Of a stretch of 64,000 nucleotides of DNA, positions 1 to 64,000 are shown piece after piece. The DNA lies in assembly GCA_000310025.1 (NCBI GenBank), contig FN648470.1:50505-114504 (forward strand), read 5' to 3'. The notes under the pieces are model-generated. The model saw only the letters and a list, made by a program, of their open reading frames with translations, did no database searches and was not told the DNA's origin. How positions within the stretch are numbered: position 1 is the first letter of the stretch; each line of letters begins with the position of its first letter. The stretch comes from Ectocarpus siliculosus (taxonomy: Eukaryota; Sar; Phaeophyceae; Ectocarpales; Ectocarpaceae). A program made the position numbers and the translations under genes.

Positions 1-99
1 CTATGATGCGTGATTGTACGTGCTAGCCGTTGTACGCTATACTGCTGTACATTACATGTAGTCATACAACAGTCTAATATGCTGTCGTTTGGTTGGTCC

Positions 100-310
100 A
101 CCGCACGTGTAGTAGTCTGCTAGGTCACAACACGAGTGCCGGGGGGGGGTAAACCCCCCCCCGGACCCCCCCCAGCGTGGTTTGCTGGGTTCACCACGCG
201 CATAGTATGCTTGGTCCACCGCACGCGTTGTCTGCTGGGTCACAATACGAGTGCCGGGGGGGGTTAAACCCCCCCCCGGACCCCCCCCCTCGAGCCAGCG
301 CGTGGTCTGC
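100..310. repeat. Two-unit tandem repeat with long G and C runs
   Basis: Two units of about 115 bp, each with a GTCTGCTRGGTCACAA-like block followed by GAGTGCC, a run of 7-9 G, TAAA-type spacer and two C runs separated by GGA. The G and C runs can pair, so each unit could form a hairpin. No coding sense. Flanking sequence from 310 to 690 holds nothing I recognise. Confidence 0.7.
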
Positions 311-689
311 TAAGTCATTATATATGTACTTACTTTTTAGCAATTATTACACATGGTCCAGTATACTATAGGCATCTGTTTCGTTTCCCTCCTCAGTAAA
401 AAGCTAGCACGGTTGGTTACACAATGATCGCAATATCATCAGAAATGTACTGTCTGCATTCATTGCAATACATTAATCTGTAAGAAAACAGTCGCCGAAT
501 TTCTTAGGGTTAGCTCTTCTATCGCCTTAAGGCCTCGGTCCAGAACGATATCCAACTCCTTGGCGTTTTCGTCACCTGACTCCTTCTGCGGAAATAATGG
601 CCGTCGACACACGCGCTAAAGGGACGTGACAGATCAGCAATGACCAGGACACTTACCGGGCGAGAAAAACGTCATCTCCGCTTGAGACA

Positions 690-1140
690 ATAACTGTTTT
701 TTTGACGTTCCCATTGCTTTTCCCACAAGGCAGGGCATCCGGCTGGCACGTTGCCTTGAAAAGCACAACTGGGAATATAATCACGCACGCACAATGGGAC
801 ACAGTTGTTCGTGCGGGAACCCCAATTCAACAACTTGGTCCTTTGGTGAACGAATTCCTCATCGACGTGTTCAGCTGCATCGAATACCAACGACTCGCCT
901 TTCACACACATAACCAAGACAAGTACCGCACGTCATTACACCACAATTCGGCGGTGTCACGGATACCAAGATCCCTCGGGACTACATCTGCCCCAGCCGA
1001 TAGAGTTTTATCATACCGTCCAGTTTTAGCGGTGGATTTGCAGATCAGGCCAAAAAACTCACGGAAAAAGCGATGGCCATCTCACGAGTGCTGCAACAGC
1101 ACAAAAACGAATATGCTTAGACTACACAATGAAACATGGG
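690..1140 (+). mobile_element. Helitron Rep/helicase N-terminal relic
   Basis: The frame from about 702 reads FPLLFPQG...GWH, then LVNEFLIDVFSCIEYQRL and HTHNQDKYR, the order typical of the Helitron-like N-terminal domain of rolling-circle transposases. Around 1010-1110 another frame continues with IIPSSFSGG and KAMAISRV, which matches the Helitron pattern of a PSSFxGS block followed by DAMAIVR. The change of frame and an in-frame stop between the two blocks show that this is a decayed copy. No helicase domain follows. Family assignment rests on motif recognition only. Confidence 0.65.
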
Positions 1141-1787
1141 TTGATGGACGTTTAGACGATTTACACCACATCCGTCCGGCCCTGAAAGGCCACAACCGGG
1201 TCGCCCAGAGCTCAACGGCGTCATAGGACCATCACTCATATCTTCGACTGCTATACGTTGGGTACGACCATACCCCAACGCAGCGCACATCTTAGAATTT
1301 CCAATCCTTCAATTTAACTACCTTCGGTTTGCGATTCGGGCCCCGGCGCCCACTGGGGGCGGCGGGGCCCTTCAATCCCCGAGTATGCATATAGAGATTA
1401 TAGAGTACGCACTGTTCGTTCCTTCCACACTCCGCATTTGCTCCGCATTTGCCGTTTTTCTGATGCTGCGTCTCCCACCGCCGCGGATTCCAGGCCGCCA
1501 AACGACTTGAAATTCATCAGAGCCGTATTGTCGCCCAGGAAATGCACACACACACCCTCGCCACAGGCAGGCGGAGAAGCGTTGTATATGTTGGCGCGTT
1601 CAGCCTGCAAACAGTATGTTGTAGGGCCGTGACCGTAGCATCATGGTGTGTGTCGCACTTTCCGGAGAAAAGAAGAGGCCACATGGACGTGGATGTATCT
1701 TTTTGTGAAGGTGGGACGGATCGAATGATCCACAGACAGGAGACGCGTGTGTGTGTGTTTTTTCAAACATCCAAAGAAAAATGGATA
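1140..1787. other. No recognisable gene
   Basis: Only short unsupported open frames. It contains a GC-rich hairpin-like block near 1340-1365 (GGCGCCCACTGGGGGCGGCG). A similar block (CGCCCACTTGGGGCGGCGG) recurs near 62765-62785. Confidence 0.5.
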
Positions 1788-3360
1788 CACATCACCAAGC
1801 GCGAAGCACCGTGAGGTATTCGGCGAGTCGCATGAAGCGTGCGCTGCATCCTGCTATGGGTGTTCCGCATCTTGTGCTTACTTCCTTTCGTACGGATGAC
1901 AGCTGCGTATGACTTAATTTATTTTCTGGTGCTCTCACTTCCAGAGACAGTTGTTAGCACTGTAACTGCCTCGAGGGTGCTTGACTAATTTAACACAACG
2001 TGGTGCAACCATCCCCTTTGCGCGGAGTGAGGGTTCTCGACTCCGCACAACATAATCTACTCGACCACCATTCAAGGTTACCGCATAAAAAAAAAAAGCA
2101 AAAAATCAGCGGTCACCTGGTTGCCGAGCTCACGAAGTGATCGGCTTGTTTTACAACATCGCTGCCAAGCGACGAAAACCCAACCCCGATGGCAAACAGG
2201 TGTGGGGGGGGGGTGAACTCATAGTCGAGCATGCGGTAGTCGTTAGACTGTCGACCTCGCATCCCTACAAAGCCGGGACGGAGCACGCCGGGTTCTCATC
2301 AGACCAGGCTCTCACATCACCAAGCACGAAGCGCCGCGAGGTATTCGGCGGGTCGCATGGAGGGTGAGCTGCATCCTGCTAAGGGTGTTCGGCATCTTGT
2401 GCTTACTTCCTTTCGTACGGATGACAGCTGCGTATGACTTAATTTATTCTGGTGCTCTCACTTCCAGAGACAGTTGTTAGCACTGTAACTGCCTCGAGGG
2501 TGCTTGACCAATGTAACACAACGTGGTGCGATCATCCCCTTTGCGCGGAGTGAGAGTTCTCGGCCCCGCACAATATTATCTACTCGACCACCGTTCAACG
2601 TTACCGCAAAAACAAAAAACAAAGGCAAAAAAAAAGAAGCGGCCACCTGGTTGCCGAGCTCACGAAGTGATCGGCTTGTTTTACAACATCGCTGCCAAGC
2701 GACGAACACCCAACCCCGATGGCAAACACCGGGGGGAGGTTGGGGGGGGGTGTACTCATAGTCGTGCATGCCGTAGTCGTTAGACCATCGACCTCGCATC
2801 CCTACAAAGCCGGGACGGAGCACCCCGGGTTCTCATCAGACCACGCTCTCACATCACCAAGCGCGAAGCGCCGTGAGGTATTCGGCGAGTCGCATGAAGG
2901 GTGCGCTGCACTCCGCTGAGGGTGTGTGGCATCTTGTGCTTACTTCCTTGCGTACGGATGACAGCTACGTATGACTTAATGTATTCTGGTGCTGTCACTT
3001 CCAGAGACAGTTTGAAGCTCTGTGTAACTGCCTCGAGGGTGTTTGACCAATTTAACACAACGTGGTGCGATTATCCCCTTTGCGCGGAGTGAGGGTTCTC
3101 GGCCCCGCACAATATTATCTACTCGACCACCATTCATGGTTACCGCAAAAAAAAAAAAAAAATGCAAAAAAAAAAAAGCGGCAACCTGGTTGCGGAGCTC
3201 ACTAAGTGAATCGGCTTGTTTTACAACATCGCTGCCAAGCGACGAAATCCCAACCCCGATGGCAAACACCGGGGGGGGCGGCTTGTTTTACAACGTCGTT
3301 GCCAAGCGACGAAAACCCATCCCCGATGGCAAACATCGAAGGGGGGACACCGGGGGGGGG
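1788..3360. repeat. Tandem array of three units of about 530 bp
   Basis: The marker ATCACCAAGCRCGAAGCRCCG recurs near 1790, 2316 and 2850, giving periods of about 527 and 535 bp. Each unit contains the same ordered blocks: CTTCCAGAGACAG, TTAACACAACGTGGTGC, an A-rich run, GTTTTACAACATCGCTGCCAAGCGACG and a long G run. The third unit is cut short and its last block is repeated again near 3280-3360. The 213-codon open frame across the end is a by-product of the repeat and not a supported gene. Confidence 0.85.
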
Positions 3361-5640
3361 GGGGAACAAATTCAAATAGACAAACTCACGTCCGCAGCGT
3401 CCTGGGCGCAGAACCATTTTGTCATCACTCTTTGTTCTACGTTCATGCAACGTCGTTCTATGTTCGGTCCAACGTTCCGACTTTGTGCAAGCTGTGCTGC
3501 TGCCGGTCGTGGGTGCTTGTTTGCTACAGTGTGTACCCCAACGTTTGTTTGCCTGTGCCTCGCGAAGGGTGAGAGCCAGGGAGGAGGTGTGATAATGCAA
3601 TATGAGCAGCCAAGACCCGAGCAGCAGAACAAAACAGCAGCAGCAGCACAGCGGCACAAACGTGGTAGTCGATGGCAGCAGTAGGAAAGAGAAAATCAAC
3701 AAACAGGCGGCGGTTGTTGTTCTGAGTTGAAGAGAGGGCAAATGGAACCGACTGACAGACAGACAGCTAACCTCGCATCACCAATCAGTCGCGCTTCGAG
3801 CCACAACGGCGTCCCCCCCCCACCTCTTAGATTGCTACAGTACTTGAACGGCCTACCCGCTTTACTAAGCGGTTCAGACCTTTCTCGCGGTCGGGCGTGT
3901 TTTTTGTGTTCCTCCAGCGTGCGCAACCACGGAGTACAGACGTGTGCGTTTTCGAAACTGCGGTAATGTGGGTACCCGTGACCAAGCAAGGTATTCTTCG
4001 CTATTCTACCCGCTACTGCTGTGCTAGAAAGAAGGAAAAGAATGTTGCAGCTGCTTCAAAGAACATGAAAGACTCTCCAAGTCGAACAGCCGCTAGGAAA
4101 CAGAAGGGAAAATAACACCCGAACAGCCTCCACTGCTAACGACCAGCCAACACAAATGTATAACTGTTCATATGCACACAGACAGTAGCATCGCGTCGGC
4201 CCCAACCACCTTCTTTTCTTTGTGCTATTTTCTGTTCGTCGTGACGCCATGATCGTATAATAATGAGCCGCGGAGATCGAAACGCGACTTTTTTCCCTTC
4301 ATCCCTAGGAGGGAAGAAAAAGGATCTAAAAGTATATGTCGACCTATTCCGCCGCGTGTAGCAGGGGCCCCAAACTTGGTTTCCGGGAAGCCGATATATA
4401 TCCCACCTTTGGGACCAGGATGACATCTACAGGGCGACAACTGACGATCTGTTCGCTTCTTAAGAAGAAAAATAGCGCACTCTTCGTCACACTGGTTTGC
4501 TCGTGCTCCGATAGCAGATGGCCGTGCTACACAAGCGTTTGTACCCTAAATTCGTAGGAGATGTTGCTCCCCAACCCCTGGGTTTCTCCGCGAAAAGGCG
4601 TGCACAAAGCGGAGATCGCGCGCGCGAGCGATTGAAACATTGAAACCAGGAGAAGACAGAGAGAAAGAGACAACAACACCACCAAAATCACATCATCACC
4701 GCTGGGACGCTGATCCGAGACCAGCTATGAAAACCAGGAGGGGCCGGGCCAAAACGACCTGTGCGCCGTAGGTATATAGTCATGCGCCATGTGTAACCTG
4801 GTGTTTATTGATGTTGAGTGAGGGTCCAACCGACTGCTCCTCCAAAAACAGCAGACCGATGATCACAAACGAACACACAACGGAACACACCTTCCCAAGT
4901 CCGGATCACACCTACCATCGAGAGAAACCGCTGAGGGCGTGACGGTCTACTGCTGCTGTGTGTTTTATCAGGATGGTTCCCCGCGGGATCGGTTAAGGTT
5001 GCGTACTCACTTGCGCCTCGCTAGCTACTGTTGTTGCTGCCGCTGGGTCTCTCGCATCAAAGTAATGACCATCAACGGCTTTGTTGTTTTTGGTTCATGT
5101 TGTAATAATGTCCCGTGATGTACAATATGTAGACTGCCTGCTTTCACTTGGCGTGAAACTCGGAAGGCTTGAGACGAATGTGGCGGGCAAGTTATTAGCC
5201 TGACGCAGTATTTTCCATCTGTCTTGTCACAATCCTGTGTCTACGCTACTGGTCGTGCTCCTCGACGGTGTGATGTGCGATACGCTCGCCGCCAGGTATA
5301 GCCGCATGCGCGCCTCTTCCAGATGGCCAGATGTGCGTGTTAGCGTCCGCACAGAGGGAAGACTTCACATATTGCTTCCTCGTGGGTGTGTGCATGTGCA
5401 TCAACGGAAAGAAACAACCGCATGTAAAGTGCAAAATTTTGAACGGGGGCCGCACATACAACCATCGTCGCTCCCGTCGCACGCCTGTCCCTCTGATGTA
5501 CGCGTAGCTGTACCACAAACGATTCACGCTGATATGTGTCGGATTTCGTGCACCATCAGCATCGCAGATGAGACTACTGCAAGGTATTGAGTCGCAACAC
5601 CGCGCAGCTCGTTACCCCACCCTATCTAGTATAGCACCAG
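3361..5640. other. No recognisable gene
   Basis: Nothing I can support as coding on either strand. There are CAG-rich stretches around 3620-3720. Open frames of 60-118 codons here show no domain and no splice-consistent neighbours. The missing 5' exon(s) of the PP2C gene could lie here or in the next 1.2 kb, but I could not identify them. Confidence 0.45.
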
Positions 5641-5689
5641 CACCAGCAGTAGCAGCAGTACGTAACACACTGACTGTCTAGTATGCATT

Positions 5690-6640
5690 CGTGACGCCGC
5701 ACCGTACCGAGAGAGGCTTTTGGAGTCTTTAGCAGCACACGGCGCGTACTGCTCTAGTACCTTTCTTTCTTTCTATATCCCCGTTCGTGACGCCACCATA
5801 TCGCAACTTGATGGAATTAACATCATTTGGGGAAGCAGCCGTGGGCACACTTGTACTTGATGAAATTAAAATCAATTGGGGAAGCAGCCGTAGGCACACG
5901 GCACTCTATATAGTAGACGGGGAGATGCTTGTTTTGTTCTTGTGCATAACTTCTGGTTTACACGCGTTCGTGACGTCGTCGTGCGTCCCCAGAACCGGCG
6001 GCAAGAATATTGCAATTCTAAGAATTGGAGGCAGCCGCGACCAGGGCAAACAAAGATTTTCGGAGCGCAAGAAATCCCAACCCGTTGCCTCTTGGCGGTG
6101 ACCGCCCCTGACCATCTCGACACCGGGATCACAGCTGGCGCTGCTGCATGCACTGGACTGCTGCTAGCCTATTGCAGTATGCCGGAGTAGTGTCCATCTG
6201 GTAGTGGCACCGCGTCGTACCGAGGAGTCGTACCTTCTATCCACCCGTGACACCATCGAATCGATACAAAATAAAAAAACTAAGGAATCACTCGAATGAA
6301 GTCACAGCAGTACATAGGAGCAGTTTTCTATCCGTTTTCGTGACGCCATCGCCGTACCGAGACAACAACAAACTGATCAACAAAAAAAAAACAATTGGAG
6401 AGGCAGCCGCGGGCTTACGGCAATACTTCCATATTGCACGTGTTCGGCATATTATTGATACGTTGAAACCGGCCTCAAACCTGGACCGAGGAGCGACAGC
6501 GACTGGCTTGACATTCGAAGTACATACTTGAAAGCATTGGGACCATTCGGCTGGAACCAATTCAATAGTACGAGTACACAATCTCTGCTCTCGAGCTCCC
6601 GAATATTTGCATTTGAGTGAAATACTGCCGGCTAACGGTT
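5690..6640 (+). repeat. Dispersed short repeat, several diverged pieces
   Basis: A block like TTCGTGACGCCRYCR recurs near 5690, 5785, 5965, 6245 and 6340. A second block, GGGAAGCAGCCGTRGGCACACGGCA, occurs near 5830, 5880 and 6395, and again near 22610 next to the same kind of flank. Pieces are short and diverged, so this looks like an old repeat family upstream of, and inside, the phosphatase gene. Confidence 0.55.
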
Positions 6641-6819
6641 TGGTCGACATTACTTTCCCCCCGTAGTGTACATGAGTGAGATACGTCTCGAAGAGCCTGC
6701 CGCATGACAACGGCCAAGTCTCCCAATTTCTTCAATGTACACAGCAGTCGTCAAGAGAGGTGATGATACTTGTATGCTGAGTTGTTCACGCGATCGATGA
6801 TACCGCTTGCTTCGATCAG

Positions 6820-6935
6820 GATCTGGCCAAAATTAACCAAGACAGGGCGTGCGTGGTGCATCCTTTCATGGGTTCGGAGACCTGTGCTCTGCTTTGCGTT
6901 TACGATGGGCACGGCGAGAGCGGCGACATGGTCAG
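6820..6935 (+). CDS. PP2C exon A (NQD and DGHG motifs)
   Basis: Acceptor is TTCGATCAG before 6820, which is weak; donor is CAG|GTGAGT at 6936. It encodes DLAKINQDRACVV...VYDGHGESGDMV and ends in phase 2, so AG joins C of the next exon to give Ser. The upstream boundary is less sure than the downstream one. Confidence 0.8.
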
Positions 6936-9900
6936 GTGAGTCTCCGTGAGGCCAAAAGAATGCATGAATGCGGAGTATTCAAATGTGGAAAGTATCATTT
7001 ATTACGACGGGTTGATAAACAGGCCATGCTATTTGTTGGAGGGGCTGTTTCTGCTGAAACGCTTTCTTTCAGTTGAAATGTGGTGGCGCAACCCTGCCTC
7101 TCTATCTGAAGAGCTTTAATCTGAGGTCGCACAGAAGAATTCCTCGTGCGGCGGATTCAAGTCAATCGTTTTTAAGGTTACGGCCAAAGGCGGATGTCGT
7201 TTGTTCTATATCTTCGCTGTTTTTCTTTGGTTTTCGGACCCCAAGTATGAGGCGCATAGGTTTGAAAATGTATCTTCTCGTGATGTGAAGCAGTGCTTGT
7301 CATCCATTCCCAGCATTGCAGTCATGCACAAATTGACCAGGAACCGGGTCGTAACTCGTCGAACGTCTCGTGCCAACTAATATACCATGCGTCTTCCAGC
7401 AACTACGTCATGAACGAGATGCCAAATAGATTGGCGGGCCACCCACGATTGCACGACAACCCTGAGCTTGCCCTCCAGGAGACATTCGAAGAAGTAGACA
7501 AAGCACTCCGTGAAGCTGCGAAGGATAATGAGCACGTCTACAGGTATGTTTGATCAAAATGAACAATAACGGCTCGAATTTGACAACATTCGATCCATCT
7601 TTTGCAGAGAATCTGAAGCAGAAACGGGGTTGAAGTTTGGGATCCTTGACTCGAGCACGTTTGACTCTTCCTTGTTTTGAGTACCAGACTTTCCCATCGG
7701 GTAGTCGCCCTACGTAAGGTTCCTGTGTCACGATCCCTCCGCTGTTGACCTCTCTCAAGAAGGTGTTGTAAATATCCGCTGGCATCACCTCGTCGTCGCC
7801 CGCTTTTACGCGCTACGCATTGCATGCACGCAAGAACCTTGAAAAGTCTGAGTGATATGGACCCCCCTCTTTCCATTGCGCACAGTGGGACGACCGCTGC
7901 AGTCGTACTGTACAGAGATGATCGTGTTTGGGTAGCAAACGCCGGAGACTCCAGGGTTGTGCTAGGAACAGAGAAGAGAGCAGGTTCAGCCGACGGGAGC
8001 AGCGCGGAAGTGGAACCTTCAGGACTGGCAAGTACCGGTTTAATATGTTATTCTTCCAGACGTCCCCGTCATTTTGCTTGCAGTAGATGATAGAGTTAGG
8101 TCGACATGCGTGAGTTTCATGAGCACTCAAAGAAGGGTAAATGAACCACTGGAGCTGGCATTATATTACGATGGTGACACTTTGTTCTCTTTCCTCCCTT
8201 CTGGCAGGTGCCGGTAGCACTTTCAGACGATCACAACCCGGACAAGCCCGAAGAGTTGGAGCGCATCGAATCATGCGGTGGCTTCGTGAGCCCTCCTCCA
8301 GAGGAAGGACTGAGCGCCAGAGTATGGCTCGACCAAGAGCTGACGAGGATCGGGCTGGTGACTATACCTCGAAAACACGAAGGGGGCAGTAGGTTTTTTC
8401 GTGCACCACACTTGGATGGCCGCCATTGAGCATTGAACGCTGTGTTTGGCGCCCGAGATATGCAAAGTGTTTGGGCCGAACGTCGACGGATAGTCGAGTC
8501 ATATGAACGAATGTATGGTCGAAGCATCATCAGACAGCGACACAAGTCCAACCCCCCAATCTTGTTTGGTTTTCCCTTCACCATTCGTGTCATACCGGGC
8601 TAGTGCATTCTGAAGTGTGTGCGATATTCCCGCCGTTCACAAATGTCCCGGCCAGGCAATGTCCAGGTCAATCGGAGACCATGCCGTGAAGGAGGTGGGG
8701 GTCATTGCCACACCGGAGGTACGCATCGTCCACGTCAGGGAAAGTTGCGAATTATTACGACTTGAGCCATGTCTTGCCCTGTTTGTTTTGGTTATTAAAT
8801 TTTCTGCTTCAACTTGTCAACAATCCGTTCGTTGAAAGATCGAAATCTCACAGACTACGATTCGTTGTTTGTGACCACCTACAGATAAAGGTTAGGAGTA
8901 TTTCGGAGGGCGACGCGTTCCTCGTTCTGGCTTCAGATGGAGTGTGGGAATTCATGGGAAACCAACAGGCGAGTTTCGCGAGCGGACCTGCAGCATTAAA
9001 AATACGCTTGTTTCGGCTAAGAGGACGGATCAACGTTGCACATGCATGCACCAGTCAACCAACCTTTGAATTGGCACTATTACGTTCTCTTTTGCACCAG
9101 GCGTTGGTGGTGCAGCATTTTCGCTGTTGTCGATGAAGGCACTGTTAGCGTTCATGGCCAGGGTAATGTCATCAGGGGGTTCATCACCTCCTCCCCCGTT
9201 ATTTCCACCCATCTGCAAGTCAGAAATATGAAGTACGCTCGGCAGGACGTTCACGTAGGCAGTGTGGTATCACCGCGCTCAAACACGTTGCAAGTGCGGC
9301 AGCAGTACTATTGCTCTTTGCAAGCCCCCCTGTACGTGCAGCAGGCACGATAGAAATTTCATTGCAGTGCTGAACACCCCCCCCTAGTTACCACTCCCCG
9401 TTCGGTCCCTGGGCAGTGGTATCACACTCCCTGGTTATCACATCCCCTTCATGGCCCCTGCTACCTAAACTTTATCACACCCTGTGTTCAGCACCCCGTG
9501 TTAAGTGTTTCTGAAGCCAAATGTTATTCCCGGGAATGTCTTACCTTGAGCCGTATGTGGCACGCATTATGCTGTTGGAGATAATCCCCAACGGCTGATC
9601 TGTGGGACAACGAATTTTTGTTGCGCAACACATCCCGCTTGGTGTCCCACTTGGTGTCCCGTGTCCGTGTCTGATTTTCGGGTGCTTCCTCGGTCGTTTT
9701 CGAAATCAGTCAAACACGACATCGGTTAGCGAAGTCTCGTGGACGTCGGTCGTGTCTGGGTTCTGGGTTCCGTGCTGGGCCATCGGTTTGCCTGAACCGA
9801 TTTCAGATATCTGCGCTCTCCGTGTGGGTGAACTGCTCTATGATGCATCACGAGCGCGACACCTCCCCAGTCTCCTCACTCAGTATCGGGCCACCACTAA

Positions 9901-12900
9901 AGACCAAAGGGCAGTCGATGCAACCTTCAGAGCATTATGTATCCGGGAAGTAGACAAGGAACAGGCAGGTTGCACTGGACACTCGCGCAATAGGTGCCTT
10001 AACCTCTGGTCATCACAGCAAGCGGTTTTTTGTTTGTGAGAGTCGCCTCTGTGCGGAGTGCAGAAACTGTGCAGTACTTGGATCGCGCACCTCCTCACGG
10101 CTCACAGTAACGGGCGCGAAATATACTGCGGCAGATAGATACCATAGCCGCCATGGTGGAACAGCATTGTCCCACATACATATGCAATGTTGTCGCCCTG
10201 TCAGGAAAGATTATGCAAATCAATGCAGAACGCGTGGAGCTTGAGGTAGTTTTGGACGTCGGACAGATTAAACTCTCGATTTTCACTGCTGTATCTAGTT
10301 GATTGCAAATGTAATCGGGAGGGCATGATCCAGCGTGGACGGCGTCAAGGCGCGTCTCTCCCCGAGAGTTTGAAGAAGACCGGGCGAATCGACAAACCCC
10401 AGCCAGCAGTAGTAGAGCAGACACACAGCCGCCGCAGCGGTACAGCAGTATACACGCACCACCTTCAGTTCTATCATGTTCTTGTGCACCATATATACAT
10501 GGAGCGGCGTGCTTGCATGCGGCATACACATGCACGCGCGGGCCGCGAAAAAAAATCGTTACAGCAAGCAGTATTTGTAGAGACATTTGTATGACCATTT
10601 GACCGAGCGATTCCCGTAGTCAAAGGCAAACTTACCTAGAAATTGTATTCTCAATCATAAAATGGACCCGAAGGGTCCGCAACAAGCCAGTGTAAATCAA
10701 CGACACATAGTCTGGGGTAACCCGCTCCCTTCTACGCACACGCTATGTTGGGCGGCGAGAGAGGTACATACCCTGGTTCAATGTTGGTACTGCACAGAAA
10801 AAGAGAGAAAGTCATCCGGGGAAGAAAAACAAAAAGAACAGGAAAACGAAAAAAGAGGCGTAACAATAGGTACCGATATTTTCTTCATCGGCCTATTGAA
10901 ATATCCAGCAGGTGTCCATGTACCCCTTCAAAGCTATCGCAAAGTTCACTAGCTTCCAATTCCCAAGCTTGGTTGAATTTGGGTCTCTGTCAACCTAAAC
11001 TCACTTTCTGTCCGTGTCATTTTTATTCGCATAGCCCACCCCTTGCCCGACCCGGCCTCAAATGTTGATCTTGAACTACAGTGCAACTCTCGTGGCGCCT
11101 CAAGTATGGTTCGGTAGGGAATCGCAAAACCGTGAACCCTCCCCGCGTTTGAGCAACTTCCGCCTCCTTTGGCCGACACGACTCGGCGATTGTTCCTTGT
11201 TTGTTTCGCCATGGGAACGGCGGGTTGAACAGAGAATGGGGGTCCTGCGTCCTGCGCGCCACAATCTTCCTGTTTTTGTTTGCGCTTGTGTGTGATTGAT
11301 TGCTTCCTGAGTGATGCTCAAAATGTGCTCCGAAGCTCGTAAGGTAGTCGTCTCTCGCTTGGTTGTGGGCGTTGCTCGCGTATAGGTAACGATACGCGTC
11401 TCTTCCTTTTTGTCTGTGTCGTTATCCGTGAACAACAACAGCAGTTCGAGACGAAGACTAACAACACAGACGGTCCGCCGCAAGCATGCATGTTTGCTGC
11501 GTACGTAATTGGGAACTTGAGCGATGAACAATCTCTGCTAGTGTACACACGTAGTTGCTATGAGAACGGTCGACGCCTTTCTTGTAGCGGTGCACATCTA
11601 ACACGGACGGCAGGCGTATTGAGGTACTTCGTCCGTGGTGCTTAGTCGCTTCTAGTCATGTTCATTGTGTTCGTTATCATTACAAAAATTACCACAAAGA
11701 AATAAAGTCCACGAAGAAAAGAATTCCGCCCGTAGATTCCATAGTTACTAGTGTTTGTTGCTGTCTGAGTAAACGAGGCTACCCGTGCACCCGGGTGCTG
11801 CATGTGATACGATGGGCGCTGCCAGGTAATGGGCGTGGCCATAATGTTTGCAGCAGTGCCTATGAGAGAGCTTGCGGGGGTTCAGAGCGGCGAAGGTGAT
11901 TTTTCTATGCTCTTCTCCGCCTCCTCGCTGAAGCCTGTCGAGTCTGTCTGGCTCTTTTTTACGGTTGTATGATTTTTTTTTATTGTATCAAAACCTTTTT
12001 TTTTGGGTCCTCCATCCGCCCACCCACCAATTTATTTTTGTTTTGTTGGGGGATGTTTTTCTTGCCATATATTGGGTGTGGCTGTGTGTGAGCTCGAGGG
12101 ATAGGGTCGACGGCGGCACACTCATGTGCGTAGGAAGCTATGCAAGGGGTTTCCTCGCTCTCGGTAGCGGCAAACAAAACAGTGCGTCAAACAATCATGA
12201 TTTTATCATGATATTCTTGTGACTACAAATGCAAGTTCGCCCGGGGGTATTTCGTTCTTTCCGAAAGAGCGGGAGTAAACTACCGGTCCGCGCTCTGGTG
12301 GTCTCCTTCATTCGAGTGTGATCGTGTGTACTAGACAGATCATCAGCGAGCACGATTAGCGAGATGTTGACGGCGTGGAGTAGAGAGATTATTGACAGTG
12401 TGGAGTCCCTCAGCACAAACAGTGCATACGCACGGATGGGCGTTGTGATGACACCGCTTTTTATGGCTCCACAATGTTGCAAGAAAAGTTAAAGTTCTTC
12501 AACTTTTCTTGCAACTTTGCTAATGTACGCTCAGTATGGGAGCTAAAAGTTGCGCGAAAAGTTTTGAAGCCTTTTCTCCGGAACGAAAAGCTGCAATCTG
12601 GCGGAAACGTTTTGCAACTTTTCTCGAGTCGGGAAGGGGCAAGAAAGCTGCACGGCGGGACTTCCGCCAATCCACGTCAAGCTGCTACCCCTACCGCACA
12701 CGTAGACCCCCTTCAGCATCGTTTGTGGGAAGGCCGTGATCACCGATATCTCCACGAATACTTTTAGCGAAGTGCCTCATGAATGGTATCTGGAAGGAGG
12801 TAATGCCATGGGCTGTTGGGCAATGCCAAGGTTTGGGACCGTGAGGTGCCGAGTGCGCCGGGAAAACAAGTTTGTGCTGTGCACAACCGTCAACGGCCGC

Positions 12901-15900
12901 GAGCGGTTAGTGCAAGGTCCATGTTTTTGGCCGCCACGGGTTTGGTTATCCACCGATAACAATCCGAAGGAGGAAGTAACAGCACTAGAGAGGCCACTCG
13001 GCGGGAGGTAGCTCTCTGCTCCATCTTTCATGCCCAACGTTTGGTGCCGTGGGGTACCGTGCGCATCGGGACAATAGTTTTGATAGACCCTAAAGTGCCC
13101 ACGTCAAAGAGCGGTTGGTTCAAGTTCGCAGGGATTGTGTGCTCATGGTTTGGTTTTCCAGCGATAACTTTTCGAAGGAGAATGCAACAGCAACAGCAAT
13201 GCCACCCCGAGGGAGCTAGCTCTACCCATGATCTTTCTGGTACCAGATTTGATGCCTTGGGGTATCGTGAGTGTGGAGAAAAAAGGTTGCAACTACCGTC
13301 TCCCGCACGCTCTGACCGGTTCTTTCGCGGGGCGATATGACAGGCGCGTGCCTTCTTTTCGCCGTTAAAAAAAAAAGTCACGCCTCCACATTCCGCCAGT
13401 CCCGTGCACAAAATATCTTCGTCCCATAATGAGCGTGCACCTTAAGTGCTACTGACAACATTGTGGAGCCATAAAAAGTGGTGTAAGAGAAGTGCCCTCT
13501 TCTCTCTCTCCGCTGAGGACCGGTCGAAGACTGTTATTTCCAGGTGCGCGTCAGGTCGTCTGAACCTTCCTATAATAGCGCGAAAACAAGTCATGGTCTC
13601 CAACAACAATAGTCCATCTACTAGCAGCGGTGCAGGCAAGCACTGCTGGGTTCTATATTCTACGGTCATCTGCCAGTGGCTGTATGGGAGACGATGGGTG
13701 CTGCCAGGGAACGGGCATGATGACCGTGATGTTTGCTGCAGTGCCTATGTGACAGCTTCGGGGGATTCAGAGCGGCGAGGAGGGTGCTTTTTCTATGCTC
13801 TCTTCCGCCTCCTTTCTGAAGCCTGTCGGGTCTGGCTCACTCTCTTGGCCTTGGTCTTTTTTCGTATTTTTGTCTTTTTTTTTTTCACGCTTTGTTTTTT
13901 GGGGTCCGCTGCCCACCCATCGTGTAGCGATGCGATCTAACACAGACGGATGGCGTATTTAGGTGTAGTAGTTCGTCCGTGGTTGCTTTAGTCTGTCTAA
14001 TTATGTTCGTGTTTGTTGTTGTCACTCGCTTCCGCCTCCTACGGTTAACGCCTTGCTCGCGTAGGGTTGCGCATCGCCAACGGCGAGCAGAATAGAGTAC
14101 GCCAATCATGATGTGGGTTGATGTTTGATGTGACGACAAATAAATACCAGGCGTTTTGGTGCGGAGTGAAAGGGACTAAATTTCCGGTCCGCGTTCTGGT
14201 GGTCTCCTTCATTCGAGTGCCTACTGGGCAGATAATCAGCGAGCATCATTAGCGAGGAGATTGTTGACAGCATCGAGTCCCTCGCCACCAAAAGTGCATA
14301 CAGTAGGTGGCCCGATATATATAGTGGCATGTAGGGGCAAAGAGGAGAATATGTCACTATTCAGGGCAGTGCCACTATTCGATATATCGGTTTCATGTAC
14401 ATGTTGGGATTGTGACTAGAGTATATGGACAGTTCCACAATTATTGAAGTTGCCCCTATATTGGCCCCCCTACTGTACGCATGGATGGGCGTTCTGAGAA
14501 GTGCCCTCTCTCTCCGTTTAGGGCCGGTCGCGGCTGTTCCTTTCGGGAGTGCTCGGGCGACATGTGTATCAGACCGTCCGGCCGAACATACTAGTTTTCA
14601 AGCGTCTACAGAACGACTTGTGGTTAGGGTCGGTGCTATTTAGGGTTTGCTTCTTGGGGTTGGACTTTTTGGCTCAATGTTCAATATCTTTCCGTTTGCG
14701 TCAGGTGCAGACTGCGGGGCCCCGCCCCTGCCGCGTGACTCTTCGTTCGTTTCTCAAGTGGAACGCGTGTTGTTTTCCTTCGTTGGCGAATAAGGTGTGT
14801 CCGGCCTCACGCAAGAAAGAAAAAAAAAAAACGGACTTCGGACTAGCACGCCGACGATATTCGTCGGCTTGCTTTTGAAACAATAGTAAATTCCATGATC
14901 CGGAGGGGCAGCGTCAATGCAATCAAATGTTTGTGTGTACTTTTTTTAATTTTCATTTTTTGGGACACAATATATATTCTGTCTCATATTTCAATATCCG
15001 AGGGTGGGTGGGTGGAACTTTTATTCGCATAGCCCACCCCTTGGCCGACCCGGTCTAAAATGCTTATCTCGAGCTACAGTGCAAATCTCGTGGCGCCTCG
15101 AGTATGGTTCGGTGTGGAATCGCAAATCATGAGCCGTCCCCGATTTTGAGCAGCTTCCACCTCCTGTGGCCGGCAAGAGTGGGCCTTGACGCCTTGACTG
15201 TTCCTTGCCTGTTTCGCCATGGAAACGGCCGGTTGAACAGCGAAAGAGGGTCCTGCGTGCTGCGCGCCACATTTTCATTTTTTGCGTTTGTTCTTGAGTG
15301 ACCGTTGTGCACATGCGGCGGCTGCTGCTGTTATGCTCGGAATGTGCTGCAATGGTCGTAAGGTTATCGTTGTCAGGTTTGACAGCAGTCTGCTCGTTCG
15401 TGTAGCGGTAGCAGTGCGTATCTACCGCGACGGCAAGCGCATTGAGACAATAGTTCGTCCGTCGTGCTTCTAGTCTAGTCTACACAGATGGTCGTGTTCT
15501 TCTTTGTTGTCACTTCATACCACAAAAATAGAGAAAGTCCCCACCAATTGTCTCCACAGTTCGGAAAATGCGGCTGCTACTGTGAAATGCTCGGAATGTG
15601 CTGGTCGTAAGGTTATCGTTGTCAGGTTTGGCAACAGTCTGCTCGTTCGTGTAGCGGTAACGGTGCACATCTATCGGGACGGCAAGCGCATTGAGATAAT
15701 AGTTCGTCCGTCGTGCTTCTAGTGTAGTCTACACAGATAGTCGTGTTCTTAATTGCCACTTCATACCAGAAAAAATGAAAGTCTCCACAATTCGGGAACG
15801 ACGACTATTTTCTTTGTTGTGTTTGTTGTTGCTGAGCGCACATCGGATGTCGCCGTTTGTTACACGTGTTTAAGCCTGCGGTGTGCCAGAGGGATGAGAG

Positions 15901-18900
15901 TGAGCGTCTTCTCTAGAGTTCATGCCTTGTCTTCTCGAGTCTCTCTTCCTTTAGTCTACATCTCTCTCTCTCTCTGTCGCATTACGCCGTTAGGGTCCCA
16001 ACAACATCGAACGTCAACGAGCGGCAATCGTTTTTCTTCTCGCGGAGTAGGAGGCTCCCCGTGTACCGGGCTGCTGCATGTGAGGCGATGGGCGCCGCCT
16101 CTTTCCGTCAACCAATGGACATGGCCCCTAATGTTCGCTGCATGCAGTGTCAGTACCATGGTATGTTTCAGCTTCTACCGGTTCAGAGTGGCGATGGTGT
16201 TTTTTCACCGGTGGGGCCCCCAGAACAACGCGAACCGCGACTGTTTCATTGTTTTGGGGTCCCCCACACCCACCCACTAGACTACTCATTAACTTCAGCA
16301 GTTTTCGTTGGGGGTGTATTTGTTTTCTTGCCATGTCCATGACGTGGTTCCCCGAGTGAGTATGGTTCGGTAGGGAACCGCAAACCATGACCCCTCCCCG
16401 AGTTCGAGCATCAGCTTCCGCCTCCTGTGACGAACAAGAAGACCGGAAATTGTCTCGCCATCCTAACAACAGTTTGCCAGTTGAAAAAGAGGGTCCGGTC
16501 CGCCGAAGGTTTTTTTTTGTGTTTCCCTGGCTAACCTCGGCTACGGCAGTGCAAATCTGGCGCCTCAAGTACGGTTCCGTAGGGAATTGTAAATCACGAC
16601 CCCTCCCCGACTTTGAGTAGCTTCCACCTCCTGCGGCGGATAAGACCGACGTCAAACCCTAAAATTTGTCTTTCTTGTGTCGCCATGTCGCCATCCGCGA
16701 ACAGCAGTTAGTTGTAGTGCCACAAAAAAGAGGGTCCGCTGTGCCACACACTACGAAAACAGTTTGTTATTATTTTTGATATTCTTCTACATACAGCTGG
16801 ATAGAACTACGATGTATCTACGATGTATCGGGTATAGCTGTGGTTGAGCTTGAGGGATAGGGTCAACGGCAAGACATTATATGCGCCTTCCTCGCGTAAC
16901 GATGCGCATCTCCCACGGCAAGCAGAATGAGAGGTACATCATCATGCATGATGTTCTTTCTTCTTGTGACTACAAATTCATGTCCGAGGTTTCAATCCAA
17001 CTACAGTCGGTGGTCCTCATTAACGGCACCCTTAATACTAGCGGAATGCCCTCTATAGCGGCACCAAAATCGTTTGGCACAACAAATAATGCATTTCTCA
17101 GTACAAATCCCTAATAGGAATAGCGGCACTGCCCTCTATATCTATAGCGGCGCGAAAACCTCTTGTCACTACCTACCGCCATTGGGGACCACCGACTGCT
17201 GTATTTAACTAACTGGAGTATGAGGGCGCTCCTTATTCTTATGCATCACATGCATGGCATGTACCTGTAGTAGGGGACAATATGTGTCACAACCCCTTTC
17301 ATCAATAATCACAGCTAATATTGATATTCCACGACGACGAGGATGATGGATGTCAAACGATACGTTTGTCTTCGGAAAGCTATCGGTTCCAACGTCGCCC
17401 GGCCACGCTTTCTGCTGTGGAGTAATCGAGGTTTGAAAATTAACAAGTGTTGAGGGGGTGTGATATCTTACATATATATGTCATCTATTCTGTGACAGCT
17501 TTGTCGTGCTCGGTGAGCGAGCGTGTCGCGTTGTGCGCCCTCGACATTTAATTATTATTAACCGCTAAAAAACTGGAGAGCTTCAGACAGGCACCGCGAC
17601 GATACTAGTCGAGTTGCTATCACAATATGATACACCAATGCCTATTGAAAACCATGTTGCCGATATGATATCGCAGCACCTACAGAAACAACGAAGATGT
17701 ATCGATGATCGACTCAGACACAGTTGCGGCTACAGGGTCATCGTAGACTCTCAAAGTTTGGTGGACGTCGGTGAGCAGCCTGGGGAGTTGTCCATGTGGG
17801 AAAAAATGGTACGGGCTTGACGTGGACGGGCGGAAGTTGCGCCGCGCAACTATGGTTCGACACCGTCGCGAAAAAGTTGCAGAACTTTTCCTCCAGACTG
17901 CAGCGTTTTGCTCAAAAGAAAGAGCTTCAAAATGTTTGACGCAACTTTTAGCTCCCATACCGAAAGTACATGAGGAAAGTTGCAAGAAAAGTTGCAAAAC
18001 TTTAACTTTTTCGCAGTAGTCTGCTTCCATAAAAAAGCGGTGTGATGCTGGCCCAAGCCTTCGACTTTTTGTTGGGCGTGGTACATGAGTGTCTTTCTTA
18101 CTAGTATCGACTGCGCTAATCGACTGGCCAATGGGAGGACGTCAGTCTCAGTGCAGTTGAAAACACAAAATGCTTCTGAAGGCCGCAATCTGGTACCCTG
18201 GGACTGAGCGTCTTGGGGAAGTCTACGCTACTCTCAGGATTGAAGACAGATACCGTAGCAAGAACAGAGGGAAACTGCACGTGTTTATCATGGCCGCTAC
18301 GACTTTGGACGCGTGTTCGCTTTGGATTGTTTTCACCTCCTTCCCTGCATATACTACCGACATTCTCGTCGCCAGTGTTCCCAATACTTTTTGGCAGGCC
18401 CTCTCCAGTCCTGCGACGTTTGTTGTGAGGAAGGTCTGACTCAAACCCTTTCCACTCTTCCGCGTCTGTGTCCCTCCTCCATCATCGCCTCCATCCTCCT
18501 TTGCCTTCCTTTCATCTCCGCCTCTCCCAAAAGAACTACGCTCAATACCGTTGTTGTCTCTTTCACCAGTACTACTGAAATCCCAACCTATTGGCCGTAG
18601 TGGAAATTGGCCGATCATAAGTCCATGACGTTTTGAAAACATGACGAGTTCACCCCGACAGGAACGAGCCAGCTCGAAGGTAAACCGTCTCCGAATTGTG
18701 TTGATATGGTATAATCTTTAGGCGAAGCAAGGCTGTTTCGTCGTCGAAATTCCCCCTGCTATTCTACGTGGGCCAATACCAAGAATACCCGATTTGTGCC
18801 GCTACCAAGACCAAAGGTTGAAAAAGCAGCATAAGGAGGGTAGATCTAGACGGATTTAACGTTCCCGCGTAGTGGTTTGCCTTAGTTGCTGCTGTCTTCG

Positions 18901-21900
18901 GGGGCGGACCCTGGTGTTTGCATTGATTTTTCGATGCTTCGATGTGCAGGTGGGTTGACGATGGTCACATCTACGATGACAGACTTGGTGCAAGATCCTC
19001 CTCGTTATCTCCTGCACGAAATCCTAGGGCGATTACCAAGTCCATCTTGTAGAGCCCTTTTCCCCTACCAGTACCACTGGTAAATGGGGCAGAATCCTCG
19101 ACTGCGATTGGCATGTGGCACTGGTTTAGTGTCTTGAGGATCACTCGAACCATCCTGTTATGGAGGAAGGTTGCGGCGCCGGTCGTTGTGCGGACGAGGG
19201 AGTGGGCCCGGCTCAAACGATCTTGGCATATCGACCATACGCCCGAACCACAAAGTCTGCGTGTCGCAGTCAATTCGGTCGTGACTCCTCAGGCGGCATT
19301 CGTTCATCCACTGGCAGCCCTTGCGTTGTCAGCCACGATAAAAGTTCTTGCCTTTCGCTTTCTCCAAGCGGATCAACGCCCTTATCCCTGACGTTTCTCT
19401 TGCATGCTACCTTCTTCAAGTCTGTCTCCACCATGCGACGCACTGCTGCATGAAAAGTTTTGGACCGGACGGCTTGTGCACCGAAAACTTAACCCCTTTG
19501 GGTCTAGGCTGGACTGTCAGATTTTTTTTTTTGCGCCAAAAACAATAATGAGAGCGAGAGCGAGCAGGAGAGAGAGAAGTGCAGAGAAAGACACCAGTGT
19601 ACTTCTGCACACGCAACAGCTATCTCCACCTGTAGGCCATGAGAGAAGCCGGCGACAGGGTGGTGGCCACAGACAGGGTCGTAGAAAGGTTGATGGGTGG
19701 TCGCGCTGCGGTCAGTAGGGCAGGTTAGCTGTGTAGACTTTGAAATGGTCAGTCGTCTAGCTGCCTCAACTAGTCTATTTTCGGTATATTGTAAATGATC
19801 AGTCCAGAGAGGGCAAAATGATCAGTGAAGACCCATAGCTGGTGTTTGTACTTCTGTACTTCTCTGTTCTCTGTCCCCCCCCCGAAATGTGCCCTGCCAG
19901 CTCTCTAGAGCTCCTGTGTTTTTCAAACAACAAGCACATCCACCAGCACACACCTGTACCTCGTGGTTTCCTAGGTTCGGGCGAGGGTGGTATGTGTGGC
20001 GGTACGAGTGTGGATGTGCTGCTGATATGTTTTACTCGTCTACAGCAATAGTAGTAGTGTCGTTGTAGCGTTCGTTGTAGCTGCTGACACAATGACGGCT
20101 GGATCTTGGGAACGATTTTCAAATTGTTGGGAACCAACCACGATATCCTCGATATCTGGGCTTCGGCAGGGATTGCGATACCCCTCCCTTTTGCTGCCCT
20201 CTGCTCTTTGCAGCAGTGGTTTCCTATACGTTCGGGCGAGTGTATGTGTGGTGCTGCGAAAGAACACGTGTGTATGTTTGTATGTATGCACACATGCGTT
20301 CATGTGCATACATACGTTGAGAGATTCATGATTGGGCATTGATTGGCCCCATTCCCATTCCCGAGACCTTGATATTACCCGCTGTCACTGACGTCTCTTC
20401 ATTGGTCAGCCGGTTAGCGCGGGTGCTAATAATCTAGACACGCCTACCTATGGACTTGCCACTACACGGCGCGAAGGGCTGCAGGGCGGCAACTCCACGA
20501 CTTGCCACTACAACACCAGCATTTGCAAATGATCAATCAATGATCAGTGAGAACGCCTGAAGACTCAAAAGGGTTAATACTGCTGACCGAAAGCGTTTCG
20601 ACCACATGTAGACGGTGTTTGCCGTTCCTTGTAAGGGTTGTCGCCTCCATTATGTCTCCCTACGTTCCCAGCCTCCATGAGATATACTCCTGTGAGCGTT
20701 GGAGTCAAATCATCACACGTCGCCAGTTTCATCCAAGACTGGCCTACATTACAGCTTTTTCAAGCTTGTCTTCGGCGATGATCTCCTCTAGCTTCTTGAG
20801 CGACTTAACCCTCCTAGTACTGGAAGCCCAAATGGGCGCACTTTGGGAACATAGCACTCAAGTCGCATCGCAGTCACCCTAGACCCCGCTGTGTGAAACG
20901 CACGTGAGAACCCTTTGTCTATCATGCGTGGGTGAGGTGGTAAGCTGTGTGATATGCTGTGATGCCTCTCCTCGGCCTCTGACTTGCTGTACGCCGTCTC
21001 CCAAGCCGCGTGTCTCCTAGGTCGTAAAACTGTGCATCGCCTGGTAATGGAAAATTTTGCTGACTTGACTTCTTTTGGGGACACTCTTTATACTGAAGCC
21101 AAGTCACCCTTTGTCTGACAAGGAGCTCAGATTCTTTGGAAGGACTGTAGCCCCTCGACCAATGGCTGACGGGTGATGGTGCGTGGGGCACCCCAAGAAG
21201 CGTTTTTGTAGTTGCATCAGTGGCATACTGCTGCTCTGTAGACCATTTACAAACGTAGCACGGAGTAGAGAATAGATGGGGTAGAGGAGCGGAGAGAAAC
21301 GGTGACCTTCCGCTGTGGGCGTGTCGACCGCGGATCCTATGTGCACACACAGAAGGTTATTTCCTCTCGAGCCCCTATGATGCAGACGCTCCTCAAGGCC
21401 CTCTGATTTGTGCTTCTCGAGAGCATATCGGGAGAGAGAGTCGGGATAAGCGGGGACTAAGCGGCGCACCCCACAATATGCGACTGATCATCTCGCGATC
21501 TTCCCAGCAAGAGACGGAAGGGAGAGCGGAGAGAATGGCAAAAATATGGGCAAGCTAGAAGGCACCTAGTGAGTCGCCTGCGTTGTCGAGTCTCTCTCCC
21601 TTACACAATCACAGCACACACGATATTTTTCTGCTTTTTCGAGAGCATTTGGATGGATGGGCGTTTAAAAAATTCAGCTGCGGGCATGCACAATTGCCAG
21701 TCAAGTACATGCCCGTGATTCAACCGTATTGCCGCGACTCCACGGGAAACTGTCACACATCTATTGCCGCAACACCCGAGGCAGCGTCACGCCACTTCAT
21801 GTGCACAGCGGCCCGGATACACTGGTGCAGGTACTAAAGCCAGTTCGCTCACACAGCAACAAGTACCACAAGTCATGCGCGTGAAACAAGAGGCAATTAA

Positions 21901-23463
21901 ATAGCGCGCATATAGCAGCAGCATGACAGTTGACGTGCTCACGAACAACCGTGACCGATTGCTGTCCGTGTACGTTGGTCCGTGAGAGACGCATATCGCT
22001 AAGCGAGCAAGGCGTCAGAGCAAGGCGTCAGAGCAAGGCGCCCAACCCTGTACCTTTCTGCGTACATGACTGTGCTGCCTTGGAGCACATGCAGCAGCCT
22101 GGGCTTGTACGGTACACATTATAGCTTTTCCTATCTCCTAGCTCAGCAGAACAAAACTAGTAAAAAAAAAAGTGTGGTGCACCGGGCCATCTTTTTTCAA
22201 CCCCCCCGTTCGGATGGCGGAGCAGACAAGGCCGACGGCGACAGCAGGTCGAAGCTTCTCAAAGTCGGGGAAGGGTCATGATTTGCGATTCCCCACCCAA
22301 CCTACTCAAGACGCTACGCGATATTTGCACTGTAAGCTCGAGATCAGCATTTAGGAACGGTTCGGGCAAGGGGAGGGAGAGTCGAATAAAACTTGCACGG
22401 ATAATGTCTTCAGAACTTGTTCTGCATCACAAGCAAGCCTCTGCGTACATGTTCGTGTCGTGCTCCTGGAGATAGTGAGGAGTCGTACAGCAGTACACAG
22501 CAGTATACCTTCTGTCTATCCTTTTCGTGCAATCGACGTATGAAGATACAAGCACCCAAACTAATACAAATGTTTCAACGCCAAAATAGAGAATCGAGAA
22601 AAACATTCGGGAAAGCAGCCGTGGGCACACGGCAATTTATGGGCGCGGGCGACAACCGCCGCCCACCTGTTTTTCTACAATCCCAACGCTTCACTCAACG
22701 TGGCGTCGTAACTCAACGTGGCGTCGTACAGTAGGCCGCCAAATCCCATGTGTAATCTCTTATTTGGTGCTGCTGCTATTATTGTCCCCTCGTCACGTTG
22801 TGCTCAATCGCTGACAGGATTCTTCTCTTCGTGTCGGCACTTTGTGTGCTTCTTTCAACATACACACGCGCGCCTCGTGAAGACTGCTTCATCCACCATT
22901 TCTGTCTCCACCGTTTGTCTCCTGCTTTTTATTCGTGTCCTGCTTTTTTGGTTGCTCGCAGTTTCTAGCAGCCTACGGTCGTGCCTTCCTACCTTGAGAT
23001 CTTAGATGCGGGTCAGACAGGCTTTGTCTGGTGTATTATAATTTTTCTCCGATGTTTTTCCGTGGAAAATAGTTCGTCAGTTTCGTTCGGCATATGCTCA
23101 CCACCTCACGATATAACCAAACAACTTGTGGAAAAGGGCAATTGGTTGCGGAGTAGCTTGGCCGCTTGGATTTTCGAACGTATGCCGAAATCGGCGTCTG
23201 ATTACCTCGAAATATTGAGCCCGCTGTGTCACTCTCCTGCATCTCACGCTCTTGGACAGGTTATTGAAATCGTTCAAAGGGGTCTTCTACGTGGAGGGGG
23301 TTGCGAAGCTGCCGAAGCATGTGCCGAAGTGATTGGAGCAGCCGCTACGCGCTGGCGTCGGTTTGAAGGCGCTTACCGTGATGATATCAGCTGCATTGTT
23401 CTACGGCTTCCATGTTTCCAAGCCGCGACGGATATCAACAAGTCGGGAAGTAACGAGCGCTGA
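6820..23463 (+). CDS. PP2C-type (PPM) Ser/Thr protein phosphatase, 5' end missing
   Basis: Seven exons join in frame: 6820-6935, 7400-7543, 7847-8027, 8208-8357, 8656-8718, 8891-8968 and 23260-23463, giving 311 codons and a stop. The PP2C motifs come in order: KINQDRACVV, VYDGHGESGD (metal-binding Asp in DGHG), SGTTAAVVL, VANAGDSRVVLG, ALSDDHNPDKPEE, TRIGL joined to AMSRSIGDHAVK, ASDGVWEFMGNQQ joined to VIEIVQR, and DDISCIVLRLP. In this family these residues bind two Mn/Mg ions that activate water to remove phosphate from Ser/Thr. No signal peptide or membrane segment is seen in the part present. Motifs and join phases support each boundary. Two introns appear to use GC donors. The first exon(s), including the start codon, were not found. 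The final intron is 14,291 bp and full of repeats. PP2C identity is near certain; substrate and subfamily are unknown. Confidence 0.9.
7400..7543 (+). CDS. PP2C exon B
   Basis: Acceptor GTCTTCCAG before 7400, donor ACAG|GTATGT at 7544. It encodes NYVMNEMPNRL...ALQETFEEVDKALREAA, the helical segment that follows DGHG in this family. Confidence 0.85.
7847..8027 (+). CDS. PP2C exon C (SGTT and NAGDSR motifs)
   Basis: It starts after CTTGAAAAG, a weak acceptor chosen because it keeps phase 2 and gives SLSDMDPPLSIAHSGTTA. A better-looking acceptor at 7607 (TTTTGCAG) opens a frame that stops near 7677. That would make an alternative or poison exon. The donor at 8028 is CTG|GCAAGT, a GC donor. It is needed for a phase-0 join to VPVALSDDHNPD. 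A GT donor at 8032 could only work with a different acceptor inside the next exon. Confidence 0.8.
8208..8357 (+). CDS. PP2C exon D
   Basis: Acceptor CTTCTGGCAG before 8208, donor GGGCTG|GTGACT at 8358, phase 0 at both ends. It encodes VPVALSDDHNPDKPEELERI...RVWLDQELTRIGL. Confidence 0.88.
8656..8718 (+). CDS. PP2C exon E (SRSIGDHAVK motif)
   Basis: A 63-bp exon between acceptor CCCGGCCAG and donor GAG|GTACGC. It encodes AMSRSIGDHAVKEVGVIATPE, the highly conserved R-S-I-G-D segment. Confidence 0.88.
8891..8968 (+). CDS. PP2C exon F (ASDGVWEF motif)
   Basis: Acceptor ACAGATAAAG before 8891. It encodes VRSISEGDAFLVLASDGVWEFMGNQQ. The donor at 8969 is CAACAG|GCGAGT, a GC donor in good context. 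A GT four bases on would break the frame of the last exon. Confidence 0.88.
12451..13484. mobile_element. Non-autonomous DNA transposon with 29-bp TIRs
   Basis: The left end starts ACACCGCTTTTTATGGCTCC and the right end is its reverse complement with one mismatch in 29. Inside, a pair of short inverted blocks (GTTGCAAGAAAAGTTAAAG / CTTCAACTTTTCTTGCAAC) lies next to the left end. The flanks GGATGGGCGTT and AGAAGTGCCCTC are adjacent at the uninterrupted related site near 14485, so this is a real insertion. I could not fix the target duplication. Superfamily unknown. Confidence 0.65.
14301..14475. mobile_element. TA-flanked MITE (Tc1/mariner-like ends)
   Basis: It begins CAGTAGGTGGCC and ends with the inverse CCCCCCTACTG, with TA on both sides. 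The related sequence near 12424-12432 reads GTGCATACGCA without the insert, which supports TA target duplication. At 175 bp it cannot encode a protein. Confidence 0.75.
14985..17635 (+). repeat. Fam-A repeat, near-complete copy
   Basis: It runs from the head (ATATCCGAGGGTGGGTGG) to the tail (GCGACGATACTAGTCGAG, near 17595-17612). The same order of blocks is found inverted at 48469-51545. It contains a sub-repeat with CTCGTTCGTGTAGCGGTA near 15390 and 15640, and the MITE at 17004-17201. No gene is supported; open frames here are by-products. Confidence 0.7.
17004..17201. mobile_element. TA-flanked MITE, CAGTCGG ends
   Basis: It begins CAGTCGGTGGTCC after TA and ends with the inverse GGACCACCGACTG, then CTGTA. 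Its counterpart at 48889-49068 sits at the matching place in the inverted Fam-A copy, so the insertion predates that duplication. Confidence 0.7.
17815..18041. repeat. Single inverted arm related to the 12451 TIR element
   Basis: This stretch is the diverged reverse complement of 12451-12680. It ends CCATAAAAAAGCGGTGTGATG and has the same GTTGCAAGAAAAGTTGCAAAACTT block. No matching left end was found nearby, so it is a solo arm or the far end of an older element. Confidence 0.55.
18223..19453 (-). pseudogene. Coding-like fragments, unidentified (possibly LINE-derived)
   Basis: On the minus strand a frame near 19440-19270 reads RRMVETDLKKVACK...GESERQELLSWLTTQGL before a stop. Near 19190-18975 another frame reads FLHNRMVRVILKTLNQCHMPI and KGLYKMDLVIALGF. 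The second resembles the short domain that follows reverse transcriptase in some LINEs (an H-x-L-x-x-L helix, then a D-x-x-I strand), but this is a weak guess. Near 18450-18330 is a helix-like LERACQKVLGTLATRM. The pieces lie in different frames without clear splice sites. It may be a decayed element or exons of an unknown gene. Confidence 0.25.
22165..22400 (-). repeat. Fam-A head fragment
   Basis: Reverse-complement Fam-A blocks: the GAGGGTCCGG-type end, AAAGTCGGGGAAGGGTCATG and CTGTAAGCTCGAGATCAGCATTT, ending in a GCATTCG-like remnant. Confidence 0.6.
23260..23463 (+). CDS. PP2C last exon
   Basis: Acceptor CTTGGACAG before 23260, phase 0. It encodes VIEIVQRGLLRGGG, then a helix with AAATRWRRFEGAYRDDISCIVLRLP and stop TGA at 23461. 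This is the expected C-terminal PP2C strand with its metal-binding Asp, continuing exactly where exon F ends. The frame stays open upstream to 22981, but that part has no PP2C similarity and is intron. Confidence 0.88.
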   Translation, partial: VIEIVQRGLLRGGGCEAAEACAEVIGAAATRWRRFEGAYRDDISCIVLRLPCFQAATDINKSGSNER

Positions 23464-23597
23464 CTGATGGCGTTTTGTGCTATTTTTTTTATTGTCGGAA
23501 GGTGTAGCGGGTTGATTCTGGTTGAACAACGGCATCACTAAGCTGTCATAGCTCCCCCAAGTTATGAACTCACCTTGAACAGTTTAGGCATAGAAAG

Positions 23598-24307
23598 TAG
23601 TGTTGGATATCGATTCAATAATAGATTCGATACGATATCGTCCGTGAAGTGTTCGATATCGATATCGATATCGATATTAGCGAGCGAGCGAGCCGGCGAG
23701 CACAGTGAGCTGACGCGCGAAGGCGCGGAAGCTCGCTGTGCGAGCCCAAGCGCCCCCCCCCGGCTGGTGAGGGGGCCCCGCTGGAGGCGCCGCCGGAGGC
23801 AAAAAAATTGGAGCAATTTCGCTCCATTTTCCATCAAAATTACCCGCAAATAGGCCTCCGAAACCTGCTGTCAGTGTACAGTGTACAGCCAGCTGCTTGA
23901 AAAAACAATATGTATATGGGTAATAGTCTATCTACATCTACACCGAGAAATGAAAATCATATTCATCAGTTGATTGTTCTACACTGCTGCTCAAGAAAGC
24001 TCAGCGGTATCGCACGCCTCAACAAAAAAAGCAAGCTTGCTTGTCGCAGAAAAGCAAAGCTCTCACAACAATGAGAGATATATGGATAGTAGCTGCAGCT
24101 ACTTTGTTGAATGCGCGCATTTACCTTTGTGCAGCTGCTGTGTGCTGTGTGGTGTACAGCTGTGGGGGTTCCGTGTGGAACATCAGGGGTTCCGTGGAGT
24201 ATTTATCGATTTATCGTATCGATATCGAAATATCGAAATATCGAAAAGTTCAAATGTTTTCGATATCGGATATCGATACGAAAAAATCGATACAATATCC
24301 AACACTA
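23598..24307. mobile_element. hAT-type MITE, 710 bp
   Basis: The ends are TAGTGTTGGATATCGAT and the inverse CAATATCCAACACTA. They are flanked by ATAGAAAG (23590-23597) and ATAGAAAA (24308-24315), a 7-of-8 target duplication. The 8-bp duplication and a YAGNG start fit the hAT superfamily. The arms are rich in ATCGATATCG. There is no transposase, so it is non-autonomous. It lies 135 bp after the PP2C stop. Confidence 0.8.
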
Positions 24308-24954
24308 ATAGAAAACTTCTTTTTGACACCAGATGCCAACATCGGAACCTGGGATGTAGAGGAGCGTCCTTTGACCGCATTAGCCTCTGCTGCGAGCTGG
24401 CGCGCACATGCTGGCATGTGGCAGGGCGGAACGAACGGGTAACGATGGCGGGGGGAGAGGGGGAGGGCATTGCTGGTTTGTCACTCCGGAGTGTGCAGCA
24501 AAGGGTGCGCCAAATGACATTGCAGTAGCAATGGAAAAGTGTTTCCGAACACACCGCCCTCCCCTCTCTCTCCTACACACGCGATGAAGGGTGGATGCAT
24601 GACTCCATCACGTAGCTCCAAGTGCACACGGAGTCTCTTCGTGCACGATGAATCGTACCCATTGCTTTCTCTATCGTATGTATGCATAGGCCGGAGATCG
24701 AAATCTGGGGCCGCGGGCGAAGCGGGGGGGGGTAGTTTGAAGGGAGGGCGGGGACACGTAACAGCGATTCCCCGGGTTTCCAGCTGTGGTGTTTCGCTGA
24801 GGCGGGGACGTATTCCAGAGGCCCCTGGGTTATTTGCTGAAGGGTTTTGTTTCGCCGAGGCTTCTGGTTAATCCCGTGTCTTGCGTTTTCCTCTACGAGA
24901 CCGTTACAGTCTCTAGAGATCTTAAACGGTAAAAAAGAAGTGTCTGTCGGGAAA

Positions 24955-25098
24955 AATAGATATACAGAAAGACTACCCGTTCGAGGTATAACCACATTCG
25001 AACGGGATGTGTTGTGGATGAGTGGAGGGAAACCAGCTGGGTACTGGGCTTGTTTGGAGTCTGTTTTAGGCCTATACACTGATGATTTATATCAGTGA
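24955..25098 (+). repeat. Dispersed repeat shared with 63650-63805
   Basis: It begins with an ACAGAAAGACTACCC block, followed by TTCGAACGGGATGTGTT, GTACTGGGCTTRTTTGGAGTC and CCTATACACTGA. The right-hand copy near the window end is about 85-90% similar by eye. Confidence 0.65.
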
Positions 25099-25099
25099 G

Positions 25100-25500
25100 A
25101 CCACCGGCCGTCCTGCACAACGTCAGACGCCCTAAGCAAGTTCCAGCTTTTGATTGGCGCCTCCTGCGTAAACGTTTTGACTGTGTCGGTCATCAACCTT
25201 CTCAGGCACGAAACACGAACAAGCATGCAGCAGGTGCTCCCGGAACCGAGTTGCTCCGATCTCGACGAATTTGTGCCTAAACGTTGCCTACCCGCCATCG
25301 AATTGAAGCCTCGTCCAGTCTACAACAGGATGCACAAACCCTTTCCAATGACTGTTCTTATTTTTTGTGTAGCCTGCCTGCGAGAGGTTCGGGCCACACC
25401 GCTACAACCTCCCGACGAGAAAGGATGTTCCGCAGCATTTCGCACACAAACATGATAACATGACAGCAACATGATGAGTGACGACGCTCTCTTTTCCTCG
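25100..25500 (-). repeat. Repeat with a shared peptide frame (also at 40875-41190 and 44440-44600)
   Basis: The minus-strand frame reads CVRNAAEH...[12 protein letters not shown] and, in another frame, RGFNSMAGRQ. The copy at 44.5 kb has [20 protein letters not shown], and that at 40.9 kb has QRGFNFMAGRQ. This may be the remains of a mobile-element gene; no family is recognised. Confidence 0.4.
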
Positions 25501-26524
25501 TCAGAACACAATCAACCATCCATCCTGAGTGGTTTCAGTGTGATTGGTGATGTTTCATTGCTATTTGCTCCACCGGTGGAGTAAGTTCTTATTTGCTCCA
25601 CCCGGCAGATCTCCACCCACAGAGCTCCAATCGACCTCAAACCAATTGCATCGTGCAGGTATGGACTACAGCTATCTGCAATTCTACTTACAAGCTAAAT
25701 CCGACAGGTGGCTGCAGAGATATTCTGAAAAAGGGGGTTCCGCAGCATGTCAGGAAGCAGTAATCGTCTCGAACTTCCGTCCACACCGCTCCAATTGACC
25801 TCAAATCTTTTGGATCGTGTTTGCACGGTCCATGCCGTTCTTCTAAGCTATCGGACACTCACATCCGATATCTTCCCGCAGAGATATGGTCAACCGAGGG
25901 GGTTCCGCAGCATCTAGGGGGGGGGTAGCTGGCAATAGTCCCTCTGTACCTCCCGTCACATAGCTGAACCACGCCTCACTCGGCCCGCATCGTGTTGGCG
26001 AGGCTCACAGCTATCATTCAACCCATCCTTCACCCCAATCGGACCAGTGGGTGCAGAGAAACGCCCCCACGTGGGGACTCAGTGGCTCGAGGGCCGGTGG
26101 AGCAGATAAGCTTAACTGCTCCACCAGGCCAACTCTTCGTTAAGGGTACTGTTTGTCCTACTACGGCTTGTATTGTGTCCGCCCGGCTCACAGCTCTCAT
26201 TCAAGCCATCGGACACCCCGATCGGACCAGTGGGTGCAGAGAAACGCCCACCCACGGGGGCTCAGGGACTCGAGGGCCGGTGGAGCAGATAAGCTTAACT
26301 GCTCCACCAGGCCAAACTCTATCTACAACGGGCGTTGTTTGTCTTACGAAGACTTTCATTGTGTTGGCCCGGCCCACAACTAACTATCATACAAGCCATC
26401 CGGCACCCCAATGGGACCAGTGGGTGCAGGGAAACGCCCACTCATGGGGACTCATCGCCCAAAGGCCTGTGGAGCAGATATGTGGCCTCTGACCCTTTCC
26501 TCGTCACGTTTTCTGTATCCTTTA

Positions 26525-27290
26525 GTCATATTCACTGTATTCCCTGATCACATACTACGCTGTCATGGGATACACTGTATTCCCAGATCACACACGCTGT
26601 ATTCGCTGAGGGGATACACTGTATTCCCTCGTCAGATACACTGTATTCCCTGAGCAGATTCACTGTATTCCCTCATCACATACAATGTTTCCCATATCAG
26701 ATTCACTTCATTCCCTGATCAGAATCGCCGTATTCCCTCGTCTGATACACTGTATTCCCTGATCAGATACGCTGTATTCCCAGAGCAGATTCATTGCGTT
26801 CACTCATCAGATACACTGTATTCCTTCATCAGATCCACTGCATTCCACGGCGTGCACATCTGATGGGGGGCACATTGAATCTGACTAGGGAATACAGTGA
26901 AAAGTTTAAGGAATACGGTAGGGTATTTGAAGAGGGAATACGGGGATCCTGACCAGGGAATACAGTGTATTTGATGAGGGAATAGAGTGCAACGAACGAG
27001 GCAATACGGTGTATTTGATGAGGGAACACAGTAAATCTACTCAGGGAATACAGTGAAAAGTACGACGAGCACTGTGTGTCGGATAAGGAAATACAGTGAT
27101 CCTGACAAGGGAATACAATGTATTTGATGATGGAATACAGTGAAACGAGCGAGGGAATACGGTGTATCTGATGAGGGAATACAGTGAATCTGCTCAGGGA
27201 ATACAGTGTTTAGCGTATCTGATCAACAAATACAGTGTATGTGATCAGATAATACACTGTATGTGTCCAGGAAATACAGTGTATTCTACA
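26525..27290. repeat. Inverted minisatellite core of foldback A
   Basis: From 26525 to about 26850 a unit of roughly 20-25 bp (TACACTGTATTCCCTGATCAGA-like) repeats about a dozen times. From about 26880 to 27290 the reverse complement (GGGAATACAGTGTATYTGAT) repeats in the same way. The two arrays face each other across about 30 bp. Confidence 0.85.
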
Positions 27291-27536
27291 CACAAAAGCA
27301 CTGCACCGTCCGAACACGGCGCCAAGAGGTGTCCGTGAGCAGAGAGGAGTGCCGACAATGGGGGTGGGGTGGCCGTTGTTGACGGAGAGTGCCATTAGTT
27401 GAGGGGGAGTGCCCCAAACCACCAGGAGGGGGGCGTTATTCGGGGGGTGCCCGTTAGTCGGGGTGGGTGGGGAGGAGTGCCCGTTAGCCCGGAGGGGAGC
27501 CCGTTTGAGAAAAATTCCCATATCCAGGGGGTGCCC
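27291..27536. other. Unique spacer between minisatellite and right arm of foldback A
   Basis: GC-rich stretch with repeated GGGGGTGCCCGTTAG-type words and no partner in the left arm. No gene is supported. Confidence 0.5.
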
Positions 27537-28374
27537 CTATCCTGTCACAGTCTTCGTACGACGATCAGCGCCCGGTGTAGATAGAGTTTGGCCTGGTGGA
27601 GCAGTTAAGCTCCACTGGCCCTTGAGCCGCTGAGCCCCCGTGGGTTGGCGTTTCTCTGCACCCACTGGTCCAATCGGGGTGTCCGATGGCTTGTATGATA
27701 GTTGTGGGCCGGGCCAACACAATGAAAGTCTTCGTAAGACTAACAGCACCTGGTAGATAGAGTTTGACCTGGTGGAGCAGTTAAGCTTATCTGCTCCACC
27801 GGCCCTTGAGTCACTGAACCCCCGTGGGTGGGCGTTTCTCTGCCCCCACTGGTTCGATCGGGGTGTCCGATGGCTTGTATGATAGCTGTGAGCCGGGCCG
27901 ACACAAGGCAACTCTTCGTAAGACAAACAGCGCCCGGTAGATAGAGTTTGGCCTGGTGGAGCAGTTAAGCTTATCTGCTCCACCGGCCCTTGAGTCTCTG
28001 AGCCCCCGCGTGGTGGCGTTTCTCTGCACCCACTGTGGTCCGATTGGGGTGGAGGATGGGTTGAATGATAGCTGTGAGCCGTGCCAACACGATGCGGGTC
28101 GAGAGAGGCGTGGTTCAGCTATGTGACGGGAGGTACAGCGGGACTATTGCCAGTTACCCCCCCCCCCCCGAGATGCTGCGGAACCCCCTCGGTTGACCAT
28201 ATCTCTGCGGGAAGATATCGGATGTGAGTGTCCGATAGCTTATCAGAACGGCATGGACCGTGCAGACACGATGCAAAAGATTTGAGGTCAATTGGAGCGG
28301 TGTGGACGAAGGTTCGAGACGATTACTGCTTCCTGACATGCTGCGGAACCCCCTTTTTCAGAATATCTCTGCAG

Positions 28375-28410
28375 CAAAGACTATGACTATAATAACCATA
28401 GGCCGATCAC
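28375..28410 (+). repeat. Left terminal inverted repeat (36 bp)
   Basis: Identical to the reverse complement of 37539-37574. A G run follows directly (28413-28422). Confidence 0.9.
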
Positions 28411-28580
28411 AGGGGGGGGGGGGATGGCCGGGGATGCCCGCAATGCGCGGCCGCTTTTTTTTTGTTTGTCAGCAGCACACATGAATTCCGCCGCCTGACC
28501 CAGGGCAAGGAGTACCCCGGCAACAGATCAACATCTCTTGGGACCTGCCTACCTGTCGAGGGTGCCGGTGTGCTCCATCG

Positions 28581-31500
28581 ATGAAGCTACTCGTACTCCT
28601 GCTGTGGGTAGCAGCTTGGACTGTGAAAGGTGAGGTAGCAAAAGTTATCGACTGTGTAGATGGTGTGACCCTGCGTTTTGTACTCCGCCAGCAACCGACT
28701 GGAGTCTACTGCAGTGCGCCTGGCTTGGCTTTGGGGGTGTGCCGTACGCAACGGGTCACAGAGGACCATGCTCTGTATGTGTGAGAGTCGAACGCTTTTT
28801 ACGGTTTGTCAAATGATGGAGTATTGACGGAATGGTGGCGACTTGTCTCACACCATCCCTGTATCCTTGTACCCTGGCGACCCCCCTGGACGACACGCCG
28901 CACATCTTTTAAAATCGTAAGAGACCGACACCCCCCCACATGACGCACATGACGACGTGGCACGGTTTGTTGTGCGCTATTTCGTGAGCAGAAACTAAAC
29001 CTTATAAACCTCGTGCACACGACATGTCCAAGCGTTTCTAGAGTTTCTGAAATGCAAAACGCTGAGTATTTTGCAGATGGCGGCAGATTGCGGTGTCTTC
29101 TCCCATCACGACCCCACAGCAACCGGGACAACGTCCCAGGCGAAAAAATCTTTTTGTCAGGGATGGGTGGTAACCTCTGTCCACACACGTGTGTTGTGTC
29201 TGCGATAGGCAAAAAATTGCTTTTCTGCCAACACCCCATCTTTTTCGGATTCTCTGTCCCCGCGTGTCCGCCAGGTATGGACATGGACATCGATCGTATC
29301 TCCACTTTTATTTACGTGGCGAAATCTTGAGAGAGAGTTGCGATTGCAGAGTGTGGCTGGCCTCTTGGGGGTACCGGCCGGCTTGGTTAGCGATCAGGTG
29401 AGCGTCGTTCGTTTTGCTCGTTGCCACGCACAAGCAAAGGGTGGAGCGGCGGCGACGGCGAGAAGCGAAAACGCCCCCGTTTTTCCGGGGCGCCAGAGCT
29501 TGGGGACTCGTTCTGCCGTCACACCGACACAATCGGCCAAGAAGGATGAAGACGAGAGACGTAAGCGCCGAACATCCGGACCGTTCAACGCTGGCACAGA
29601 CTCTCTGCAGGCCACACCCGACCCCACGAAGGTGAGCCAATCGAAGTATTTGTTTTGTCCAATACTGACGGCGTACGACGTTGACGACACTCAGTTTAGT
29701 CTCATAGTCGCAGCTTGAAGTCGATGGTCGCTCGTTATTTTTACGCAACACAGCAGTGGATCCCCGATAACGCGCGTAGTCTAGCCGAAGAGGATCGTCG
29801 GGCACTGTCTTAACACACAAACGTGATGTTTTTTCTTATGCAGCCAGATGGTCCGAAATACCCTCGGCGGTTTCAACCGGGCAGGGAGGGAAGCGACGGG
29901 GCGAAGCTGCCTGTGTACGTGTTCCTCGAGCAAGGCTTCCTGGAGGAGGGCGTGCCAGAACTTCTCACCAAGGACATGCACGCTGTCATTGTCCGGTGGT
30001 GGGCTAGTACCGTGGACAGCAATGAGGACCACGGATTTACTGGTAACCCTACGTCGACCGGCAAAGTCTTGTCAAAGAAGTAGACGGGAAGAAGGCGACC
30101 CGCTTCATATACCCACGCATGTTTAGCCAGGTAACGACCGCTTGCTGTTTTTTTTTTTGCGTAAACCGAAGTACATGATCACGGTCGTTACGGTGTTGAC
30201 CACTAGGACGCGGCCGTGCTGGTGAAAATCTTTTTTGTCAATTTGGGGCTTATTCGTTTTGTTCTAGGTGTGTGCCTGTGTACATATTTTTGTTGTTGAC
30301 TGTCGCTACAATACCGTCGTGTGTTGCTGGTGTCACGTCGGTCCGGCTTAACTATGTCATGTCCGTATGTTCGACTCCCTCGATGCGTGTGACTGCCCCT
30401 TGCATCCTTGCGTTTCACCCAGGACATTATAGGGTATCCACTATGGATTGACGCGGAATTTTGACCTTTGAGGATTGACGCCAACATAAAGTGACGGTTG
30501 AGGGTTTTGACGGGAAAAAATTCGCACCGCGTGTGCCCGTTGACACGTGAGAGGTGCAAAAAAAAAAAATGGTGGAGGTAGAGTTCAAGGTTGGTTCGGG
30601 CTGCCACCCAGGGTCGACATTCCGAAGCGAAGACTCAGCAGCAAAAAGGGGCATAGGCAGGGGAGTGATTGGGGGAGTCTCGCCCTCGAAGGGAGCACAT
30701 GGAGAGGAGTAAGGGAGGGTACACGGACTTTGCCAGTCAGTAGGTGCATTTCGCCCGCCCCCTCACGGGGTTCGGTGCTCTGCTGCCGCAGTGACATCGG
30801 TATATACACAGCAGTGCAGCGAGCAGCTGCCTTACTCATCAGCAACGAACGGCAGTTTGACGCCTGGGAAGTCGCAGTTTGACGCCTGGGAAAAGTCGCC
30901 GCGGCAAAGGAGGGAAGAGAGGGAATCCACGTGTTGTTGAAATGACGTGAAAGATTGACATTTCAGGAAGTTTTGACGTGAAGAGGTTGCGCCGCTTTTT
31001 TGGGGGCAAACTCTGACGGCGAAATTTTTGTGAGGAAGCGTCAAAATTAAATTTCACCCAAAGATAAAACGACGCGAAAAGATTGACGCTTCAAACATCG
31101 CCAGACTGCTGTGGCTCACACACGCTTGCTCTGCTGCGGTCTGCTGTGCGCGGTCAGCAGCGAACACATTGGCCATGCCTATACTGATTGCTCCTAGCGG
31201 TCCTGCACCCACGCGTCTCGGCAGTTCTCACGGCGGCCAAGTGGCCAGACGCGCGTGTTCGGCGCGCGCGTTCGGTAGATGCGCCGTCGCGATTGCGCAC
31301 GGGCTTTCAGCAGCAAAAAGGGGCATAGGCAGGGGAGTGATTGGGGGAGTCTCGCCCACGAAGGCAGCACATGGAGAGGAGTAAGGGAGGGTACACGGAC
31401 TTTGCCAGTCAGTAGGTGCATTTCGCCCGCCCCCTCACGGGGTTCGGTGCTCTGCTGCCGCAGTGACATCGGTATATACACAGCAGTGCAGCGAGCAGCT

Positions 31501-32114
31501 GCCTTACTCATCAGCAACGAACGGCAGTTTGACGCCTGGGAAGTCGCAGTTTGACGCCTGGGAAAAGTCGCCGCGGCAAAGGAGGGAAGGTCGGCGGGAT
31601 GAGGCGAAGGGGTACACCTAGTCTCCTGGGAGCCTGGGGGTGTGAGTCTTCGCTTCGGAATGTCGACCCTGGGTGGCAGCCCGAACCAACCTTGAACTCT
31701 ACCTCCACCATTTTTTTTTTTTCACCTCTCACGTGTCAACGGGCACACGCGGTGCGAATTTTTTCCCGTCAAAACCCTCAACCGTCACTTTATGTTGGCG
31801 TCAATCCTCAAAGGTCAAAATTCCGCGTCAATCCATAGTGGATACCCGAAATGAGGTTTGCGCACATACGGGTTGCAATGGAGACGCACAAGGCTCCCCA
31901 GGCGGCCCAAGCTGGAATGCACGGAGATACTTGTCGGCTGTCTCACGGTGAACGGCGCCGCAATGCGTCGAGAAAGGGCGGACAGCCCTCCGGTATCCAA
32001 CAGGGAGAAACTCTGCGCGTGGCATTGCCAGTATCCACGGAAGAGCTAGTAGAGGTAGTGAGAGCCGCCACGTGGCGCAATGCAGACCATGTGTTTGAGA
32101 CGCGCTCAGTGTGA
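28581..32114 (+). CDS. Unknown multi-exon gene inside the 9.2-kb transposon
   Basis: Three exons join cleanly in phase 0. Exon 29275-29397 encodes SPLLFTWRNLERELRLQS and VPAGLVSDQ. Exon 29497-29631 encodes SAKKDEDERRKRRTSG and ends before GTGAGC. Exon 29844-30130 encodes KLPVYVFLEQGFLEEGVPEL, then VIVRWWAS, and ends before GTAACG. The last is 287 bp, one short of a whole frame. The frame shifts after HGFTGN at a CCC run (30049-30051) and then continues PYVDRQSLVKEVDG...FIYPRMFSQ. One lost C in a pseudogene or assembly error would explain this. A possible first exon at 28581-28629 (MKLLVLLLWVAAW, signal-peptide-like, then AAG|GTGAGG) and a possible last exon at 31902-32114 (ending FETRSV and stop) are weaker. 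I recognise no family. It may be a second transposon gene or captured host sequence. Confidence 0.5.
30432..31847. mobile_element. 1.4-kb foldback element with about 200-bp inverted arms
   Basis: The left arm (from GGGTATCCACTATGG to about 30633) and the right arm (about 31643-31847) are near-perfect inverse copies. Next to the arms is a direct repeat of about 290 bp (30637-30935 and 31307-31588), containing TTTGACGCCTGGGAA in tandem. TTGACG-type words recur throughout. No target duplication and no gene seen. It lies in what would be an intron of the plus-strand gene. Confidence 0.8.
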
Positions 32115-32334
32115 AGGACTGCTGTCGTCGTGTGCTGTGTCTATAGATTGTGATTGTGGTGTATGTCTTTTGTTTGTCTTATGGGTTTGTTTTATTTTTT
32201 CTGCCTCGTTTTATTAGTCTTTCTCTTCTTTTTCCATAATTTTCCATCTCGTTTGTCCTTTTCGCCTCTGCCTCCGATGGCCTTCTCTCTATCTCTGTGA
32301 AGTAGCAAGATTGAACCAGGGGATGTACCTCTCT

Positions 32335-32540
32335 CTCGGACCGTGTGTGTAAACGGGAGCGGAGGGCCCCAGATTTAGGGTCGTTGATTGAAATTGGCTT
32401 GTGGACCGGTCCATTTTTTTTAGTGTACCTTTTGTAGGTAAGTTAGTATGGGACGGCGGTAATCACTCAGTTGAGTGTTTTCCAATGAAGAGATCGGAAC
32501 GGTTCTTTATTGTGAAGACAACAACAACAGTATGGTGTGT
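32335..32540 (+). repeat. SINE-B-like repeat with AAC tail
   Basis: Blocks GGACCGGTCCATTTTTTTTAG, GTACCTTTTGTAGGTAAGTTAG and GATCGGAACGGTTCTTTATTGTGAAGACAACAACAACA (tail) appear in the same order as in the minus-strand copies near 47435-47640 and 44705-44930. Confidence 0.45.
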
Positions 32541-33899
32541 GTGCGATGAGTTCCCGATTGGTTTACCTTGGTTTTGCAGTTTTTTTGTTCGTGCCGTTGA
32601 AGGGAGGGGCGGCGGTTGCGTGTACGGTTGAGGAGTGCACCAGCGTGGTCTTATCTTACCAATGTCTACAAGGAGAGTTTGTGTACCGGTAATGCGCCTG
32701 TGTCTCGTTGTAACGGCTACATGTTTTAGGGGAAAGCCCGGTTTGTATCCGCCGCGTGGACGTCTGTGGAGAGAATAAACAGGGTTCCGTACAGGACGAC
32801 AACGTAATGTTTCAGAGTTGCTCCGACGACTGAAGACATTTTGTGCAGAATCTTCAGGAAGGCTAGTGGTGTCAAGTTGGCACACCAACGACACAAGGCG
32901 CTACTTCTTGAAACCCATCGACTGATGCTTGTACGAATGTACGGATCCCGTCTTGCCTGTTGCACCAAGGCTCTCAAGGTGCCGATCTGATCTTATTTGT
33001 TTGAAGGATTGACTCCCTCTGAGGGGGGTATAGGTCCGATACACACAACGCGCGAAATGTTGGCGATCACGTGGTAACCACCAGGTCATGAGATCGATCC
33101 TTACTCGGATGACCTTTTTTCCCCGAAGGTGACTTTTTTTCTACTAAAAAACATTTTTTGGTTCTCCTCATTTGCGACACTCTCGCGCTATTCTCCCAGT
33201 CCTCACCAAAGACGAAGGACCAACACTTGCAAATGGCGGTCAATAGATTTCAACGAAAAAAACAAAAACAATCGGGAATATTTATTCTGGGGCCGGGAAA
33301 AAAAAGGACACACTCGACTCCTTAGTAACGATGTTAGTTTGAAACATGAGCATTCTCGTTTTGTTCCTGAGGCAGCGCGTATCCTACGCGAAGACACCAA
33401 GTTTATTGTCAAGAAAAGGACCACAAATACCACCGAAACTACAAACCGACTCGAAATCCGTTTTTCCGATCCGGCCCTGCATTCCCGCACTGAGGGAGTG
33501 TACTTTTTTTTTTTCTCAAATCACGTACTTGTACAGCCGAACTCCTATCTGATTTGTGCCCAATGTGCGCCTTCCAGTCGTCGGGGGTGAAAAACAAAAT
33601 AAACACACACACAAACATGTGGTCACGGCCCCTCAACTCCCTAACTTCCCCCCCACACACCCCACTCCCCCATCAAGTTACACATCGCCCCCCACTCCAG
33701 CTATGTGTACTCATCCTCGCCAGCTATCCGGAACGACAATTGCTGGTCGGAGTAAGGCCAGGCTCTCGTCGTCGTCTATCCCCGCTCGTGGTGAGAAGTA
33801 GCGCAACATTTTCTGAAGTTGCATCTTGTTGTACTTGGACGGCGGGTTGCCACCGCATTCTTTGATGTACTCTCTGAGGTTGGGGACCCTCAAACTCCG

Positions 33900-34691
33900 C
33901 TAAGCGCTCGAGCCGATAATCCGGTTAAGCTCCAGCTGGCGATCTCTCTGCGCGACAGTGTAGACTTTGATCGGCCTGGGTGCCTTTGGTTGTTTCGTGG
34001 TCGACCCCTTACCGCCAACCTCCCCCTTCAACTTGTCTCTTAGCGCCATCTCTGCTTTGCGGTTTTTTAAGCGCTTCTTCAGGTTCGTCAGTTCATTCGT
34101 GAACGCGAACATGCGGCAATTGTGCCACTTCTTCAAAACGAAATCGAACAGGTCGTCACATTGCTTTGTGCACCCCTTCCCCCCTTTGGGTCCGAGGTGA
34201 GGGTCTTCCACGAGACCCACACACCTTGACCATGCCGCCTTGACGGGCTCATACGTGGAAATCACCCTGTATATTTCCGACGGCAAATCACCCAGATACG
34301 TCGCCAACAGGGTGGGGTTGAGCAATGCCGACCTATACCCCATCTCTAGTGCACGCACGAAAAGATAGAAATCAGCTGAAGCGAAAATGAGACCCTTCCC
34401 TTCCCACGGGTTGTTCCTCTCCTCGACCACGAATTCCAAGCCACTGAAATGAGGGTCGGCCTCCCGGAACTCCTCAGCGGATGCAACTTTGTGGCTGTTG
34501 ACAAATGGCAAGAACGCCGAACCGAGAGAACGCTGTTTGTTCACGCGTGAAAGGGCGCTACTTAAAAGCCACCCAGCAATGTTGTACACAAGACGCCGTT
34601 GATGAACGTCCAGTTCAACGTCGCAGGCAGGATACGCCACTTTGACGAGATGGGCCTCGTCCAAACATTGCGTGAGGGTCTTGTCAACGAC
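33900..34691 (-). CDS. C-terminal exon of the transposase-like gene
   Basis: 263 codons to the stop after GSSA, with acceptor TCCGAGCAG just upstream and a phase-0 join from FGAIDE. LVYNIAGWLLSSALSRV followed, some 60 residues later, by VVEERNN and GLIFASADFYLFVRALE parallels the P/THAP9 pattern of an IAGYV helix and then a GGLxxPS segment. The C-terminus is basic (LKKRLKNRKAEMALR), as expected for a DNA-binding tail. Identification is by motif feel, not by a search. Confidence 0.6.
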   Translation of the reverse strand, partial: VVDKTLTQCLDEAHLVKVAYPACDVELDVHQRRLVYNIAGWLLSSALSRVNKQRSLGSAFLPFVNSHKVASAEEFREADPHFSGLEFVVEERNNPWEGKGLIFASADFYLFVRALEMGYRSALLNPTLLATYLGDLPSEIYRVISTYEPVKAAWSRCVGLVEDPHLGPKGGKGCTKQCDDLFDFVLKKWHNCRMFAFTNELTNLKKRLKNRKAEMALRDKLKGEVGGKGSTTKQPKAPRPIKVYTVAQRDRQLELNRIIGSSA

Positions 34692-37017
34692 CTGCTCGGA
34701 ATATGTATCACGGGGGGGGTGTAGCGGGTTGATGGATCATTGTCACGCCCAAATACAAAAACACCCTAAACACCAAACGAACTGGTACACCGGCAAGATT
34801 CTCGCGCCCATACGACTCTACCAGCCTTCCACGTGCCAACCATTCGAGGCAGACTCACCTCGTCGATGGCCCCGAACACGCAAGTGAGTGTGTGAGCGAC
34901 ACGCCGACTCTCCACTCCTAGCTCTTGAGCCTTGCGGACGATGCTCGGCTCGGTTCTGAACTCCAGTTGCTTCGGAAAGCGCTCGTCCTCACGCTTCTTC
35001 TCGTACGCTAGTGCGCGCTTCGACGAAGGCGGTTGTTGGAATTTTTACCAGAACCCCCCACCACCCAAGAATCGCGTCCTTTACTCCCTGAACCAAGAGT
35101 AAACCTACGACGATATGCTTGAACTGCTTGTCTTGCCCTAGCCAATGTTCCCGGAGATGTTGCCCAACCAAGCTCACCACCCTCTGGCCTGTCGGGAGCT
35201 TGCTGATGATGAAGTCGGCCAGGGCTGCATAGGTCTATCGTGCAAGGAGCATACACCGAGCATGGCGGCGACAGCTTGAGAACAACGCATATTTATGATT
35301 GCTTTCATGGCGCCCCTCTCCTTTCATGGTTGATGGTACCAAGCAAGGTCATATTAACCGGATTCTGAAGAGACTCCAGAAAAAACACGATGTTAGCGCG
35401 AAGTCGAGACGGTGGCGGCCTTCCCTTCTCACCTGCTGTTCGGCTTGAGGAGTATCCGTCTCTTCTGCTTTTGTCTCTTCATCCTCCTCCTCCTCATCTT
35501 CCCTGGTGAATGCATCCAGGCATTCATACAGGCGGTCGAAGTCCTCGGAACCTTCATCGTCTTGATCAATACCCTTGATGCCTGTGTCACATACGAAGAA
35601 TTTACGCGCGCGGGGGTGGGGGGGGTGGGAGGCACACATGCCTAAGGTGTCAGTGAGCAACCGTAATCTATTCCCTATAAGCCGGAGATGGTCTTGGTGT
35701 GCCTTACCCGCGTGACGACCGCCCAGCCTCCAGGGTACCGCTACCATTGAAGACTCCTCATCACAAGGCAGCGATTGGGTCTGCTTGACAAAAGTCACGA
35801 GCTGTGCGGTGAAGAGTTCTTACCGCGCATAGACTCCGAGCGAGTCATGTATCAATAGCAAAATTACGGTGACGTCGTAAACTACAAGTTCGAACACTCA
35901 TGTCGGAGTCTTTGAGGACATATCTCGAACATGCCCAGGCATCAGTCCTACGGAAACCGCAGTGCACGCGTACGAAGCTAGTCTTACCCAAGTCTTCGTC
36001 GTCACTCCCATGTTGCTCGGGATTGCTGTGGCCTTTCCCCTCTTCTTCCCCTCCGGCGATCCTGAGCGAAGGCATGGGTGCGGCATCAACAGAGGGCAAA
36101 TTAGCACCAAGTGCTACCACCATGACACTACTTTACGTCGACGGCGATCACATCGTGCGCTATCAAAGTTGTCCTCATGCTAACCCTACCCTGCAAATAT
36201 GCATACCTCTCCCAGAGAAAAACCACGAAGGCGATGCACGGGCGCAGCACAGACGTCCTCATCTTCGTCAGAACCATCCCACCCCCCCCCTGCCGCCGCC
36301 CCGCGCAGGTCCTCCATGATTTCGAAGCGCGATCACCCACCTGTTATGGTTTTTTAATCATACGTTGGTGAATGGACAGGCATGTATACAGCCTCGACTT
36401 CCCTGTGAGCCCGAATATCTACCATGTATCAACATAGTGGCGGGCACACTCATAAATAAATGCACATCCGTACGAGCAATGATATTGCGGTCGCGTCCTG
36501 TCGTAGTCTCGCCGTCAAGAGGACTTCCAGACACGATTGCACACTCCGGAATCCACCGTACAAAACATGATACAACCAGGTGACAGACCTCGCGCTACAC
36601 TGCCGTGCTTTGGTGCCCCCCTGTCCACCTACCCTCCTAACCTCCACCAGACTCTGCGTTGGTCGGGTGGTTGTGATGGGTATAGGGTAGGTTGCATGAG
36701 AGACCACACACCCGTGCACGCTGATTTCAAAGCAACGACTACTCCACGGCGAAGAAGATGCATCAATGTAACGAAATGTTTTCGGAAAGCTCTCTAGGAG
36801 ACAGCTTCAACGCGGCCGTTTTGGCACCGTCACGCTTGATATCGTGGAGAAATGGAGCTGTGATACCCGGTTCAGGGGGGTGGTATCTTATGTCACCTAC
36901 CTGTTGACATACGTTGCCTCCAGCGTCGGGTTTGCAACGTCCACATCAGGCACCCAATTAATGCCACACGGCAGAGAGTATAAGAGCAAGTCTCTATTTG
37001 GGTCATCTCCCACGCCC
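33900..37017 (-). CDS. Transposase-like gene of the 9.2-kb transposon (multi-exon)
   Basis: Coding blocks on the minus strand: 36901-37017 (GINWVPDVDVANPTLEA), 36423-36594 (WIPECAIVSGSPL...VHLFMSVPATM), 36207-36317 (MEDLRGAAAGGGWDGSDEDE, possible start ATG at 36317, donor GAG|GTATGC), 35988 to about 36120 (acidic, HGSDDEDLG, donor GTAAG), 35433 to about 35620 (FDRLYECLDAFTRE then acidic, EQQ|GTGAGA), about 35030-35240 (FIISKLPTGQRVVSLVG), 34859-35026 (YEKKREDERFPKQLEF...FGAIDE|GTGAGT) and 33900-34691. The frame changes between the 35030-35240 and 34859-35026 blocks without a plausible intron. The C-terminal block resembles the end of P-element/THAP9-type transposases. The N-terminal part is not resolved and no THAP finger was seen. 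Confidence 0.55.
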
Positions 37018-37538
37018 CTGAGGGACGTCGGCGATACACAAACCCACAGGACGTGACATGTGTCAACTGCTGTGTCTTTGCGGGACCACTGAATTTGAAC
37101 TGAAACCAACAAGTTTTCTCACAAGTACGAAGCGAGTTGATGATCAATTGCCGTGAAACTTTGCAATATCAGAGGAAACGTAGTTGACTACGGAGGGACA
37201 GCAACCGTTGCGTACGGGAAAGCTTAGTAGCCGAGAGCGGCAGAGAAGGGCCCTAGCACCTCGCTGCTGCTGGTTTGAACTGAGCTGTAACATTTTTCAG
37301 TTTTTCTCCCCGCACCTGTTGCGGATTGAGCCCAATCCTCCTGCACGACGTTACCAGGTGTATGCAGCCACGTTCTCGCACCCTAGCGAGGAGAAGCACT
37401 CTCCTGGTGTGCTCCACTTCTTGCGTTTATGGGGCGGCGTGGGGCCAAGCCGGGGGGTTTCGTATGTTTTTTCGAAGCTTTTTTGGGGGCAAAAATCCGG
37501 CGCGCATTGCGGACAGCTTTCATATAGGAAATTTGGGA

Positions 37539-37574
37539 GTGATCGGCCTATGGTTATTATAGTCATAGTCTTTG
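37539..37574 (-). repeat. Right terminal inverted repeat (36 bp)
   Basis: It begins GTGATCGGCCTATGG and ends ATAGTCTTTG, directly followed by the CTCTGCAG duplication. Confidence 0.9.
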
Positions 37575-38164
37575 CTCTGCAGCCAACGGTCGGATTTAGC
37601 TTGTAAGTAGAATTGCAGATAGCTGTAGTCCATACCTACACGATGTAATTGGTTTGAGGTCGATTGGGGCTCTGTGGGTGGAGATCTGCCGGGTGGAGCA
37701 AATAAGAACTTACTCCACCGGTGGAGCAAATAGCATTGCCGATTATTAATCGCTCTGCGCATCGGAGATAGATAGATGTGAGGACGGGGTGTTGTTGTTG
37801 TTGTCTTCACAAAATAAAACTCGCATCAATTACTAATAATCCCAAAATCGTGGGTGGAAGAAACACTATAGGTAGTAGCGCCCATAGTTAAGAAACGTCA
37901 ATACAGGTCGAGCCTCAATCCCATATTTTGGGTCGAAGGACCGACCCAAGTCGTCCATTTGAAAATTCTTTTTCCTGTTGACTGTCGCATCCTCTCGATT
38001 CTCTTATTCTTTAGAATTTCTGCGTATTATTTTCTTATATCTGTATTTTGGTCTCTAATGACAATCCACTTCATCAAGCCCTCAAGAGAGGCGGTGGAGT
38101 GGAGAGTGCCATCACCCCCGTACCACAGCGGAGAGCATGTGGTTTTTCGCGATGTGTGGCAGTT

Positions 38165-38640
38165 CTGAAGCTTCAGCTTCAGTCTCATCGTTCGATATCC
38201 GTGGAAGTTTCATTCGCATGCCCCACGCCTTGCCCGACCGGGTCTAAAATGCTGATGATCTCGAGCTACAGTGCAAATTTCGTGGCGCCTCGAGTATGGT
38301 TCGGTCTGGAATCGCAAATCATGAGCCGTCCCCGAGTTTGAGCAGGTTCCGCCTCCTGTGGCCGGCAAGAGTCGGCCTTGACTGTTCCTTGCCTGTTTCA
38401 CCATGGAGACGCCCCGTTGAACAGCGAAAGGGGGTCCTGCGCGCCACATTTTTTTTTGTTTTTCGTCGTGGTCTTGAGTTGACCGTTTTATACACATGCG
38501 GCTGCTGCGGCGCTGCTGTTACGCTCGGAAAGTTATCGTTGTCAGGTTTGACAACAGCCTGCTCGTTCGTGTAGCGGTAGCGGTGCGCATCTATCGCGAC
38601 GGCAAGCGCATTGACATAGATTGTTCATCCGTCGTGCGTG
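38165..38640 (+). repeat. Fam-A head fragment
   Basis: It starts with CTTCAGCTTCAGTCTCATCG, then TTCGATATCCGTGG, the CGTGGCGCCTCGAGTATGG block and a CTCGTTCGTGTAGCGGTAGC block. The last block recurs near 38780 and 38855, forming a short direct-repeat tail up to 38910. Confidence 0.65.
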
Positions 38641-38931
38641 TACATAGTCTGCGTATATATTTAGTTGTGTTTTGTTGTCACTTCATACCACAAAAAAAAA
38701 GTCTCCACAGTTCGGAAAATGCAGCTTGCTGCTGCTGCACGCAGATTGCTGCTATATTTGCTTGGAGATGAGGCAGCCTGCTCGTTCGTGTAGCGGTAGC
38801 GGTGCGCATCTATCGCTACGGCAAACACATTTGAGATAATAGGAAATGTGGCAGCCTGCTCGTTCGTGTAGCGGTAGCAGTGCGCATCTATCGCTGCGGC
38901 AAACAAGTTTGAAATATTGAATTATTATTAA

Positions 38932-40665
38932 CGGCAATGCTATATGCGCCGGTACCGGCGCAAATTCTTAACCGCGCCGGTACCCTTAACTCCGCTTGTA
39001 GACCTTTGATCGACTTCAAACAACTTGCGCTGTGTAGCTATGGCCCACAGCTATTACGCGAGCCATTCGGCGTGCGAATCCACCCCGTGGTTGCAGAGTT
39101 ATGCTCGAAAAAGGGGGCTCAGCGGGATCGCAGCAGGAACGAATCCGGCCGTAACTCCACTCTCAGACCTCTAATGAACACCAAACAAGTTGTGCTGTGT
39201 TGCTACGGTCCGCAGCTATCATCTGAGCTATTGGCTGCACCGATCAGCTCAGTAGTCGCAGAGATAACGCCGAAAAGGGGGCTCAGCAGCATCGCAGCGG
39301 GGGGTGTCAGGCACGATTCCAGCCGTATCTCAGCCCCCAAAGCTCTAATGGACACCGAACAAGCTGCGCTGTGTTGCGATGGCCCACAGCTATCATTCGA
39401 GCCGTCGGTTGCACCAATCCGCCCAGTGGTTGCAGAGGTATGCCTACCCACGGGGGGTACCGTGACGCCAGAAGTGGTGGCGCAGTTAAGGCTTATCTGC
39501 GCCACCACCCGTACCTTGCACGACAGGCCATAGATCGACACCAAACAAGCTGCGCTGTGTTGCTATGGCCCACAGCTATCATTCGAGCCGTCGGTCGCAC
39601 CAATCGGCCCAGTGGTTGCAGAGGTATGCCTACCCACGGGGGTACCGTCTGGCGCATTTAAGGCTTATCTGCGCCACCACCCTCAACTTGCACGAGAGAC
39701 GATGGATCGACACCAAACAAGCTGCGCTGTGTTGCCATGGCCCACAGCTATCGTTCAAGCTGTCGGGTGCACCAATCAGCCCAGTGGTTGCAGAGGTATG
39801 CCTACCCACGGGGGTACCGTGACGCCAGAGGTGGTGGCGCAGTTGAGGCTTATCTGCGCCACCACCCTCAACTTGCACGAGGGACGATGGATCGACACCA
39901 AACAAGCTGCGCTGTGTTGCTATGACCCACAGCTATCGTTCGAGCCGTCGGTTGCACCAATCCGCCCAGTGGTTGCAGAGGTATGCCTACCCACGGGGGT
40001 ACCGTGACGCCAGAGGTGGTGGCGCAGATAAGCCTTATCTGCCCCACNNNNNNNNNNNNNNNNNNNNNNNNNNNNNNNNNNNNNNNNNNNNNNNNNNNNN
40101 NNNNNNNNNNNNNNNNNNNNNNNNNNNNNNNNNNNNNNNNNNNNNNNGGGTTGGCATACCTCTGCAACCACTGGGCGGATTGGTGCAACCGACGGCTCGA
40201 ATGATAGCTGTGGGCCATCGCAACACAGCGCAGCTTGTTCGGTGTCCATTAGAGCTTTGGGGGCTGAGATACGGCTGGAATCGTGCCTGACACCCCCCGC
40301 TGCGATGCTGCTGAGCCCCCTTTTCGGCGTTATCTCTGCGACTACTGAGCTGATCGGTGCAGCCAATAGCTCAGATGATAGCTGCGGACCGTAGAAACAC
40401 AGCACAACTTGTTTGGTGTTCATTAGAGGTCTGAGAGTGGAGTTACGGCCGGATTCGTTCCTGCTGCGATCCCGCTGAGCCCCCTTTTTCGAGCATAACT
40501 CTGCAACCACGGGGTGGATTCGCACGCCGAATGGCTCGCGTAATAGCTGTGGGCCATAGCTACACAGCGCAAGTTGTTTGAAGTCGATCAAAGGTCTACA
40601 AGCGGAGTTAAGGGTACCGGCGCGGTTAAGAATTTGCGCCGGTACCGGCGCATATAGCATTGCCG
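38932..40665. mobile_element. Foldback element B, palindrome with tandem units and assembly gap
   Basis: The left end CGGCAATGCTATATGCGCCG and the right end (its inverse, ending 40665) match. About 515 bp at each side are inverse copies. The left arm continues with four tandem units of about 180 bp (near 39345, 39530, 39705 and 39885), each with CAAGCTGCGCTGTGTTGC and a nearly palindromic GGTGGCGCAGTTAAGGCTTA. A run of 100 N (40048-40147) sits at the fold centre, so the matching right-arm units are probably collapsed. The layout parallels foldback A. No gene; frames through the Ns mean nothing. Confidence 0.8.
40048..40147. other. Assembly gap (100 N)
   Basis: Exactly 100 N, the usual placeholder for unknown length, in the centre of a palindrome. 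Confidence 0.99.
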
Positions 40666-40874
40666 AAAAAATAAATGTTGTACCCAAAGCTGCACATTTA
40701 TTTTTCGCTTTTTTTGTTCTACAGCTATTATAGGCTACATTAAGTACATATTATGATGGAATGATGGGTAATTATCCATGCTCTCTACTACTGCTGTACG
40801 TTTGTTGACGCGTGCGCATAATATTTGTTGTTGACTTCTCGGCGGAACACATCGTCCATTGCACAGACAGCAGC

Positions 40875-41190
40875 TTACCTCCGATCTCGACATGTTCGCG
40901 CGAATAGTTGCCTACCTGCCATGAAATTGAAGCCCCGCTGTCCGACATACACATACATCATTTCATGCTTCGAGGCCAGGACAAGCTTGCCAACGAGAGG
41001 CCGGGGCACACCTCTGCCACGTGATGCGTGATAGATTCCGCCGTGTTTGAACGGACACATACAATCTGATTTGTTCTTGTTATTCGCGCGCGCTCCTTCG
41101 ACCATGAAGTTGTGCCATGTGTGACGCCCGCTGAACTTCGGATTTACCACATTATTATCCACCTCCTTCTCGCACCTGCAGCACCTCATA
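40875..41190 (-). pseudogene. Possible coding fragment of an unknown repeat
   Basis: Minus-strand frame of 104 codons with RCCRCEKEVDNNVV, KFSGRHTWHNFMVEGARAN, DCMCPFKHGG and QRGFNFMAGRQ. CxxC pairs suggest a metal-binding fold. The GFNxMAGRQ string recurs in the 25.1-25.5 kb repeat, so it was probably part of a mobile element. No family is recognised. Confidence 0.35.
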
Positions 41191-41269
41191 CCACCTCGAA
41201 AAAAAAACTCCTAGAGGACCAGCACGGTTGCCCGAGGCAAGCTGCTATGCCAACCTAGAGACCGAATAG

Positions 41270-41420
41270 CATACTTGAGGTGCCATGAGATTTGCACTGT
41301 AGCTCGAGATCAGCATTTGAGGCAGGGTCGGACAAGCGGTGGGCGATGCGAACGAAAGTTCCACCCACCCACGGATGTCGAACGATGAGACTGAAGCTAA
41401 TGCTTCAGAAAAGCTTCAGA
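41270..41420 (-). repeat. Fam-A head fragment
   Basis: Reverse complement of the Fam-A start: GTAGCTCGAGATCAGCATTT, GGCGATGCGAACGAAAGTTCC, CCACGGATGTCGAACGATGA and CTGAAGCTAATGCTTCAG. Confidence 0.65.
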
Positions 41421-42266
41421 ATTTGTCATGAATATGTTTCCTTCACATCACCTGCGGGCGTAAACACCAGAAACCTTTCGACAAAAAAAACACTTGCGAG
41501 AACAGTACGCCGCATGCAGCGAGTGTGCCATCCCACCAATCTTCCAAAAAAGAGCCATGAGGACAGGACGACGGCGAACCAGTGAAGATGAGAGAGAAAC
41601 AGGGCCAATGGTCGCACATGGCCGCACACACGTTCATGCACACTGCTGCACACTTGGCGACTGGCTATGATTTGGGATGCCCTATCGAGGCATACTCGAC
41701 ATGTCGCGAGCCGTGTGCCTTGCGTCGAGATCGGCTATTGAGACACAGCCGGGCAAGGGTGGGGGAATCGGAATGAGAGGGTCTGCGACAAAACGTAGAG
41801 GCTGAAGCTTCAGAACAAGTTTTGTTTCGCACTTTTTGCGGGATAGCGCTAACAAACCCCAACTTGTCTGTTGCTCGTGCTCGCAAATATCACCCGACTT
41901 CGACCAGTTCTGTGCAGCCGTGATGATTGCACGTCCACGCTCGTTGCGTGGTCGTTTGCGCAGATATTTTATTTATTGCGTTTTGACACCTAAATACAAA
42001 CAGAGGTGTCAAGTTGAGTGACTCGCCGGGTCGTAGGTGGAGAGATCTATTCTCCTCAGGTCAACCTCGACACCCATCGTGCAGCGCACGTCTATTTTAC
42101 TACTGCTGCAGCTGACCTACACTTCCACCCACGCCATCTGGTAACCCTGTTCGCAACTGCTTTTAGAAACCCATACCTACGCGGTTGGATTTTCAAACCT
42201 TCCAGAGGCGGAGTAATTCACAGGGCGTTGGGTTACATCCACGCGAAATAACAGAACACGAAGTGC
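41421..42266. other. No recognisable gene; 3' flank of the RNF-type gene
   Basis: Short open frames only. A diverged Fam-A-like piece (GCCTTGCGTCGAGATCGGC) lies near 41720. Confidence 0.4.
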
Positions 42267-42473
42267 CTAGAACAAAACAAGGCATAACACGACAAAAGAC
42301 CCCAACACAAGCAATACTCGAGATAAGAACGCCTGCTGTGCCTCCTCTACCGCCCCCCCCTCCCGGCTAGGTCCTCTGTTCACTTGAACCGCGGCACTCC
42401 CATCCACTATCTCCGCCACCTCGTCGTCGCCTGCTCTAGCACCGGCAGGTCGTGCTGGTGACGTAAAGCTTTG
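42267..42473 (-). CDS. RNF185-like: Last exon of the RNF-type gene (tail anchor)
   Basis: Acceptor GTTGACCGCTCAG, phase 0. It encodes [18 protein letters not shown] and on to [20 protein letters not shown] and LCLVLF-stop. The FLSR word plus hydrophobic end matches the RNF185 C-terminus, which is why I join this exon to the distant cluster despite 15.6 kb between them. Confidence 0.82.
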   Translation of the reverse strand, partial: QSFTSPARPAGARAGDDEVAEIVDGSAAVQVNRGPSREGGAVEEAQQAFLSRVLLVLGSFVVLCLVLF

Positions 42474-45400
42474 CTGAGCGGTCAACACAAGACGAGTGGA
42501 GCGGGGCAGTGCTTGCACGTGAAAATGCGCGTAGGCGTTATCCTGAGCAAGGCCTAAGGAGAGGGAATGCAAGGGGGCGTCGTCGGGGCGCAACTATCAT
42601 TGTGAACCTGAGGGCAGCTACCGTCTGTGACTCTTGTCGAAAGACGGATCATTCAACACCCTTGAAAGCTTTGACCTTCATGCAGTGGTGTTCGTTAGCC
42701 AGCCCAACACACACAAGTTGATAAATATCTCCACTTTGGTCGCGCGGAACGTGCTACTTACACCTCGAACGAGCAAACACTTTAGCACACAAACCTGTGG
42801 ACATCTGTAGAATATTGAATAATGCCACAGAATCAAGAAGCCTCGATATTGGCCGATTTAATATATTTTCGCAAAAACAGTACTTTCTTTTCGGGATCCT
42901 CACAACAGTCTGGTTCTGACAAACTAAAACCGTGTTGTATTCCAATTTTGAAGAGAACCCACACATGGTATTTTATTTTCCTAAGGAGCACAATGCGTCA
43001 GCTATATTTTCAATTCCAAAACGAAATAAACTCGGGTCCTTGGCAGTTTGGGGCAATCCATCCCTCCGTGCTGATGCAAACAGGTTCGAATTCCTTCCTG
43101 TGCGACGGTAGAGGACAATGCGCGGTTTATGAGCGTATTGGTCACGTTTCTAATTGTGATTGCAGCAAGACTGGGATTCGATCCCGGGGTCTTGTTTGCT
43201 TATTCTAACTGCCTTGAATTTGAGAGTTTTTCTTTCTGTGTGATATTTTTGTCCGCCATGCCGTGGGGAGGGATCACAGGTACAACATTTATAAGTGACT
43301 GTAACCAAACGTTATCGCGAGTCAACAACAATGGGCTTTATTACCAAAACCACTGCAGGATGTGCATAGGTTCTGCTCAGCCCGCAACGTTTTCCAAGGT
43401 TTGGCGGTATGACACCCCCGAAGGCCGCCCGGCATTAGAAGCTCCCTATCGCTGGTGGCATTTTGATATTGGTATCGCAGCGTGCATCAGGAAACCGTGC
43501 TGGTCTATATTTTGTCAAAGGAGCCGACAAACATTTGTATGCACGCGCACGTAAAAACAAGAACGCAGAAACGAGGCGGAATAAGCAGCCTCCGCGGGGC
43601 GGGTGACAGATGTCCTTTTATTCATCTTGTTGCATTCTTTACGGGTGCAAGAGTAATCAACGCACGCTCCTTACTGCTGTGATGCCAAAGTAAACCAATT
43701 CGACGGCCACCACTGCTGTACAGCACACCACGGGCACGACACGAACGCTCATCCCAGTTGAAACCACGGACACGACCAATCATCATCCTAGTTAAAAGCG
43801 AAGAAGGTGCCCACTCGCGTCCTGGTACACCGAGAACAGTAGAGAATGGAAAAGCCGATGTCAAACATGGGAATATTGTCAAAGGAGCCGCCTAAAACAC
43901 TTTTTCTTTTTTTTGTCTTCCTTCAAATCAGCGCTCACAGCACTAGTGCCGTTTTACTCCAACCCGTGGTCACACAGAAGGGCCCCTCTCTACCCTCCTC
44001 TCCTGCGGTACGTTGTCATCGATTTTTAACGGGAGAAGAGTTCAGGACTCTCTTCCCTCGGTGTACACACGAACTAACGCTATCCACTAGGCCGGGAGCG
44101 GAAGTGAGAGAAAAACTCACTTTGCAAGAAAAGCTCGCTTATGCCGGGATTCGGACCGCTGACCTGACCTCTAGAAGGTTTCGAGGATGCCAACTAGACC
44201 ACCGGGGTGACCGGCAAAACATACTTGAATTTTTTAGACGCGCGAAAAACAAGAACAAATAATGTTTCCGTCAAAACGCGTCGGAATAATCTATCGCGGA
44301 GCACGCCGAGCACGTGGCAGAGTTGTATCCCGACCCTGTCGTTGGAAGGCTAATCCCGGGCAGAAGGGCAACTATACGCACGCATAAATTGGTCGAGATC
44401 GGAGGTATTGTACAATGGATTAATGGATGGATGTGTTCCGACGAAGAGAGAGAGATGAGCCATCAATCATCAAGTTGTCAAGTTGTTGGCGTGCGTGCGA
44501 AATGCGGCGGAACATGCTTCCGCGTCGGGTGGTTGCAGCGGTGTGGCCCGAACCTCTCAATGGCAGGCAAAAACTCGTAACACACAGCCATTCCAGCGTA
44601 AAAAGGATTGTCATTCCAGCTGTATGCATATACATATCCGCGCCGGAGCTGCTGGACAGATTTAGATTATGTCCAGCAGCAGTACAGCAGTAGTCTATCG
44701 ATACAAACAAGTTGTTGTTGTTGTTGCTGTCTTCACATAAAAAAAACGTTCCGGTCTCCACTCAGTACCTTCTAATGTCCGTGCAATAATAGTCCAACTG
44801 ACGCGGACGCCTTCCGTGGTCACAAGCCGACTGCCCCCCATAGGGAGTGGGGGTACACCATTCTAAAAAACAAAGAAATAAAAAAGGGCACCAGAATATT
44901 CCTCTAAGGCGCGATTTGTTATCCAACCGAAAAGAGATCAACAAGTAGAGCTATATATCTATTATTCCAGTCGACGGAGCAAAGGACTACATGCACAACA
45001 GCATATACAAGGGCTCGGACGAGGGGGGCTACCGCCCCCCCCGTCCTTCGTTTGCTCCGCCGCCCTCCGTGTAGGGTGGACACGAAAGTTAATGAGAGAC
45101 GTAAAACGCGTACCAAGTGGAAAGCTCTTGACCTGGTAGTGGAATTGGTTATTGATAATATTTTTCGCAGAAGTGGAGCCAGCTGTCAAGGCAGCTCTTG
45201 GAACACGATAGAACGGAAATTCTGTCATCTTTCAATATCCGTGGGTGGGTGGGTGGAACTTTTATTCGAATAGCCCACCCCTTGCCCGACCCTGTCTCAA
45301 ATGCCGATCTCGAGCTACAGTGTAAATCTCGTGGCGCCCGAAGTATGGTTCGGTAGGCAATCGCAAACCATTACCCCTCCCCCAAGTTTCAGCAGCTTCC

Positions 45401-47439
45401 ACCTGCTGTGGCCGACACGACTCGGCTTGGACTGTTCCTTGTCTGTGTCGCCATGGGAACGGCCGGTTGAACAGCGAAAGAGGGTCCTGCGTGCTGCACG
45501 CCACAATCTTTTTTTTTTTTTGTGATTTTCTTCGTGAGTGACCATGCGGCTGTTGCTGAATTGCTTCAGTCTCTGTCGCTTTGGGCTGCACGCCTGCGCG
45601 CGTTGCTCGCGTAGGCGTTGCTCGCGTAGTAGGCGATGCGCGTCACTTACTTTTCGCCTGGTGCAACAGCAGCACAATAGTTGAATAGACAGACAACAGC
45701 AGGCCTTTTTTCTGTTGCTGCATATATATGCATGGGTGGTACGCATCGCACAGTATAAATAATAAGCAGCATATATATGCATGTGTGGAATACATCGCAT
45801 AAGCGTGTTGCCTTTTTGGAGTCACTGCGTAACTTGAGCCATAAGGTAGATAGCAGCATAATCTTATTTACAAAAGTGAGGTGTGTGGCAACGGACAGTT
45901 CCCTCCTTCGTGCAGCGGTGCACATCTATCGCGGACGGACTTGATACTACTGCTGTAGTCCGTCCGTGTACAGCAGTGGTCATGTTCTTTTTTGTTTTCA
46001 CTTCGTCACAGGAGATGAAAGTCCGCACTGTTCTTTGGTTGTGTTGCTGAGAGCCCACATCGGATACCGCCGCGTCCGTTACACATGTCTGACAGCCTGC
46101 GGTGGGCCAAAGGGACGAGAGTGAGTGGGTGTCTTTTCGAGAGTGGATCCCTTGTCTGCTCTCCGCTCTCCTTTGTTGTCTACCTACCTTTCGCCGGTTG
46201 GTGGGGTCCCAACAACATCGAACTACGTCAACCGCAGGTGGTTTCGCTTCTTGCTCAGTAAGAGCCTACCCGTGCACCCGGCTGCTGCATGTGAGGCGAT
46301 TTGCGCTACCTGTTTTATGTCAAGCGATGGACTTGGGCCCTACCTGATACTACTGGCCATGCAGTGCTAAGTGACATCTTCCAACGGCCCAGAGCGAGCA
46401 ACGAACAGGTTGGGTTTTCTAAAGCTTTAGCTTCAGTCTCATCTTTCATTTCTGAAGCTAGCTGTAGCTTCAGTCTCATCGTTCGATATCCGTGGGTGGA
46501 ACTCTCATTCGCATCCCCCACCCCTAGCCCGACCTGGTCTCTAGCCCGACCTGGTCTCAAATGCTGATCTCGGGGTACAGTGCAAATCTCGTGGCGCCTC
46601 AAGTATGGTTTGGTAGGGAGTCACAAACCATGACCCCTCCCCGAGTTTGAGCAGCTTGCCCCTCCTGTGGGCGACACGACTCGGCCTTGACTGTTCCTTG
46701 TCTGTTTCGCCGTGGGAACCGCCGGTTGAACAGCGAAAGAGGGTCCGGCGTGTGCTGCGCGCCACAACCTTTCATTTTTTTTCGTTTGTGATTTTTCTTC
46801 CTTATAGTGACCGTAGTACACATGCGGTGGCTGCTCAAATAAATGATGAAAGAGAGTCTTCACAGTCCGGAAACGGCGACTATATTTTGTTTGTTGTGTT
46901 TGTTGTTGCTGAGCGCACATCGGATGTCGCCGTTCGTTACAGCCTGCGGTGGGCCACAGGGACGAGGGTGAGTGAGTGTCTTCTCGAGAGTTAGTTAATG
47001 CCTTCTCTACGCTTTCTTCTGTTGGTCTACGTAGTAGTAGTACCTGTCTCTGTCTCTCTCGCCTATCGCCGTTGGGGTCCCAAAAACATCGAACGTCAAC
47101 CGCAATCGTTTTGCTTCTTGCTGAGTAAGAGGCTACCCGTGTACGCGGCTGCTGCATGTGAGGCGATGGGCGCTGCCTCTTTACTTGAAGCAACGGGGGC
47201 ATGGCCCCTATACTGTTTGCTGCATGCTGTGCTATGTGACAGCTTCCAGCGCTTCAGAGCGGCGACGGTGGTTTTTGAATGCTTTCTTTTGCCACCTCCC
47301 TGAAGCCTGTCGCGTCTGGCGTCTGGCTCGCTTGTCTTTGTTGTCCCTTCTTTTTCTTTTTTTTATACTTATTTATTTTTTCAGCTTGCTTTTTGGGGTC
47401 CGCCGGTCATCCACCCACCCATTTTAGTTCAGTTTTAAA

Positions 47440-47484
<45 letters not shown>

Positions 47485-50400
47485 CTTCACATTAAAAACA
47501 GTTCCGATCTCTCTCTACCCAGTACCTTCATATTATGTCCGTACTGATCCAACACTTGACGCGGTCGATTCCCGTGGTCACAGGCTAACTTACCATAAAA
47601 AGGTACGCTAAAACAAACTGGCCCCGAGAGGTCCGCAAGTCAATAGAAATCAAAAACAGATGTTCTTTGGAAGGGGGTGTTTACTCGCCATGTCTATGAC
47701 TGTGCCCTGCAAGTTTCACAATTCTGAAGCTCTTCTGAAGCTAATTGAAACAGTAGTGTCATCGTTCGATATCCGTTCGGTGGGGAATCAATCGCAAATC
47801 ATGACCCGTCCCCGAGTTTGAGCAGCTTCCGCCTCCTGTGGCCGGCAAGAGTCGGCCTTCACTGCTGTACCTTGTCTGTTTCGCCATGGGAATGGCCGGT
47901 TGATGAACAGCGAAAGAGGGTCCTGCGTGCTGCGCGCCACCACTTGTTTTGTTTTGCGTTTGTTACTGTGATTTTCTTCCTGAGTGACCGTTGTACACAA
48001 CATGCGGCTGCTGCTGTACACATACTTGCGGTTGCTGCAGTACATGCTCGGAATGTGCTGCAAAGGTCGTAAGGTTATCGTCTCTGTTGTTTTGGGCTGC
48101 ACGCGTTGCTCGCGTAGGCGATGCGCGTCTCCTACTTTTTTCCAGTGTCGTTGTCTGCAGCACAGCTAGTTGAAGAGACAGACAACAACAGACGGTCCGC
48201 CTTAGTTTTTTTGGTTTTGCTGCATGCATGGGTGGTATGCATCGGCAAGCGTGTTGCTTCCTCACCTTGAGTCTGCTGCGTAGTCGTAATTTGAGCGATA
48301 AGTAAGGTAGATGGCAGCACAATCTTATTTACTACGTAGTGAGGTATGATAACCAACGGCTCGTTCGTGCAGCGGTGCGCATCTACGGCGCACGGCAAGC
48401 GTATTGAGACAGTAGTTCGTCCGTGGTGCTATGTAGTCATGCCCATTTTAGTTCTCACTTCCTACAATTGTGATAGCAACTCGACGAGTATCGTTGCGGT
48501 GCCTGTCTGAAGCTCTCCAGTTTTTTAGCGGATAATAATGTCGAGGGCGCACAACGCGACACGCTCGCTCACCGAGCACGACAAAGCTGTCACAGAGTAG
48601 ATGACATATGTAAGATATCACACCCCCTCAACACTTGTTAATTTTCAAACCTCGATTACTCCACAGCAGAAAGCATGGCCGGGAGACGTTGGAAACGATA
48701 GCTTTCCGAAGACAAACGTATCGTTTGACATCCATCCTCCTCGTCGTCGTGGACTCTCATTATTAGCTGTGATTATTGATGAAAGGGGTTGTGATATATA
48801 ATGTCCGCTACTACAGGTACATGCAATGCATGTGATGCATGTGATGCATAAGAATAAGGAGCGCCCTCCTACTCCAGTTAGTAAAATACAGTCGGTAGTC
48901 CTCAATAGCGGTAGGTAGTGAGAAGAGGTTTTGGTGCCGCTATAGAGGGCAGTGATGTTATTCCTATTAGGGATTTGTACTGAGAAAGGCATTTGTGCCA
49001 AACGATTTCGGTGCCGCTTTAGAGGGCATTCCGCCATTAAGGGTACCGCTAATGAGGACCGCCGACTGTAGTTGAATTGAAACCTCTCATTACCCATCCT
49101 TGAAGAAGTCGTTTCTGAAGCAAAAGAATCATGGAATTTTTGAGCCGACCTCACGCGCACCCAAAAAACCCGTCAGTCTTCGACCGGCACTTCTCACTAC
49201 ACCCATCCATGCTCATGCACTTTCTTGTGGCGAGCGACTCCATGGTTTCTTTCAAGAATCCCGCTAATCATCCTTGATCTCGTTGATCTGTTTCTTTCGT
49301 TTACAAAATGTACTGTAGTACGCACGATCACACCCGAATGAAAAGGAGACCACCAGAACGCGCTCTCCGCACGCTGGGAAAGGATCCGGGACTAAACGAA
49401 TGCGGACCCCAGAAGATGCACTTTTCACATTTGGTTAGTGGCGAAGCGGACCCTCTTTTTTGTGGCTCTCCAACTGCTGTTCGCGGATGGCGACATGGCG
49501 ACACAGACAGACAAATTTTAGGGTTTGACGTCGGTCTTATCCGCCGCAGGAGGTGGAAGCTACCCAAAGTCGGGGAGGGGTCGTGATTTGCAATCCCCAA
49601 GGGAACCGACTTCAGGCGCCATGAGATTTGCACTGCCGTGGCCGAGGTTATTATTCTTATTATTATTTATTTGTTTTTGTCTTCACTTCAAATCAGCGCT
49701 CACAGCACTAGTAGTGCCGTTTACTCCAACCCGTGGTCACACAGAAGAGCCCCTCTCTACCCTCCCCTCCTGCGGTACTTCGCCTTCAATTTTTAATGCG
49801 AGAAGAGTTCAGCACTCTCTTCCCTCTGTGTACACACGAACTAGCGCTATCCACTAGGCCAGGAGCGGAAGCGAGAGAACAACTCGCTTTGCAAGAAAAG
49901 CTCGCTTACGCCGGGATTCGAACCCCAGACCTGACCTCTAGAAGGTTTCGAGGTTACCAACTAGACCACCGGGGCGACCGGCATGTTATTAGCCGGCAGG
50001 GAAACACAAAAAAAAATCTTCGGCGGACCGGACCCTCTTTTTTCAACTGGCAAACTGTTGTTAGGATGGCGAGACAATTTTCGGTCTTCCTGTCCGTCAC
50101 AGGAGGCGGAAGCTGATGCCCAAACTCAGGGAGGGGTCATGGTTTGCGGTTCCCCTTCGAACCATACTCACTCGGGGCACCACGTCATGGACATGGCAAG
50201 AAAAACATACCCCCAACGAAAACTGCTGGAGTAGTGGGTGGTTGTGGGGGACCCCAAAACAATGAAACAGTCGCGGTTCGCGTTGTTCTGGGGGCCCCAC
50301 CGGTGAAAAAACACCGCCACTCTGAACCGGTAGAAGCTGTAACATACCATGGCACTGACACTGCATGCAGCGAACATTAGGGGCCATGCCCATTGGTTGA

Positions 50401-51785
50401 CGGAAAGAGGCGGCGCCCATGGCCTCACATGCAGCAGCCCGATACACGGGGAGCCTCCTACTCCGCAAGAAGAAAAACGATTGCCGTTCGTTGACGTTCG
50501 ATGTTGTTGGGACCCTACCGGCGCAATGCGACAGAGGGAGAGAGAGAGGTAGACTAAAGGAAGAGAGACTCGAGAAGGCAAGGCATGAACACTCGAGAAG
50601 ACACTCACTCTCATCCCTCTGGTGCACCGCAGGCTTGAACACGTGTAACGAACGGCGACATCCGATGTGCGCTCAGCAACAACAAACACAGCAAAAGAAA
50701 ATACTTGTCGTTTCCAGACTGTGGAGACTTTCATTTTTTTGTGGTATGAAGTGGCAACAAAGAACAACACGACTATCTGTGTAGGCTAGACTAGAGGCAC
50801 GACGGACGAACTATTATCTCAATGCGCTTGCCGTCGCGATAGATGCGCACCGCTACCGCTACACGAACGAGCAGACTGTTGCCAAACCTGACAACGATAA
50901 CCTTACGACCAGCACATTTCCGAGCATTTCACAGTAGCAGCCGCATTTTCCGAACTGTGGAGACAATTGGTGGGGACTTTCTCTATTTTTGTGGTATGAA
51001 GTGACAACAAAGAAGAACACCACTATCTGTGTAACTAGAAGCACGACGGATGAACTACTATCTATGCGCTTGCCGTCGCGGTGGATGTGCACTGCTACCG
51101 CTACACGAACGAGCAGACTGTTGTCAAACCTGACAACGATAACCTTACGACCATTGCAGCACATTCCGAGCATAACAGCAGCAACCGCGGCAGCAGCCGC
51201 CGCATGTGCACAACGGCCACTCAAGAACAAACGAAAAAAAAATGTGGCGCGCAGCACGCAGGACCCTCTTTCGCTGTTCAACCGGCCGTTTCCATGGCGA
51301 AACAGGCAAGGAACAGTCAAGGCCCACTCTTGCCGGCCACAGGAGGTGGAAGCTGCTCAAACTCGGGGACGGCTCACGATTTGCGATTCCACACCGAATC
51401 ATACTCGAGGCGCCACGAGATTTGCACTGTAGCTCGAGATCAGCATTTTAGACCGAGTCGGGCAAGAGGTGGGGGATGCGAATGAAAGTTCCACCCACCC
51501 ACGGATATCGAACGATGAGACTGAAGCTAAAGCTTCAGAACAAGATAGTCCACAGCTCGCACACGGCGACTGACTATATTTGTTTGTTGTGCTTGTTTGT
51601 TGTGCTTGTTTGCTGATATTTGTTTGTTGTGCTTGTTTGCTGTTGCTGAGCCGACATCGCATATCGCCGTTCGATACACAACGTGACATCATGTCTGACA
51701 ACCTGCGGTGGGCCAGAGGCACGAGAGTGAGTGGCTTCTCGAGAGAGTCAATTCCTTGTCTTCTCTCCGCTCTCTTCTTTTTGTC

Positions 51786-51850
<65 letters not shown>

Positions 51851-54800
51851 CTTTCGCCGGTAGGGTCCCAACAACATCGAACGTCTACCAACCCCAGTCG
51901 TTTCGCTTTTTGCTGAGTAAGAGGCTACCCGTGCATCCGGCTGCTGCATGTGAAGCGATGGGCGTTATGCCGAGCAATGGACTTGGGCCCTACCTAATAT
52001 TTGCTGCATATGTATCGCTATGCGAGAGTTTCCAGCGGTCCGGAGCGAGCGGCGACGGTGCTTTTCTTCTATGCTCTCTTTTTTGCCTCCTCCCTGAAGC
52101 CTGTCGCGTCTGGCTCGTTTGTTCTCGCTTCTTTCTTTCTTTTATTTTTCATGCTTTGTTTAATGGGGTCCCCCGGTTCCTGTGTGCTCATCGGGCGTCT
52201 TCTTGATGTCTCCCTTGATTGTTACCCGCTGCAAAAATCGAAAGCTTCAGACAGACAACGCGACGATACTCGTCGAGTTGCCATACACAATATCACATAC
52301 AACCTGTACAGACTCGTCTATAGTACTTGTCTACGCCGAACGATTCTTCGGCGCTGCCATGATATGTGGAAACTAGTCTACGCTGTAACTATTGTTCAGC
52401 GCGACGAAGCACAGAGGAAACCATACTCGTGCCCGAAAAGTGGAGCTTAGAAGCTCAAATGTAAGATGGAAATCTGAACCGCAAAACAAAAAACACATAA
52501 AACTCAGGGGTAGGGCTTGACGCTCGGAGTTGAGGCTACGGCCTGCTTGCGTTTGAGAGGCAAGCCCTTCGAGAGATGGTTCATGCTACTTGGTAGTTGG
52601 TGTTGGTTGTGACGAAAGTGCGCAAGCATGCATGTTGGGTGCGTGGACTACTTGCTGTACATGCTCGTTCCCTTAGTATGGAAATTAGAAAATTGAGTGC
52701 ACTGATGAGTGCCCTGAAAACAGTACGATAGTGCGAGTCTCACCTAAAATTGAGTGTAGTGAGGAGAAGTGCGTTTCTCGCCGAAATTGAGTGAAATAAT
52801 GAGCGAAATGGCACACACCACACAAAACAGCGCAATAATTCGCACCGAAATTAATGTGATGACGAGTGTGACGCCGTCTTGACAAAAATACACCTGGTGG
52901 AACAAAGAGGGAGCAGAAAGGTGTAGGATGGTACTTCGTACGTATCCGCACGCGCAAGAATCAAATACTGCGCTGAGAAAATCGAAACCGCACCAATTTA
53001 ACAGCATTGATTGGTGATGGGTGGACAAAGCTCTTCACGCATAAGAGCAACCACGGATTCGTATTGATCGCCCTGCGCGGCGGAGATAGATGTATGTGAG
53101 GATGGGTGTGGGTGCAAGAAACACAACGATAACAGCAGAGCAGCGGGTGGCGGTGCATGCAGGCTGGATGGAAGACACGCACTACAACATCGAAGAGAGC
53201 TTTTTTACGCAGCAAAACCCGACATGTTGGTTCGGAGCGGAACACCGCAGTGTCTCGTCCAATCAGCGTCGCGAACCTTAACCGTGACAGAACAAAACAG
53301 CAGTGCGAACGATGCCGTCTGCAACGCGTTTCACGCTTTTGGCGGTGCGGGCAGCTCGCCGTGCACGGCGCACCCTGAGCCTGCGACGACGGGGTCTTGC
53401 TGAGAGACGGCGTCAAGCGGCCTCCGCAAAGTGGGAGGCCGGACGGTGTCCGGTGGGAGGCTGGCCGCGCCCGTGAAGTTTTTAGTCCCGATTTTAGACT
53501 AGGCCTAATTCCCCCGCTGCGCTGTGAGGCGGTGCGCTGGAGCTTGAGTGAATAATACATACCTCTACAAGGCCTCCCTCCGGAGCGGGGTAAAGAGAGC
53601 ACCGCGGCAGGGGGTGATGCAAGAACATACAAAAAGTATACACAGACTCTTTTTTCGTTCCTTCCGCACACTCCCCAAGCGGCGTTCCCGATTTTCAGGG
53701 GTGGCATCTCGATGGCCCAAACAACGAAGGAGGCAAAACCGATATGTACCGACACGCAACAAAAGAGAAAAGTGTGACGCACACAGGTACGCTATTTAGA
53801 GCTGTATAAAGCACGGCCGACACTCTGCGTACGAATTAGATACAGGGACCACTGCTGTATCACAACATGATTGCTTGTGGGAGGGTGATGCGATGGGCAT
53901 GACATGCCTCTCGCAACGGGTTGGAGCAAAAAAGTTTTTAAAACGAGGCAAAAAGAGCGCTGCTGGCACCTACATTTGACACACAGGTTTTTTTACCGCC
54001 ACGGGCATTGATAGCCAAAGCTGAGGGCATGCACAGGTCGGCCTTTCGATGCTTGTTTTCGGGAGCTGCTTACTTTCCCAGCTGGCAGCGGAATGGGGGT
54101 GCAGGGGTAGTTGGAGCGCTTTGGGTGCGCGAGCCTCGCCCATGAGAGCACAGCACACGCTGCAGCGGAGCACTCATGACAGGAAACACACACCCCCGGG
54201 GCATACGTTGCAGTTTACGTCTCCACCTTGAACAAACCCTGCTTTTGCGTCGTGATCCGACGTGCGGGGTGTACCAAAGGCATGGGCAGCGCTTAGGGTG
54301 TAGTCCCGTCATGCAGCCAATGGAGGGCGCGCATCATGTTCGGATGGCAGACGGCAGTTTGGCGTCAATAACTAATAAGACGTCCCCGTTGCGGTTGGCG
54401 CTGCACACGGAGTGGGGTCCAGTGGTGTTGGAGCCATTCCGTTTTTCGTTCATGCATGGCGAGGACAACACGATCCTGCTGGGAGGAGCAACCCTGAAGA
54501 CATTTGGGACAGAAGAATACGGCAGTCTTGCTGCCCACGCGCGGCAGAAAGCTATCGCCTCCGTGTAGGGGTGGAGAATCCGGCGTTCCATGAATGCCGG
54601 CGTGGTGCTGTGGTGGTAGAGGCGCTGCAGCACAACGTACAAGAGGAGCCGGTGGAAATGCATGATGAGGCTGTGGCTCGCGCGTTGTCTCGAGGGCCCA
54701 ACATGCCCATGGCCCCGGAGAAAAGGAAACGCAAGGTAGCGCTGGATTGCGCGGTTCAACAGGCCACGAGGAACGAATGTCGCGGGCGTGTAACATGTCG

Positions 54801-57800
54801 CAAGAATTCCTCGGAAGGCGGTTCGACTCTTTCTGTCGGGCGCTGTTGAGCCACTGCCAGTGACTCATAAGCCCGGCGCGCGTCCTGTCAGGGCGGAGGC
54901 GAACGCCCCCGCAAAGGCTAAGCGGCGGCTCTGGTTGCCATTTGCATGGTCGTGAGAACTCGGCGGTTTGGGTGAGTCCGGGCATGGCGGTGCCAAGCCA
55001 GGCTGTGGAAGAGTTTCTATTGGTGAGTTGATTGCTTTAGGGCAAATCCGCAGTGTAAGAAAAGATGCCCAATGTCATGCCCAACCAGGAGGCGCCGATG
55101 TACGTGCTAAATCGGCGCGTATTGTTCCGGAAAAATTATCTGCTGCAAGGGTACTGACAGACGCCGTACGCGGAGAGTGCGCGCGAACTTTTCACCATCG
55201 TCACACCGGAAGGGCTATCTATCTACACCAACACGCGTCCTGCAAGGGGTGCAAAGCGCGATGGGGCACTTTCAAGCAGTGACGACGGAAGTTATGTAGG
55301 GACTGAACTGCGCGGTCTGGGTCAATGACATAAAATGGTGGGGTATCGACGAGACTGATCTGCTGAATACTCTGGACGAGACCCTTCGACGTCTGGAGGA
55401 CAAGAGTACTTTCGCCGGTGCGTGCAAGTCTTTTCATTGATACGAAGATCAGGTGGCGTGCCAAGGTGTACTCTCGTGGACAGGCGGCCCACGATTCCGC
55501 GCGTCTAAAGGGATCGGCCGACATGAGTAGGCCTGAGACGGCTGGAGAACTGATGCAATGTTTTGCAAGCGGTTATCTGGTTCCGGACATCGCTGCCGCG
55601 GCTGGCGGAGGTGGTGGAACCTCTGCGACGCTTGATGGAGAAGCACATGGCGTTGGCGCCGCGTCGGACGTTGAGGATTGCATCTTATCGTGCGAGTAAG
55701 AGTAAGCCGTGGACTGCCGCCATGGTTATTGTGCGATAAATAGTGAGGCGTGGACTGCCGCCATGGTTGTGGCGTGGACATGGCACAAGATTTGGTAGGG
55801 TCCCATCCGAAGATTGGCGTGCTGTGCTGATGTTTCCCGATGCGTCTCAAAAGCATTGGGGTAGTTTCTTGACGGAGGTGCCGCAGGAAGAGCTTGGGCG
55901 CGGAGCGCCCGTGGAAGATATGACCCACGAGCCGCTCGCTTTCATCAGCCGTACCTTCAAGGGTTCTCACATGAGGTGGGCCACTGTTGACAACGAACGT
56001 ACGTACCTGCTATGGGGTGGTGTGGGTGTATACACCGACCAACACATTCTCGCAAATAATTTCAATCCGGATGCGTGCGTGTCGTCGTTGCCCAAGACAA
56101 CTGCCCAGCGTCTGGAGGAGTGGGACATGGTATTGGCGCAGTTCCACTACTCCCATCATGGGGACTTCAAAAAGACCTACACCAACGTATCATTGTTTCG
56201 ACGCGTATGGGAGGCGCAGGACATCGGCGTACGGTGGCACCTTTGCAACAATTACAATAGTGCTGTTGATTCCGCATGGAGAGTGAGGTGAAAGAGTTTG
56301 ACAGCGCCTGCATTGTGGAGATTCGAGGGCTCCAACGCCGCTTGCAAAATAGTGCATGTTGCAAAACCGGAGTATTGGACATCGGCCAGAGTGGCCCGTT
56401 GGATGTCGACGGTTTGGATGAGGAATTGGATTCAAACACATACTAGTGGTGATGAATGATCCTAGAAATTTTGTGTGGTAAGGGCCAACGGAGTCATGCA
56501 TGGCCGCTCCAACAGCCAAGATTTTGCTGAATTGGTGGACAACTTTGGGTGTTCCGCAGATGTGGGTCAGCGATACCGCACCTCATTTCAAGAACCACAC
56601 TCGAATAAGCTCTGAAGATTGGGACGCGACTTGCGTGAGTGGGTTGATTTGGTCCCAGCCGTACAATGGACACTGAATAACGGTTATCGTCAACGCCTCG
56701 CGAGCACATACCATGTCATGTTTGGTGAGGCATCGCGGACTAGTTTTTCCGCGATACACATCTGCGACTGGAGAAGAGTAGCAGATACACGTGCTAGATG
56801 ACGAAGGGTTGAAGCGAAATGTGATTGATGACGCGGCTGGTCAATAGGAAATGCAAAACAGATGCAGGACAGGGAAAAACAGAATCTTGGGGGAAAAACG
56901 GGGTATGCCAACCGGGGAGAGCTGCCTCATTTTGAGGTTGGTGACTTCGTAGTTGGGCACGGGTGCGTAGACCGGGCTCGACGTCAAAGCTCATGATGAA
57001 ATGGACCACATGGACCGGTCCATGGAAAGTGGTCGAGGCGAAGCGAAGAGTAAGCATGTATACAAAGTGCAGAACATCGTTTCAGGAGAGGTTCATGACG
57101 TGCATGTAGCTCGGCTAAGTTTGGTTCGGATAGCGAGTTAGAAAGTGACTTCCGAGTTAAAGCATGTGCTTCAGCATGCGTACACACAGGGCGAGGTCAC
57201 CATGTCTGCTAATGTAAACATTGGTGAAGATCCTAATGGGGATGGTAACGCTTAAGTTAAGGTGAAATGGTTCGGGTTGGAGTGCGATGAAAGTATTGTA
57301 CTTGGGAGCCGTTGAAAAATACCCGGTATATGGGAACATGCTTGGCAGTTCGTAAGGCTAAAGTTGATTAAGATGGGTCTGGACCAAGGCGTTCGTGCTA
57401 GGTTGCAGACCGACCTGTAACGTTTGGCGGGTTCATGGTTTAATTACTGTGATGTTCACGTGTAAGGAAAACGTTGTACTGGCGATATCACATGGGAGCT
57501 GCTATCATTCACAGCGCAACAGAGGACATGGCATGACGCCATGTCAGTGTCGATTGATGTGTTTTCAAGTTACCGCAGAAATCTCCTTTGAAGTGGTACA
57601 TCGCTTAGGGGGTGTTGCGGAATAAAGTAGGGCACAGAACTGTTAAGGTCGTACATGATTGGTTCGCATGTAAGGTGCAGAAGAGAAAAATGCGGCATTA
57701 CTTCGACGATGACATACGAAACCCTCGGCGAGGCCAGTCCTGAATAATGAAGAGCTGTGTGGTGTATTAAACATCGGTCTCGTATTTCTGAGGCTAGGAA

Positions 57801-59476
57801 ACTAACGAACAAACCCCCTCGATTTGGACGAGGGTTCCATAGCCCGCTGACATGCTAACATCGAGGTCTATCACGAGAGGACCGCGGGAGAAGAAGGTGT
57901 GCGTGTATCGTGTGTGCGGGGATGCCTCCAACAGAGATAATTGGCCATTAACGTTCCGGGGTCCGATTGCCCCCGTTGCGATATAGTGTTAATTTCGGAA
58001 AGTTTGGTATACACACCTTCGGAGTTGCCCGGGAATGCTCTTGTTATTGTCCATCGACCCCAGAGGCGTTCTACAAGGATACTACGAACGGCCCTAGATT
58101 TCACAAACGATTCGTGCCACTTACAAACTGAAGTCCGAACAATGAAGGGAAGAATCCAAGACCAGCCTGGAAGTGCACATGCCCGCCGGCTACGGCACCA
58201 TTCCCAACACCATCTTCGCCTGTTGGGCCAGCTCCACCTCCCCCTCCAACATCAAAACCACCTGTAAAGGCGTTGGCGTGCCTCAGTCTTGCTGCCTGAG
58301 GACGTTCTGCTTCCGGCCGACTAGGAACACCATCACGTTCGGTGGGTTTTGTCCTGCCAAAAAAGAGGTGCGCGCAATGTTGCATTTCTTCCCGATTTGA
58401 GTCCCCTTCAGCACAATACTGCCAAAAAGCAAAACCCACGCGCGCCTTCAAGTCGTTCACAAGCGGTCAGTGGAGGATGAACCTATTTCTGTTCGCCTCT
58501 ACATGCCTTGCAAATTAAGCGCAGGTTGAGCGGAATCCCGTTTCTGGGATACAACTACTCAAGCCTTGTGTACGTAGAGCCTGGCAACGAAGTGATCATG
58601 ATTGAAACCGTGAGGCTCCCACTTGGGACCCATAGCCATCGGAAGATTTAGGTCGGCAAATGCATCAAGCAGAGACAAGTTACGCTAAGATATGTTGGAA
58701 TCCAACCCAAGGTGGTAACGCGTCTCTAATGGAAGATGCCTTAAATTGAAACATCAATGTACGTCAAATACTTCCAAGGGATCGACACCGCATCCGACTC
58801 GAGACTGTCACAGGATTGGACGGGAGGTATGACCAGTGTTACCATCCCTACCTCGGATCTACGCTTTCCGCCCCTCTGCCGTAAAGAGGAATAACGTTGC
58901 TAGCTGTGACCCCGGCCTTGCACACCGGACATTCCGTTTGGTTGGTGTTGAGCCACTGCAGGACGAATGCGTCATGTCCCGAACACGGAGACAAGGCAGG
59001 GGAAGACGGGCCGCGCAATCAAGAGATCATGTGAACGAAGGCCTCTACCCGACTATCTGAGACCAGAAAACAAGCCAGACCGGATTGGTGGGAGTGAACA
59101 CTTCCATCATGGTGATACCCCTAGCAAAGTATCGTACTCAGAATACGGATCACGTGATGAAACACTCGATGACAGCTGAGGGAAGCAGGCACAACACATG
59201 TGGCTGGTCCTTACGTGCTCGACTACTATCGCGAGGTGGAGGTGTTCGGACACCAAACATGACCACGTTGAACATTTGGCTGCTTGCACCCTGCGTAGCG
59301 TAGCAGACATGATATGAACATCAGGCAGTTCGAGCGGTTTGAGACCCTGCACCGCACGATCACACTACCTACCCGATACAAGCACGGCCAGCAAAACAGA
59401 TGGCCACATCGCGTCACCACGGGCTCCCTCACTCCATCCAGGCAAATGTTGCATTCGAAGTATGAATCTTCTTCAC
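42267..59476 (-). CDS. RNF185-like: RNF5/RNF185-type RING E3 ubiquitin ligase, N-terminus missing
   Basis: Four exons on the minus strand join in phase: 59476-59373, 58955-58852, 58353-58125 and 42473-42267, giving 213 residues and a stop. A C3HC4 RING finger spans the first two exons ([28 protein letters not shown] joined to [13 protein letters not shown], then NVIPLYGRG), the signature of the RNF5/RNF185/RMA family. A Pro/Gly-rich linker follows. The last exon ends in [20 protein letters not shown], a C-terminal membrane anchor in the position seen in RNF185. Known members sit in the ER membrane and tag misfolded proteins for degradation. The acceptor before the RING exon (TGGATCCAG) implies at least one upstream exon, not found. 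The intron before the anchor exon is 15,651 bp. Family identity is near certain; RNF5 versus RNF185 cannot be told apart. Confidence 0.9.
42822..43554 (+). pseudogene. Coding-like fragment with an EGF-like pattern
   Basis: The plus frame near 43085-43165 reads [20 protein letters not shown] and CDCSKTG, like an EGF module (CxGxGxC...CxC). A second frame from about 43270 reads [20 protein letters not shown] and [20 protein letters not shown]. The pieces lie in different frames and on the strand opposite the host gene. It may be a captured exon or a small nested gene. Unproven. Confidence 0.3.
43901..44215 (-). mobile_element. tRNA-derived SINE (SINE-A), copy 1
   Basis: On the minus strand the head has an A-box-like TGGTCTAGTTGG and a B-box-like GGTCCGAATCC. 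A second A-box-like stretch (CCTAGTGGATAGCG) follows and the tail is A-rich. Flanked by AAAACAC (43894-43900) and AAAACAT (44216-44222), a likely target duplication. Not a working tRNA: the acceptor stem does not pair. Confidence 0.75.
44440..44600 (+). repeat. Inverted copy of the 25.4-kb repeat
   Basis: It carries the CGTGCGAAATGCGGCGGAAC and GTGGCCCGAACCTCTC words of the 25.1-25.5 kb repeat in opposite orientation. Confidence 0.5.
44705..44930 (-). repeat. SINE-B-like repeat, copy 2
   Basis: Tail GTTGTTGTTGTTGTTGCTGTCTTCACAT on the plus strand, then CGTTCCGGTCTCCACTCAGTA and CCGTGGTCACAAGCCGACTG, in the same order as at 47435-47640. Confidence 0.5.
45225..45680 (+). repeat. Fam-A copy (5' part)
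   Basis: Head CAATATCCGTGGGTGGGTGG through the CGTTGCTCGCGTAGGCG block. It is followed by a direct repeat, GCATATATATGCATG (near 45720 and 45770). Confidence 0.65.
46410..47420 (+). repeat. Fam-A copy
   Basis: It starts with duplicated AGCTTCAGTCTCATC words, then the head CGTTCGATATCCGTGGGTGG, the GGTTTGGTAGGGAGTC block, GGGTCCCAAAAACATCGAACG and the CTGAAGCCTGTCGCGTCTGG block. Non-coding. Confidence 0.65.
47435..47640 (-). repeat. SINE-B-like repeat, copy 3, with (GTT)n
   Basis: (GTT)n tail at 47440-47490, GTCTTCACATT, CAGTTCCGATCTCTCTC, CCCAGTACCTTC, CCCGTGGTCACAGGCTAACTTACC and a CCCGAGAGGTCCGC end that recurs near 10665. Confidence 0.5.
47725..48445 (+). repeat. Fam-A copy (5' part)
   Basis: TCTGAAGCTCTTCTGAAGC, CATCGTTCGATATCCGTTCG, the GTCCCCGAGTTTGAGCAGC block and a GTGCAGCGGTGCGCATCTAC block, ending at GTAGTTCGTCCGTGGTGC. 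Confidence 0.6.
48889..49068. mobile_element. TA-flanked MITE, CAGTCGG ends
   Basis: Ends CAGTCGGTAGTCCTC and GAGGACCGCCGACTG with TA on both sides. Counterpart of 17004-17201. Confidence 0.75.
49654..49984 (-). mobile_element. tRNA-derived SINE (SINE-A), copy 2
   Basis: The minus-strand head has TGGTCTAGTTGGT (A box) and GGTTCGAATCC (B box), then the second A-box-like TGGCCTAGTGGATAGCGC. The tail is AAACAAATAAATAATAATA. Flanked by GTTATTA on both sides (49647-49653 and 49985-49991). The matching Fam-A copy at about 16530 lacks it, an empty site. Confidence 0.85.
51560..52310 (+). repeat. Fam-A copy (3' part) with CT microsatellite
   Basis: Blocks GGTAGGGTCCCAACAACATC, GAGTAAGAGGCTACCCGTGC and CCTGAAGCCTGTCGCGTCTGG lead to the tail GCGACGATACTCGTCGAG near 52260-52277. 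(CT)n runs at 51786-51847. Confidence 0.65.
52684..52880. repeat. Degenerate tandem repeat
   Basis: AAATTGAGTG-like words followed by TGATGAG or TGAGGAG-like words recur about four times at 45-55 bp intervals. Confidence 0.45.
54200..57330 (+). mobile_element. Ty3/gypsy-type retroelement fossil (broken)
   Basis: Plus-strand remains in pol order: protease-like region (about 54.3-54.6 kb), reverse-transcriptase region (about 55.0-55.5 kb), RNase H region (about 55.8-56.3 kb), integrase region (about 56.5-56.8 kb) and a possible chromodomain-like end. The family follows from the protein pattern and domain order. The copy is clearly broken, with many breaks, and looks old. No LTRs were recognised. 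It lies antisense inside the RNF-type intron. Confidence 0.75.
58125..58353 (-). CDS. RNF185-like: Linker exon of the RNF-type gene
   Basis: Acceptor CCTCTTTTTTGGCAG. It encodes [19 protein letters not shown], a Gly-rich run and [10 protein letters not shown], similar in layout to the RNF185 linker (RPQGQRPEP, then a Phe/Gly-rich stretch). Donor TTT|GTAAGT at 58124. Confidence 0.88.
58852..58955 (-). CDS. RNF185-like: RING exon 2 of the RNF-type gene
   Basis: Acceptor CGTCCTGCAG. It encodes [15 protein letters not shown], with the last two ligands in CPVC, then [15 protein letters not shown]. Donor CCGAG|GTAGGG, phase 2. Confidence 0.9.
59373..59476 (-). CDS. RNF185-like: RING exon 1 of the RNF-type gene
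   Basis: It encodes [18 protein letters not shown] and on to CWPCLYR, carrying six of the eight zinc ligands (CNIC, TRC, GH, CWPC). Donor CGG|GTAGGT on the minus strand, phase 0 to the next exon. Acceptor CTACTCCTGGATCCAG, phase 1. Confidence 0.9.
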
Positions 59477-60170
59477 CTGGATCCAGGAGTAGGGAGAATA
59501 ATGCGTGGTTGAGGTCAGAGCTCCAGTGGGAACGTTGATACGCCGAACACCAACTCCACGGAAATCCAGTACTATTCTTTGGGGAGTGGGAAAGACAGGT
59601 AATACTGGATAGAGGTCAGAACGACATGATTTGATGGGTTTGACTGATTTCGGAGAAGACCAAAGAAGCACCAAAAGATCCGTGAGATGCCACAGAGCAA
59701 CGGTTGGCGCTTGTCTCGAACCGCATATGAGACCGCGTATCAAGCAATCTTACAAGTACCTCCACACAATCTGGGTCCATACTGTACGATTCACGATCCA
59801 CTGTGAGCTTCTTCTGAAGACCAGCAGTTCCAGGGGATAGGTCTGTGACGGCGCGTATAGCGGTGGATCGTGAACGGTATGACCGTGTGGACCCAGCCTT
59901 GCGGACTGTTCGGACAAACTAGGTAGCGCTGACGTCTACAAGAAGTTCGTCGTGGCGACCGAACGAAGCCTTCGACAGCACGACCCCAGCAACCGATCTG
60001 GGCGTGCCAACGCGCATGCAGCGGCTCCATGATGTCTTCTACTGGATTGTGTGCCAAGGGCGGGACTCCGCACGCCGGAAAGGTCGCTCTCGATTTTCGG
60101 CTCCTAGGAATATTGTGTGAGAACATGAACATTGTGTCAGAAAACTCAAGAAGTTCGCTTTTGGCCGGCA
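59477..60170. other. Upstream of the RING exon; no exon identified
   Basis: The N-terminal exon(s) of the RNF-type gene should lie here or further right. I found no convincing ATG-donor pair. Confidence 0.4.
59768..59901. repeat. Short hairpin repeat
   Basis: CTGGGTCCATACTGTACGAT near 59769 pairs with ACGGTATGACCGTGTGGACC near 59874. Arms are about 37 bp with few mismatches and enclose about 55 bp. It may be a tiny MITE. Confidence 0.6.
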
Positions 60171-60174
60171 TTTG

Positions 60175-60480
60175 ACTCTTTCGACCGGACTGTCGGTTTC
60201 GTCTGCGTTATTTGGATGATCGAGATGTCAATGCCGAAAATCCGGAACGTAGCTTGCCCGGGCGGGTGGGTGCAGGCAGCTGTCGGGATGTGACCGCATC
60301 TCCCCAATAGAGCGGTTCGGGCGACACCATCAACAACAGCAACGCTATAGGGGGAGAATAAGCACAGAAACCGCTGTATACAACAGTCGCACCGCGTACA
60401 TGAACACCTTTTACTGCTACTGTCGAGTTCCTCTTCATTCAGCGATAATACAGTTGATGCGCGGCGGGCTTTCTGCTGCT
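60175..60480 (+). repeat. Dispersed repeat shared with 62880-63150
   Basis: Shared blocks in order: CTCTTTC-CCGGACTG-CGGTTTC, GCATCTCCCC-AAGAGCGG, GACACCA-CAACAACA, and CAGT-GCA-CGCGTACA. Diverged by about a quarter by eye. The end (ACAGTTGATGCGCGGCGGGC) recurs at 63811. Confidence 0.6.
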
Positions 60481-60969
60481 TGCACGAGGCGTTGTTTCGA
60501 ATCCTCGAGGTATTACACTGTAGGTCAAGAAGACACACAAACGCGTTGTATGTTTATATTTCGAGCGTTTCAAAGTTGTAATCTTGCTCGTGAGAGCGTG
60601 ACCAGGCACAGCTTCACGGGCACTGAAGAACGCAACCATAATAAACCTTTGTTGCTGTGATGCATGCCAACCTTCCCTTTCCTTGGAATGGCGCACAGAC
60701 TACTATCACCGATTCGGTTTTCCGTCGGGGTAAAGAGGTGAAACTTTTGCTGCGACGCCAAACAAATTGGTCATGTCGGCAGGTTCGATGCCACATCCAA
60801 ATGTCTCAAAAGCTTCCATACGTGTGGTGTGGAACTCGTTCTATCCCGAGGTCGTTATGTCTGTCCCACACACGATCGCAGGATAGCACACTTTGTTGGT
60901 GCTTGGGGCAAAGAACATCATGAGCAACCACCATAGCGTTTTCGCCTGCCTCTCCCTTCCATCCACCCC

Positions 60970-61225
60970 ATCAAGACAAAAAAAAATCACAGAAACAATA
61001 CAGGTGTACAGAGAACAAGCGGCAACCATCAGCAGGATGTGGAGATGCGGTGGAAAAAATGGATGCACCCAGGGGTGTGCACAGAAGCCAGCACCCACAC
61101 CCTTGACAACCCCCAAAACACCAGATGCAGTGGGGCAAAAGGGTTGAAAGGGCCCAGGTTCGAACCCCTGACTTAGTCCACTACAAGCGCATGTTCTGTC
61201 CCTCAACCGGCAACCAGTAGTATGC
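60970..61225 (-). repeat. Possible tRNA-derived SINE
   Basis: The minus strand has GGGGTTCGAACCTGGGC (B box with pairing arms) near 61150 and TGGTTGCCGGTTGAGG (A-box-like) near 61200. A unique body and a poly-T/TCTTG end near 60975 follow. No target duplication seen. Confidence 0.35.
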
Positions 61226-61299
61226 AGTGAAGGCAATTACGGCACTCCCACACAACACATTCTCTCCGTAGGCCGAGGCATGAAACCGGCTAAGAATTA

Positions 61300-61530
61300 T
61301 AACGCTAACCCTAACCCCAAACCCACAAGATAGGGGCAGTGTTGGCGCTGGGTGGCTAAGTTCTAGGTTGATGTGCCGGCATTGGCGCTAGGTTGGTGTT
61401 GGTGGAAAAAATCTAGGTTGTGATTGCTTTAACAGGCGCTAGGTTGGCACTGACGCGATCACTCTAGGTTGGTTCTTGATTTGGGTAGGTGCTAGGTTGG
61501 TGGTGCTTGGAGTTGACCTAGGTCGTACTT
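61300..61530 (+). repeat. Degenerate CTAGGTTGG repeat next to telomere-like CTAACCCTAACCCC
   Basis: CTAGGTTG(G) occurs about seven times in 180 bp at uneven 20-35 bp spacing. Just before it lies one short telomere-like string (61303-61322), too short to be a telomere. Confidence 0.6.
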
Positions 61531-62880
61531 GGGTGCTAAACGGTGCTCGTGCAGGTCTGTATTGGCGGGACTGCCAAGTGTGGGTGCATCGCTTTTGTGC
61601 ACTCCCCTGCGCCTATTCGAGATGTGGAGTTCGTGTAATGATCGGTACCTAAAGAACGCGCTGTTTTATGTTTGGGTCACCAGCAAAGAGAGAGAGGTAT
61701 TTGCGGGTAAGGTTTCTCACATCGTGTTAACATATTTCAGGCAGAAATGGTCGTCGTCTGCTTTCACTAGAAAATAGAGTACCCTCAAATATGTTTTAAC
61801 TAGAAAATAGAGCCCCCTCATTTTTTTCCCCCTCCGAAGCATGCACGTCCAGGCACGCGCAACCGCCGTGGCAAAGGCCGACACATGTCCCAACTGATTG
61901 ACAGCATAGAGCACAGAAGTGCATCGCACGTCGGTCGTACTTGCAGACCTACCGCAAGCGAATGAGGGGGCTAAGCGCTGTAGCACACACGTATTTACAG
62001 CAGTAGCAGCACGCTTGATACAGCACACAGCAGTACGCGACAGCAAGCTCAAAAGATCGGCCTGCAGATAGATAGATGACAGCAGCATGCAGCAGCAGCA
62101 GCGCAGATTTGACCTGTGTCGCCTCCCTCGCTTAGTGGTGCTGCCGACAGCAACCAACCGGCTCGGACAGTCGAACCCGACCTCCTATTATGTGTGCCTT
62201 TAGGTGCCCTTGGTCCACATCAGTCTCGTGTGCTGCTGTGCTGGTTATCTCGTGTGTTTTCTACGTGTGTTATGTGCTGTTGCCGTTGTGCTACGGTCTT
62301 TCGGGGGATTCCCGCTCGGCGGTGTGGCCATCAACCAATCATCTGTCTCTGTCCTACATGCTGTCCTACATAATCGACATGTGATTGATGGGAGGACGGG
62401 TATCTACCCGGTTCTGGATGTTCTATTTTTAGTTGTTCCGGTCCAAAATAAAAGTTGCCCTACGTACGTATGGGTGCTCTGCCTCGAGGTTACCACTACC
62501 GGGGCGACTGCCAACGTACTTCACGAAAAAACGTAAATGTATCGACCATTGCCGTACCGAATGCAGTATTGATTGGTGACGCGCGTGTTGGTTGTTGTAT
62601 GGGATGAATGCTTTGAACACGAAGTTTGCATTACCCACGAAATAAAATGCTGGAGAGGTCCCAACTACAATAGTCTAAATGATTGACAGCATCGACCATA
62701 GCCTAACAGAAAACGTCGGCCGTTCTCGCACACCTACTCGACCTCTATCATGTTATGGCCCCGCCGCCCACTTGGGGCGGCGGGGGCGATGCTTCACCCT
62801 AGTACTGTTTCAATGCTAGGGATATGATGTGGGCTGGAACCCACTCCCAAGGGGGGAAGCTTGTAGCGTACGCATGAACT
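61531..62880. other. No recognisable gene
   Basis: Short frames only. A GAAAATAGAGYMCCCTCA word is repeated near 61770 and 61803, and CAGCAG runs near 62080-62102. Confidence 0.4.
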
Positions 62881-63150
62881 TGGATTTCGGCCAGTGTACT
62901 ACTCTTTCCGCCGGACTGCCGGTTTCACCTGCATTGTTCGAGTCATCGGGATGCCACCGCCCAAGAATTGGGCGCCCAATTTGCATCTCCCCCGAAAGAG
63001 CGGGTTCGGTTGACACCAACAACAACAATAGGAGGGGGAGCACACCCACAACCGCCGCGATACAGCAGTTGCATCGCGTACACACACACCAGTGCACCAG
63101 TGCTTTTCAGTTCTTCATCGGCAGCGATACAGTTGCTATGCTTCCACAAG
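62880..63150 (+). repeat. Dispersed repeat, partner of 60175-60480
   Basis: Same block order as at 60175-60480, with CCCGAAAGAGCGGGTTCGG and CCGCGATACAGCAGTTGCATC. Confidence 0.6.
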
Positions 63151-63649
63151 AGCATCTAGAGGTGGTCTAAATAGTGTTGAACGTGCACGGTCGGTTCGGT
63201 TCGGTTCTCTCTCCGGAGGATTTTTTCCCTGGGATTTATTACCAGTTGAAAGCGATCTACTTCCTTCATGTAGGTCGTGAGTAAACAAACTTCGGTTTGA
63301 ACGTCGACGAGGGAAGGGGATGGCTGAACCCTTCTCGCGATAAAAACTAAGGCAAGCACCGCAGGGGGAAAGGTGGGGCAATAAAACAAGAACACAAAAT
63401 GAAAAAAGCTTTTGACCCGGCTGATACGTCAACCGGCGCCAGAATTGAACGGACGAACACACATACACCGTGTTGAGTTGCACTAAATAGCCAGTTATCA
63501 ATCGTTAAGAATCATAAAAAAAACGGTGCTAGTCTCAGCAAGCAGCTATCAGGCACACAGCTGCAGCGGCAGGCACGCACAGCCAGAAAACGCCATTAAC
63601 CTTCCCTGTTTAGCAGTTCTTTAGCGAAAATATAAGGAAACATAAAATA

Positions 63650-63860
63650 CAAACACAGAAAGACTACCCATTCGACACATGACCACAGTCGAACGGGATG
63701 TGTTCAAGTCTTTACCGTGAATGGAGGGAAACGGGCTGGGTACTGGGCTTATTTGGAGTCTGTTTAAGCCTATACACTGAAAACAAATTATCAGTGATGC
63801 CAGCAGGTGAAAATACAGTTGATGCTCGGCGGGCTTTCTGCTGTTGTGAGATATACATAC
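63650..63860 (+). repeat. Dispersed repeat, partner of 24955-25098 and of the 60440 end
   Basis: AAGACTACCCATTCGA, TCGAACGGGATGTGTT, GGGTACTGGGCTTATTTGGA and CCTATACACTGA match the 24.9-kb copy. ACAGTTGATGCTCGGCGGGC matches the end of the 60175 repeat, so the two repeats may be parts of one longer element. Confidence 0.6.
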
Positions 63861-64000
63861 ATTTGTTTTACCTTCCTTCGGGGTATATATCAAATATCAA
63901 GAAGAGAACGGCCGGTGCTACTCAAAGAACGACAGTTTGATTGTTGATGTTTCTATTTTTCAAAGTTTTGAATGCAGGAGAGCAGCCATCAGGCACAACA

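What the first reader, a model, noticed from the sequence alone, without database searches (positions are those of the whole stretch)
28375..37574. Recent 9.2-kb transposon with identical 36-bp ends and an exact 8-bp duplication, with the empty site preserved in the opposite palindrome arm
CTCTGCAG flanks both identical ends. Because it landed in one arm of a palindrome, the other arm (about 25.7 kb) records the uninterrupted target. Size, two facing multi-exon genes and nested foldback are unusual for P-like or hAT elements, so this may be an undescribed lineage.
Basis: partly seen in the sequence, partly recalled or inferred. Interest (0 to 1): 0.75.

Follow-up and report, generated by a model that had tools for sequence, protein, structure and literature searches.

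The report
P-like jumping gene with excision scars
The 9.2-kb stretch is a real, damaged cut-and-paste transposon whose fuller relatives carry what looks like a distant cousin of the fruit-fly P element transposase plus a second, facing gene, and short scars elsewhere in the same genome appear to record where such elements jumped out.

Summary
In detail: identical 36-bp inverted ends, an exact 8-bp duplication, and a gap-free empty site in the opposite palindrome arm. The element belongs to a family; other copies lack the nested 1.4-kb foldback. The 33.9-34.7 kb protein matches nothing known. The likely transposase is the facing + strand gene, internally deleted here. In relatives, notably a 9.3-kb element with 42-bp ends and an exact 8-bp duplication, that gene looks like a divergent P-superfamily transposase: a core profile hits one solved protein, P element transposase, weakly (E 0.16), but aligns on its D339 and E531. 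The two genes converge in 6 of 6 loci where both were detected. Of 35 short loci bearing these ends, 25 hold 26-73 bp of end remnant between exact 8-bp repeats, keeping at most 26 of 36 or 28 of 42 nt per end: most simply, excision footprints of a P-like staggered cut, apparently longer than fly P's 17 nt. "Recent" is not shown (copies about 96-97% identical). A new variant of a known kind.

The parts
28367..28374 (.). left copy of the 8-bp target site duplication CTCTGCAG
28375..28410 (+). left terminal inverted repeat, 36 bp
   Evidence: genome copies
28485..28781 (+). possible 5' part of gene A, 36% aa to C461; exon status uncertain, since minus-strand frames there match about as well (28472-28705, 50% over 66)
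29859..30074 (+). gene A exon like C461 (46% aa over 72), candidate first-Asp region (...TKDMHAVIVRWW...GFTG); identity of the Asp uncertain
30095..30133 (+). gene A remnant RFIYPRMFSQV (just before the Glu motif); the exons with the second Asp and the D(2)H/insertion domain, present in C461 and C3b, are missing upstream of it
30429..31846 (.). nested foldback-type insert with about 205-bp inverted ends, absent from five other copies printed; it splits the DNA that reads QDILEMRFAHIR in four of them
31842..32111 (+). gene A exon following the Glu motif (FAHIR...), 63% aa to C461, 30% to C3b
33714..33899 (-). gene B C-terminal continuation, in another frame than the main exon in this copy (58% aa to C461)
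33903..34736 (-). gene B main exon (278 aa open frame), conserved in the family, function unknown
34769..35044 (-). gene B upstream exon
35011..35292 (-). gene B upstream exon, boundaries uncertain
35352..35819 (-). gene B upstream open frame, weakly conserved
37539..37574 (-). right terminal inverted repeat, 36 bp
37575..37582 (.). right copy of the 8-bp target site duplication CTCTGCAG
25712..25719 (.). single CTGCAGAG, the empty target site in the opposite palindrome arm

Best explanation
The feature is a defective copy of a cut-and-paste DNA transposon of a divergent P-superfamily lineage. Fuller relatives carry two convergent, intron-containing genes between their ends: gene A, a P-type RNase H transposase with D(2)H and QDxxE motifs and an insertion domain, and gene B, a conserved protein of unknown role. 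Shown: ends, duplication, empty site, other copies, convergent order of the two genes, and end remnants between exact 8-bp repeats. Inferred: gene A protein cuts the 3' transposon ends at the outer edge and the other strand about 23-28 nt inside the inverted repeat, inserts into an 8-bp staggered target, and host end joining of the 3' overhangs left at the donor leaves the footprints. The window copy lacks the second Asp and the insertion domain and has a nested insert in the Glu motif; in its present state it could only be moved in trans (the nested insert may have come after the last move). Gene B is inferred, weakly, to be an accessory or DNA-binding partner.
For: Profile of gene A core (A3, five joined rows) against 177,635 PDB sequences: one hit at E up to 10, P element transposase 6p5a (E 0.16, 13.8 bits), in two collinear stretches (6.5 and 4.9 bits); counting along the printed alignment puts our SDPxH Asp on D339 and our QDILE Glu on E531, residues that PMC8230255 names as D(2)H and catalytic Glu (passages). 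Pfam TNP-like_RNaseH_C in 2 of 5 members (best E 0.011) and RNaseH_N in 1 of 5 (E 0.039) of A3. C461:42677-52011, 9335 bp, 42-bp identical ends, exact GGACGCAG duplication, holds both genes. Convergent in 6 of 6 loci with both genes detected. Footprints: 25 of 35 short TIR loci have exact 8/8 flanking repeats and 2 more 7/8, against 204 of 19,979 random window positions with an exact 8-mer recurring 10-110 bp on; all 25 remnants differ in sequence; 0 of 38 window-type ends keep more than 26 of 36 nt and 0 of 12 C461-type ends more than 28 of 42. P element cleaves 17 bp inside its 31-bp TIR and makes 8-bp duplications (PMC7776569, passages). Gene B dN/dS 0.24-0.57 between subfamilies, 0.98-1.36 among three close window-type copies.
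Against: No protein hit reaches significance: no Pfam family for the joined C3b protein; RNaseH_N does not reappear when the longer rows of A2 are scanned; the only bits printed are 12.8 and 13.5 against a cut-off of 24; PF21787 was not found in the genome by six-frame search (but no control genome rang either); 6p5a is E 0.16, and E 0.34 among 45 sequences, the other 44 nuclear receptors, with the longer profile. The exon joins, including the one just before QDILE, are mine. D1 is not securely placed (two candidates in C3b; block X4 not found in C461). The N-terminal region resembles zf-C4 weakly, not THAP. No gene A I read is undisrupted and complete, so activity is inferred from scars. Gene B has no known fold: AlphaFold pLDDT 40. 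Ends plus duplication around both genes are shown for C461 and, with gene A truncated, the window; ends of C3b, C26 and C53 were not found, and those of C83 not resolved.
Confidence: 0.8

Rival explanations
1. The element is a hAT (or KDZ) transposon: 8-bp duplication and ends that begin CAAAG fit hAT end rules (recalled).
For: 8-bp duplication and CA...G start.
Against: Footprints keep long stretches of both ends, whereas hAT transposases cut at the element's edge (recalled); no hAT or KDZ Pfam model appears for the members of A1, A2 or A3, which are incomplete proteins; the only solved protein found by the gene A core profile is P transposase.
Confidence: 0.07
2. The 26-73 bp palindromic remnants are tiny MITEs of the family, inserted as such, not excision scars.
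For: They have inverted ends and 8-bp duplications like full copies. P-derived MITEs exist (205-2450 bp in Anopheles; PMC1562414, passages).
Against: All 25 with exact repeats differ in sequence; retained end lengths vary (3-26 and 17-28 nt), none has a complete 36- or 42-nt end, and some keep only 3-9 nt on one side, which leaves little for a transposase to bind.
Confidence: 0.1
3. Gene B is the missing C-terminal domain of the P transposase, split off onto the opposite strand, so that the enzyme works as two proteins.
For: Gene A conservation ends within about 100 aa after the Glu motif; where gene A was detected, gene B faces it (6 of 6); its model is all helical (too poor to trust), as the P C-terminal domain is (PMC7776569, passages).
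Against: No sequence similarity to 6p5a or any Pfam model; the model's pLDDT is 40.
Confidence: 0.2
4. Gene B is a captured host gene or an anti-silencing or regulatory factor, not needed for cutting (as the second gene of MuDR elements, recalled).
For: Conserved across subfamilies with dN/dS below 0.6; facing arrangement like MuDR (recalled).
Against: Among the 22 genome matches I recognised no single-copy host homologue; but the most distant places, such as C104, were not classed.
Confidence: 0.4

Closest known systems
Drosophila P element and its transposase (PDB 6p5a/6pe2)
   Same: 8-bp duplications, about 30-bp inverted ends, staggered cut deep inside the ends (here inferred), D(2)H and QDxxE motifs aligned on D339 and E531, internally deleted copies.
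   Different: 2.9 kb with one transposase gene against 7.8-9.3 kb with two facing genes; 17-nt stagger against an inferred 23-28; N-terminal region weakly zf-C4-like rather than THAP; sequence similarity below significance.
Zebrafish THAP9 / Pdre elements
   Same: 8-bp duplications and a P-type DDE transposase (PMC10983969 and PMC8230255, passages).
   Different: 13-bp ends with distant subterminal repeats; no second facing gene was mentioned in the passages seen.
Galileo (P superfamily, Drosophila; recalled, and search listings only)
   Same: P superfamily; its long inverted repeats recall the roughly 430-bp inverted repeat around the C83 relative.
   Different: Foldback-like ends, unlike the 36-42-bp ends here; one transposase gene (recalled).

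Membership tests
P superfamily | 8-bp target site duplication | tested here: met
   window, C461, 25 of 35 footprint loci
P superfamily | D(2)H motif after the second Asp | tested here: met
   NMSDP[MV]H in C3b and C461 aligned on D339 of 6p5a (stretch of 6.5 bits); absent from the window copy by deletion
P superfamily | catalytic Glu in QDxxE | tested here: met
   QDILE aligned on E531 (stretch of 4.9 bits); DNA reading QDILEMRFAHIR in 4 of 5 other window-type copies printed
P superfamily | first and second catalytic Asp in an RNase H fold | tested here: inconclusive
   CDGA.EQ conserved in 4 loci; first Asp ambiguous; RNaseH_N model E 0.039 in 1 of 5, not seen
P superfamily | curated Pfam model above cut-off | tested here: not met
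   12.8 and 13.5 bits printed for the first member against cut-off 24; none; bits of the other members not printed
P superfamily | cleavage deep inside the inverted repeat | tested here: met
   footprints keep up to 26 of 36 and 28 of 42 nt; indirect
P superfamily | GTP cofactor | not testable with these tools
   needs biochemistry
P elements in the narrow sense (THAP9 type) | N-terminal THAP zinc finger | tested here: inconclusive
   no THAP match; zf-C4 in 2 of 5 members, best E 0.01; the first exon may be missing from the models
hAT | hAT dimerisation or DDE domain | tested here: not met
   on incomplete joined proteins
KDZ | KDZ transposase domain | tested here: not met
   on incomplete joined proteins

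The most novel reading that the evidence does not exclude
A two-component P-superfamily transposon: the catalytic protein (gene A) and an obligatory partner (gene B, perhaps standing in for the C-terminal domain) are encoded by two convergent genes, and the enzyme makes a longer staggered cut (about 23-28 nt) than the 17 nt of fly P, readable from natural footprints.
Probability: 0.25. Interest if true: 0.75.

Novelty: new variant of a known kind. Interest (0 to 1): 0.6.

Why it matters
[quoted passage not shown] A distant relative with a second gene and a natural archive of some 25 probable excision scars would let the cut position and its repair be read from one genome without an assay, and asks whether the long stagger is a property of the whole superfamily. 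It also suggests that P-type transposases can lie below the reach of curated models, so such elements may be filed as unknown DNA transposons.

Tried and rejected
Gene B against Pfam and PDB, alone and as a profile, gave only weak matches that I take as chance (PAN_3, lipocalin, ribosomal L21, GRASP; an upstream exon Utp25_C). A structure of gene B from 10 sequences failed (pLDDT 40) and was not searched. By eye I took gene B for the P C-terminal domain and its end for a SAP domain; neither was supported. Two viral-contig scans found no relative of either gene. PF02992 and PF21787 six-frame searches found nothing, but no control genome rang either. The host could not be named; the rRNA locus is partly withheld. 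The C50 rows (wrong strand or frame) are dropped from my dN/dS statement. In one search the automatic pairs for L061, L072 and L074 are spurious or doubtful and are not counted as footprints.

Full report
Observation. The ends, the duplication and the empty site are as described. The first 36 bases from 28375 equal the reverse complement of the last 36 before 37574; CTCTGCAG lies on both sides. The element stands in one arm of an inverted repeat; with one 8-mer removed, 232 bases of joined flank align to the other arm without a gap. Inside, 30429-31846 is a nested insert with about 205-bp inverted ends: the five other copies printed across the point lack it, and it is related to an abundant repeat (81 matches from the 40 candidates scored of 109; 39 other places of about 0.93 kb at 98-100%). 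No target duplication of the nested insert is evident, and three bases of the empty site are missing beside it.

Copies. Window-type copies were found on C50, C71, C3, C10, C457, C120, C18, C394 and C59, 92-97.5% identical over the longer blocks (one 173-bp block of the C10 copy is 77%). C457, C394 and C59 share their flank (98.8-99.4% over 500 bp) and so are one insertion in duplicated sequence or separate haplotypes. C50 has both ends but no matching duplication; C71 has a damaged left end. More distant relatives are on C461, C58, C16, C53, C83, C26 and a second place on C3, here called C3b.

Two genes. Comparison of C3b with C461, C53, C83 and C26 reveals conserved exons on both strands. 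Gene B is the window's minus-strand gene with the 278-aa exon. Gene A is the facing gene. They converge in the window, C461, C3b, C26, C83 and C53, 6 of 6 loci where both were detected; in C58 and C16 no gene A was detected above chance. C461:42677-52011 is bounded by 42-bp identical ends and exact 8-bp repeats and contains both. Its matched regions hold in-frame stops.

What gene A is. Single exons and the joined C3b protein gave no Pfam family that I credit. A profile of five joined relatives (A3; two rows reach only as far as the second Asp, one holds only the end, and the exon joins are mine) found one PDB sequence at E up to 10, P element transposase 6p5a, E 0.16, in two collinear stretches of 6.5 and 4.9 bits. 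Counting along the printed alignment, SDPxH falls on D339 and QDILE on E531. PMC8230255 (passages) names D339 as the D(2)H motif and D230, D303, E531 as the triad. The scores are low; the weight lies in both stretches falling in order on the defining residues. QDILE is contiguous with FAHIR in the DNA of C461 and QDICE with SHIR in C53. Pfam TNP-like RNase H models appear in 2 and 1 of 5 members of A3 (best E 0.011 and 0.039); with the longer A2 rows only the C-terminal model is listed. The A2 profile with the N-terminal part hits 44 nuclear receptor sequences (best E 0.00018) and 6p5a (E 0.34), and zf-C4 in 2 of 5 members (E 0.01); I do not rely on that part.

What the window copy has lost. 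Against C461, the exons from the second Asp through the D(2)H and insertion domain are missing between about 30074 and 30095. Window-type copies align across this place without them, and searches with the second-Asp exon and the D(2)H exon found 4 and 2 genomic places, none window-type. In 4 of 5 other window-type copies printed the DNA reads QDILEMRFAHIR; in C50 its start is deleted, and in the window the nested insert splits it. Hence the window copy is non-autonomous, and the window-type copies that I could compare look like an internal-deletion derivative moved in trans, as is known for fly P (PMC7776569, passages). No intact gene A was seen; the assembly may be incomplete.

Footprints. 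A scan for the first 23 bases of the end gave 45 matches, 0 for the reversed control. Besides the ends of full copies, 27 short loci of this end type were fetched, plus one and seven of the C461 end type. Of these 35, 25 show end remnant between exact 8-bp direct repeats (19 window-type: L054-L060, L062, L064-L066, L070, L071, L073, L075-L078, L090; 6 C461-type: L083-L086, L088, L089), 2 show 7 of 8 (L063, L067), and 8 do not or are unclear (L061, L068, L069, L072, L074, L079, L080, L087). Exact recurrence of an 8-mer 10-110 bp on occurs at 204 of 19,979 random window positions. Lengths run from 26 to 73 bp; retained ends run from 3 to 26 of 36 nt, and from 17 to 28 of 42 nt in the second family. 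The scans asked for a good match at one end, so the lower part of the range is biased; the upper limit is not. Some retained lengths overlap by microhomology or rest on scoring with mismatches, so single-base values are uncertain; an upper limit close to the CCATA step in both families is the robust statement. P transposase cuts 17 bp inside a 31-bp repeat (PMC7776569, passages). The same logic gives an inferred 23-28 nt here. L060 carries a second partial copy of the end.

Selection. Gene B main exon: dN/dS 0.24-0.57 between subfamilies, 0.33-0.61 among C53, C83 and C26, 0.98-1.36 among window, C3 and C18 copies, 0.43-0.59 for window-type pairs with C457. Gene A exons: 0.11-0.48 between subfamilies where defined, but 1.28 (X5) and 0.58 (X4) for the close pair C26/C83 (dS is saturated in several pairs; Nei-Gojobori-style counting written by me). 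So both genes seem to have been constrained as lineages split, while some recent copies drift.

Prior work. Library searches for P-superfamily elements in algae, with two genes or with footprints listed none that by title and start of abstract describes this. The Ectocarpus TE paper (PMC12477816, passages) shows no P superfamily in the part of its table seen but 51 unknown DNA transposon families; I do not know that the host is a brown alga. Repbase and most subscription journals are not covered, so absence from print is not shown.

Verdict. A real, defective member of what is most likely a divergent P-superfamily lineage with an unusual two-gene layout and a rich set of probable excision scars; a new variant of a known kind.

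Noticed in passing
30429-31846: Nested foldback-type insert is related to a homogeneous (98-100%) abundant repeat of about 0.93 kb in this genome, which looks recently amplified; positions 210-485 of the window copy are in no listed match other than the window itself.
   Followed up: partly
25556-28374 and 37575-37738: The host palindrome has 183-184-bp tandem units in its arms and 22-bp units at its centre; a similar unit makes up an array in another palindrome at 38921-40676.
   Followed up: no
15004-17475 and 48606-51502: A set of long inverted matches, many 94-98% identical, 31-36 kb apart, encloses the whole region; possibly two copies of one repeat in opposite orientation.
   Followed up: no
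L042:869-1297 and 9464-9901: The C83 relative is flanked by an inverted repeat of about 430 bp running off the fetched stretch, so some relatives may have long Galileo-like ends.
   Followed up: partly
L051 (C3b gene A N-terminal exons; also C26, C83): N-terminal region resembles nuclear receptor (zf-C4) zinc fingers, E 0.00018 to 1a6y by profile, zf-C4 E 0.01; may be convergent.
   Followed up: partly
L060, L061: Two short loci contain an additional partial copy of the end, as if repair copied the overhang twice or a second event hit the same site.
   Followed up: no
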